A stretch of DNA of 48,634 nt from Flammeovirgaceae bacterium BBD 1991-12 (GTDB lineage: Bacteria; Bacteroidota; Bacteroidia; Cytophagales; Cyclobacteriaceae). Shown in pieces: positions 1-48,634 of the stretch (positions are counted from its first letter, which is position 1; the number at the start of each line of letters is the position of its first letter). Location of the stretch: NCBI GenBank assembly GCA_001657315.1, contig LYSV01000084.1:1-48634 (forward strand), written 5' to 3'. A program made the position numbers and the translations under genes. The notes under the pieces were generated by a model that saw nothing but the letters and a program-made list of their open reading frames with translations, was not told where the DNA came from and did not search any database.

Positions 1-1
1 G

Positions 2-1747
2 GGTAGAGTAGAATTTAGAAGTACACATAATACTAACTCTGACTTTGTCCTGGATTTTCATCCACCGAAAGATGGCGGTGATTTTTTTCTGGAAGGTATT
101 CGAGAGGCCCTGGATTATGAAAACGAGTGGTATTTTGACCCAGGTAACAGAATGCTGTACGTGCAGGTGCCCGGAGGAATAGCACCAGCTGAAAATACGA
201 TCCTTGTTTCGAGAAGAGAAAATACAATCAATATTGAGCTAAAAGATTATCTAGAGTTTCGGAACCTGGCTGTTTTTGGTGGTACGGTGCGAATAAGAGG
301 GGAATACAATAAACTGTATGGTGTTACAAGCTTATACGGTGGTATGACTCGAGGCAGTAATTCAACAGGAATTTTAGCAAATGTTGGTGCAATCAATATT
401 GTTTGGAATGCTGTTAAGTTCAAAGGCAATGTGATTGAAAAATGTGAAGTAGCTTATGCTGATGGGTCCGGTATCAAAGACGCTGGTGATAATACACTTA
501 TACAAAACAATCATATTCATGACTGTGCCTACCTTGGAGATTATGAGGCACCATTATCCATGAGAGGAGGAGTTGGAAAAAAAGCCTTATATAATACCAT
601 ATATAAAGGTGGAAGGGACGCAATACAGTGTGTTGCAGATGAAAGTGAGGTTGCTTTCAATGATGTATCCAGAAGTAACCTTATTGCTGATGATTGTGGT
701 CTTTTTTATTATTCAGGTTCTGGTAATGCAGAGGCTGCCGCTGCCGATCCAAGAGATATTACGATACATCATAACTGGTTTCATGATGCGGAGAGTAGAG
801 GCGACTTAAAAAAGGCTGCTGGTATTTATTTGGATACAAACCCTAATAAGTTTGACGTTTACAGAAATGTTGTTTGGAACGTGGAGTGGACAGGTATCCA
901 AATGAATTGGAATGCCTTGGATATCAATATCTATAACAATACGATTATAGATCCTCAAAGCGGGGCTATGGGTGCCTGGCATCTTGCAGGAACAGCATTT
1001 AAAAACGTAAATGTCTGGAATAATGTAACTAATGTGGCTCTGGGTGATGATCCAAATACCCAGGAGCTGGAAGGCGATTGGGAACCTCAATCTGATCAAC
1101 AAAACAATATGACCGTATTGGAAGGATTTGTTAGTATGCCAAATAGAGATTTCAGGCTGCTGGAAACTTCTCCATTGATTGATCAGGGAAGAGAAATCGA
1201 TGGGATTACTGATGGCTTCGTTGGTTCAGCACCGGATATCGGAGCATACGAATTGGGTGATGATTGGGTGCCAGGTATCGACTGGGATGTTACTCTCGGG
1301 CCTGCCAACAGGTGTTATGGACTTCCTGGAGAAGTATGTGAGTTAGCAAAAGAAGACCAGGACCTGGATGGCGTTGTTGATAGTTCTGATCTATGCCCGG
1401 ACACTATGCTTGGTGCAGAAGTAGATGCTGATGGATGTGCAATAGCGGATGTTGATCCAGATCCAGTAGACGAAGTTCTTTCCATATTAGACGATCAGGA
1501 ACCAGCCATCTTGTATCCTAATCCTGTAGATGGTAATGAAATTAAAGTAGCAGTAGTTGATGGTAGTGCCTCTTTGGAATGGACGATCTTATCACCATCA
1601 GGGAAAGTCATAAAAAGAGGTACCGGGCTCGCTGTGAACAGTATAGTTTCTATCGATGTAGGAGATTTAGCTAATGGATATTACCTGCTGGCTACCAATT
1701 CTATCTTGGGTAGATCAGTTATACAGAGGTTTGTAAAGCATCAATAG
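2..1747 (+). CDS. Right-handed parallel beta-helix protein with T9SS sorting domain (5' end outside window)
   Basis: The frame is open from base 2 and has no start in the window, so only the C-terminal part is present. It aligns along its length with the beta-helix gene at 7275-9707, sharing the stretches DYENEWYFD, GMTRGSN/AMTRGSN, YIHDC/HIHDC, ADDCGL and GAYELGDDWVPG. The Asn-rich repeats (NNTI, HHNWFHDA, RNVVWNVEW) are typical of a right-handed parallel beta-helix, the fold of many polysaccharide lyases and some glycosidases. After the helix comes a calcium-binding thrombospondin type 3-like segment (DQDLDGVVDSSDLCPD), then a type A T9SS domain starting at ILYPNPVDGN, so the protein is probably exported across the outer membrane. 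Catalytic residues cannot be assigned. A hairpin terminator follows at 1830-1856. The fold is well supported; a role in glycan cleavage is inference. Confidence 0.85.
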   Translation, partial: GRVEFRSTHNTNSDFVLDFHPPKDGGDFFLEGIREALDYENEWYFDPGNRMLYVQVPGGIAPAENTILVSRRENTINIELKDYLEFRNLAVFGGTVRIRGEYNKLYGVTSLYGGMTRGSNSTGILANVGAINIVWNAVKFKGNVIEKCEVAYADGSGIKDAGDNTLIQNNHIHDCAYLGDYEAPLSMRGGVGKKALYNTIYKGGRDAIQCVADESEVAFNDVSRSNLIADDCGLFYYSGSGNAEAAAADPRDITIHHNWFHDAESRGDLKKAAGIYLDTNPNKFDVYRNVVWNVEWTGIQMNWNALDINIYNNTIIDPQSGAMGAWHLAGTAFKNVNVWNNVTNVALGDDPNTQELEGDWEPQSDQQNNMTVLEGFVSMPNRDFRLLETSPLIDQGREIDGITDGFVGSAPDIGAYELGDDWVPGIDWDVTLGPANRCYGLPGEVCELAKEDQDLDGVVDSSDLCPDTMLGAEVDADGCAIADVDPDPVDEVLSILDDQEPAILYPNPVDGNEIKVAVVDGSASLEWTILSPSGKVIKRGTGLAVNSIVSIDVGDLANGYYLLATNSILGRSVIQRFVKHQ

Positions 1748-1829
1748 AAAGTATTTTAGTCGTAATAGCTCCGAGCTGATCTGACAATCCGGGATTAAGA
1801 AAAGGTTTTTTAAGGCATATTCACTCATT

Positions 1830-1856
1830 AAGGGACTCCAAAACAGAGTCCCTTTT
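1830..1856 (+). terminator. Rho-independent terminator after the first beta-helix gene
   Basis: AAGGGACTC and GAGTCCCTT form a perfect 9-bp stem around the loop CAAAACA, followed by a T run. It lies about 80 bases after the stop codon at 1747. Since the next gene is convergent, it ends the plus-strand transcript. Confidence 0.85.
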
Positions 1857-2058
1857 ATCATTCCATTCGGTCAGATTATTTAGTATCCAGCATTGATTTT
1901 TTTCTGTAAAGCACTTTTTGAGCAGGCTTTCTTTTTTGGCTGGATCAATACGTTACATAGGTTTTATTAAATACAATTTGTTTCCAGCATTAAAAGAGAG
2001 TCAGATACAGGTTTGACTTAATCTGACCCCTGGAACCCTGGTGCCACCCATTCAAGGA
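1857..2058. other. Convergent intergenic region
   Basis: This stretch lies between the plus-strand terminator and the 3' end of the minus-strand GH16 gene. No coding frame is convincing. GTCAGAT (2000-2006) and ATCTGAC (2021-2027) form a weak inverted repeat with a T-rich tail when read on the minus strand. It could end the GH16 transcript, but the 14-base loop and short stem make this uncertain. Confidence 0.4.
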
Positions 2059-3408
2059 TCACAAAGGTTCATAGTATCTCACCCAATCAATTTTCATCGA
2101 TGTGCCGTCTATAGCATCTGTGACTTCACCTGCTACATCAAATATGGCAAGGCTCAAAAAAATGGTTAACTCTTCAAAGCATTCAGTGTTTTTGTAAGTC
2201 TTAAGTAATTTATTGTTGAAATAATACTTTATTTCGTCCTCAGTCCACTCCATTCCATATACGTGGAAATTTTCAGAATAGTCAATTCCCTTGTCTTCTA
2301 CTAAATCGAAACTACCAAGCTCAACCCACTCATCATTTACCAAGGCCTCTATTTTATAATCGGTAATAGTTTGATTCCAAACCCCATTATTTAACCACCC
2401 ATTAACGAACTGAATATGACCAATTTCTTGCTCAGTTGGCCATGTAAACTCAATCCACTTTTCACCATTTAGTTGAGAAACCCATGAACTATTGATGGTT
2501 CCGTCAGCCAAATTTGTTAACGGAAACCTGTCAGCATCGTCATTTAAAAAACCACTCACCTCAATTGACACATCACTGCCTCTTGCCAGGTTATTCAGGC
2601 CATCTATAGAGTTGTCAATTGTATTCGACAAAACATCTGTAGGATAACAATTCTCATTCTGCTCGTAAATACGAAATTCACGAACATGAAAATGAAATCC
2701 ATTCTTCGAAGAGAATCTGATCTTGTTTGTCTTTACACCATCTTCAAAAGTATGCCCATAGGCATAAGAAAGACCATCTTCACTTCGGTATGTGTCACTG
2801 GAAGACCCCTTTCCCTTGATGTGATGGCGAACGTTGGTATTGATCCTGTTTGGATACCATCCTTCATTTATATCCAATTCACAAAAGATCTTATTTGGAT
2901 CGTTGGGGTCCGGTGAGCCAAACAACCAGAAAGAATTATTGGTACCAGTAGCCCCGGCATATTTATACCTGGCTTCATAATATCCGTATCCAAATTTTTG
3001 TTTTGTCCATATATTGCCACAAGTCCATTCTTGTCCTCCTCTGTTTTCTTTTCTGCCCTGAAGTTCCAGGACACCATCAACGACTTTTGCATTTTCTCTG
3101 TATCTCCCGCAATCTATATGGCCCGAGGGTCCATTTTGCGAAGTCCAGTTTTCTTCAAGCTGACTGTCAGGGTAGTCAAAATCATCTTCCCAGGCCAATG
3201 AGTAATTGGAAAGATTTATTTCTTCGTCGCTCGGTGGTAAAATTGCAAAATTGAAAGTTGTGTCAGGGCAATCTACCGCCGTTGGCGGATCTTCTGGAAT
3301 CTCGGGGATAACTATTTCGTTATTTGATTCTTCCTTACTGCAGGATATAACAGCTAATAAAAACAAATAGCTTACCAAAAAATAATTACTTTTCTTCATC
3401 TGTATCAT
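2059..3408 (-). CDS. GH16 family endo-glycanase lipoprotein with inserted F5/8 type C-like domain
   Basis: This is a 449-residue secreted lipoprotein; the lipobox is VISC and the residues after Cys are KEESNN, which suggests surface display. The GH16 active-site strand is ELDINE, with E177 as likely nucleophile, D179 as helper and E182 as acid/base. GH16 enzymes cut beta-1,3 or beta-1,4 bonds in glucans and galactans. The catalytic jelly roll is interrupted: roughly residues 225-380 hold a discoidin/CBM32-like segment (VREFRIYE, then NLARGSDVSIEVSG through ADGTINSSWVS and KWIEFTWP). GH16 sequence resumes at FHVYGMEWTEDEIKYYFNN. A second Met (codon at 3397-3399, giving MKKSNYF) is an equally good start. 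The gene runs convergent to the upstream beta-helix gene. The family is clear; the substrate is not. Confidence 0.9.
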   Translation of the reverse strand: MIQMKKSNYFLVSYLFLLAVISCSKEESNNEIVIPEIPEDPPTAVDCPDTTFNFAILPPSDEEINLSNYSLAWEDDFDYPDSQLEENWTSQNGPSGHIDCGRYRENAKVVDGVLELQGRKENRGGQEWTCGNIWTKQKFGYGYYEARYKYAGATGTNNSFWLFGSPDPNDPNKIFCELDINEGWYPNRINTNVRHHIKGKGSSSDTYRSEDGLSYAYGHTFEDGVKTNKIRFSSKNGFHFHVREFRIYEQNENCYPTDVLSNTIDNSIDGLNNLARGSDVSIEVSGFLNDDADRFPLTNLADGTINSSWVSQLNGEKWIEFTWPTEQEIGHIQFVNGWLNNGVWNQTITDYKIEALVNDEWVELGSFDLVEDKGIDYSENFHVYGMEWTEDEIKYYFNNKLLKTYKNTECFEELTIFLSLAIFDVAGEVTDAIDGTSMKIDWVRYYEPL

Positions 3409-3537
3409 CTGTAGAATTAAACTAATGGTTTAAACAATTTTCCTCTACACAAAGAAACCTTTGATTTAATTCAATTTTAGGGTCAAATAGCCGCTATTAA
3501 CAAGGTGAATTGTAAACACAGTTTTAAATAGTACAGT

Positions 3538-3753
3538 CCTACACCTTTTCGAGCCCTTCTGTAGATAGTTCAATATCCGGGAAACTTAAATATTCTATTG
3601 TCAAAAAGAGTGCTGGAGAAGGTAGGAGGATCTTGAGTTCAGAGGTTGATACTGGCTTGTGTAATTCTGTTTTTACCCTGATTCCACTGGCAAGAAAACG
3701 TACAGTATACCTTTTATAATACTTTTCAATAAACTCTACAGTTCGTTCAACTT
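3538..3753 (-). pseudogene. Possible gene remnant, unknown family
   Basis: About 69 codons are open on the minus strand, ending at a TAG near 3538-3540. An in-frame stop lies just upstream and there is no ATG. The translation looks protein-like (EFIEKYYKRYTVRFLASG and later FLTIEYLSFPDIELSTEG), but I do not recognise the family. It could be a decayed gene or chance. Confidence 0.25.
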
Positions 3754-3983
3754 AGCACAGGCTAATTTTTAAGAAACTTAATTAGATACTTATGATACAT
3801 TTTTAGTCCTTTGAAGAGGTGAGTAAGTTTTATGCATTCTTTTTAAACCATTGAATCAATATCAATAATACCCCCCCTTTTAACCAATAACTGACCTCTC
3901 TTGAAATTCTACTAAATATTTAATTTCGCTACTGTTATGGATCTTAACAATTATCAATGTGGTCAAAAAATCATGGTTCATAA

Positions 3984-4178
3984 TTATATCTGGAATATCT
4001 GCCATAAACGGTCATGAGCTTCACGGTAGACGGCATCAACTAGAGGAACGTTGAATTTGCTTAATCTTTCAGGTGTACTGATCACGCAGTCGGAGATATT
4101 AAAAAGAGATCTATCTATTTCCGTGTCAGGTACTAATTGAACATTAACATTTAGTGTGCAGGAATGTAGCGAATAAAT
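3984..4178 (-). pseudogene. Possible 3' gene remnant, unknown family
   Basis: Sixty-four codons are open on the minus strand with no start codon; a stop sits directly upstream at 4179-4181. The translation contains VPDTEIDRSLFNISDCVIS and ERLSKFNVPLVDAVYREAH, with a balanced, globular-looking composition that is unusual for random AT-rich sequence. It looks like the C-terminal part of a gene that lost its front. The family is not recognised. Confidence 0.3.
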
Positions 4179-4188
4179 TTAGCTAATA

Positions 4189-4296
4189 ATGGATGAAAGA
4201 AGATATAGAGTCAAGTTAATGATTTACAAAATCATCATGGGGTTAGGTCTGTTTGGTCTAATAATGCTCATATACATCACTTTTTCAGGATATTGA
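4189..4296 (+). CDS. Possible 35-residue single-span membrane peptide
   Basis: ATG at 4189 opens a 35-codon frame. A basic N-terminus (MDERRYRVK) is followed by a hydrophobic helix (MGLGLFGLIMLIYITF) and the TGA stop. Short one-span proteins of this style occur in Bacteroidota, usually without known function. The surrounding bases are AT-rich, as expected where Shine-Dalgarno sites are rare. There is no independent support such as a conserved neighbour. Confidence 0.35.
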   Translation: MDERRYRVKLMIYKIIMGLGLFGLIMLIYITFSGY

Positions 4297-4397
4297 ATTC
4301 TTTGCCATGACTCAGTTATTAAATGCATTTGGAAACGGCTAATTGATGAACAAATTCAATCATGAGATAAGGGTTTGAAATAACAAATTATGAGCTT

Positions 4398-6065
4398 ATG
4401 TGCAATTGGTGTATTTCAATAGCAGGATTTTACAGAATGTTACTCGTTGCAGGAATTTTGATGCTGTCACTATGCTCCAAAATTATTGCCCAAACCGTAT
4501 CTGAGACTTTCCAAAACCCTATCCTTCCTGGTTTTTACCCGGATCCTTCCATATGCCGTGTTGGCGATACCTATTATATGGTTAACTCAAGCTTTGAATG
4601 GTACCCCGGACTCCCCATTCATAGAAGCAAAGATCTGGTCAACTGGGAAAAGATAGGATATGGATTGCACGATCCGGATCAAATTGCTTACCGGGATGGT
4701 CTGGATAATTCACATGGAATATTTGCCCCGACTATTCGCTATCATGAGGGAACTTTCTACATCATCACTACAATGATAGGTCAGGGTGGAAATTTCATTA
4801 TTACCTCCAATAATCCGTCCGGGCCCTGGAGTAAGCCTATGTGGATCAAGGATGCCCCGGGAATAGATCCTTCACTTTTTTGGGACGATGATGGCCGGTG
4901 CTACTATACAGGAACAGGTGCCATAGACGGAACGAAAGGAGAATGGCCCGGGAAAAGTGGGATTTGGATGCAGGAGATTGACCCTGACAGAGGGGTGCTA
5001 ATTGGTGAGAAAAAGCAGCTCACATACGGTCATGCCTCAAATGCAAGATGGGCGGAAGGACCACACCTGTATAAAATCGATGGAGAATACCTGTTGCTGA
5101 TAGGAGAAGGAGGGACAGGAGAATTCCATGCCGTTACCGTATTCAATAGCAAGGAATTATGGGGCCCTTACATTTCTAATCATGCAAACCCGGTTATGAC
5201 GCATCGTCATTTAGGTAAGACACATCCAATTGGCCAAACGGGGCATGCTGATTTGGTTCAGACACAAAATGGTGATTGGTGGAGTGTTATGCTAGCCAAA
5301 AGGCATGTTGATGGTTTTGTGACGTTAGCTCGCGAGACTTTTTTAGCGGAGGTTAAGATGACTAATCAAGAGACTGGTATCACACCTGTTTTTAACCCGG
5401 GAAAAGGTCTTCTGCTTACAGAACAAAAACGGCCAAATTTACCATGGACACCAGTTTCAGAAATTCCCGGCAGAGATGAATTTGATAAACAAACTCTTGG
5501 TCTGGAGTGGAACTTCCTTCGAACGCCAACATATGAATGGTATAGCCTTGAGGAAGGGAAGATTGAAATTCAGCTTCGTCCCGAAACGGTAAATGAACTT
5601 GTTAATCCATCGTTCATCGGTCAAAGGGCGCGTCATCATAACTACTTGGCTTCGACTAAATTGTCCTTCCAATCCAGGAAAAGGAATGAAAAGGCAGGTC
5701 TGGTTATTTACCGGAGGCATGGAAACAATTATCAACTTCTGAAAACCAGCGATAAGATCGTATTAATAAAATCCTTTCAGGAAGGTAATAAAGGGGATTT
5801 TGAGCCTCAGATAGTAGCTTCGGTTCCATTTAGGGGGAAAGAAGCTGTATTGGGTGCAAGTGTAGAAGGGGTTAAGGTGCAATTCCTCTATGGCAAAAAT
5901 GAAAATGATTTAAAGCCAATCGTTCAACCTCAGGACTACTCACTTATTTCAGATGAAGTGGCAAAAAGGTTTAATGGCGTTTACGTGGGTATGTATGCCA
6001 CTTCAGAGGGAATTGAAAGTAACAATAGCGCCATTTTCGATTGGTTTGAATATGAGGGCAAGTAG
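4398..6065 (+). CDS. GH43 family beta-xylosidase / alpha-L-arabinofuranosidase-like enzyme
   Basis: This is a 555-residue secreted exo-acting hydrolase, expected to remove xylosyl or arabinosyl units from oligosaccharides, probably in the periplasm. The five-bladed GH43 propeller spans about residues 36-340. Its three acidic residues are visible: D49 in FYPDPS (general base), D157 in GIDPSLFW (pKa modulator) and E220 in AEGPHLYK (general acid). Residues 355-555 form the C-terminal beta-sandwich usual in XynB-like GH43 proteins. The first Met at 4398 gives a long, Cys-containing leader. Met14 (4437) gives the cleaner signal peptide MLLVAGILMLSLCSKIIAQ and may be the true start. The next gene begins 11 bases after the stop, so they probably share a transcript. 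Family firm, sugar specificity open. Confidence 0.92.
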   Translation: MCNWCISIAGFYRMLLVAGILMLSLCSKIIAQTVSETFQNPILPGFYPDPSICRVGDTYYMVNSSFEWYPGLPIHRSKDLVNWEKIGYGLHDPDQIAYRDGLDNSHGIFAPTIRYHEGTFYIITTMIGQGGNFIITSNNPSGPWSKPMWIKDAPGIDPSLFWDDDGRCYYTGTGAIDGTKGEWPGKSGIWMQEIDPDRGVLIGEKKQLTYGHASNARWAEGPHLYKIDGEYLLLIGEGGTGEFHAVTVFNSKELWGPYISNHANPVMTHRHLGKTHPIGQTGHADLVQTQNGDWWSVMLAKRHVDGFVTLARETFLAEVKMTNQETGITPVFNPGKGLLLTEQKRPNLPWTPVSEIPGRDEFDKQTLGLEWNFLRTPTYEWYSLEEGKIEIQLRPETVNELVNPSFIGQRARHHNYLASTKLSFQSRKRNEKAGLVIYRRHGNNYQLLKTSDKIVLIKSFQEGNKGDFEPQIVASVPFRGKEAVLGASVEGVKVQFLYGKNENDLKPIVQPQDYSLISDEVAKRFNGVYVGMYATSEGIESNNSAIFDWFEYEGK

Positions 6066-6076
6066 ATCATCAGTAA

Positions 6077-7249
6077 ATGAATTTGAGTGCTAAAGGTTAT
6101 CCTGTTTTAATTGGAATAGAGAGTTTGGTGATTTTATCGACTCTATTCTTGACGGTACTAAGTTGTAAGGGGCAGCCCAAAGATCTGAACCTTGGTGAGA
6201 TGGTGCAGCCTGTATCGGAGAAGCACGTTTTCATTGATGCAGATTATCACATTTGGGGAGCATCTGTAGTAAAAGGCTATGATGGGAAATATCACATGTA
6301 CTACGCGCGGTGGAACTATGAGTTTGGTCATATGGGATGGGTAACGGATTCTGAAATAGCCTACGCCGTAGCAGATAAAGCCGAAGGACCTTACGAACAT
6401 AAGAGCGTTGCTTTACCAGCACGTGGTAAAGAGTTCTGGGATGGCACTACTACACATAATCCAACGGTTTTTAAAAAAGATGGAATCTATTACCTGTATT
6501 ACATGGGAACTACGTCTCCGGTAAAAGCAGTTCAGCCAACATCTATGAAAAATAAGGATTGGTGGAAATATAGAAATGGTCAGAGAATAGGCGTGGCATG
6601 GTCGAAAAACCCTGAAGGTCCCTGGGAAAGGCTGGATAAACCAGTTATTGATGTAAGTGATGATCCCAGGGCACCGGACGCATTGATGACTTCTAATCCG
6701 GCTATCAACCTGGCTCCTGATGGCAGTGTATTTGCCGTTTACAAATGTGTAGGTAAGCAAGAGGGTTGGAAAGAGATAGATATGGATAGCCCGGAAAGTT
6801 ATCGGGTTTCTACAGGCGACAGAGTTCGGTATATGGTAGCTTTTGCAGACAATCCGTTTGGGCCTTTTAAAAAGCACACCGAGACCATATTTGAGCTAAA
6901 AGGATCTGAAGATGAACATATGATCGCCGAGGACCCTTACGTGTGGAGCCAGGATGGTATGTATTATGCATTAGTGACAGACATAAAAGGACTTTTTACA
7001 GGAGATTATGGTGCTATTGCTTTAATGGAGTCTGAAAACGGATATGACTGGAGGCAGGCTAAGCATCCAATGGTCGTTCCGAGCAAAATTTTAAAGGAAG
7101 ATGGCAGTCGTACCGAATATAAAATCGAACGGCCTCAACTGCTTGTCGAAGATGGTGAGCCTACCTTTCTATTTGGTGCACTTGGAATAACGGTGGGTGG
7201 AGTTCACAGAGGTCATGCGTGTAATCTCAGAATTCCATTGAAGAAATAG
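6077..7249 (+). CDS. GH43/GH32/GH117-like five-bladed propeller lipoprotein (copy 1)
   Basis: This 390-residue lipoprotein has the lipobox TVLSC. It belongs to the glycosidase-like five-bladed beta-propeller group related to GH43, GH32, GH117 and GH130. Visible family features are VKGYDGKYHMYY, TDSEIAYA, THNPTV, AEDPYVW and ERPQLLVEDG. The repeated 'dGxYyxYY' blade strands fit the fold. Two closer relatives of each other lie at 34105-35211 and 43789-44904; this copy is the most divergent (ARWNYEFGHMGW where they have SRWKKDLGWAW, plus an insertion after the THNPTV blade). Its catalytic residues and substrate cannot be set from sequence, but the neighbouring GH43 and beta-helix genes support a role in glycan breakdown. 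Confidence 0.8.
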   Translation: MNLSAKGYPVLIGIESLVILSTLFLTVLSCKGQPKDLNLGEMVQPVSEKHVFIDADYHIWGASVVKGYDGKYHMYYARWNYEFGHMGWVTDSEIAYAVADKAEGPYEHKSVALPARGKEFWDGTTTHNPTVFKKDGIYYLYYMGTTSPVKAVQPTSMKNKDWWKYRNGQRIGVAWSKNPEGPWERLDKPVIDVSDDPRAPDALMTSNPAINLAPDGSVFAVYKCVGKQEGWKEIDMDSPESYRVSTGDRVRYMVAFADNPFGPFKKHTETIFELKGSEDEHMIAEDPYVWSQDGMYYALVTDIKGLFTGDYGAIALMESENGYDWRQAKHPMVVPSKILKEDGSRTEYKIERPQLLVEDGEPTFLFGALGITVGGVHRGHACNLRIPLKK

Positions 7250-7274
7250 ATTTAAAGTTTTAATTGTAAAACCT

Positions 7275-9707
7275 ATGAACGCAAAATTTACAAGAGTTAT
7301 TTTCCTATTTATGACGTTTGTATCGTTCAGTGCCGGTGCCACAGATTATTACGTATCCAAAGAAGGTAATGACGATAATGCCGGAACCGAAGCAGAGCCG
7401 TTTCTTACGATCAGCAAAGCCGCCTCAATTGCAACAGCGGGAGATGTAGTGTACATCATGGGTGGTGTCTATCGCGAGACAGTTACTCCACCTCGTTCCG
7501 GAACAGAAGGAAATCCGATTGTCTTTCAAGGAGTACCCGGAGAAGCAGTGATCATATCTGCCATGGAGGTCGTAGATGGATTCGTGTTGGATAAAGGCAG
7601 TATTTACAAAACTACTATTGACTGGGATTTGGGTCAACGAATGTTCGTTTTAAGCGAAAATGGACCTCTTGACCTGGCAAGATGGCCCAATAACACAGAT
7701 GGTGATCGATTTACCTTAAATGCAGAAAATAATACAGGAGGAAGTGACCGAAATAGCACCCAAACAGGCTATTTATTAAGCGATAATATTCCAGACTTAC
7801 CATGGGAAAACGGCGGCTCATTGTTCTTTTTTGGCGCCAGTAGATGGTTCGGATGGAAATTTCCTGTCACTAAGACCTCCGCCGGTCGTGTCGATTGGAG
7901 TAGCACACATCCTGCAAATGCGCAATGGATCGTTGAGGCGCATGCTCCGGGTTCCTTTAGTAGTATTCCGGGGGAGTTTTTTCTTGAAGGGATCAAAGAA
8001 GCCTTGGACTATGAAAACGAATGGTATTTTGACTCATCTACCAAAGCGTTATACCTACAACTTCCTGGTGGAGCGAAACCTGCTGATGGATCGATCCAGG
8101 TTTCCAAAAGAGAGAATGTCATAAACATTAATCTTAAGAACCACATTGAGTTTAGGAACCTGGCAGTCGTAGGGGGTTCTATCCTAATGAATGGAGATAA
8201 TAACCGACTATACCAGGTTTCCAGTTTCTATGGTGCCATGACACGAGGGAGTAATTTGACAGGGCTATTTTCAAACCTGGGCGCCATAAATATTAATTGG
8301 AAATCATCTACTGAAAGCCATAAAAACAACATCATTGAAAAGTGTGAGATTGCTTATTCCGATGCTTCGGGTATACGTGCAAGGGGTGAGAACACCATTA
8401 TTCGAAATAACTACATCCATGATTGCAACTACCTGGGCACCTATGATGCACCCTTACTTCCGCGAGGGGGTTTTGGGTTTAAGATTACCAACAATATTAT
8501 TACCAGGGGCGGTCGGGATGCCATTCAAATCGTTGCGCGAAAATCAGAGGTCGCCTATAATGATATTTCGCAAAGTAATTTGATAGCAGATGATTGCGGT
8601 TTGCTGTATACGATCAATGATCAATTAGATAGTATGCTCATTCATCACAATTGGTTTCATGATGCACATGGAAGGGGAGATTTGTACAAGGCAACAGGTA
8701 TCTATCTGGACAATGACGCATCTGACGTGAGGGTTTTTCGAAACGTTGTTTGGAACGTCGAGTGGACCAATATTCAGATGAACTGGGACTGCCATAATAT
8801 CGATGTTTTTAACAACACTTTTATTGAAGGCTCAGCGACTATGGGAGCCTGGCATAAAGAAGGCACTTCATTTTCTGATGTAGTAGTCTGGAATAACCTG
8901 TCTGATAATAGTGACTGGGAGCCGCAATCTGATAAACAAAATAATATCACTTACACTACCAGCCCATTCGTGAGCAGAGCAACATTGGATTTTTCTCCCA
9001 AAGAAGGTTCAGAGGCAATTGATGCAGGTAGAGAAATTGATAAATTCACTGATGGCTTTGTTGGAGCTGCTCCTGACGTTGGAGCTTATGAATTAGGGGA
9101 TGATTGGGTACCTGGAGTTGATTGGGATATAAACTCGGGTCCTAATAACATATGTTATGGCCTGTCAGGAGAGTTATGTAATCAAGTTATAGCAAATGAA
9201 ATAAAAATTAGTCCCACCACGGTTACCTTACTTTCTATAGGCGATACAGTTACTCTAAAAGTAAATATCCTTCCGTCAAATACTTCAAATAAGACTGTAG
9301 TATGGAGTTCGGATAATGAAGATATAGCAACGGTCGATGAAAATGGAGTGGTTACTGCTGTTGCAACAGGAGAAGCTAAAATCAAAGCCACTACGACAAT
9401 TGGAGGACTTGAAGCAGAAGCGGTGATCATAGTTGGAAGTATTTTATCGACAGAATTATCAATAGCTAAATCCTATATCTATCCGAATCCGACAACTTCA
9501 AATAGTCCTTTGATCCTGGGATTAGGTAATAAAAATTTAAGCGTACAAGTAACTATACTAGACACTACGGGAAGAGTTTTACAGCGCCTCTCAGGAAGTG
9601 ATCAGCTAATTATACAGACAGATCAGTTAACCAATACAGGGCTTTATATCTGCAAGTTACAGTTTAAGGACGGATCGTATGAAGTCTTGAAGTTTGTCAT
9701 AGAGTAA
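7275..9707 (+). CDS. Right-handed parallel beta-helix protein with Big2 and T9SS domains
   Basis: This is an 810-residue exported protein. After a signal peptide (residues 1-22) it opens with YYVSKEGNDDNAGTEAEPF, the usual start of DUF1565-type beta-helix proteins. Helix turns run to about residue 600 (NNIITRGGRDAIQI, HHNWFHDA, RNVVWNVEW, NNTFIEG). Residues 640-715 form a bacterial Ig-like Big2 domain (TVTLKVNILP, VVWSSDNEDIATVDENG). A type A T9SS sorting domain begins near residue 731 (YIYPNPTTSN) and implies cell-surface attachment or release. It is a full-length paralogue of the truncated gene at the window start. Related folds include polysaccharide lyases and glycosidases, so endo-cleavage of a glycan is likely but unproven. 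It starts 25 bases after the previous gene. Confidence 0.87.
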   Translation: MNAKFTRVIFLFMTFVSFSAGATDYYVSKEGNDDNAGTEAEPFLTISKAASIATAGDVVYIMGGVYRETVTPPRSGTEGNPIVFQGVPGEAVIISAMEVVDGFVLDKGSIYKTTIDWDLGQRMFVLSENGPLDLARWPNNTDGDRFTLNAENNTGGSDRNSTQTGYLLSDNIPDLPWENGGSLFFFGASRWFGWKFPVTKTSAGRVDWSSTHPANAQWIVEAHAPGSFSSIPGEFFLEGIKEALDYENEWYFDSSTKALYLQLPGGAKPADGSIQVSKRENVININLKNHIEFRNLAVVGGSILMNGDNNRLYQVSSFYGAMTRGSNLTGLFSNLGAININWKSSTESHKNNIIEKCEIAYSDASGIRARGENTIIRNNYIHDCNYLGTYDAPLLPRGGFGFKITNNIITRGGRDAIQIVARKSEVAYNDISQSNLIADDCGLLYTINDQLDSMLIHHNWFHDAHGRGDLYKATGIYLDNDASDVRVFRNVVWNVEWTNIQMNWDCHNIDVFNNTFIEGSATMGAWHKEGTSFSDVVVWNNLSDNSDWEPQSDKQNNITYTTSPFVSRATLDFSPKEGSEAIDAGREIDKFTDGFVGAAPDVGAYELGDDWVPGVDWDINSGPNNICYGLSGELCNQVIANEIKISPTTVTLLSIGDTVTLKVNILPSNTSNKTVVWSSDNEDIATVDENGVVTAVATGEAKIKATTTIGGLEAEAVIIVGSILSTELSIAKSYIYPNPTTSNSPLILGLGNKNLSVQVTILDTTGRVLQRLSGSDQLIIQTDQLTNTGLYICKLQFKDGSYEVLKFVIE

Positions 9708-9787
9708 CGTTTGGTAGTATCTTAATTTACCATTATTAAATTTTAGATCTACAATTAATTCGTCAGGAAAATTGTGGGATCAGTTAA

Positions 9788-12985
<3,198 letters not shown>

Positions 12986-13019
12986 GGATATAAGTGATCA
13001 TTTACTCGGATAAGCAATA

Positions 13020-13205
13020 ATGAAAAACCAACAGAAGTTTATTTTAATCATCAGTTTGCTGGCATTTTTCACATCGATCATTGCCCGGAAGTCTGAATTT
13101 AAGTGATACGATGAATCACGGCCTTTTGAAGAGCCTGGAGGAGTGTGGGAAACTGTTATGATGGATTTTGAAAAATTGTTAGGGTTGAGTAATCTGCTCT
13201 TTTAG
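13020..13205 (+). pseudogene. Remnant of a secreted-protein gene with internal stop
   Basis: ATG at 13020 begins a clear signal peptide (MKNQQKFILIISLLAFFTS followed by IIARKSEFK). A TGA stop then appears at 13104-13106. Reading continues in the same frame with YDESRPFEEPGGVWETVMMD to a TAG at 13203-13205. A signal peptide placed directly after the GH2 gene and cut off after 28 codons is best read as the front of a lost gene in the same operon. The tail is too short to name. A short secreted peptide is less likely. Confidence 0.5.
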
Positions 13206-13276
13206 CGCAACCGATTGATTCAACCTTTCAACAACTTCTCAATAGATTTAAATTAGAAATAAATACCTCAAAACTT

Positions 13277-14197
13277 ATGAGAACTCCCAAATTACTTGTT
13301 GTCTTATGTTTAATTGTATTAAACCTTTTTCTTTCATGCTCCAGTGATGAAGAAGTAGCGCCAAATAATGCCCCAATCGTAGCTAATCCTATTGAAGACC
13401 AAACTTTAGAAGAAGGTTTTGGAAGTATTACGATAAGCTTAGCGGGTGTATTTGGAGATGAGGATGGTGATGCGCTATCGATTAGTGCTGAATCCAATAA
13501 TACTGGTGTCGTAAGTGTGTCTGTTGTTGAAAAAGAGTTAACGATTACAGAAGTAGGCATCGGTTTGGCTGGTATCGACATTACTGCTGCTGATGGAAAT
13601 GGAGGAATGGTGACAGATGAGTTTGAGGTGACGATAGAGGAAGGAGAGGAGGGTGATCCTGTTGTAATACAAGTAGAAACTGAAACCGCAACCTTAACAA
13701 GCTCCTGGAAATTAAAAACAGATATTGATGGCTTTACGGGTGATGGATATATTGTTTGGGAAGGAGAACCACTATTTTGGAAAGGAAATCCGGGAGGTGT
13801 CGCTAAACTCACTTATGAAATAGAGATTCCCAAAGCAGGCACTTACTTATTTAACTGGAGATCTTACATAGCAAAAGGTAATGAAAGTACAGAACATAAC
13901 GACAGTTGGTTGAGACTACCGGATGCAGATGCTTTCTATGGTGAGAAAAGTAATGGCTCAAAAGTGTACCCAACAGGGTCTGGAAACACTCCTAACCCTG
14001 CAGGAGAAAGTGGAAACGGATTCTTTAAAGTATACATGAATACCGTCGATAGCTGGACCTTTACTTCCGGAACATCTGATCATGATTTCCACTCGATTTA
14101 TGCAACCTATGATGAACCTGGTACCTATACAGTTGAAATAGCTCCTCGTTCAGATTTTCATGCGATTGATTCATTCAGATTTACCGAGCAAAGGTAA
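13277..14197 (+). CDS. Surface lipoprotein with cadherin-like and carbohydrate-binding-type domains
   Basis: This is a 306-residue lipoprotein: the lipobox is LFLSC and the following SSDEE is the acidic signal that sends Bacteroidota lipoproteins to the outer face. Residues 35-120 form a cadherin/Ig-like domain (NAPIVANPIEDQTLEEGFG, FGDEDGDALSISAESNN, DITAADGNGG). Residues 130-306 form a beta-sandwich resembling CBM6/35-like or GH115 C-terminal modules (VETETATLTSSWKLKTD, GDGYIVWEG, AGTYLFNWRS, PGTYTVEIAPRS). There is no catalytic domain, so it likely binds glycan at the surface for the nearby enzymes. It closes the plus-strand cluster before the minus-strand AraC gene. The binding role is inferred from architecture. 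Confidence 0.75.
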   Translation: MRTPKLLVVLCLIVLNLFLSCSSDEEVAPNNAPIVANPIEDQTLEEGFGSITISLAGVFGDEDGDALSISAESNNTGVVSVSVVEKELTITEVGIGLAGIDITAADGNGGMVTDEFEVTIEEGEEGDPVVIQVETETATLTSSWKLKTDIDGFTGDGYIVWEGEPLFWKGNPGGVAKLTYEIEIPKAGTYLFNWRSYIAKGNESTEHNDSWLRLPDADAFYGEKSNGSKVYPTGSGNTPNPAGESGNGFFKVYMNTVDSWTFTSGTSDHDFHSIYATYDEPGTYTVEIAPRSDFHAIDSFRFTEQR

Positions 14198-14280
14198 AAT
14201 AAGCGATACGTAGCTAAGGGTCATCTGAGTCTGAGGATCATAATGGTCTCAAAGATGTTTATCATTAGTATTAGCTAAAA

Positions 14281-14445
14281 TCATTTGAGGTCTTTACTTG
14301 TATCATCTATAAAAAGACTATCACCTGCATATACTGTTCCGGGAGGTATTATTTCATAATTCTTTACGAAAGAGTTAAATCGTTTTTGGCCCTGTAACAC
14401 ATTTAGGCTGATGACTATAAAGAAAAGTAAACTCAAAATTTTCAT
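14281..14445 (-). CDS. Short secreted peptide, possibly a truncated formylglycine-enzyme-like protein
   Basis: From the ATG at 14443-14445 this reads 54 residues. A signal peptide (MKILSLLFFIVISLNVLQGQ) is followed by about 34 residues containing EIIPPGTVYAGDSLFIDDTS. The 'PPGTV..DSLFID' pattern recalls the N-terminus of Bacteroidota SUMF1/formylglycine-generating-enzyme-like proteins, from memory of the family. The frame then ends, so nearly the whole catalytic domain would be missing. A GTG at 14494-14496 overlaps the AraC stop codon and would add a poor N-terminal extension. It is either a decayed remnant or a small secreted peptide. Confidence 0.4.
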   Translation of the reverse strand: MKILSLLFFIVISLNVLQGQKRFNSFVKNYEIIPPGTVYAGDSLFIDDTSKDLK

Positions 14446-14492
14446 AACCAGAATATTGATCTGATTTGTGATAATAAAAGTAAAATTTCCCC

Positions 14493-15353
14493 TCACTGTT
14501 TTCTAAACCGCCCCGGACTCATTCCTGTATGTCGTTTAAAAAGTCGTGAGAAATAGGACAGGTTTGACAAACCTATTTTAGTAGCTATCTCGGGAATGGT
14601 ATCAGAAGTTGTAGTTAAGAGCGTTTGAGCTCTCTCAATTCGTTTAGTTTGAATGTACTTTACAGGCCTGATACCAATCTGAGATTTGAAAGATCGGGAG
14701 TAATAGTCAGGATGGAGATGAAATACCTCTGCTACATGCTCCACGGAAAGATTGCCAGCCATATTTTCATGGATATATTGTACGCTCTCCATGATTCTCT
14801 GAGCAGTAGCTGAGTCATTTTTAGAGCCTGCTTCTTCATTGGAAATGAACCTTGCGAAAAGGGAGAGGAGGAGACCTTTCGATTCTAAAAAAGCAGATGA
14901 AGACATTTTCTCGCTTTTACGCTGGTATTCTGATAACACGGGATGATTATCATAGTATTCAGGATCGTCATTTTTCAAAGATCGATCAGGGTTCAGTGCT
15001 AAAAGCCGTTTGAAATTTCTCAGATCTTGTTCTGATCCTTTAACCTTGTAATTAAATTTCATTAGGTTATAAACAGATATTCCATCGCCTACCTCTTCAA
15101 AGAAACTCACGTAATACTGACTCATAAATTCGTCGCACTTATAACGACAGTAAGTAAAGCTCGGTATGAGATACATGTAGCCGGGCTTTAAGTCAAAAAC
15201 TTCATTATGATGATACACCCTGGCGGCACCCTCATCAATGTAATAGAGCCTGGTAAAAGAGCTAATGACATTATCATAATCCCATCGGGAATCCAGGGAT
15301 ACATGACCAATATTTATCAAAGACGTATTTAACTTGTCTAAATATTTGTACAC
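14493..15353 (-). CDS. AraC family transcriptional regulator
   Basis: This is a 286-residue cytoplasmic regulator. The N-terminal cupin-like sensor (about residues 30-75: YYIDEGAARVYHHNEVFDL, then KPGYMYLIPSFTYC) would bind a small ligand. The C-terminal 100 residues carry the double helix-turn-helix AraC/XylS domain (VEHVAEVFHLHPDYYSRSF, then IPEIATKIGLSNLSYFSRLF and the HTGMSPGRFRKQ ending). The start appears to be GTG at 15351-15353, because an in-frame stop lies two codons upstream and no ATG fits. It is divergent from the cytochrome/DUF1501 unit, with 138 bases between them, so it is a natural candidate to control that unit. Confidence 0.9.
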   Translation of the reverse strand: MYKYLDKLNTSLINIGHVSLDSRWDYDNVISSFTRLYYIDEGAARVYHHNEVFDLKPGYMYLIPSFTYCRYKCDEFMSQYYVSFFEEVGDGISVYNLMKFNYKVKGSEQDLRNFKRLLALNPDRSLKNDDPEYYDNHPVLSEYQRKSEKMSSSAFLESKGLLLSLFARFISNEEAGSKNDSATAQRIMESVQYIHENMAGNLSVEHVAEVFHLHPDYYSRSFKSQIGIRPVKYIQTKRIERAQTLLTTTSDTIPEIATKIGLSNLSYFSRLFKRHTGMSPGRFRKQ

Positions 15354-15491
15354 TAATTATTGTCGTTAAACAACTAAAATACTCATTATTAATGTATGTA
15401 GGTCGGATATGTACATAAAATCGTCTGATTAGGCCATTTGAAATCACTGATAATTTCGTTCATTTTATAATACCACAAAGATCATTGATTC

Positions 15492-18400
15492 ATGAGACTG
15501 TATTACTTAGTGTTTGTTCTGCTTTTACCCGGAGCTTGTACATCTGATTTGCCCGATGAAGTAGAAGCTGAGTATCAAAATCTGCCACATGAACTGGATT
15601 TCAATATCCATGTAAAACCCATTCTTTCAGATAAATGCTTCTTGTGTCATGGTCCTGATATGCAAAAACAGCAGGCAGGACTGAGGCTGGATATGCAAGA
15701 AGCTGCACATGGCAAGCTACCTAATCACCCATCGAAATATGCCATTCGCCCCGGGAGCTTATCCAAAAGTGTTGTTTTTGAGAGAATCATTTCGGATGAT
15801 CCTGAGCAGATCATGCCACCACAAGAGTCCAACCTAACCTTAACGGATCGGGAAAAAGCCATCATTGCAAAATGGATTGAAGAAGGTGCTGAATACAAGC
15901 CACACTGGGCTTTTCTCAAACCGGAAAAACCGGATGTGCCTGAGTTGTCCGATCCGTCCTGGGCAAAAAATGCCATTGATAATTTCATTGGCGATGTATT
16001 ATCATCCAAAGGACAAACCAGTGCCCCGGAGGCAGACAAGGAGACATTACTAAGAAGACTTACTTTCGATTTGACCGGATTGCCCCCGACACTTGAGCAG
16101 CTTGATGCTTTTATCAAAGATGACTCAGAAGATGCCTATGAAAAACAGGTAGATCGTTTATTGGCCTCCTCTCATTATGGTGAAAAAATGGCGATGGATT
16201 GGATAGATTTGGCACGATTCGCAGATACGCATGGCTACAGCATCGACAACTATCGCAACATGAGCCCCTGGCGAGACTGGGTAATCGGGAAGTTCAATGA
16301 GAACCAGCCTTATGATGAATTTGTGACCTGGCAACTTGCCGGAGACCTACTGGAAAACCCTACAAAAGAGCAGGTACTGGCTACCGCTTTTAACAGGTTA
16401 CATCCTCAGAATGGAGAGGGCGGTATCGTAGACGAAGAATTTCGGGTGGAATATGTCGTGGATAGGGTCAATACAGTTGGGACAGCCTTTATGGCGTTGA
16501 CGCTGGGTTGCTCAAAATGTCACGATCATAAGTACGATCCCATCTCCCAAAAAGAATACTTCCAGATGTCCGGCTTCTTCAACAATGTCAATGAAGCAGG
16601 GCAAATATCCTACGACAAGGCCATGCCTGTACCGACGATGCTTTTGACGGATGAAAGGAAAGAAGCCATTATAGAAATGATCGAAAACATGGTGGCAGGA
16701 AAAGAAGTTGCATCCGGTACCATGAACGAAGCAGATAAAGAGAATTTCAAAAAATGGATAGAAAATGAAAAGTATAAGACGCTTACATCCATTTCATCAC
16801 CAAAAGGATTGATCGGGCATTTTTCGTTTAAAAATAAAAGTCTAAGAAACGCAATCAACTCAAAACAAGTAGGTAAAATGGATCGTCATGGTTCCAGGGA
16901 CGAGAAGCCAACATTTACCAACGGTCACGAAGGTGATGGATTGTTGCTGGATGGAGATGCATGGCTGGATTGTGCCAACGTAGGTGAATTCACGAGAGAG
17001 CAACCTTTCAGTGTAGGGCTTTGGGTCAAAATTCCTGAAGAAGTCAAAAATGGCGTCATTTTTCATAAAGGTATAGGCGCTGCGCTGTATAATTTCCGGG
17101 GCTACCATTTAGCCATCAAAGACAACCGACTAGAGCTTTTGATGGCTCGTACCACGCCAGATAATGCCATAATGGAATATGCCGACGATGTTCCCAGGGA
17201 TCAATGGATACAACTCACCGTTACCTACGATGGCTCAAGTAAAGCGGATGGCTATCGCGTCTTTTTGAATGGCAAAGAACTAAGTACTACGGTAGAAGTA
17301 GACAACCTCTACAAGGATATTGACTTCTATCACCTGCCGGCAGACGAGCAGCCAGGTCTGCAAGTGGGTGCACGCTGGAGAGGTATTGGCATCGGTGGAG
17401 CTGTTGTTGACGATGTGAAAGTTTTTGACCGGGAGCTCACATCTGTTGAGGTATTGATGGTTGCTGATAATCGAAGTGCTTTGTCTGAGTTGACGACCAA
17501 AACGCCAGATCAACTGACCGGTACTGAGAAAGAAAGTTTACGGCAATATCATGTGCATAACTATTCCAGATCATTTCAAAAAAAGCTAAAGGATCTGGAG
17601 CATCATCGTCTTATGCTTAATGATAGCCTGGAGAATATTCCGGAGCTGATGGTGATGAAAGAGATGCCTGAGCCAAGAAAAACGTACGTCCTGAACAGAG
17701 GACAATACGATAATCATGGTGAAGAAGTATTCCCGGATGTGCCTGCAAGTGTATTGTCATGGCCATCGGATCTTCCTAAAAACAGACTGGGTTTTGCCCG
17801 GTGGCTGATGCATCCGGATCATCCGTTGACTGCCCGGGTGACGGTAAATCGCTATTGGCAAAATTATTTTGGAACCGGACTGGTGAAAACCACTGAGGAT
17901 TTTGGCAATCAGGGACACCTGCCCACCCATCCGAAACTACTGGATTGGTTGGCCGTTACTTTTAGAGCATCAGATTGGGACGTAAAAGCACTTCAGAAAC
18001 TCATCGTGATGTCCGCGACCTATCGCCAATCTTCTCGTGCCTCGGAGGAGCAGTTGCGAGATGATCCGGACAATGTTTGGCTGGCCAGGGGGCCGGCCTT
18101 GCGACTTTCGGGTGAAATGCTGCGAGACAATGCCTTATTGGCCAGTGGCTTGATGAATGATGATATCGGAGGTGAAAGCGTCAAGCCTTATCAGCCGGCA
18201 GGCCTTTGGCGAGTCAATGGCAAGACGTATGAGCGTGATACAGCGGATCGATTGTATCGAAGAAGTTTGTACACACTTTGGAAGCGGTCCGTTCCACACC
18301 CCACATTGGCTACGTTCGACTCTCCCGAAAGAAGCGAGTGTACCGTCCGAAGGCAAAAAACCAATACACCCCTTCAGGCGTTGGTGCTACTCAACGACCC

Positions 18401-18707
18401 CACTTTTGTGGAGGCCAGCAAAGTGATTGGTGAGCAAATCACCCGACAGGAAAATGTAGAGTTGGCCATTGGTGAAGCCTTTACTAAACTGACCGGGAGA
18501 AGGCCAAAAGAGGAGGAACTTACGATATTGAAAGAACTGCGCGAGGAGAGCTATCAAAACTTTAAAAACAATCCCAGGAAATCAAAAGGGTGGCTTAGCG
18601 CAGGAGAATACAAGTATGACGAAGCACTGGACGCAGATTTGATTGCGGCAAATGCAGTCGTTGCGAGTACGATCATGAATTCTGACGCCTTTATTACAAA
18701 AAGATAA
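15492..18707 (+). CDS. Planctomycete-type cytochrome c protein (PSCyt1-DUF1549-LamG-DUF1553)
   Basis: This 1071-residue protein is probably a lipoprotein (LPGAC, Cys16). Residues 36-130 form a PSCyt1 haem domain with C49-x-x-C52-H53 and a later IMPP that may supply the axial Met. DUF1549/PSCyt2 follows (WAKNAIDNFI, RRLTFDLTGLPPT, LARFADTHGYSIDNYR) with a second CxxCH in LGCSKCHDHKYDPI. A LamG/concanavalin-like domain (about residues 440-650; PFSVGLWVKIPEE, GLQVGARWRG) is inserted before DUF1553/PSD1 (HPLTARVTVNRYWQNYFG, EDFGNQGHLPTHPKLLDWL, RRQKTNTPLQALVLLNDP). The family is abundant in Planctomycetes; its biochemical role is not established. It heads a four-gene unit, with only 4 bases before the next gene. 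Localisation outside the cytoplasm and a redox role are inferred. Confidence 0.92.
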   Translation: MRLYYLVFVLLLPGACTSDLPDEVEAEYQNLPHELDFNIHVKPILSDKCFLCHGPDMQKQQAGLRLDMQEAAHGKLPNHPSKYAIRPGSLSKSVVFERIISDDPEQIMPPQESNLTLTDREKAIIAKWIEEGAEYKPHWAFLKPEKPDVPELSDPSWAKNAIDNFIGDVLSSKGQTSAPEADKETLLRRLTFDLTGLPPTLEQLDAFIKDDSEDAYEKQVDRLLASSHYGEKMAMDWIDLARFADTHGYSIDNYRNMSPWRDWVIGKFNENQPYDEFVTWQLAGDLLENPTKEQVLATAFNRLHPQNGEGGIVDEEFRVEYVVDRVNTVGTAFMALTLGCSKCHDHKYDPISQKEYFQMSGFFNNVNEAGQISYDKAMPVPTMLLTDERKEAIIEMIENMVAGKEVASGTMNEADKENFKKWIENEKYKTLTSISSPKGLIGHFSFKNKSLRNAINSKQVGKMDRHGSRDEKPTFTNGHEGDGLLLDGDAWLDCANVGEFTREQPFSVGLWVKIPEEVKNGVIFHKGIGAALYNFRGYHLAIKDNRLELLMARTTPDNAIMEYADDVPRDQWIQLTVTYDGSSKADGYRVFLNGKELSTTVEVDNLYKDIDFYHLPADEQPGLQVGARWRGIGIGGAVVDDVKVFDRELTSVEVLMVADNRSALSELTTKTPDQLTGTEKESLRQYHVHNYSRSFQKKLKDLEHHRLMLNDSLENIPELMVMKEMPEPRKTYVLNRGQYDNHGEEVFPDVPASVLSWPSDLPKNRLGFARWLMHPDHPLTARVTVNRYWQNYFGTGLVKTTEDFGNQGHLPTHPKLLDWLAVTFRASDWDVKALQKLIVMSATYRQSSRASEEQLRDDPDNVWLARGPALRLSGEMLRDNALLASGLMNDDIGGESVKPYQPAGLWRVNGKTYERDTADRLYRRSLYTLWKRSVPHPTLATFDSPERSECTVRRQKTNTPLQALVLLNDPTFVEASKVIGEQITRQENVELAIGEAFTKLTGRRPKEEELTILKELREESYQNFKNNPRKSKGWLSAGEYKYDEALDADLIAANAVVASTIMNSDAFITKR

Positions 18708-18711
18708 GATT

Positions 18712-20208
18712 ATGTGCGACCATCATCATCCAAAACCAAGATCCAATGATCCTGACCTAAAAGAGATCGAGAAACAAATGGATCGTCGGGAGTTTTTGAC
18801 AAAGACTTCTCTTGGACTAGGAGCTATGGCTTTTGGTTCACTATTGGGTATGGATAAAGCGTTCGCCTCTTCGCCAAACAACCCCATTTCAGGTCCAAAC
18901 GGGATTCCAGGTCTTCCTCATTTTGTTCCCAAAGCAAAACGGATTGTGTACCTGTTCCAAAGTGGAGGCCCTTCACAGTTGGAAACGTACGATTACAAAC
19001 CTAAACTCCAGCAGTTGCATGGTCAACAATTGCCTGATTCGGTGAGAAAGGGTCAGCGATTGACCGGAATGAGTGCCGATCAGACCTCATTGCCGGTGAC
19101 TTCATCCATTTATAAATTCAATCAGTACGGTGAAAGTAGAGCCTGGGTAAGTGAATTAATGCCTCACACAGCTGAGATGGTGGACGACATCTGTTTCATC
19201 AAGTCCTTGCACACGGAACAAATCAACCACGATCCGGCAATCACTTTTTTCCAAACCGGTCATCAGCTTCCTGGTCGTCCGTCTATTGGCTCCTGGCTGA
19301 ATTATGGCTTGGGTACGGACAATGAAAATTTGCCGGCTTTCATTGTGTTGGTTTCCAGGAATTCAGGAGGGCAACCATTATACGCACGACTATGGGGCAA
19401 CGGCTTTTTGCCTACAGAGCACCAGGGAGTGCAATTCAGGTCTGGCAAAGACCCTGTTTTGTACTTAAGTGATCCGGAGAATTTTGATGGTCAGGATCGT
19501 AGACACATGCTGGATTACCTGCATAAACTCAATGCGGTACAGAACGATACATATGGTGATCCGGAGATCAACGCAAGGATGGCGCAATACGAAATGGCCT
19601 ACAAGATGCAAACCTCTGTGCCTGAGGTAACAGACCTAAGCGATGAGCCTGATCATATTTTTGATATGTATGGTGAGGATAGTCGAGATCCCGGTACGTA
19701 TGCTGCCAATTGTCTGATGGCCCGGAAGCTGTTAGAGAAAGGCGTCAGGTTTGTACAGCTATACCATCAAGGCTGGGATCACCATGGATGGCTACCAAGT
19801 GGGATAAAAGGGCAATGCCAACGAACGGATCAGGGTACTGCTGCGCTACTAAAGGATCTGAAGCAGCGAGGGTTGTTGGAAGATACCCTCGTCATATGGG
19901 GAGGTGAGTTCGGTCGTACGGTGTACTCACAGGGTAAATTAACTGCTACTAACTATGGAAGAGATCATCACCCAAGATGCTTCACCATGTGGATGGCAGG
20001 AGCAGGTGTAAAACCTGGATTTAGCTATGGTGAAACAGATGATTTTAGTTATAACATCATGAAGGATCCGGTACATGTGCACGATTTTCATGCTACGCTC
20101 ATGCACCTCATGGGAGTAGATCATGAAAAACTCACTTTTAAACACCAGGGACGTAGGTACCGGCTGACAGATGTCCATGGGCATGTGGTAAAAGATATTT
20201 TGACTTAA
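18712..20208 (+). CDS. DUF1501 family protein with Tat signal
   Basis: This is a 498-residue protein of the alkaline-phosphatase-like DUF1501 family. The His-rich start MCDHHHPKPRS is followed by a twin-arginine signal (DRREFLTKTSLGLGAMAFGS), so it should be exported folded, perhaps with metal bound. Typical conserved segments are present: LFQSGGPSQLETYDYKP, LHTEQINHDPA, YHQGWDHHG, WGGEFGRT, GRDHHPRCFTMWMAGAGVK and VHDFHATLMHLMGVDH. The many His and Asp residues suggest metal binding. It lacks the C/S-x-P-x-R sulfatase signature, so 'sulfatase' would be an overcall. DUF1501 genes commonly follow PSCyt-DUF1553 genes and probably act with them; the reaction is unknown. Confidence 0.93.
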   Translation: MCDHHHPKPRSNDPDLKEIEKQMDRREFLTKTSLGLGAMAFGSLLGMDKAFASSPNNPISGPNGIPGLPHFVPKAKRIVYLFQSGGPSQLETYDYKPKLQQLHGQQLPDSVRKGQRLTGMSADQTSLPVTSSIYKFNQYGESRAWVSELMPHTAEMVDDICFIKSLHTEQINHDPAITFFQTGHQLPGRPSIGSWLNYGLGTDNENLPAFIVLVSRNSGGQPLYARLWGNGFLPTEHQGVQFRSGKDPVLYLSDPENFDGQDRRHMLDYLHKLNAVQNDTYGDPEINARMAQYEMAYKMQTSVPEVTDLSDEPDHIFDMYGEDSRDPGTYAANCLMARKLLEKGVRFVQLYHQGWDHHGWLPSGIKGQCQRTDQGTAALLKDLKQRGLLEDTLVIWGGEFGRTVYSQGKLTATNYGRDHHPRCFTMWMAGAGVKPGFSYGETDDFSYNIMKDPVHVHDFHATLMHLMGVDHEKLTFKHQGRRYRLTDVHGHVVKDILT

Positions 20209-20221
20209 CCTACCCAAAAAA

Positions 20222-21337
20222 ATGACAACAAGAAGAAATTTTGTAAAGAAGACTACCGCTGCAGGTATCGGACTTTCGGCTACCTCACTCTTTAATTATA
20301 ATGTAACCGCAGCACCTAAAAAATCTCAAGATGATCTGATAGTTGGGCACGGCGACTTCAAATACCGAGTAGATAAAAGCTGGGGAAATCTGGATCCTGT
20401 CAAGGTGCCTGTCGACAACTGCCACGAAATGGTGGTTGATTCCAAAGGACGCATCATCCTTTTGACAGATGAGATCAGGAATAATCTCATCATCTACGAC
20501 CAGTCAGGAAACCTGATTGATGCTTATTGCAACCGTTTTCCTGGAGGGCACGGACTGACCATCAATGAAGAAGGAGGAGAGGAGTTTCTGTATATCTGTG
20601 ACAGTGGTTGGTTTCACGATCATAAATATCCGGACGATTGGAAATACTTTAGTGGTAATGGATTTGCTTCTAAGATCACCATGAAAGGGGAATTGGTTTT
20701 TAATTTGGCAGATCCTCGTACAACAGGTGTTTATGAGCCTGATATGAAGTTCAAACCATCAGAAACAGCTGTTGCGCCAAATGGAGACATTTACGTAGCA
20801 GATGGTTATGGCTCCAACTACATCATCCAATACGATCAATATGGTCGCTATATCCGTCATTTTGGAGGTTCAAGGAATGAAGACCCTGACTACAACCTTA
20901 ATGGGGCACACGGAGTGACATTAGACACCCGAAACCCTGACGAACTTCAACTCATCGTTACTTCCAGATTCGACTGTGCATTTAAGTTTTTTACGTTAGA
21001 CGGTAAGTTCAAAAAACAGGTAACTATTCCAGGAGCATTAGTAAACAGAGCGGTAATTCACGGAAAAAACATTTATGCTGGCGTGTGCTGGTCGAAGATA
21101 GACGGTAAGCTCAAGGATGGAACTGGTTATGTCACTATTCTTGATGAGAATGACAAGGTGGTTTCCAACCCTGGAGGTCAGGCACCAAGGTATGTTGATG
21201 GAGAACTGCAGTATCAGATTCAGGAAGTGCCATTTATCCGACACGGCCATGATGTTTGTGTCGATGGCGACGAAAATGTCTATGTGTGTCAGTGGAACGG
21301 TGGACGTACCTATCCGATCAAGCTAGAGCGGGTTTAA
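20222..21337 (+). CDS. NHL-repeat-type six-bladed beta-propeller with Tat signal
   Basis: This is a 371-residue protein with a twin-arginine leader (TRRNFVKKTTAAGIGLSATS). The remainder is NHL-type propeller blades: DNCHEMVVDSKGRIILLTDE, PGGHGLTINEEGGEEFLYI, APNGDIYVADGYGSNYIIQY, NGAHGVTLDTRNPDEL and RHGHDVCVDGDENVYVCQW. His residues at the start of several blades (CHEM, GHGL, AHGV, GHDV) line up with metal- or substrate-binding positions seen in peptidyl-glycine lyase-like propellers, but this is analogy only. It sits 13 bases after DUF1501 and 3 bases before the next gene, so it is part of the same unit. It is probably a periplasmic partner or enzyme of unknown substrate. Confidence 0.88.
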   Translation: MTTRRNFVKKTTAAGIGLSATSLFNYNVTAAPKKSQDDLIVGHGDFKYRVDKSWGNLDPVKVPVDNCHEMVVDSKGRIILLTDEIRNNLIIYDQSGNLIDAYCNRFPGGHGLTINEEGGEEFLYICDSGWFHDHKYPDDWKYFSGNGFASKITMKGELVFNLADPRTTGVYEPDMKFKPSETAVAPNGDIYVADGYGSNYIIQYDQYGRYIRHFGGSRNEDPDYNLNGAHGVTLDTRNPDELQLIVTSRFDCAFKFFTLDGKFKKQVTIPGALVNRAVIHGKNIYAGVCWSKIDGKLKDGTGYVTILDENDKVVSNPGGQAPRYVDGELQYQIQEVPFIRHGHDVCVDGDENVYVCQWNGGRTYPIKLERV

Positions 21338-21340
21338 CGC

Positions 21341-22696
21341 ATGAATTGGGAGCTTTTTATTGGGCGGTTCCATCCGTTGGTAGTTCATTTGCCGATTGGT
21401 TTTTTGCTATTGGCACTGATCATGGAGCTGGTAAGCATTTTCCTTAAAGACAAAACCAAAAACCTGGATTCAGCCATTGGTATCGCTTTATTAGCAGGAG
21501 GTATTGGAGGGGTAGGTTCTGTGGCCATAGGCCTTCTACTTGCAACAGGAGGTGGATACGAAGCGGCTACCCTGGACTGGCATAAGTGGATGGGTATCCT
21601 GGTGACGATACTTGCTTTTGTAGCCTGGGGATTGAAAAAAAGCTTCTTGAGCATTTCACCTCTGATCGAGAGGGCCCTTTTGTTCGGAATCGTTCTAGGT
21701 ATATCTATAACAGGTCACTTAGGGGGCAACCTTACCCATGGAAGCGATTATCTACTAGCCTATGCTCCGGATCTGGTGAAAAAGGTAGCAGGTGTCTCGT
21801 CCGAAACACGTAAAATAAAAGTTCCTGATCACCTTGATTCTATAGTGGTCTTTGACCATCTCGTTAAGCCTATTCTGGAGTCGAAGTGTGTCAGTTGTCA
21901 TAACCCTACTAAAACTCAAGGTGGATTGCTTATGACCGCTGCAGGACTTCAGGCAGGGGGTGATTCAGGTCCATCGCTTCATGGAGGCGAGCCATTCAAA
22001 AGTGAGTTATTCATTCGAACCACCTTGCCTCAAAGCAGCAAAAAATTCATGCCACCTAAAGGAGAGACATTGTCTTACGCCGAAATCAAACTTTTAGAGT
22101 GGTGGATAGGGGAAGGTGCGTCCATGACTGCTCCTGTAACTAAAATGAAAGCCAGCTCAGAGGTGAAAACGCTGCTTTTACGTGATTTTCAATTGGACCT
22201 TAACGTAAAACCACATTATGAAAGAGTCCAACTGGAACCCGTCAGCAGGAATCTGATTGAGCAGGCAGAATCAAAAGGCTGGATCATCCAACCTTTGGCA
22301 TCTGGGCATGCTATGTTGGATGTGAAATTTGATAATACAGAACTCACAGAAGAGGCCATCGGGACTTTGGTACCTATTGCGCAAAATGTTGCCTTTCTGG
22401 ATTTAAGTGATGTTGTATTTGACGAAGGTTCATTTCAAAATCTTGTGAATTTCGAGAACCTTGTGCGCCTCAAACTCGCCGGTAGCTCTGTGCAGGATGC
22501 GGAGCTACCAGCCATAGAGAACCTTCTTTTCTTGGAAGTACTGAACGTCTACAATACCCACCTGACTGAGAATTCTTTGGAAAGCATTGCAAAAATCAAG
22601 TCATTAAAAAAGTTGTACCTCTGGCGTACGGAAATAAAATCAGAAAGCCTGGAGCCCTTAAAGTCGCAACTTTCAAGTACAGAGATTATCGGTTAG
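21341..22696 (+). CDS. Inner-membrane DUF2231-cytochrome c (PSCyt1) protein with LRR-like tail
   Basis: This is a 451-residue membrane protein. The N-terminal DUF2231 domain has four predicted helices (about residues 12-32, 43-66, 80-100, 108-128) and the motif HPLVVHLPIGF. A periplasmic PSCyt1-type haem domain follows, with C183-VS-C186-H187 and a later FMPPKGE. Residues 300-450 look like leucine-rich repeats (NVAFLDLSDVVFDEGSF, NLVRLKLAGSSV, FLEVLNVYNTHLT, SLKKLYLWRTEI). It is the last gene of the four-gene unit and its only obvious membrane anchor, so it could pass electrons between the quinone pool and the soluble partners. That electron path is inference. Confidence 0.88.
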   Translation: MNWELFIGRFHPLVVHLPIGFLLLALIMELVSIFLKDKTKNLDSAIGIALLAGGIGGVGSVAIGLLLATGGGYEAATLDWHKWMGILVTILAFVAWGLKKSFLSISPLIERALLFGIVLGISITGHLGGNLTHGSDYLLAYAPDLVKKVAGVSSETRKIKVPDHLDSIVVFDHLVKPILESKCVSCHNPTKTQGGLLMTAAGLQAGGDSGPSLHGGEPFKSELFIRTTLPQSSKKFMPPKGETLSYAEIKLLEWWIGEGASMTAPVTKMKASSEVKTLLLRDFQLDLNVKPHYERVQLEPVSRNLIEQAESKGWIIQPLASGHAMLDVKFDNTELTEEAIGTLVPIAQNVAFLDLSDVVFDEGSFQNLVNFENLVRLKLAGSSVQDAELPAIENLLFLEVLNVYNTHLTENSLESIAKIKSLKKLYLWRTEIKSESLEPLKSQLSSTEIIG

Positions 22697-22779
22697 CACT
22701 TTCAATGACATGTATCTGTGTGTTCCAGGTTGTACTTGTGTGGTAGATCTACTCTTTTCCGGAATTGCTGATCTTCCCA

Positions 22780-25700
22780 CTATTTCGTAATTTTTATTCC
22801 TTTTTGATTCCTGCTGTAATCAGCCGGGGTCATTCCAAATTCTTTCTTAAAGCAATTTCTGAAATACTTCGGATCAAGAAACCCAACTTCATACATCACC
22901 TCATTGACAGAGAATCGATTTTTATCGAAAAGTTGCCGCGCTCGTTGTATTCGTATATTTCTAATGAAGACGAGAGTGGTCTGACCTACTAAGACCTTAA
23001 GCTTTTTATTCAAATGGAAGGATGACATGCCAACATCTCTTGCAAACATTTCTACGGTATATTCGGAATTACCAATGTTCTTTTCAACGTAACTTAAAGC
23101 CCTTGAAAGAAATTTTTCATCCAAAGAGGTTATTTTAATTTCACTGGGCATTATTCTTTCCCCTTTATTGAATTTTTTAAGGAAAGACCTTCTGGATGCC
23201 AGAAGTGCCTCCATCCTTGCGTCCAGCTCCCTTAATTCAAACGGTTTAACAATATAAGCATCGGCACCGGTTTCGTAACCACTTAATTTAGATTCATTAG
23301 ATGCTTTGGCAGTTATCAGGATAACCAGGATATGATTGATTCTATTATCATTTTTCAGTTTTTTGCAAAACTCCATTCCATCCATAACAGGCATCATTAT
23401 ATCGCTTATCACCAAATCGACTCTCTCAGAGACACATTTTTCGAGTGCTTCTTCTCCATTTTGCGCAGTAAGTATCTTGTATCTATCCTTCAGATATTCT
23501 GTTAAAGAGAATAAAATATCTTGATTATCCTCAACAAGTAAGATAGTTTCCCGTGATTCTATTTCAACGAGTTCTTTATTTTTTATGTCGGTTTCTTCGC
23601 CTGAATCTATCAGCCAATTCACTTCTTTGTTTTCTACATATTCCTCGGATTCACTAAAATCTGTTTGCGTTATTTCATCATTTAAAAAAGCTTCTTTTTC
23701 TATGGGTAAAATGACTGAAAAGGTAGTTCCTTCATTCTCTTTTGAAACAAAGCTTATCGATCCATGATATAGCTCAATAAGACCCTTGGTATAAGCTAAT
23801 CCAATGCCAGATCCGCTTTCCTTTTTTGGATAAAAATCTGAAAATCGTTCAAACAAATGTTCTTGCACGGTTTTGGACATTCCAACTCCGCTATCCTTAA
23901 CCTCTAATTCTATTTTCTTGCCAGAGTCATCTTTATCGAGAGTTACTGTAATTTCACCGTCGTTGGGGGTAAACTTGAAGGCATTGGATAGTAGGTTAAA
24001 CAATACTCTTTCTAGAATTTCTTTATCATAATAGCCCACTATGACCTCATGACATACAAATTGGAAGTCTATCCTCTTTTTTCTGGCGACCTCGTTGAAA
24101 TTATCACATAAACTCTTAATGTAGGTACTGCACTTCCCTTTTGATACTTTTATCGGCATTTTACCTTGCTCTACCTTACGAAAATCGAGCAATTGATTAA
24201 TTAAATTCAGGAGGATATGAGTATTACGATGTATTTTGGAATAATAGGTTTTTAGCTCTCCTTCTGTCAGAGAGCGTTTACTTTTTCTCAGTTGTTCAGT
24301 AAGTCCAAGTATTAGCGTAAGAGGTGTTCGAAATTCGTGGGAGACATTCGTAAAAAAGCGAAACTTTAGCTGGTTTAGTTCTTCAATTTTTTCCTTTTCC
24401 AGGTGATCTATTAATAACTGGTTCTTTCTTGAATTCTTGATGACGGTATACTTTCTAAAAAACCATAAACAAAGAATAATCATTATCAGGTAGAGGGTCT
24501 TGGCATATATTGATGCCCATACCGGGGGTGCAATCTCGATATCTAATTTAATTGGGTTTTCGTTCCAGAAAAGATCACCATTGCTTGCCTTCATCTTCAA
24601 TGTATATTCCCCCGCCGGAACATTCGTGTATCTTGCCATTCTAACATCTGAAGAAACATTTATCCAGTCATCATCAAAACCCTCCAGCATAAATGAGTAC
24701 TGATTGTTTTCTGGCGATGCAAAGTGTGTAATGGCAAATTCCACTGAAAAGCTATTTTCCTTATGTTTAAGCTTAATTTTTTCAAGATCGTTTATGTTTC
24801 GCTCAAGTAAAACTCTACCATTTATATGCTCTTGCGGATTAATTGATTTATCTAAAATCTTAAAATCAGTAATAACAAGTGGAGCTTTTGTTGTGTCTTT
24901 TATGATCTCCCCTGGTTTGAAATTGACGAATCCATTAACACTACCAAAAAGCATTTCTCCATTCCGAAGCGTTTCTGATGCCACCTCGGTAAATTCCCAA
25001 TCGTGCAGCCCATCGCCTATGCCGAAGTTGTCATATTCTTCCCTGGAAGGATCAAATCTCACAATCCCTTTATTGGTGCCAAGCCAGAGATTTCCTTCTT
25101 TATCTTCTTCAATAGATTTTACATTATTATCGATTAGTCCATTTGATACATTAAACCTTTGAAAGCTATCATCATTGTCAGCGACGCCTCTTATCACTTT
25201 GTTTAGACCTCCACCAATCGTTCCTACCCAGATAGTCCCATCCGTTGAGATATGAATAGGAATGACATAGTCATATCCAATTGACGAAGAATCATTTACA
25301 TTGTACTGGTATCGTATAAAAGATGGCGACTCCTTATATTTTTCTTCCCTGGTTAGTTTATGAAGGCCTCTCTCAGTACCGATCCATAGATTTCCATAAG
25401 GATCCTCTTTGATACATCTGATTACATTAGCTGTACTTTTATTGTTGGAGGGGTCATATTTCATATGGTTGAAAGAAACCAACTTTCCATTTCTATCAAG
25501 TTTAATTCTGTGCAACCCATCAGCATAGGTACCCACCCACAAAAAGTTATTTGAATCGTGGTATAACCACATAACAATCCCTTCAATATCATGTCCTTCA
25601 AAAGCCTGAGAAGACAGTTTTTGTGTTTTTTCATTATACTGAACTATATGAAGAAATCCTGGATGATCCGTCCCGACAAACATTAGGTTCGCTACAGTAT

Positions 25701-26985
25701 TTTGAGACTCTTCCAGGGCAAAAACAAATTCTTCTCTACCCTCAAGTTCTACTTTCTCAAATCCACTTTCATAAGCTTTCACGGGTCTCTTTTTATGAAA
25801 ATTGAGACCTCCACCTTCCGTGGCTACCCAAAGATTACCGAGTTGATCCTCTTTTATCGAGCGCATCTTACTTCCAGGCAAGCTGCCTTTTTCAAGTGTT
25901 TCAAAGTAGTGGCGAAATTTCTTCCTTAAAGGGTTGAACATATTGACCCCGCCGCCACTGGTTCCGATCCAAATTATTCCATTGCTATCACTGAATATGC
26001 TTAGACACTGATTTCTACTGAGGCTGTTTGGGTTGGATAAATCATTTGAAAAGCTGGAATATACCAGGCCGTTTTTGTTTGAAACCATGAGGCGTGCACC
26101 TGTAGCGTTAACACCCCAGATATTCCCATTTTTATCTACACATATCTTTCTTCCTGAAATATTGTTAAGATCATGCGTAGAGGGATTTGTTTTGTATATT
26201 TCACCGAAAGGTAGAAGCAGGACCTGTTGTACGTTACTAATCACTAATGCACTATCGTTTTTAGTGATATCAGTGATTCTTGGAGGACTTAAAGGTAATT
26301 CATATTGAATGAACCTATGGGTTGAGTCTCTTTTTCCGATATCATATCTGTAAAGCCCACTGCTTGTTCCAAACCATAGATCATCGAATGGGTCCATAAA
26401 GATCTTGAAAATATGATTACTTCTTAAGGAAAAAGGAGCTTGAACATCAGCCCAAATATGTTCGATATCAAATGATTTATTATCGTTAACCTGTATTACA
26501 TTAAGACCGTTAATAGTACCCACCCAAATTCTTCCGTCACTTGCTTCCTGCATACTAACGATGTGATTGTTGGTGATAACGTTAGGACTTGATGATGAAT
26601 TTTTAATTTGGGCCATTTTATTGGCTGACCGGTCATAAAACGTTATTCCAGCATCATTTGTACCAATCCAGATGTTGCCATGGCTATCCTCTATAATAGA
26701 ACTGATAAGGTTACTCGACAATGAATTTGTGTTACCAACCTCTTTCTGAAAAACTTTGAAATTGTACCCATCAAAACGATTGACTCCTCCATTCGTTCCA
26801 AGCCAAATGAATCCATAGGAGTCTTGAATAATGCAAGTGACATCATTTTGTGAGAGACCATCTTTTGCCGAGAAGATTTCAAAGTAAGCATCAATGGCTG
26901 CGGCATCTTTTTGTGCAACCAATTGAGAAGGTAGCATGACGATGAGTAGTAATGCAATTGCCTGTTTTAGTATTTTATGCTCCAT
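22780..26985 (-). CDS. Hybrid two-component system regulator (HTCS)
   Basis: This one-protein sensor and regulator has about 1401 residues from the ATG at 26983-26985; a TTG 24 bases upstream extends the frame but leads with a poorer signal. The order is: signal peptide (KQAIALLLIVMLPSQLVAQ); two periplasmic seven-bladed propellers built from Reg_prop repeats (IWLGTNGGVNRFDGYNF, WVGTINGLN, LWVATEGGGLNF); Y_Y_Y domain (YSFMLEGFDDDWINV); one membrane helix (LYLIMIILCLWFF); HisKA with H883 in TNVSHEFRTPL; HATPase (SGSGIGLAYTKGL); receiver domain with D1195 in VISDIMMPV; and a C-terminal AraC DNA-binding domain (VNEVMYEVGFLDPKYFRNCF). HTCS proteins bind a polysaccharide fragment in the periplasm and switch on the adjacent SusCD locus. 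It diverges from susC. Confidence 0.96.
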   Translation of the reverse strand: MEHKILKQAIALLLIVMLPSQLVAQKDAAAIDAYFEIFSAKDGLSQNDVTCIIQDSYGFIWLGTNGGVNRFDGYNFKVFQKEVGNTNSLSSNLISSIIEDSHGNIWIGTNDAGITFYDRSANKMAQIKNSSSSPNVITNNHIVSMQEASDGRIWVGTINGLNVIQVNDNKSFDIEHIWADVQAPFSLRSNHIFKIFMDPFDDLWFGTSSGLYRYDIGKRDSTHRFIQYELPLSPPRITDITKNDSALVISNVQQVLLLPFGEIYKTNPSTHDLNNISGRKICVDKNGNIWGVNATGARLMVSNKNGLVYSSFSNDLSNPNSLSRNQCLSIFSDSNGIIWIGTSGGGVNMFNPLRKKFRHYFETLEKGSLPGSKMRSIKEDQLGNLWVATEGGGLNFHKKRPVKAYESGFEKVELEGREEFVFALEESQNTVANLMFVGTDHPGFLHIVQYNEKTQKLSSQAFEGHDIEGIVMWLYHDSNNFLWVGTYADGLHRIKLDRNGKLVSFNHMKYDPSNNKSTANVIRCIKEDPYGNLWIGTERGLHKLTREEKYKESPSFIRYQYNVNDSSSIGYDYVIPIHISTDGTIWVGTIGGGLNKVIRGVADNDDSFQRFNVSNGLIDNNVKSIEEDKEGNLWLGTNKGIVRFDPSREEYDNFGIGDGLHDWEFTEVASETLRNGEMLFGSVNGFVNFKPGEIIKDTTKAPLVITDFKILDKSINPQEHINGRVLLERNINDLEKIKLKHKENSFSVEFAITHFASPENNQYSFMLEGFDDDWINVSSDVRMARYTNVPAGEYTLKMKASNGDLFWNENPIKLDIEIAPPVWASIYAKTLYLIMIILCLWFFRKYTVIKNSRKNQLLIDHLEKEKIEELNQLKFRFFTNVSHEFRTPLTLILGLTEQLRKSKRSLTEGELKTYYSKIHRNTHILLNLINQLLDFRKVEQGKMPIKVSKGKCSTYIKSLCDNFNEVARKKRIDFQFVCHEVIVGYYDKEILERVLFNLLSNAFKFTPNDGEITVTLDKDDSGKKIELEVKDSGVGMSKTVQEHLFERFSDFYPKKESGSGIGLAYTKGLIELYHGSISFVSKENEGTTFSVILPIEKEAFLNDEITQTDFSESEEYVENKEVNWLIDSGEETDIKNKELVEIESRETILLVEDNQDILFSLTEYLKDRYKILTAQNGEEALEKCVSERVDLVISDIMMPVMDGMEFCKKLKNDNRINHILVILITAKASNESKLSGYETGADAYIVKPFELRELDARMEALLASRRSFLKKFNKGERIMPSEIKITSLDEKFLSRALSYVEKNIGNSEYTVEMFARDVGMSSFHLNKKLKVLVGQTTLVFIRNIRIQRARQLFDKNRFSVNEVMYEVGFLDPKYFRNCFKKEFGMTPADYSRNQKGIKITK

Positions 26986-27009
26986 CAGGAAAATCTTAAT
27001 GTTATCCAA

Positions 27010-27275
27010 AGATGTGTATAAATGTAAGTCACTAAAGACTGTTTAAATGCAATCATCTATTAACATGAGATTTTTACATTTATTCTGTAAGTAGCAGATT
27101 TTCAGCGCTTTGAAACATACTATGTAATCTAAAAACAACTATATAGCCCTTAAATAAATAGTATATGACCCGTTTATCAAAAACCCGTCTTTTCTCCTGG
27201 TAAATGCCACTTGTCAATCTTGTAATTAGGCTTGATTTGTATAGATCAATATAACATTCAACAACCTACTATGAA
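27010..27275 (+). promoter_or_regulatory. HTCS-susC divergent intergenic region with candidate Bacteroidota promoter
   Basis: This AT-rich region separates the HTCS and susC and should carry both promoters and the HTCS operator. TTGATTTG at 27232-27239 matches the Bacteroidota -7 consensus TAnnTTTG at all but one fixed base. TTG at 27211-27213, 18 bases upstream, could be the -33 element. No start site can be proven from sequence, and no clear operator repeat was seen. Confidence 0.35.
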
Positions 27276-30200
27276 ATGAAAAGACTTTTACAAATTATGA
27301 ATATTTCTGTTGCAATACAACGGTGGACGTTCGCCTCGGTATTGATTCTGGGAAGTGCTCAATTGCAAGCTCAAAAAATTACAGTATCTGGTGTAGTGAA
27401 GGATCAGGAAACCAATGAAGAAATGACCGGAGTAACTGTTCTTGAAGAAGGTACCAGCAATGGTGCAATAACGGATGTCAACGGGGCTTATACACTTACA
27501 GTCTCATCTGAGGACGCCGTGTTGGTATTTAGTTTCTTAGGATTTACTACTGTAAGAGAAACGATCGCTGGACGATCGGTCATAGATGTGAGTATGGAAA
27601 TTAATGTTGAGACATTGGGAGAAGTAATAGTAATTGGATATGGTACCCAAAGAAAGAAGGAATTGACCGGAGCGGTAAGCAGTCTTCAGGCCGAAGATAT
27701 CACCCAGTTCGCGACTTCAGACATTGGTGCATCTCTTCAGGGTCAGGTAGCAGGAGTTAATGTTCAGGCAAGCTCTGGTGAACCAGGTGCGAATGCTAAC
27801 ATTCAAATTCGGGGAATCACTTCTATTTCTGGTACTAATGATCCATTGTTCGTAATCGACGGAATACCACAACCTCCGGGAGTAGTTCCAAATCTGAGTA
27901 ATAACGAAATTGAATCAATGGTTATTTTGAAAGATGCAGCTTCAGCCTCTATCTACGGTACCCGAGGCGCAGCTGGCGTAATATTGGTAACAACAAAACA
28001 AGGCAAGGAAGGTGAATTCAAAGTCACTGCGGAAGGGTTTTACGGTGTTCAAAGTATTACATCAGGTATTCCGTTGCTGGATACTAAAGACTGGGCATAT
28101 GTTGACTTTAAAAGAAAGCAAACCCTGGGTCAATTTGAGGACGGTAGACAAGGTACAGATATTTTCAACGCAATTCAGGAAAACCCCAGGGGAGCCAGCA
28201 ATAACACAAATATTGTGAACCAAATCGAAAATGATCTTGCAGCAATTCAAAATTATAGCGTAACACTTTCCGGGGGACTAAACGGGCTTAGAAATACCCT
28301 GGTAATTGATTATTTTAATCAGGAGGGCTCAATTATCAATTCCAGTTATGAAAGATTAAACGCAAGATTGAATAATGCTTTCACGAAAGGCAAACTCACA
28401 GTTAATACAAGCATCAGTTTGCGTTTGGATGAGCGATTCAGAAATACGACACTTTCAACTGCTTATCGCTACCGGCCCTACCAGGACCCATTTGACCCCA
28501 CGAATACGAGTGCTTTAATTCCGGGTGCACCTGCCGATGCTCAGAATGCGATCAACATTCTTCAGGATGTTCAAACAACCAGGAGAAATGACAGAGGAAT
28601 ATTTGATGCAAGTGTTAATGTGAACTTTGACATAACAGATGAAGTGAGTGTTTTTGTGCGAGGCGGGGGACGTTTGGAGAACTCACTGGATAAATTTATT
28701 AAACCTAATCTGTTTATCACGGATGCTGAAGGTGACCCGGTACCGGTAAATCCGTTCAACCGATCCCAGATAAGGCACATTGATGATAGGAGATCAAGTC
28801 AGGTATTGGAGGCAGGAGCCAGGTTCGAAAAGACTTTTGCCAATGATCATGACTTTAAATTTCTATTAGCAGCGTCTGCAGAGCGTTTCACAAGGACAAC
28901 ATTTCGAGCTGAAGGTCTTGATAACCCGTCCAATACTATTACTGTCATCGACCAAATAGATCCTGAGACTGCAATAGCTGAATCGGCGAATTTGGATGAT
29001 GTGAGTAAGCTAACAGGTCTTATCGGCAGGGTGCAGTACAATTATAGATCAAGGTATATATTCAGTGCCAGTGCCCGACGGGACGGCTCTTCCAAGTTCC
29101 CTCCTGAAAATCACTTCTCAGTGTTTCCATCAGCCTCTATTGGGTGGAATGTAGCCAATGAAGCTTTCTGGGGAGGTGTAATATCAAATATACTTAGTGA
29201 CTTCAAATTGAGAGGTAGCTTAGGTACAGTTGGTAATCAAAGCATAGCCAGTTATCAGTTTGATCCAACAGTTACAAGAAATCAGGATTATGTGCTTGGA
29301 GCTGAAGGAGCAAGTAGTTTGGGACAAGGAACTATTCAAACAACATTTTTCAATAGAGATTTAGTTTGGGAAACAGCCAGAGAGATTAATGTAGGTTTAG
29401 ACCTGGCAGCTTTGGATAATAGATTAACCTTCACTGCCGACTACTTCACCAGAGATAAAACAGATCTGCTATTCAGACGCAGGTTGCCCGCATCTACGGG
29501 TGTTGATGAAAACATTACTAATGGAGATGCTATTGTACTGAATATTGGGAATATGGTCAATGAAGGAGTGGAACTAAACTTAGGGTTTACCAATAATACG
29601 AATCTTTTCAAATGGAGTGCTAACGCCACATTTACAAAAATCACAAGTAAGGTAACAAAGACAGCAACCGATGGAATTGGTAATGCTTTCCCGGATTCTC
29701 AAGGTATTTTTGGATTTAACGGTAATGAAGACAGGGTTACATTCTTAAGAGAAGGCTTTGAGGCCGGGGCATTTTTCTTACATGAAACAAGAGGTACTAT
29801 AAAAACGGATGAGGAGCTGGCATTCGTTCAAACATACCTTCCGGATGCTCAAAAAGGTGATTTGTTTTATATCGATCAAAATGGGGATAACGAAATTGAT
29901 GATCGAGACAGGGTTTATGCAGGTAGCGGCCTTCCGGAATTCGAAATGGGACTCAATCTAACTGCATCATACAAGAATTTTGATTTAAATATGCAGTGGT
30001 ATGGCTCATTTGGGAATGAGGTATACAATGGTGCCAAGTTGTATGCATATGTAAGTGGTACGCACAGAGACTTGTTGTATAGTTGGTCAGAGGCCAATAA
30101 TCAATCTGATATTCCAGTCATTCAAACTGGTCAGACCGCTGATCTGAATTCCAGGGCATGGGCAGATGTCTGGGTAGAAGACGGCACATTCATACGTTTG

Positions 30201-30422
30201 AGAAATATCAATATTGGATATAGTCTTCCTGACAGAATTATTGGTGACGTAGGTTTTACTAAGGCAAGATTCTATGTAGCCGCGGACAATGCAATTACGA
30301 TAACAGATTATACGGGATTTGATCCTGAAGTGGGTAGTAACGGTCTTTCCAGAAGAGGGCTTGATACAGGTAACTACCCGATCGCGGCTCAATATAGAGT
30401 AGGATTTCAATTAGGTTTTTAA
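27276..30422 (+). CDS. susC: SusC/RagA family TonB-dependent outer-membrane transporter
   Basis: This 1048-residue outer-membrane barrel imports oligosaccharides using TonB energy, with SusD as its lid. It has a signal peptide to about residue 33 (LQAQ), a carboxypeptidase-regulatory-like domain (about 35-115; VSGVVKDQETNEEMTGVTV), then the plug with the TonB-linked pattern GEVIVIGYGTQRKKELTGAV and QIRGITSISGTNDPLFVIDG. The remaining ~800 residues are barrel strands and loops, with conserved SusC segments (SARRDGSSKFPPENHF, SIGWNVANEAFW) and a final strand ending YRVGFQLGF. The length is normal. SusD follows after 66 bases. Symbol given as family name only; the transported glycan is unknown. 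Confidence 0.96.
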   Translation: MKRLLQIMNISVAIQRWTFASVLILGSAQLQAQKITVSGVVKDQETNEEMTGVTVLEEGTSNGAITDVNGAYTLTVSSEDAVLVFSFLGFTTVRETIAGRSVIDVSMEINVETLGEVIVIGYGTQRKKELTGAVSSLQAEDITQFATSDIGASLQGQVAGVNVQASSGEPGANANIQIRGITSISGTNDPLFVIDGIPQPPGVVPNLSNNEIESMVILKDAASASIYGTRGAAGVILVTTKQGKEGEFKVTAEGFYGVQSITSGIPLLDTKDWAYVDFKRKQTLGQFEDGRQGTDIFNAIQENPRGASNNTNIVNQIENDLAAIQNYSVTLSGGLNGLRNTLVIDYFNQEGSIINSSYERLNARLNNAFTKGKLTVNTSISLRLDERFRNTTLSTAYRYRPYQDPFDPTNTSALIPGAPADAQNAINILQDVQTTRRNDRGIFDASVNVNFDITDEVSVFVRGGGRLENSLDKFIKPNLFITDAEGDPVPVNPFNRSQIRHIDDRRSSQVLEAGARFEKTFANDHDFKFLLAASAERFTRTTFRAEGLDNPSNTITVIDQIDPETAIAESANLDDVSKLTGLIGRVQYNYRSRYIFSASARRDGSSKFPPENHFSVFPSASIGWNVANEAFWGGVISNILSDFKLRGSLGTVGNQSIASYQFDPTVTRNQDYVLGAEGASSLGQGTIQTTFFNRDLVWETAREINVGLDLAALDNRLTFTADYFTRDKTDLLFRRRLPASTGVDENITNGDAIVLNIGNMVNEGVELNLGFTNNTNLFKWSANATFTKITSKVTKTATDGIGNAFPDSQGIFGFNGNEDRVTFLREGFEAGAFFLHETRGTIKTDEELAFVQTYLPDAQKGDLFYIDQNGDNEIDDRDRVYAGSGLPEFEMGLNLTASYKNFDLNMQWYGSFGNEVYNGAKLYAYVSGTHRDLLYSWSEANNQSDIPVIQTGQTADLNSRAWADVWVEDGTFIRLRNINIGYSLPDRIIGDVGFTKARFYVAADNAITITDYTGFDPEVGSNGLSRRGLDTGNYPIAAQYRVGFQLGF

Positions 30423-30458
30423 ATAGTTCAGGAATTAAGCTGTCACGTTGGTTCAAGC

Positions 30459-30473
30459 CAGGTGAAGCACCTG
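30459..30473 (+). other. Short hairpin between susC and susD
   Basis: CAGGTG and CACCTG form a 6-bp stem around AAG in the susC-susD gap, followed by an A run rather than a T run, so it is not a plus-strand terminator. It could affect mRNA processing or relative expression, or be chance. Confidence 0.3.
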
Positions 30474-30488
30474 AAAAAAATAAGAAAA

Positions 30489-32354
30489 ATGAAAAAAAAT
30501 ATAAAAATAGCGTGTCTGGTCATGGCAATAATCTCATTCTATGGCTGCGCGGATGACTTCCTGACAGAAGCAAACCCTAATCAATTGACGTTAAGTCAAT
30601 TCTTTCAAAATCTTGACGATGTGGAGTCAGGAGTCTACTCAATATATAATCAATTAAGACATCCTGAACTTGTGAACCTTCGAATAGATCCTGCCAGGGG
30701 TGATGTTGGTATTCCTATTCCTCCTAAAAGAGAAGTTGCTCCAAGCGGGATCTACTACCAAAGAACTTATAATTCAGGAGATAGCGATGTTAAAGGGAAG
30801 TGGGGTGCCATGTATAGAGGTATATTCAGAGCCAATCAAGTACTGGAGGCTTTAGATAACTTAACCCCTGATACGCTCAACAATGAAGCGAATGCGGAGA
30901 GATGGAGGACTTTGAAAGGTGAAGCTTTGTTTTTGAGAGGACTTTTTCATTATTGGGCTTACCTGACCTATAATGAAGGAAGTGTAGTGATTTTTGATTT
31001 CCCTCCCATATCAGACGCTGATTTCAATCAACCACTTAGATCGCCAGATGAGGTGAGAAATTTTTTCAGAAATGATTTTAAAGAAGCAATCCGGTTGCTA
31101 CCAGTTGCACCATTTAGAAATGGTAGGGTATCCTCTGATGTTGCTGCCACCTATTTAGGCCAGAGTTATTTATTTGAAGCTGCTTACACTGATGCGAGAG
31201 GTAACATTGGCGACGTGAATTACGACTCAGCGATGACTCAATTTGAGCAGGTAATTAACGGTGGAAGATACAGGCTGGTGCAATACCAACCAGGTGGTTC
31301 CTTATGCACAACCCTGGATGAACACAATGAAGAGTCCATACTGGAAATAAATTATGACAATTCTTTCAAACAAGGAGAATCTTCAGTTAATAATAACACT
31401 TCGACCTGGGCAGCATTGTTTTCTACAGGAGGATATGGTGCATTTACGACCGCTGTTCCTGCTAACTGGTTGATAACTGAATTCAAAAACGACCCTATCG
31501 ATCCCAATGATCCCAGGAACTACGTAGTGGATCAGCTTAGTGGACTTACGCGATTGAGAGGAAATGATGGTTTCTCCAGAGACAATGTTAGTGCAGATCA
31601 CATAGCAGTTGTAAATCTTCGATTATCACATTCTATTGTTATTCCAGAGGATGAAGATACACCCTATTATCAAGATAAATTTGCCGCTCGGGCTTTGGGT
31701 TTTAGTCGGTCTGGTACGTTCAGGAAGTTTAACAACTGGGATATTACGGACAATGAGCTAAATCAATCTACCGGAGTTCAATGGTCTGGTGTAAATCATA
31801 GACTAATGAGATTAGCTGATGTATATCTTATGTATGCAGAGTGTCTCATAAAAGGCGGATCCGATGACTTTGGTGTGGAAGATGCGTTAGTCTACATAAA
31901 TAGAATCAGACAAAGGTCAGCACTTCAACTTATGGGTCCCGTAGGCGAATTTGCCGGAGCAACCTATGATGGTGTAGCTTATTCAGCAGATGATTTAATG
32001 GAGCATCTCATAAAGGTTGAACGTCCGATGGAGCTATGTTTAGAGGGCTACCTGCAACGACAAATCGATCTTAGGAGATGGGGGATCATCAAATCTCGAT
32101 TTGAAGAGTTGTCGCAGATAGAATATTATGGAAACACACCGAATTATAATTACTATGATGCTGACCCGGAAGATAATGAACCTGGCTATTTTATCTCAAA
32201 TAATACCATTATTCAGGTAGGGGCACATCCAACAGACCCCAATCTCACACAGACAGAGTATAGTGTTCCTGCCAGGAATCACATAGAATCTATACACAAT
32301 TATTACCCAATTCCTGTTTCCGAATCAGGTCTTAATTCAAATCTCGGTAACTAA
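30489..32354 (+). CDS. susD: SusD/RagB family surface glycan-binding lipoprotein
   Basis: This is a 621-residue outer-membrane lipoprotein that binds glycan and caps the SusC transporter. The ATG at 30489 gives a good lipoprotein leader with lipobox FYGC and acidic residues after it (ADDF); the GTG at 30462 would only add a basic extension. SusD features are the opening DFLTEANPNQLTLSQFFQN, then WGAMYRGIFRANQVLEAL and RTLKGEALFLRGLFHYWAY (TPR-like helices). Near the C-terminus are VYLMYAECLIKGG, ALVYINRIRQRSAL and ERPMELCLEGYLQRQIDLRRW. It is co-transcribed with susC. Symbol given as family name; ligand unknown. Confidence 0.96.
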   Translation: MKKNIKIACLVMAIISFYGCADDFLTEANPNQLTLSQFFQNLDDVESGVYSIYNQLRHPELVNLRIDPARGDVGIPIPPKREVAPSGIYYQRTYNSGDSDVKGKWGAMYRGIFRANQVLEALDNLTPDTLNNEANAERWRTLKGEALFLRGLFHYWAYLTYNEGSVVIFDFPPISDADFNQPLRSPDEVRNFFRNDFKEAIRLLPVAPFRNGRVSSDVAATYLGQSYLFEAAYTDARGNIGDVNYDSAMTQFEQVINGGRYRLVQYQPGGSLCTTLDEHNEESILEINYDNSFKQGESSVNNNTSTWAALFSTGGYGAFTTAVPANWLITEFKNDPIDPNDPRNYVVDQLSGLTRLRGNDGFSRDNVSADHIAVVNLRLSHSIVIPEDEDTPYYQDKFAARALGFSRSGTFRKFNNWDITDNELNQSTGVQWSGVNHRLMRLADVYLMYAECLIKGGSDDFGVEDALVYINRIRQRSALQLMGPVGEFAGATYDGVAYSADDLMEHLIKVERPMELCLEGYLQRQIDLRRWGIIKSRFEELSQIEYYGNTPNYNYYDADPEDNEPGYFISNNTIIQVGAHPTDPNLTQTEYSVPARNHIESIHNYYPIPVSESGLNSNLGN

Positions 32355-32383
32355 TAAGTTTATGACCTTTAAATTTTAAATAC

Positions 32384-34021
32384 ATGAAAAGGATAATTCA
32401 TATATCCCTGGTTTTGCTGGTATTAATCACAGTGATAAGCTGTGAAGAAGAAGAAGAATTATTCGATGATTTTGTTGACATGGAGGTATACGTACCTAAC
32501 TGGGCAGCTGAACGCGAAATGGCAGGAAGGGTTAATATTAACGATTGGTTGATGTTCATGGATCTTTCACAGGGAACCACATCTCATGAATGGATTACGG
32601 CAGATTCAACTGGAATCAGGTTTCTTCAGCAAGAACTCCCTCCAAGAAACGATAACACGGATCCGCATTACCTTGATTTCATAGATGAAACCAAGGGGAC
32701 TTCAACGACTGATTTTCTAGCCCCGGTTATTTTCACAAAACCAGGCCTTCAAGGTCTGAGACTGTTTAATACGTTCGAAGATTCTACTGGATTTGCATTA
32801 CTCGGAAGTGTAAAGGCCGCTGAATTTGATCCGGAAATAAACCTATGGGTTGTCGATACTACCTTTTTTGTTGATGTTTATGATTCTATAAGACCAGCAT
32901 TCAGGGTAAAAGATGTTGCAGGCTTCGATATTCCTTTAAATACCGTGGATACTGCAACTGTAACTGTTCTGGTTGGGGAGAGTTTAACTTTTATTGATGA
33001 ATCAACCGTAGGTCGACCCAACAATAGAATATGGACGATACCAGGAGCTAGTCTATCAGACAGTGAAAGGCAAGCACAAACCGCAACCGCTACCTTTAAT
33101 ACCTTAACGGAGGAGGGGGAATTTTTTATACCCCGTGTTTTAGTTAGAAGAGTTGCTGCTAATCTGCCAGGTAATTCCAGATCTCAGGTCATCCCTCTGA
33201 AAATCAGGGTATTACCACCTGAGCAAAATGTTGAATTTCTAAACCTGTCTATCAACGATGATGGAAATATAATCATAGAGTTTAATCAGGGAATATTTTT
33301 ACCAAACACTTCCGATTTAAATGTTCAATACGGTGGTGTGGATATAAATGTATCATCGGTTGGTTATGCTGGAAATACATCTGTAATAGCACTCCAAATG
33401 GAAACCGCGCCATTATTTGGTGTTGAGGTTACCTTGGATATTGCTGCTTCAGTTTTAATTTCTCAGTTTTCAACCGTTGATGAACCTAAGCTGAATGACG
33501 ATGCTATTTCTGCTTCATTGATTAGTGAGTTTGGAGCTTCATTGAGAGAAGATTTTGAATCTGATGTGCTTACCATAGCGGGAACCTCCCCAACAACTGA
33601 TGAGTGGGCAATCGAAGGAAGTGTTTCTTTCACAAGAGATTCAGATGGCTTTGAAGGTTCTGCTTATAGTTTTGTTGGTACAAATCCTGGCGAAGCTCCC
33701 AATGCTCAATATGTAAGAACGCCACGTCTCTCATTTGAAGAGGGTAAGACCTATGTTTTCCAATGTCAGGTAAAGGCTTCAAACGTAGATAATGAGGGTT
33801 CAGGATTAAGATTCTTCTTATTCAGCAGCACCGGAACTGTTGCTGGTATAAACCATGTATTAACTGCAGACTATGAAGAATTTAGCGGAGAATGGACTGC
33901 TCCTGCAGATGATCAAGGCTATTTCTTTAGAATTGGAGCCGAAGATTTCAATAACTCCAAAGGAGAACGGCCTATTATGTTCAAGATAGATAATATCGTG
34001 GTTTTTGAAAAAGCAGGATAG
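32384..34021 (+). CDS. SusE/F-position surface lipoprotein with PKD-like and CBM-like domains
   Basis: This is a 545-residue lipoprotein: the lipobox is TVISC and the following EEEEE is a strong surface-export signal. Two PKD-like domains appear at about residues 45-190 (NINDWLMFMDLSQGTTSHEW) and 195-285 (GESLTFIDESTVGRPNNRIW, then TIPG). A bacterial Ig-like domain covers about 285-370. Residues 385-545 form a CBM4/9-like beta-sandwich (EDFESDVLTIAG, EGSAYSFVG, TYVFQCQVKASN, PIMFKIDNIVVFEKAG). Placement directly after susD with a 29-base gap, and the lack of a catalytic domain, mark it as a surface glycan-binding protein. It is the last gene before a strong terminator. Confidence 0.85.
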   Translation: MKRIIHISLVLLVLITVISCEEEEELFDDFVDMEVYVPNWAAEREMAGRVNINDWLMFMDLSQGTTSHEWITADSTGIRFLQQELPPRNDNTDPHYLDFIDETKGTSTTDFLAPVIFTKPGLQGLRLFNTFEDSTGFALLGSVKAAEFDPEINLWVVDTTFFVDVYDSIRPAFRVKDVAGFDIPLNTVDTATVTVLVGESLTFIDESTVGRPNNRIWTIPGASLSDSERQAQTATATFNTLTEEGEFFIPRVLVRRVAANLPGNSRSQVIPLKIRVLPPEQNVEFLNLSINDDGNIIIEFNQGIFLPNTSDLNVQYGGVDINVSSVGYAGNTSVIALQMETAPLFGVEVTLDIAASVLISQFSTVDEPKLNDDAISASLISEFGASLREDFESDVLTIAGTSPTTDEWAIEGSVSFTRDSDGFEGSAYSFVGTNPGEAPNAQYVRTPRLSFEEGKTYVFQCQVKASNVDNEGSGLRFFLFSSTGTVAGINHVLTADYEEFSGEWTAPADDQGYFFRIGAEDFNNSKGERPIMFKIDNIVVFEKAG

Positions 34022-34050
34022 GATACAAAGTAATTTCTTTCAGAGTCAGT

Positions 34051-34080
34051 GAAGGAGTCTGATCAAGACTCCTTCTTCTT
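34051..34080 (+). terminator. Rho-independent terminator after the susCD unit
   Basis: GAAGGAGTCT (34051-34060) and AGACTCCTTC (34066-34075) form a perfect 10-bp stem with a GATCA loop, followed by a T-rich TTCTT tail. It separates susC-susD-lipoprotein from the downstream enzyme genes, which likely have their own promoter or depend on read-through. Confidence 0.85.
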
Positions 34081-34104
34081 CCATCTCCTTATAGATAATT
34101 GAAA

Positions 34105-35211
34105 ATGCTCAGGTTTTGCCAAACTACGATTGGTATATTGATATGTTCTGTGGTCTTTGTTTTATCGTGCAAAACCGATGAGCAAGTTGCTATACAAGAA
34201 ATGGAATGGGGTAATGTTGCTAATGAGTCCATTTTTTCAGGTGGAGATGAATTCAGTCATTGGGGAGGTTCCCTTGTGAAAGGTGATGATGGGCTGTATC
34301 ATATGTATTACTCACGATGGAAAAAGGACTTAGGATGGGCCTGGGTGACTCACTCGGAAATTGCGCACGCTACTTCGAAGACACCATTTGGTCCCTTTGA
34401 ATTTAAGAGCCTCGCTTTACCGGCAAGAGGTGCAGAGTTTTGGGATGGTCTGTGCACACATAATCCTACTGTACACAAATTCGATGATAAATACTACCTC
34501 TATTACATGGGTAATACAGGTGATGGTATTAATACATGCAAGCCGGGTGACCTAAAAATTAACTGGACGCATAGAAACAATCAACGAATAGGAGTTGCCG
34601 TGGCAGATGATCCTGGCGGGCCATGGCAAAGAATGGATGTACCTCTGATAGATGTAAGTCAGGACAGCACATCGCTGGATGCCTTAATGGTCAGCAATCC
34701 TTCCGTTACAAAACGCCCTGATGGTGGATATCTTATGGTCTATAAGGCTGTTGGCAAAAAGAGGCCAGGTATTCACGGTGGCCCTGTCGTACACTGTGTT
34801 GCTACATCAGACAGTCCTGTTGGCCCATTTAAGAAATACAACTTCCCGGTATTCACCGCAGAAGGGTATGATTTCCCAGCGGAAGATCCGTCCATTTGGT
34901 ACCAGGACGGGAAGTATAGAGCCATTGTAAAAGATATGCATGGTGCTTTTACCGATGCAGGGCGGGCACTGGTATATTTTGAATCCATAGATGGTTTTGA
35001 TTGGAAGCTTGCGGATAACCCGGTAGCATCTAAACTTCAAATAAAGAAAGAGAATGGAGAAATGGTTAAGGTAGATCACCTGGAGAGACCACAAATTTAT
35101 ATAGAAGACGGTAAGCCTGTAGCGGTATTATGTGCAGCAGATACGATCGATTCAAATGGTGTTTTGCATTCCTGGAACGTTCAGATCCCTTTGTCAAATA
35201 CTTCTGAATAG
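34105..35211 (+). CDS. GH43/GH32/GH117-like five-bladed propeller lipoprotein (copy 2)
   Basis: This is a 368-residue lipoprotein with lipobox FVLSC followed by KTDEQ. The ATG at 34105 is preferred over the TTG two codons upstream. It shares almost every blade with copy 3 at 43789-44904 (SRWKKDLGWAWVTHSEIAHA, RGAEFWDGLCTHNPTVHKFD, WTHRNNQRIGVAVADDP, KDMHGAFTDAG, LERPQIYIEDGKP) and less with copy 1. The fold is that of GH43, GH32, GH117 and GH130 enzymes. Acidic residues in FPAEDPSIW and the LERPQ strand are the likeliest active-site positions by comparison. No characterised member is known to me. It starts just after the susCD terminator. Confidence 0.82.
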   Translation: MLRFCQTTIGILICSVVFVLSCKTDEQVAIQEMEWGNVANESIFSGGDEFSHWGGSLVKGDDGLYHMYYSRWKKDLGWAWVTHSEIAHATSKTPFGPFEFKSLALPARGAEFWDGLCTHNPTVHKFDDKYYLYYMGNTGDGINTCKPGDLKINWTHRNNQRIGVAVADDPGGPWQRMDVPLIDVSQDSTSLDALMVSNPSVTKRPDGGYLMVYKAVGKKRPGIHGGPVVHCVATSDSPVGPFKKYNFPVFTAEGYDFPAEDPSIWYQDGKYRAIVKDMHGAFTDAGRALVYFESIDGFDWKLADNPVASKLQIKKENGEMVKVDHLERPQIYIEDGKPVAVLCAADTIDSNGVLHSWNVQIPLSNTSE

Positions 35212-35337
35212 TCATTATTCACATGAATTCAATGGGTAAGTTCAGCCTGGTTGAATTTTTTGGATTTGCAACATTTTAGAGACCTATGGCTGCTGTTACG
35301 AAAATCGAAAAGCTAATTAAACGATTGTCCTGATCTA

Positions 35338-36981
35338 ATGAGTAGTACTGATATCATTGTAGTTTTAGTTTTTACAGTACTTGTTTTTATCTGTGGAATG
35401 AATTTTTCCAAATCAGGGAAAAACATGAAATCCTTCTTTGCTGCTGGTGGTGCACTTCCCTGGTGGATGAGTGGGCTTTCTTTATTTATGAGTTTTTTCT
35501 CTGCCGGAACCTTCGTGGTGTGGGGGTCGATTGCCTATAAAAGTGGGTGGGTAGCCATATCCATTCAATGGATGATGTGTATTGCCGGTTTCATCATTGG
35601 TTTTGTGATTGCTCCCAAATGGCAAAAGACAAGGGCTCTGACCGCAGCAGAATACATAACCAATAGGTTGGGTTTAAAAACCCAGAAGATCTACACCTAT
35701 TTATTTCTCTTCATCTCCATATTTACGACGGGTGCCTTCTTGTATCCGGTCGCCAGGATCGTGGAGGTTTCAACAGGGTTCCCAATTTATGCGAGCGTGG
35801 TGACCCTGGGTGTTTTGATTTTAATATACACTGCTGTGGGTGGTCTTTGGGCTGTAATAGTAACCGATGTTTTACAGTTCGTAGTACTAACAGCGGCCGT
35901 GTTGATCGTAGTACCGTTATCCTTCGATAGGATAGGGGGAGTTGATAACTTCATTTCCAATGCTCCGGAAAACTTTTTCAACCTTGTCAATGATGAATAT
36001 ACCCCCTTATTCCTGGTTGCATTTAGCCTTTATAATTTATTCTTCATTGCTGGAAACTGGGCCTATGTGCAGCGGTATACCAGCGTGAGTACACCAAAAG
36101 ATGCTAAAAAGGTAGGCTGGCTGTTTGGAGGACTTTATGTGATCAGTCCACTCATTTGGATGCTCCCCCCGATGATTTATCGCGTTTTGAATCCGGATTT
36201 AGAAGGACTTGCTGATGAAGGGGCCTACTTATTGATGTGTAAAGAGGTGTTGCCTGTAGGTATGCTCGGTCTTATGCTTGGTGGAATGATCTTCGCTACT
36301 TCAAGTTCTGTTAATACCACGCTAAACATCTCGGCAGGTGTGCTTTCCAATGACCTCTATAAAGCGATCAATCCCAATGCGGGCAATAAACAGTTGGTTA
36401 ATGTAGGGAGAATTGCAACGGTCGTACTTGGAGTACTAACCATCATTGTTGCACTGCTTGTGCCTTACTTCGGGGGTATCGTAGAGGTTGTTATGAGTGT
36501 GGCTGCTTTAACAGGAGGCGCGATGTTTTTGCCACCTATATGGTCATTGTTCTCCAGGAATCAAACCGGAAAGTCTGTTCTGTCAGCTACGATTATATCA
36601 TTAGCCGTAAATGCATTTTTTAAGTTTTTTGCCCCGACGTTACTTGATGTTACACTAGGCCGGGCCTCGGAAATGATGCTGGGTGTCGGAATGCCGGTGA
36701 TATTGCTGGCGATCAGTGAGCTTATTTTCTGGTATAAAAAAGCTGAGCCTGAGCAATACAATGCTTATCAAAAAATCTTAGAGGGGAAATCAAATGATGA
36801 CGAAGAGGAATCCAACGACAATCGAAAAGGTTCAAGGGTCATTGGAATTGGAGTACTTGCCACAGGAGTACTTATCCTGGTACTCTCTCTTCTTGCGGAG
36901 AATGGAGGGTCTTTGGTCGCTACGATGGGTACTATGGTTACGATTCTGGGTGGAGCAGTAGTTTATAAAAATAGAGGATAA
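35338..36981 (+). CDS. Sodium:solute symporter (SSS family)
   Basis: This is a 547-residue inner-membrane transporter of the SSS family (SGLT fold), with about 14 hydrophobic helices. Typical pieces are SFFAAGGALPWWMSGLSLF, SAGTFVVWGSIAYKSGW, TAVGGLWAVIVTDVLQF and FATSSSVNTTLNISAGVLSN. The sodium-site pattern on helix 8 (SSSVNTT) is present. A charged loop (KSNDDEEESNDNRKG) precedes the last two helices. SSS members import sugars, sugar acids or other small solutes with Na+. In this context it probably takes up a monosaccharide or its oxidised or dehydrated product released in the periplasm. The stop is 16 bases before the FAD oxidoreductase, so they are likely co-expressed. Confidence 0.93.
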   Translation: MSSTDIIVVLVFTVLVFICGMNFSKSGKNMKSFFAAGGALPWWMSGLSLFMSFFSAGTFVVWGSIAYKSGWVAISIQWMMCIAGFIIGFVIAPKWQKTRALTAAEYITNRLGLKTQKIYTYLFLFISIFTTGAFLYPVARIVEVSTGFPIYASVVTLGVLILIYTAVGGLWAVIVTDVLQFVVLTAAVLIVVPLSFDRIGGVDNFISNAPENFFNLVNDEYTPLFLVAFSLYNLFFIAGNWAYVQRYTSVSTPKDAKKVGWLFGGLYVISPLIWMLPPMIYRVLNPDLEGLADEGAYLLMCKEVLPVGMLGLMLGGMIFATSSSVNTTLNISAGVLSNDLYKAINPNAGNKQLVNVGRIATVVLGVLTIIVALLVPYFGGIVEVVMSVAALTGGAMFLPPIWSLFSRNQTGKSVLSATIISLAVNAFFKFFAPTLLDVTLGRASEMMLGVGMPVILLAISELIFWYKKAEPEQYNAYQKILEGKSNDDEEESNDNRKGSRVIGIGVLATGVLILVLSLLAENGGSLVATMGTMVTILGGAVVYKNRG

Positions 36982-36997
36982 ACAGACAAAACAGGAA

Positions 36998-39277
36998 ATG
37001 ATTCAAGAAGGTTTTTCGAAAGATAAACGTGAAAACATCCAGCAGGAAATAACAGCTGATTTTGTAGTTACAGGTGGTGGATTGGCAGGTGTATGTGCCG
37101 CAATTACGGCGGCAAGGAAAGGAACCAGAACAGTGCTGATCCAGGATAGACCAGTGCTTGGAGGTAATGCTTCATCGGAGGTGCGATTATGGGCGTTGGG
37201 GGCTACTTCCCATATGGGAAACAATAACCGATGGTCTCGTGAAGGAGGCTTGATCGATGAGATCATGGTCGAAAACCTTTACCGGAACAAAGAAGGGAAT
37301 CCGGTCATTTTTGATACCGTCTTGTTAGAGAAGGTCGTCAATGAAGAAAACATCACGCTGTTGCTAAACACTGCTGTTTCAGGAGTAGAAAAAAGCGATG
37401 ATAGAAACATCGAAAGTGTTACGGCATTCAATAGTCAGAATTCGATTACCTACACGGTTTCAGCGCCGTTATTTTGCGATGCTTCGGGGGATGGGATCGT
37501 TGCTTTTCAAGCGGGTGCAAGCTTCAGAATTGGCGCTGAATCAAAGGAAGAGTTTGGTGAGCTTTCAGCACCGGACGAAGGGTATGGTCATCTACTGGGA
37601 CACTCCATGTTTTTCTACAGCAAGCCAGCGAAACATCCTGTGAAGTATGTGCCACCATCTTACGCATTGGATGATATTACAAAAATCCCACGCTACCAAT
37701 TGATCAGAAAAAATCATAAAGGTGCAAACTTCTGGTGGTTTGAGTACGGTGGAAGAAAAGACACCATTCACGAAACGGAGGAGATAAAATGGGAACTGTG
37801 GAAGGTGATTTACGGTGTGTGGAACTACATTAAAAACTCAGGAGAGTTTGAAGGGGTCGAAAATCTCGATCTGGAATGGGTAGGAAATGTTCCGGGGAAA
37901 AGAGAGAGCCGACGTTTTGAAGGGCTATATATGCTAAATCAGCGAGATGTGATAGAGCAAGCCACGTTTGATGATGCGGTTGCTTTTGGTGGCTGGGCGA
38001 TTGACCTGCATCCTGCGGACGGGGTTTATAGTGAACTGGCCGGATGTACACAGTGGCATTCAAAAGGTGTGTATGACATGCCGTATCGAAGTTTTGTCAG
38101 TAAAGACATTGATAACTTATTCTATGCCGGAAGGATCATCAGTGCTTCGCATATCGCTTTCGGCTCTACACGGGTAATGATCACGTGTGGTTTTGGCGGG
38201 CAGGCTGTTGGTATGGCTGCCGCACTTTGCAATGCCCGGAATTTACAACCAAAACAACTATTGGAAAACGGAAAAGTAAATGAGCTTCAAAACGAGCTCA
38301 ATAAAACAGGACAGAGTATCCTCGACGTTCCGATTGATCCCGAAACAAACCTTCTTAGTAAGGCAAAAGTGAGTGCTTCAACGAGTTTGGAATTATCTGT
38401 AATTCCTGCAGGTGAGAGTTGGCTAAAATTAGATGTATCTGCGGCTCAACTGCTTCCATTAAGAGCTGGTGAAAAATATTCGTTTAAAGCACGGGTAAAA
38501 GCAGAAGAAGTAACTGAACTTGAAGTTCAACTTCGTACCTCTCAAATCAATCGGAACTATACACCGGAAACTATTCTCGAATCAAAAGCCATCACACTGA
38601 ACCAGGGAGAGCAGGAGATCGCATTTGGTTTTGATACTTCATTAGATGAAGATCAGTACACATTTCTCACCTTCATGGCAAATGATAAGGTGAGCATTCA
38701 GGAAAGTGATCATCTCATTACAGGTGTAATGACCGTCTTCAATGGGGTGAATGAAAAAGTATCTAACAATGGGCAGCAAACACCTCCGGAAGGTATTGGT
38801 ATTGACGGGTTTGAATTTTGGATTCCGAACCGTAGACCTGAAGGGAAAAATATTGCTATGGAAATCAGTCCTGCTGTTGCTTCATTTGATGTATCCAACC
38901 TGGGTAATGGATTCGTACGCCCCTGGAAAAGTTCGAATGCCTGGATAGCCGATCCTGACGATGCGAATCCTTCATTGACGATTGAATGGGATGAGAAAAA
39001 AGAGCTTTCCGAAATCAGGCTGTTTTTTGATACGGATTATGATCATGCCATGGAGACAGTTCAGTATGGACACCCGGAAGATGTCATTCCATTTTGTGTG
39101 CGCAATTACAAAATATCAACGCTAGAGGGTGAATTAATCAAGGAAGTTACAGGAAATTTTCAAACAATTAACGCTATTAAACTGGATAAGACCCTTTCTA
39201 CGAATGGTTTCAAAATAGATGTTGAGCATCCGTCTGGAAATGTTCCAGCGGCAATTTTTGAAGTGCTATGCGAGTGA
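36998..39277 (+). CDS. FAD-dependent oxidoreductase with C-terminal beta-sandwich region
   Basis: This is a 759-residue protein of the FAD_oxidored type (PF12831-like). A Rossmann FAD-binding start is clear (residues 22-60: FVVTGGGLAGVCAAITAARKG, VLIQDRPVLGGNASSEVR). Further flavin-fold pieces are FCDASGDGIVAFQAGASFR, KRESRRFEGLYMLNQRDV and the closing NLFYAGRIISASHIAFGSTRV with CGFGGQAVGMAAALC. From about residue 455 to the end there is no flavin fold but beta-rich sequence (SFKARVKAEEVTELEVQLRT, LSEIRLFFDTDYDHAME) resembling a binding or discoidin-like domain. No signal peptide or Tat motif is seen, so it appears cytoplasmic unless the start is wrong. The substrate is unknown; its place between a symporter and GH genes suggests oxidation of an imported sugar. 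Confidence 0.88.
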   Translation: MIQEGFSKDKRENIQQEITADFVVTGGGLAGVCAAITAARKGTRTVLIQDRPVLGGNASSEVRLWALGATSHMGNNNRWSREGGLIDEIMVENLYRNKEGNPVIFDTVLLEKVVNEENITLLLNTAVSGVEKSDDRNIESVTAFNSQNSITYTVSAPLFCDASGDGIVAFQAGASFRIGAESKEEFGELSAPDEGYGHLLGHSMFFYSKPAKHPVKYVPPSYALDDITKIPRYQLIRKNHKGANFWWFEYGGRKDTIHETEEIKWELWKVIYGVWNYIKNSGEFEGVENLDLEWVGNVPGKRESRRFEGLYMLNQRDVIEQATFDDAVAFGGWAIDLHPADGVYSELAGCTQWHSKGVYDMPYRSFVSKDIDNLFYAGRIISASHIAFGSTRVMITCGFGGQAVGMAAALCNARNLQPKQLLENGKVNELQNELNKTGQSILDVPIDPETNLLSKAKVSASTSLELSVIPAGESWLKLDVSAAQLLPLRAGEKYSFKARVKAEEVTELEVQLRTSQINRNYTPETILESKAITLNQGEQEIAFGFDTSLDEDQYTFLTFMANDKVSIQESDHLITGVMTVFNGVNEKVSNNGQQTPPEGIGIDGFEFWIPNRRPEGKNIAMEISPAVASFDVSNLGNGFVRPWKSSNAWIADPDDANPSLTIEWDEKKELSEIRLFFDTDYDHAMETVQYGHPEDVIPFCVRNYKISTLEGELIKEVTGNFQTINAIKLDKTLSTNGFKIDVEHPSGNVPAAIFEVLCE

Positions 39278-39395
39278 CGGGAAGAATTGAACATGAGGTA
39301 TAGAAGAACAAGTAAAATGACGATTAGCAGATAAAATGAAACCAATGAAGACACATTAATATGTAACCAAATTTCTAACTATAACTCCTACAAAA

Positions 39396-40580
39396 ATGAT
39401 TGCTAAAAACAACATTACTCACCACTATCATCTGTTTAATAAGAATACATGGTATTCGTCGCTGGTATTAGCCGTTTTGCTATTTGGGACTTTTAACGCA
39501 TCATCCCAGGCTCCCCCTGGTGCCGTGGCGAGTTCGTATAGTTCGTCTATAGATTGGAGTGTTTCTGACAATTTCAGCTCGTTGGATTGGAACAAATGGA
39601 CCTACCGTAAAGACAATGGCTCCAATGGTATTGGAGAAGGTAGTCAGTATGTTTATATCGTAAATAATAGTTTCGTAAGCCTTAGAGGTTCAGGTTCAGC
39701 TAAAAAAGGAGGTGGACTTAGTGCTCTGAGAACTACGTCTTACGGGTTTTATGTGACAAAATTCAGACTGATCGGATTTCCGGAATCAAATTCAACAGCA
39801 TGGCATCCTGCCATTTGGTCAAGCCCTTTTAACCTTGGAGTAGAGGACAGACGAGTGAGTCCATTGGATCCGGATTGGAACGAAATAGACATGATGGAGT
39901 TTATCGAGACGGGTTATTGGCATACACAATTTGCCCCTCGTCGCAATAATCAGCTTGAACCCCCATCAGGTCGCCCTCAACTGTACCGGAATGAGTCAGG
40001 CTTTGATGCCTGGAGAACCCTTGGACTGGAATACCATCCGACCTACCAACAGCTTTGGGAGTACGTTAACGGATCCTGGAGTAAGATTGGAAATAAGATT
40101 TATACTTCCGGTTTTGAAAACACTACGCGAAAGATATATTACAAATGTTTACCAGCTCCACAGTATTGGGTCTTAAGCAACAAATACAATGCCACCTGGG
40201 GCTTTTACCAAGGGGATAGCTGGATGCATGTGGATTTTTTCCACTACTATCCGTACAACAGTGGCAGTTCAGGCGCGCGAACTACTACCTCACTTCCTGA
40301 TCAAGATGTAGCGTCTGGTGAAGTAATGGAATATGGTGGCCTGGAATCACTTTCTTTAGTTCCTAATCCAGTCGTAAGTCATTTGATGTTCAATGGCATC
40401 AAAGATGGAAATTATACAATTGAGGTCACTGATCTCCAGGGAAAGTTAGTCATAAACACCCAAATCGATGTTACTGCGAATCGTGGAAGATTAAAAGTTG
40501 CTGACTTAACCGACGGAGTTTATATCCTCAGGATTGGAGATGGCACAACTACGAAATCATTTAGGTTTATTAAAAACTAA
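39396..40580 (+). CDS. GH16 family endo-glycanase with T9SS sorting domain
   Basis: This is a 394-residue exported enzyme. A long N-region precedes the signal helix (SSLVLAVLLFGTFNASSQA). The GH16 jelly roll (about residues 50-290) has the active-site strand EIDMME, with E163 as nucleophile, D165 and E168 as acid/base. Aromatic stretches near it (STAWHPAIWSSPF, YWHTQFAPRRNNQ) should form the sugar cleft. Residues 320-394 are a type A T9SS domain (SLVPNPVVSHLMFNG, GVYILRIGDGTTTKSFRFI), so it acts at the cell surface or outside. It looks closer to the marine galactan-type GH16s than to plain laminarinases, but the subfamily cannot be fixed. A hairpin terminator follows at 40589-40622. Confidence 0.88.
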   Translation: MIAKNNITHHYHLFNKNTWYSSLVLAVLLFGTFNASSQAPPGAVASSYSSSIDWSVSDNFSSLDWNKWTYRKDNGSNGIGEGSQYVYIVNNSFVSLRGSGSAKKGGGLSALRTTSYGFYVTKFRLIGFPESNSTAWHPAIWSSPFNLGVEDRRVSPLDPDWNEIDMMEFIETGYWHTQFAPRRNNQLEPPSGRPQLYRNESGFDAWRTLGLEYHPTYQQLWEYVNGSWSKIGNKIYTSGFENTTRKIYYKCLPAPQYWVLSNKYNATWGFYQGDSWMHVDFFHYYPYNSGSSGARTTTSLPDQDVASGEVMEYGGLESLSLVPNPVVSHLMFNGIKDGNYTIEVTDLQGKLVINTQIDVTANRGRLKVADLTDGVYILRIGDGTTTKSFRFIKN

Positions 40581-40588
40581 ACTGTGAG

Positions 40589-40622
40589 AGGCTACCTGGC
40601 TTATCCCGGGTAGCCTTATTTG
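40589..40622 (+). terminator. Hairpin terminator after the T9SS GH16 gene
   Basis: AGGCTACC and GGTAGCCT form an 8-bp stem, extended inward by TGG against CCG with one T-G wobble. The tail TATTTG is only moderately T-rich. It lies 9 bases after the stop codon and ends that transcript ahead of the next GH2 gene. Confidence 0.7.
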
Positions 40623-40760
40623 AACTTTAAAAAAGACTTGCCGAAAGCATTGGAGATAAAGATGATAGTCTGCAACCAGGGATACATCAAACGTTATCAA
40701 CAGCTATTTTTCTTGAGTACCTACTCCATTTGAGATCTGAATAACAAATAACACACCCTG

Positions 40761-43700
40761 ATGAAGAAACAAATATTGTACATAGTCCTTGCCACATCGA
40801 TCGTTAGTTGCAAATCATCAACTGGGCAAAACTCATTGAGTAATATCTCTCTAAACGGAGACTGGAAATTCAACACCATTCCAGGCCAGGGGTATAACTA
40901 CATCAACGTGATTGAGGAAGAGGCGGACATTATCATAGACAATGACGATGAGAAACATGTAGAAGTACACGGAAAATGGGGCACTCGGAATGTAGGTAAG
41001 TCGGGATCGAAATTTTATGGAAAGAACTATTTAGCGCGATGGTTCAAAGAAGGTGCATATGATGGTTATGTAAGGTTTCGTCCTGAATTTAAGGCAGGTG
41101 GTCAGTATGAAGTATTTGTGCGCTATCCATTCACTTCTCATATGACGGCTGAAATCAATATTGTCCATAATGGAGGTAAAACGTCAGTTTACCGGAATCA
41201 AAGGATCTACAATGGGGAATGGCTCAGTGTCGGAATTTTTGATTTTGATAAAGGGAAAAAACAATTCGTAGAGATTACGGCCGTAACGCCGGGCGAAGTA
41301 AGTGCCGATGCAGTGATGTTCAAGCCTGTAGCTGAGGAGGTTTCTACTGCCTCGATAGAATTACCTAAAGAAGTTTTTAAAACCGATTATGACGATAGCG
41401 GATGGGATAACTTACCTGTTCCAGGGCATTGGGGCATGTTAAATGACTATGCCAATTACAATGGACTTGGGTGGTACAGGAAAGCATTCACATTACCGAA
41501 AAACTGGCTTAACGGTGAGAGTGAAAAGACCTATTTAAAATTTGGAGGGGTCTATCATGTGGCTAAAGTTTATCTGAACGGGCAATTTATTGGAAGACAC
41601 CAGGGAGGGTTTACGCCCTTCGAATTCGATGTGACCGAACAATTGAACAGCAACGGAGAAAATCTGGTGGCCCTTGAAGTAGACAACAACTTTATGGTAA
41701 GTGCCACCTGGAACTGGGGAGGTATCATTAGGGGTGTCTCGCTTTACAAGACAGGTGATCTAAGTATTAAGCAACAATACATTCATGGCGAACCCAATTT
41801 AGAAGAGGGTACAGCGGAGTTATTTGTTAAGGTAACCCTTCAAAACAACTCAGGTAAAGCTCAGAAAACAACGATAAAATCAGAGCTCACTAAAGAAGGT
41901 ATAGTTGCAACACTTGAAAAAGAAGTTGAGATACCCGCCAACAGCATACAATCATACAATTTGAAAACGAGTCTCAATGCTGAGGACGTTGACCTTTGGC
42001 ATTTTGACAGCCCAACATTATATACTGCTACTACTTCGATTTCACCAGATCTAAAAAGCTGGGACGAGCGTAGCGATAATTTCGGTATTCGAAAGGTGGA
42101 AGTGAACCCTGACGGAATGCTACTTAACGGAGAGCGCGTACGAATGGGTGGCTTTAACAGGGTGAGTGAGCAACGATACTATGGATCAAGCGAGCCTTTG
42201 GAAGTGCTGGAGCATGATGTAGACCTAATGAAAGAAGCAGGGGCGAATTTCATGCGTATCATGCATGGCAATGTGAATGAAAAACTGGTAGAGTTATGCG
42301 ACCGAAAAGGAATTTTGATTTTTGAAGAAGTTAACGTCAGAGATTTAACCAATCCTGAATTTACTGCGCCCGGATATCCTATGATCCGGGAATGGATCAA
42401 AGGGATGATCGAAAGAGACATCAACCATCCTTCTATCGTTGGCTGGAGTGTGGGTAACGAATTATCTGATCACAGAGCATACGCCAAAGAAATGATTGCC
42501 TATGTCAAGGAAGAACTCGACCCGTATCGATTGGTAACCTGCGTGAGTAACTCCGGACAAAAAGATGAATATACGAGAGAGACCGACCCTAATACCGATG
42601 TAGACATTATCATGCACAATTTGTATGATTGGCAGGGAACTCCCCAGGAAGTATTGGACATCTTAAGAGAGAAATGGCCTGAAAAGGCAATCTTTCTGTC
42701 CGAACATGGTTTAGGTCCCATTCCCAGCACTTCTTTGAACGAAGATATTCCTGAAATATCTGACTGGATGAACATCGTTCGAGGCAAAAACACTCATGTA
42801 ATTGGTACATCCCTCTGGACATTCAATGATTATCGAAGTGGTTATGCAGGTACCACTGCTTCTGAAAACAGGGTATGGGGAGCCGTAAATGTTTGGGGAC
42901 AAAAACGACGATTCTTCGATCGGATCAAAAGAGAAAACAGTCCATTACGAAAACTAGAGATCATGGATCCTGATCTTCAGTCTCGAAAGGCCGCGGTAAA
43001 TGTTCAGATCAAAGAGCCCAGCGATTACCCTAGCTACGCACTAAAAGGGTATACCATACTATATACGTTGAGTGACAACAAAGGCAATAAGCTGCATGAA
43101 AGTGAAGTAGCCCTTCCTGATTTGGAGCCAGGAGCTGATGCCTGGCATGGAAGTCTTGGCTGGCCTGCGCTTTCCGGTGAAGTATATGACTTGACTGTTC
43201 ACCTAATGAGCCCAACAGGCTATTCCAGGCATTCACAAACCATACATTTTCAAAAGGCATTGGCACCTAAGATAACGGGAGTTGTTGGAGGTACGAATAG
43301 TTTACGGGTATATTTTGATCATGTCTATGGAGCAGAATCGTATATCGCAAAGGTTTATGGCCCGCCTGGTAAGCTTATTCAATCTGACCCAACGATTGAA
43401 AGCCATGTAGATATTGACGGGGTTGCTAAAGGTCAATCCTATAAAGTGGAAGTAATAGCGCTTAATAATCTGGGAGAAGGAGAGCCTTCTGAAAAAGTAA
43501 GTGCGAATACTTCTGATCAACCCCTGCCGCCGATTGTCTGGAAATCATTCATTGCGAATGAAAGTCTGATAGTTGGTTACACCAGCGATTTTGAGGACAC
43601 TTACTACACCATTAAATACGGGATTACAAAAGATAAATTAGATGAAGAATTCACCTCTAGTGTAAGAGGAATGATGTCGATAGGGTTGGAAGGAGAAAAT

Positions 43701-43781
43701 GAGGTATTCTTTAAAATCAGAAGAATTACAGATGGCCTGGAAAGCCATTGGTCACAAATAAATCAGGCATCCAGTAAATAA
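40761..43781 (+). CDS. GH2 family glycosidase lipoprotein with inserted Golvesin/Xly-type binding domain
   Basis: This is a 1006-residue lipoprotein (SIVSC, Cys17). The GH2 jelly roll begins at LNGDWKFN (residue 31) and is interrupted at about residues 55-190 by a Golvesin/Xly CBD-like domain (ADIIIDNDDEKHVEVHGKWG, AGGQYEVFVRYPF, GEWLSVGIFDFDKG, ADAVMFKP). GH2 sequence resumes at TDYDDSGWDNLPVPGHWGM. The TIM barrel has acid/base E567 in GWSVGNELSDH and nucleophile E648 in IFLSEHGLG. The C-terminus carries an Ig-like segment and fibronectin III-like domains (about 825-1006; YKVEVIALNNLGEGEPSEKVS). It lacks the LacZ small-chain domain, so it is closer to beta-glucuronidase/beta-galactosidase-like GH2s. 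It heads the final operon; the next gene starts 7 bases after it. Confidence 0.92.
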   Translation: MKKQILYIVLATSIVSCKSSTGQNSLSNISLNGDWKFNTIPGQGYNYINVIEEEADIIIDNDDEKHVEVHGKWGTRNVGKSGSKFYGKNYLARWFKEGAYDGYVRFRPEFKAGGQYEVFVRYPFTSHMTAEINIVHNGGKTSVYRNQRIYNGEWLSVGIFDFDKGKKQFVEITAVTPGEVSADAVMFKPVAEEVSTASIELPKEVFKTDYDDSGWDNLPVPGHWGMLNDYANYNGLGWYRKAFTLPKNWLNGESEKTYLKFGGVYHVAKVYLNGQFIGRHQGGFTPFEFDVTEQLNSNGENLVALEVDNNFMVSATWNWGGIIRGVSLYKTGDLSIKQQYIHGEPNLEEGTAELFVKVTLQNNSGKAQKTTIKSELTKEGIVATLEKEVEIPANSIQSYNLKTSLNAEDVDLWHFDSPTLYTATTSISPDLKSWDERSDNFGIRKVEVNPDGMLLNGERVRMGGFNRVSEQRYYGSSEPLEVLEHDVDLMKEAGANFMRIMHGNVNEKLVELCDRKGILIFEEVNVRDLTNPEFTAPGYPMIREWIKGMIERDINHPSIVGWSVGNELSDHRAYAKEMIAYVKEELDPYRLVTCVSNSGQKDEYTRETDPNTDVDIIMHNLYDWQGTPQEVLDILREKWPEKAIFLSEHGLGPIPSTSLNEDIPEISDWMNIVRGKNTHVIGTSLWTFNDYRSGYAGTTASENRVWGAVNVWGQKRRFFDRIKRENSPLRKLEIMDPDLQSRKAAVNVQIKEPSDYPSYALKGYTILYTLSDNKGNKLHESEVALPDLEPGADAWHGSLGWPALSGEVYDLTVHLMSPTGYSRHSQTIHFQKALAPKITGVVGGTNSLRVYFDHVYGAESYIAKVYGPPGKLIQSDPTIESHVDIDGVAKGQSYKVEVIALNNLGEGEPSEKVSANTSDQPLPPIVWKSFIANESLIVGYTSDFEDTYYTIKYGITKDKLDEEFTSSVRGMMSIGLEGENEVFFKIRRITDGLESHWSQINQASSK

Positions 43782-43788
43782 TCCCAAT

Positions 43789-44904
43789 ATGAAATTCAGT
43801 GTAATCACCGTAGTAGTATCCATCCTTTTAGTTACCTGCTCGACCAAAATGTTGGAAGATTCATTAGAAAACCGAATGACGGAAAGCGAGTCATTCCAAC
43901 TTAGATTAGGTAAGGTTTCCCGTAAGTCTGTTTTTACAGAAGATGGGATGACGGTTTGGGGTGCTTCTACTGTTAAAGGAGAAGATGGATTGTATCACAT
44001 GTTCTATTCCCGATGGAAAAAAGATCTGGGATGGGCATGGGTGACGCATTCTGAAATTGCTCATGCAGTTTCCGAATCTCCCTTTGGTCCTTTTAAACAT
44101 AAGCAGGTGCTGTTCCCGGCCAGAGGTGCAGAATACTGGGACGGACTGTGCACCCATAACCCTACGGTACATAAGTTTGATGGCAAGTACTACTTATATT
44201 ATATGGGAAACACCGGTGATGGTGTGAATCCTGCAACTCCTGGTCAAATCGAATACAATTGGACGCATAGAAATAATCAACGAATAGGTGTTGCTGTAGC
44301 TGATGATCCGAACGGACCCTGGGAGCGTTTCGATGCCCCATTGATTGATGCGAGCGAGGATACAACGGCACTGGACGCATTATTAGTCAATAACCCCTCT
44401 GTTACAAAAGGTCCTGATGGTAAATATTTGATGGTTTACAAAGCAGTAGGAAAGAAAACAAAAGAAATTTGGGGTGGTCCGGTAGTGCACTGTGTGGCTA
44501 CTTCTGATAGTCCTACCGGACCTTTCAGGAAATACGATTTTGCCGTATTCACAGCTAAAGACAATGAGTTTCCTGCGGAAGACCCATTTATTTGGTATCA
44601 AGATGGAAAATACAGGGCCATTGTAAAAGACATGAATGGAGCCTTCACCGATGCCGGTCAGGCGCTGGTGTTATTTGAATCTGAGGATGGTTTTGATTGG
44701 AATTTGTCGGGTAATCCACTGCTTTCCAAACTACAGATCACCTGGGAAGATGGGACCGTTCAGAAGCTAAAACACCTTGAACGCCCGCAATTGTACATGG
44801 AGGACGGCAAGCCAAAAGCATTGTTATGTGCAGCCGATACGACGGATGCTGATGGCGTATTACATTCATGGAATGTCCAAATACCAATTATTGAAACGGA
44901 TTGA
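43789..44904 (+). CDS. GH43/GH32/GH117-like five-bladed propeller lipoprotein (copy 3)
   Basis: This is a 371-residue lipoprotein with lipobox LLVTC. It is very similar to copy 2 (34105-35211) over the whole mature protein: DGLYHMFYSRWKKDLGWAW, EYWDGLCTHNPTVHKFDGKY, WTHRNNQRIGVAVADDPNGP, EFPAEDPFIWYQDGKYRAIV and HLERPQLYMEDGKPKALLCA. The N-terminal leader differs, as expected for an older duplication. It lies between GH2 and GH16 genes with gaps of 7 and 4 bases, so all are one transcript. The activity is probably exo-glycosidic, but unproven. Confidence 0.82.
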   Translation: MKFSVITVVVSILLVTCSTKMLEDSLENRMTESESFQLRLGKVSRKSVFTEDGMTVWGASTVKGEDGLYHMFYSRWKKDLGWAWVTHSEIAHAVSESPFGPFKHKQVLFPARGAEYWDGLCTHNPTVHKFDGKYYLYYMGNTGDGVNPATPGQIEYNWTHRNNQRIGVAVADDPNGPWERFDAPLIDASEDTTALDALLVNNPSVTKGPDGKYLMVYKAVGKKTKEIWGGPVVHCVATSDSPTGPFRKYDFAVFTAKDNEFPAEDPFIWYQDGKYRAIVKDMNGAFTDAGQALVLFESEDGFDWNLSGNPLLSKLQITWEDGTVQKLKHLERPQLYMEDGKPKALLCAADTTDADGVLHSWNVQIPIIETD

Positions 44905-44908
44905 ACGG

Positions 44909-46723
44909 ATGCAGAAGCGTGAGAACAGACTAAGCAGACTATTTTCATCGATAGTGGCGTTGATTATCATCCCGGTTTCCGTATCTATAGCTCAGGGTCC
45001 GCCACCTGATCAAGGATACGAACTGTTGTTCGAAGAGAATTTTGAAGGAGACAGTATTGACCCGGATCTATGGGTGTACCGCGAAGGTCGCAGGACGGCC
45101 GGTGATTGGATCAATGGATATAACCTAAAGGAAAAGGTTTACCTGAAAGACGGGATGCTCCACATCGAAGCGGACTATGAAAAAATCAACGGAGCATACG
45201 AATATACCGGGGGTGGAATCATAAGTAAGATGAATTTTGGCTATGGCTATTATGAGTCCGTTTCGAAGCCTTATATGGCCGGAAAAGGGGTTCACACCTC
45301 TTTTTGGCAAGCAGGAAGTCAGCGACCCAATAACAGCATTTTCGAGATCGATGGGTACGAAATTGACTCTAAATCGAAAATGGCGTGTAATAACCTGTAT
45401 GTTCATCTGGCATCTAAAGATGCGCGCATAGCCTGGCCACACAGAGGCAATATGCCCTATGTAACAGACGAAGACGGTTGGATATTGGACGCCTGGGAAT
45501 ACACCCCTGATGGAGTGAATTTCTTTGACGGAGGTAAGTTGGTGGCCACGGCAGAATGGAAAGACCTGACGGCACAGCAGCAGGTATGGTTAACCGCTCT
45601 CAATGGTTGTGGTCAGGTAGATATTGAGGCGCTTCCGGGAGAAAGCCTGTTTAAATATTTCAGATATTATGCCAGGGATTATCCAGGAGTGAACCTCTTA
45701 CCCAATGGTGATTTCGAGTATAATCAGGATAAAGTAAATCCATCAAAACCCGTTTCATGGACACCTGTTGAAGACGGTGGCGCGATTTTGGTCGTGGAGG
45801 GTGACGCTGCAAATGATCGCTACAAGTTGCGGTTCGGTGACGATAAAAACTATAAAACAGCGCTCGAACAAAAAATAGAGTTCATCCGAAACGGTGAGTA
45901 TATGCTCACTGCCCAGGTGCGCTCAAATAATAAAGCCGGGGTAGCTAAAATCAATGTAAATGGTGAGGATTACACACTCAATTTACCAGTATCCAGGAAA
46001 TGGAAACAGGTTGAGTTAAGCAACATTATAGTTGAGAATAATGAAGCACATATCGCCATTTCAGTATCCGGACAGGCTAATGAGTGGCTGGAAATTGATG
46101 ACATCAAATTCATGAAGCCCCCTTTAGAGGGGCAGACGGCAAGAGAACCAGAACCTTTGAAAATTGTAAAAGAGCCTCTTTGGCACCTGGCAAAAGCCGA
46201 ACCTATTGTATTCCCCGGTGATGATCGATTCTTCTTTTTCGATCGCTTTCTGGGATATGGAGATGCGATTTCTGTTGCATTTACAATCAAAGCAGATCGA
46301 TTGGCAAATATGACTCCCATTGCAAGAATTCCTGAAACAGGGCAATCCGGTTGGTTGATCGGTCTTAGAGAAGATGGTGGCTTACTATTTAGAATTGGTA
46401 GTCAGGCAGATTACACTGATGTGGTTGCTCAGGATGTTTATACGGCAGGTAAGGAATGTCAGGTCGTTTGCCAATTTGATAATGGCACTGCTTCTATCTA
46501 TCTGGATGGAAAGTTAGTAGCGTCTAAGACCGGAATCATACAGAATACCCTTGATAAAACCGCTGCCGGGAAGTTGGGCTCTGTAGGTAGGGGCTATGAA
46601 GCCATCAATGGGGTAGTGCAAGAGTCAGAAGAAAAACAAAATAAAAAGGTAGAGACCAGAAATTTCAAAGGAACGATTCAAAACATTAAAATTTATAACA
46701 AGGCAATTCCAATTGTCAATTAA
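44909..46723 (+). CDS. GH16 family glycanase with CBM4/9-like and LamG domains
   Basis: The ATG at 44909, 4 bases after the previous stop, gives 604 residues with a clean signal peptide (LFSSIVALIIIPVSVSIAQ). Longer readings overlap the upstream gene from a TTG and are unlikely. The GH16 domain (about residues 30-240) has FEEDFEGD-type start LLFEENFEGDSIDPDLWVY and the active strand EIDGYE, with E146, D148 and E151. A CBM4/9-like module follows (about 255-395; NLLPNGDFEY, GEYMLTAQVRSNNKAGVAKI, WLEIDDIKFMKP). Residues 405-604 form a LamG/concanavalin-like domain (AISVAFTIKADRLANMTPIA, ASIYLDGKLVASKTG, FKGTIQNIKIYNKAIP). No T9SS domain or lipobox is present, so the periplasm is most likely. Substrate unknown. 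Confidence 0.87.
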   Translation: MQKRENRLSRLFSSIVALIIIPVSVSIAQGPPPDQGYELLFEENFEGDSIDPDLWVYREGRRTAGDWINGYNLKEKVYLKDGMLHIEADYEKINGAYEYTGGGIISKMNFGYGYYESVSKPYMAGKGVHTSFWQAGSQRPNNSIFEIDGYEIDSKSKMACNNLYVHLASKDARIAWPHRGNMPYVTDEDGWILDAWEYTPDGVNFFDGGKLVATAEWKDLTAQQQVWLTALNGCGQVDIEALPGESLFKYFRYYARDYPGVNLLPNGDFEYNQDKVNPSKPVSWTPVEDGGAILVVEGDAANDRYKLRFGDDKNYKTALEQKIEFIRNGEYMLTAQVRSNNKAGVAKINVNGEDYTLNLPVSRKWKQVELSNIIVENNEAHIAISVSGQANEWLEIDDIKFMKPPLEGQTAREPEPLKIVKEPLWHLAKAEPIVFPGDDRFFFFDRFLGYGDAISVAFTIKADRLANMTPIARIPETGQSGWLIGLREDGGLLFRIGSQADYTDVVAQDVYTAGKECQVVCQFDNGTASIYLDGKLVASKTGIIQNTLDKTAAGKLGSVGRGYEAINGVVQESEEKQNKKVETRNFKGTIQNIKIYNKAIPIVN

Positions 46724-46752
46724 CAAATAAAAACCTCACTAAAGTTCATTAA

Positions 46753-48634
46753 ATGCTATCTGTCAAGACCATGAATATATCCATTAAAAAGATCGGTACA
46801 CTGGTTTTTGTTGCAGCCATCCTTTCGAGCGCAAAGGTTGATGCTCAAATTCCAGGGTATGAGCTGGTAAACGAACCTGTCGACATCAGTTCTGACTTTT
46901 TTGATTTTCAGAACACGTATTATTTCGCGGACAGTCTGACCTCTTTTGATCCAAAAACAGGGGTAGGAGAGATCAACTACAAGCGTCACGAGTACAAGAC
47001 GAGAATCGCATTCAATAATATGTTAGGCGTATTGAAGCCTGTGGGGCCAAATGAATTTCCGGACGCAGAGTATGCACCGTCCCCCGACAAATCCTTTGCC
47101 ATTGAGTTCGTGTCAGACCGGTCGATTCGTTTGAAGGTATACAGTGGTGCGGATTCAACTCCCGATGAGCCTTCGTTGATGTTAGTTGATGGTACAGCTC
47201 CCAGGGTACAATCCTGGAAATATTCCTATCAAAAAGGTAAACACACTTATACCAGCAAATACGCCAGGGTAGTGATCGCTGAATACCCCTGGAAAGTCTC
47301 GCTTTATGATAGCAAAGGAAAGCTGCTCACTTCTACCAATCACCATGTGGATCACGCAGATAATACGTACACTCCTGTAATGCCTTTCTCCTATGTGCAA
47401 CGAGCGACTGATTATTCACGAAGCTTCAATGCGGCTTTTTCACTTTCGCCAAACGAAAAGATTTTTGGATGTGGGGAGTCTTACACCGAGTTCAATAAAA
47501 GAGGTAGCAAAGTGGTGTTATTTGGCGATGATGCAAATGGCGTACAAAACGAGTCGAACTACAAGCCCATTCCGTTCTTCATGAGTAGCCGTGGGTATGG
47601 CATGTTTATGCATACTTCTTCTCCCATCACCTGTGATTTTGGTAGATACTTCAGTGGAGTCAATGCCCTGATGGTAGGTGATGAGACATTGGACTTGTTC
47701 ATTTTCATCGGAGAGCCAAAAGAGGTATTGGATGAATACACCAACTTAACCGGGAAGGCTCAAATGCCACCACTTTGGTCTTTCGGGTTTTGGATGAGCC
47801 GAATTTCATATGCCAGTGAAAAAGAAGGCCGTGAAGTAGCTAAAAACTTACGTAAGCACAAAGTACCGAGTGATGTGATTCACTTTGATACTAACTGGTT
47901 TGAAGAAGACTGGCGATGCGATTATAAATTTTCGGAGAATCGATTCGATGATCCTGAAAAAATGATTGCCGATTTCCAAAAAGATGGATTCGAAACTTGT
48001 TTGTGGCAGCTTCCTTATTTTGTGCCTCACAACAAACTCTTCAACGAAATTGTAGACAATGGTTTACACGTTAAAAATGCGAAGGGTAATGTGCCCTACA
48101 ATGATGCAGTGTTGGATTTTTCCAACCCCAAAACGGTAGAGTGGTACCAGGGTAAAATCGCCGGGTTGTTGGAATTGGGTGTTGGAGCAATTAAAGTGGA
48201 TTTTGGAGAAGCAGCACCTTTATCGGGAATCTATGCTTCCGGTAAGTCTGGCTACTACGAACATAATATCTATCCTTTGAGATACAACAAAGCAGTTGCC
48301 GAAATCACGCAAAAAGTAAAAGGAGAGCAAATCATGTGGGCGAGAAGTGCCTGGGCAGGTAGTCAGCGTTACCCGGTACACTGGGGCGGAGACCCAGCCA
48401 ATACCAATACCGCTATGGCTGCCACTTTAAGAGGTGGATTGTCCATGGGGCTTAGTGGCTTTTCTTTCTGGAGCCACGATATTGGAGGATTTGTTCACCC
48501 TTGCCCGGAAGATCTCTACAGACGATGGACGCCATTTGGAATGTTGACTTCTCATACGCGTTCGCACGGATTTCCACCTACCGAGCCCTGGGAGTATGGC
48601 GAGCCGTTCCTTACGCAATTCAGGAACGCGACCA
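46753..48634 (+). CDS. GH31 family alpha-xylosidase-like enzyme (3' end outside window)
   Basis: The frame is open to the window end: 627 codons of a protein likely to run further. The signal peptide (IGTLVFVAAILSSAKVDAQ) works from ATG 46753 or, more cleanly, from Met7 at 46771. The N-terminal GH31 beta-sandwich leads into the barrel (PPLWSFGFWMSRISYASE, DVIHFDTNWFEEDWRCDYKF). The nucleophile is D483 in IKVDFGEAAP and the acid/base is D547 in HWGGDPA. The downstream LRGGLSMGLSGFSFWSHDIGG matches the YicI-like alpha-xylosidase subgroup. Such enzymes release alpha-xylosyl units, for example from xyloglucan oligosaccharides. The gene starts 29 bases after the GH16-LamG gene. Family firm; alpha-xylosidase specificity is likely from the motif context. 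Confidence 0.92.
   Translation, partial: MLSVKTMNISIKKIGTLVFVAAILSSAKVDAQIPGYELVNEPVDISSDFFDFQNTYYFADSLTSFDPKTGVGEINYKRHEYKTRIAFNNMLGVLKPVGPNEFPDAEYAPSPDKSFAIEFVSDRSIRLKVYSGADSTPDEPSLMLVDGTAPRVQSWKYSYQKGKHTYTSKYARVVIAEYPWKVSLYDSKGKLLTSTNHHVDHADNTYTPVMPFSYVQRATDYSRSFNAAFSLSPNEKIFGCGESYTEFNKRGSKVVLFGDDANGVQNESNYKPIPFFMSSRGYGMFMHTSSPITCDFGRYFSGVNALMVGDETLDLFIFIGEPKEVLDEYTNLTGKAQMPPLWSFGFWMSRISYASEKEGREVAKNLRKHKVPSDVIHFDTNWFEEDWRCDYKFSENRFDDPEKMIADFQKDGFETCLWQLPYFVPHNKLFNEIVDNGLHVKNAKGNVPYNDAVLDFSNPKTVEWYQGKIAGLLELGVGAIKVDFGEAAPLSGIYASGKSGYYEHNIYPLRYNKAVAEITQKVKGEQIMWARSAWAGSQRYPVHWGGDPANTNTAMAATLRGGLSMGLSGFSFWSHDIGGFVHPCPEDLYRRWTPFGMLTSHTRSHGFPPTEPWEYGEPFLTQFRNAT

What the first reader, a model, noticed from the sequence alone, without database searches (positions are those of the whole stretch)
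15492..22696. Cytochrome/DUF1501 four-gene redox-like unit embedded in a SusCD glycan locus
Four genes with gaps of 4, 13 and 3 bases encode a PSCyt1-DUF1549-LamG-DUF1553 lipoprotein (two CxxCH motifs), a Tat-exported DUF1501 protein, a Tat-exported NHL propeller and a DUF2231 membrane protein with another CxxCH. Seen: the domains, haem motifs, export signals and tight spacing. Known: PSCyt/PSD and DUF1501 families are abundant in Planctomycetes and lack an assigned reaction. Inferred: the membrane cytochrome exchanges electrons with the quinone pool while the LamG-bearing protein binds glycan, so the unit may oxidise or otherwise modify the polysaccharide outside the cytoplasm. This is the best candidate here for an undescribed system.
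Basis: partly seen in the sequence, partly recalled or inferred. Interest (0 to 1): 0.75.

Follow-up and report, generated by a model that had tools for sequence, protein, structure and literature searches.

The report
Self-regulated cytochrome unit beside glycan locus
Four neighbouring genes, probably switched by their own regulator, look like a membrane-linked electron-transfer system with an unknown substrate; it is a recurrent gene set in Bacteroidota that here sits inside a polysaccharide-use locus without being tied to such loci elsewhere.

Summary
In detail: four genes (15492-22696; gaps 4, 13, 3) encode PSCyt1-DUF1549-LamG-DUF1553, DUF1501, an NHL-type propeller and DUF2231-PSCyt1. The set recurs: the same genome has a second copy in another order without SusCD; in related genomes 54 of 56 complete stand-alone PSCyt genes are linked to DUF1501, 26 to DUF2231, 12 to NHL. 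In nine further genes DUF2231, PSCyt1, DUF1549 and DUF1553 are one polypeptide (six of six sent to Pfam confirmed), so membrane cytochrome and PSCyt protein very likely act together. DUF1501 probably has a sulfatase/alkaline-phosphatase fold, without the sulfatase signature. The SusCD link is weak: SusD near 8 of 75 relatives' sites, 5.95 expected. Best reading: a separately regulated periplasmic redox module, probably quinone-linked, probably with a sugar-derived substrate. Reaction, substrate and electron direction are not shown.

The parts
14493..15353 (-). AraC-family regulator, divergent from the unit; proposed dedicated regulator
   Evidence: HTH_18 1.3e-21; near full-length matches, divergent from and next to PSCyt, in L153 (64%), L165 (46%), L145 (41%)
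15402..15432 (+). Proposed AraC operator: two direct half-sites (GTCGGATATG / GTCTGATTAG), starts 21 bases apart
   Evidence: Conserved in the AraC-PSCyt intergenic of four genomes; one site in each of these four genomes, none in five others; none in 100 shuffles of the window. Binding not tested
15492..18707 (+). PSCyt1-PSCyt2(DUF1549)-LamG-PSD1(DUF1553), two CxxCH, probable lipoprotein
   Evidence: Pfam; exactly two CxxCH in 90 of 90 stand-alone and 9 of 9 fused survey proteins; model pLDDT 75.9; no PDB match among the 50 listed that I could assign to the core
18712..20208 (+). DUF1501, Tat signal, probable sulfatase/alkaline-phosphatase fold, no CxPxR
   Evidence: Pfam; Foldseek best 3.3e-7 to sulfatases with low TM-scores, 0.23-0.39 by query; hhalign 4.1e-6, probability 87, to own sulfatases over 94 columns
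20222..21337 (+). NHL-type beta-propeller, Tat signal
   Evidence: NHL by Pfam; phmmer to the Brain tumor protein propeller 8.4e-8; 10 homologues aligned
21341..22696 (+). DUF2231 membrane domain + PSCyt1 cytochrome c + LRR-like C-terminus
   Evidence: Pfam; H11, H16, H81, H126, H133, C183, C186, H187 and M237 in 33 of 33

Best explanation
The genes form a self-contained periplasmic redox module with its own AraC switch. SHOWN by computation: conserved gene linkage; natural fusions of the membrane cytochrome with the PSCyt core; two CxxCH in every PSCyt protein counted; five conserved membrane histidines and a CxxCH...Met cytochrome in the DUF2231 protein; a probable sulfatase/alkaline-phosphatase fold for DUF1501; a conserved site unique to the promoter of the unit in four genomes. 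INFERRED: the DUF1549/DUF1553 core is the redox site; electrons pass between its c haems, the PSCyt1 haem of the DUF2231 protein and b haems in the DUF2231 bundle, and so the quinone pool; the likelier direction is substrate to quinone (dehydrogenase-like). DUF1501 and the propeller act on the same periplasmic substrate before or after the redox step. LamG is a substrate-binding insert of this clade. The substrate is probably a sugar or sugar derivative, here perhaps from a red-algal galactan. The inducer is sensed by the AraC protein, not by the hybrid regulator next to SusCD.
For: Linkage in a set chosen by PSCyt2 alone: of 56 complete stand-alone genes (14 genomes) 54 with DUF1501, 26 with DUF2231, 12 with NHL; 8 of 9 fusions with DUF1501. 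Second copy in own genome in another order. Fusions: nine in the survey, six of six sent to Pfam confirmed; all five membrane His in 10 of 10 fused DUF2231 domains (one cut by a contig end) and in 65 or 66 of 66 separate ones, the exception a gap. Haem motifs. Three PF01578 cytochrome-assembly places in the genome. DUF1501 fold. AraC relatives and site. Sugar-type context: LacI, AraC and Gfo/Idh neighbours, AP_endonuc_2 inside the operon of L034, fucosidase beside L015, a sugar-oxidation-like operon beside L165; density correlations.
Against: No flavin, PQQ or molybdenum domain matched in the four proteins. No usable fold match for the DUF1549/DUF1553 core. No local enrichment beyond chance for SusD, sulfatase or Gfo/Idh; AP_endonuc_2 10 of 75 against 5.86 expected is weak. 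In the whole survey 22 complete stand-alone genes have DUF1501 but neither DUF2231 nor NHL linked, so the membrane partner is often not encoded beside it. A simple Met-Pro pattern for an axial Met after a CxxCH was found in 65 of 90 stand-alone and only 2 of 9 fused PSCyt proteins. AraC and site are in only four members of the nine-row clade; three others with fully searched genomes (G033, G019, G032) have no site. Haem b in DUF2231 rests on histidines only.
Confidence: 0.5

Rival explanations
1. One reading: the unit is part of this SusCD locus and oxidises or modifies the polysaccharide that SusCD imports, outside the cytoplasm.
For: Position between glycoside hydrolases and SusCD in the window; LamG domain; L165 also lies in a polysaccharide locus, SusC/SusD about 16 kb away and a porphyranase-like gene about 0.8 kb behind the unit; L137 has SusC/SusD about 16 kb away; two window GH43-like genes resemble anhydrogalactosidases.
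Against: SusD linkage near chance (8 of 75, 5.95 expected); of the nine clade members only the window has SusCD within 10 kb in the DNA seen (the upstream sides of L026 and L028 were not held and contigs end early in L142 and L164); own AraC and single site; the SusC of the L165 locus is not that genome's best match to the window SusC.
Confidence: 0.2
2. The unit works in the reductive direction: quinol to haem b to haem c to the PSCyt core, which reduces peroxide or O2 (peroxidase-like protection).
For: A multihaem protein with a membrane cytochrome partner fits either direction. The Rhodopirellula PSD1/PSC2 gene RB10051 is named as the suggested target of an ECF sigma factor up-regulated under three stresses (PMC2754498, passages).
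Against: Near-universal pairing with a probable hydrolase-fold protein (54 of 56) and LacI or AraC neighbours fit a substrate-specific role better; no peroxidase family matched.
Confidence: 0.15
3. DUF1501 is the actual enzyme (a phosphate- or sulfate-ester hydrolase) and the cytochromes only sense or scaffold.
For: D356, H358, D373, E399 and H419 of DUF1501 in 98 of 98 rows; sulfatase-like fold; linkage.
Against: Two CxxCH in 99 of 99 PSCyt proteins speak for haem chemistry; no sulfatase signature; Glu399 aligns where sulfatases have the metal Asp.
Confidence: 0.12

Closest known systems
Planctomycete-specific cytochrome (PSCyt/PSD) genes of Planctomycetes and Verrucomicrobia
   Same: PSCyt and PSD domain combinations with carbohydrate-binding inserts including pfam13385, conserved neighbouring families of unknown genes, function unknown (He et al. 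2017, PMC5615132, passages seen). That the neighbour of PSCyt2 is DUF1501 I did not read in the main text; the library search counts DUF1501 three times in that record
   Different: Here in Bacteroidota, with a DUF2231-PSCyt1-LRR membrane cytochrome and a propeller in the operon, natural fusions, and a dedicated AraC regulator; DUF2231 is counted 0 times in that record
Membrane-linked periplasmic sugar dehydrogenases with cytochrome subunits (recalled, for example glucoside 3-dehydrogenase)
   Same: Exported proteins plus cytochrome c and a path to the quinone pool (works like; inferred)
   Different: No flavin, PQQ or molybdenum domain matched in the four proteins
S1 sulfatases / alkaline phosphatase superfamily (for DUF1501)
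   Same: Probable fold, C-terminal profile match
   Different: No CxPxR motif in the sequence; Glu399 aligned at the metal Asp
SusCD polysaccharide utilization loci
   Same: Neighbourhood in this window
   Different: Not a regular neighbour elsewhere; separate regulator

Membership tests
PSCyt1-PSCyt2-PSD1 family | Pfam PF07635, PF07583, PF07587 above gathering in one protein | tested here: met
   48.8, 282.4, 337.8 bits against 22, 29.8, 28.5
PSCyt1-PSCyt2-PSD1 family | Two CxxCH haem motifs | tested here: met
   Both invariant in 24 sequences; exactly two in 99 of 99 survey proteins
PSCyt1-PSCyt2-PSD1 family | Linked DUF1501 gene | tested here: met
   Gap 4 bases; 54 of 56 in relatives
S1 sulfatase | Alkaline-phosphatase-like fold | tested here: met
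   Foldseek 3.3e-7, probability 1.00, but TM-scores of only 0.23-0.39 by query and model pLDDT 71
S1 sulfatase | C/S-x-P/A-x-R nucleophile motif | tested here: not met
   Read from the sequence; Pfam Sulfatase not matched
Quinone-linked sugar dehydrogenase | Flavin, PQQ or molybdenum catalytic domain | tested here: not met
   None in the four proteins at E 0.01
Quinone-linked sugar dehydrogenase | Membrane cytochrome partner | tested here: met
   DUF2231-PSCyt1 gene and fusions; haem binding itself not tested
Quinone-linked sugar dehydrogenase | Sugar oxidation coupled to quinone | not testable with these tools
   Needs enzymology
SusCD polysaccharide utilization locus component | Recurrent linkage to SusCD | tested here: not met
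   8 of 75 against 5.95 expected
SusCD polysaccharide utilization locus component | Co-regulation with SusCD | tested here: inconclusive
   Own AraC gene and site argue against; no expression data

The most novel reading that the evidence does not exclude
The unit is a new kind of haem-only, quinone-linked periplasmic oxidoreductase: the DUF1549/DUF1553 dihaem core itself, without flavin, PQQ or molybdenum, oxidises a sugar substrate that the sulfatase-fold DUF1501 and the propeller also handle, and hands electrons through PSCyt1 to haem b in DUF2231. The fused form shows the minimal machine, and the same chemistry would then explain the many PSCyt copies of Planctomycetes and Verrucomicrobia.
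Probability: 0.2. Interest if true: 0.85.

Novelty: new variant of a known kind. Interest (0 to 1): 0.55.

Why it matters
PSCyt2 and PSD1 domains each occur 41 times in Rhodopirellula baltica (PMC2754498, passage), and a 2017 study of Verrucomicrobia states that nothing is known about the functions of PSCyt-encoding genes (PMC5615132). The fusions tie them to a membrane cytochrome, which turns 'function unknown' into a concrete electron-transfer hypothesis, and the one-promoter AraC system with a defined site gives a direct way to find the inducing compound with a reporter.

Tried and rejected
SusCD membership was tested by counting and rejected as a general property. Neighbourhood enrichment of sulfatase (8 windows against 7.73 expected) and Gfo/Idh (10 against 7.72) was not found; AP_endonuc_2 is weak (10 against 5.86). 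Expected counts are Poisson values from Pfam counts per genome and genome sizes rounded by the tool; observed counts come from my own HMMs, trained on 20-30 loci each and perhaps less sensitive than Pfam, so observed values may be low. Clustering of such genes makes the expected values upper bounds.

The unit as a recent insertion into the SusCD locus: unit genes have higher GC3 (0.42-0.46) than the other 19 window genes (mean 0.37; Mann-Whitney p 0.003), but the longest ORFs of 60 SusD and sulfatase loci of the genome average 0.51, so the surrounding locus is the odder part; not decided. A SusC shared between the window and the L165 locus: rejected, that genome has a better match on another contig.

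Fold of the PSCyt core: the 50 listed Foldseek matches (148 at E 0.001 or better) are clostridial toxin-type proteins whose shared part is a lectin-like jelly roll, most over 195-266 columns, which fits the LamG insert; rows with longer alignments have rmsd of 30 or more. I take this as saying nothing about the core. The second structural aligner was not available.

Literature: the all-term search DUF1501+DUF1553+DUF1549 gave 0 papers; wider searches gave few. Only PMC5615132, PMC2754498 and PMC4982196 were opened, as passages; no supplementary text was read.

Rows left out: L009 (PSCyt fragment), L016 and L025 (DUF1501, cut at the contig end), L035 (DUF2231 fragment) and L010 (weak NHL match) from alignments A5-A8. 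For the linkage count only PSCyt genes at least 1.5 kb from a locus end were used: 65 in the relatives' set, 56 stand-alone and 9 fused. The two stand-alone genes without linked DUF1501 are in L154 and L186. A 400-base gap limit is why fusion L196 (DUF1501 418 bases away) counts as unlinked.
Full report
1. The observation. Pfam confirms PSCyt1, DUF1549, Laminin_G_3 and DUF1553 in the first, DUF1501 in the second, NHL in the third, DUF2231 plus PSCyt1 (and sub-threshold LRR) in the fourth.

2. It is a unit. The same genome (8.59 Mb, 282 contigs) holds one other PSCyt2 gene. It lies in a second copy of all four genes on contig C2, in the order DUF1501-PSCyt-DUF2231-NHL, with identities of 46% (PSCyt), 68% (DUF1501), 49% (NHL) and 39% (DUF2231). 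A scan of named genomes with the DUF2231 proteins gave 31 loci, all with Bacteroidota titles. Twenty carry PSCyt, DUF1501 and DUF2231 together; in L016 the pair lies 6.7 kb from DUF2231; in ten others one or both are not seen, several of these at contig ends. To avoid the bias of that query I took all 80 PSCyt2 places of 18 relatives (19 of 58 genomes searched have the family, own included; none of 14 others of the same genus) in 75 stretches. Of 56 complete stand-alone PSCyt genes (14 genomes), 54 have DUF1501 in the same run of genes, 26 DUF2231 and 12 NHL; 6 have all three. In five loci (L014, L019, L021, L022, L023) another protein stands in the place of NHL; the one sent to Pfam is Mala_s_1-like, which I recall as a propeller.

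3. Fusions. In nine relatives' genes DUF2231, PSCyt1, DUF1549 and DUF1553 are one protein; Pfam confirms this in six of six sent. Eight have DUF1501 linked, and the ninth misses my gap limit by 18 bases. Each has two CxxCH, and the five DUF2231 histidines are kept in 10 of 10, counting one more, truncated fusion. The fused type is diverged (second motif CASCH[DN]SF; the CxxCHDHK form is in 73 of 90 stand-alone proteins), and its DUF1501 partners form their own branch. This is the strongest evidence that membrane cytochrome and PSCyt core work as one.

4. Parts. In 33 of 33 DUF2231 proteins H11, H16, H81, H126, H133, CxxCH 183-187 and Met237 are conserved. Histidines near the ends of hydrophobic stretches fit b haems, and CxxCH...Met fits a His/Met c haem (inference). 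PSCyt proteins have exactly two CxxCH in 99 of 99; an axial-Met pattern was found in 65 of 90 stand-alone and 2 of 9 fused ones, so that ligand is less sure. The DUF1501 model (pLDDT 71) matches sulfatases and alkaline phosphatases with good E-values but low TM-scores; the profile comparison puts Glu399 at the sulfatase metal aspartate; no CxPxR is present. The PSCyt model (pLDDT 76) gave no usable match for its core. The genome has cytochrome c assembly proteins.

5. The regulator. An AraC gene lies divergently, 138 bases upstream of the PSCyt gene. Relatives matching nearly its whole length lie in the same divergent position in three other genomes (L153 64%, L165 46%, L145 41%). The four intergenic stretches share one block, GTCGGATWTGTRCAWA, five bases, GTCNNRTTNG, that is two direct half-sites starting 21 bases apart. 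With up to two mismatches it occurs once in each of these four genomes, in this place, and not in five others searched; the reversed control gives none. Presence in the four is by construction, uniqueness is not. Three of the five (G033, G019, G032) carry clade members of the unit without this AraC and site. With up to three mismatches no other match was found in 1.80 Mb of other survey sequence; a four-mismatch match lies just upstream of the PSCyt gene in L026, none in L028. So in these four genomes the unit seems to be its own regulon. The hybrid regulator at 22780-27009 is divergent from SusC.

6. The glycan link. The DUF1501 tree puts the window in a nine-row clade (SH-aLRT 100, quick method) with L142, L165, L145, L153, L164, L137, L026 and L028. 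Their PSCyt proteins are all of the long type, 1070-1083 aa; LamG in the other eight is inferred from length only. Only the window has SusCD within 10 kb in the DNA seen (upstream sides of L026 and L028 not held). In wider flanks taken for L165, L153, L145, L142, L164 and L137, SusC/SusD lie about 16 kb from the unit in L165 and L137, a weak SusD about 27 kb away in L145, and none was labelled for the other three. L165 lies in a polysaccharide locus: zinc ADH, SDR, aldehyde dehydrogenase, MR/MLE enzyme, aldose epimerase and RhaT upstream, GDSL esterase and a porphyranase-like protein downstream, with a sulfatase. In the window, two GH43-like proteins resemble 3,6-anhydro-alpha-L-galactosidases of the PDB (other GH43-type structures match the first about as well or better), and two GH2 and two GH16-type genes are present. 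A red-algal galactan is thus a fair guess for these two loci, no more. In the 75 relatives' stretches SusD appears in 8 (5.95 expected), sulfatase in 8 (7.73), Gfo/Idh in 10 (7.72), AP_endonuc_2 in 10 (5.86). PSCyt2 density correlates with all four across 18 genomes (rho 0.47-0.62, p 0.006-0.046, kinship not corrected), so a carbohydrate role is likely, a SusCD partnership is not shown.

7. Verdict. Known: PSCyt genes with carbohydrate-binding inserts and conserved unknown neighbours in Verrucomicrobia, often near sulfatase genes, function unknown (PMC5615132, passages). Not met in my searches of one open-access library (listings, with three papers opened as passages): the Bacteroidota gene set with DUF2231, the fusions, and the AraC site.

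Noticed in passing
window 1-48634 (contig C67): The 19 other window genes have mean GC3 0.37 against 0.51 in 60 SusD and sulfatase loci of the genome, and none of 14 other same-genus genomes has PSCyt2: the locus may be foreign, or the contig misbinned (2.31% contamination).
   Followed up: partly
window 6077-7249, 34099-35211, 43789-44904: GH43-like proteins; the first two match anhydrogalactosidase structures among others, the third was not compared with the PDB.
   Followed up: partly
L026 and L028 (Arenibacter): A four-gene unit followed directly by a second three-gene unit with a short (780 aa) PSCyt, then ApbE and an M20 peptidase gene.
   Followed up: no
L027, L029, L033, L036, L037, L143 and others: Longer DUF2231 proteins (about 700-740 aa); two of two tested (L029, L143) have an Fn3_assoc/CHB_HEX_C_1 domain after the LRR part.
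   Followed up: no
L133 4643-6979; relatives in L194, L198, L199: A DUF7133-HEAT-cytochrome c protein (one tested by Pfam) recurs near the units.
   Followed up: no
L034 9064-9972; L176: A xylose-isomerase-like TIM barrel gene lies inside the operon between DUF1501 and DUF2231 of L034 (Pfam); L176 has a similar gene by phmmer, not found again by the later HMM.
   Followed up: no
window 44777-46723: The listed ORF overlaps the preceding gene by 128 bases; its true start is probably further downstream.
   Followed up: no
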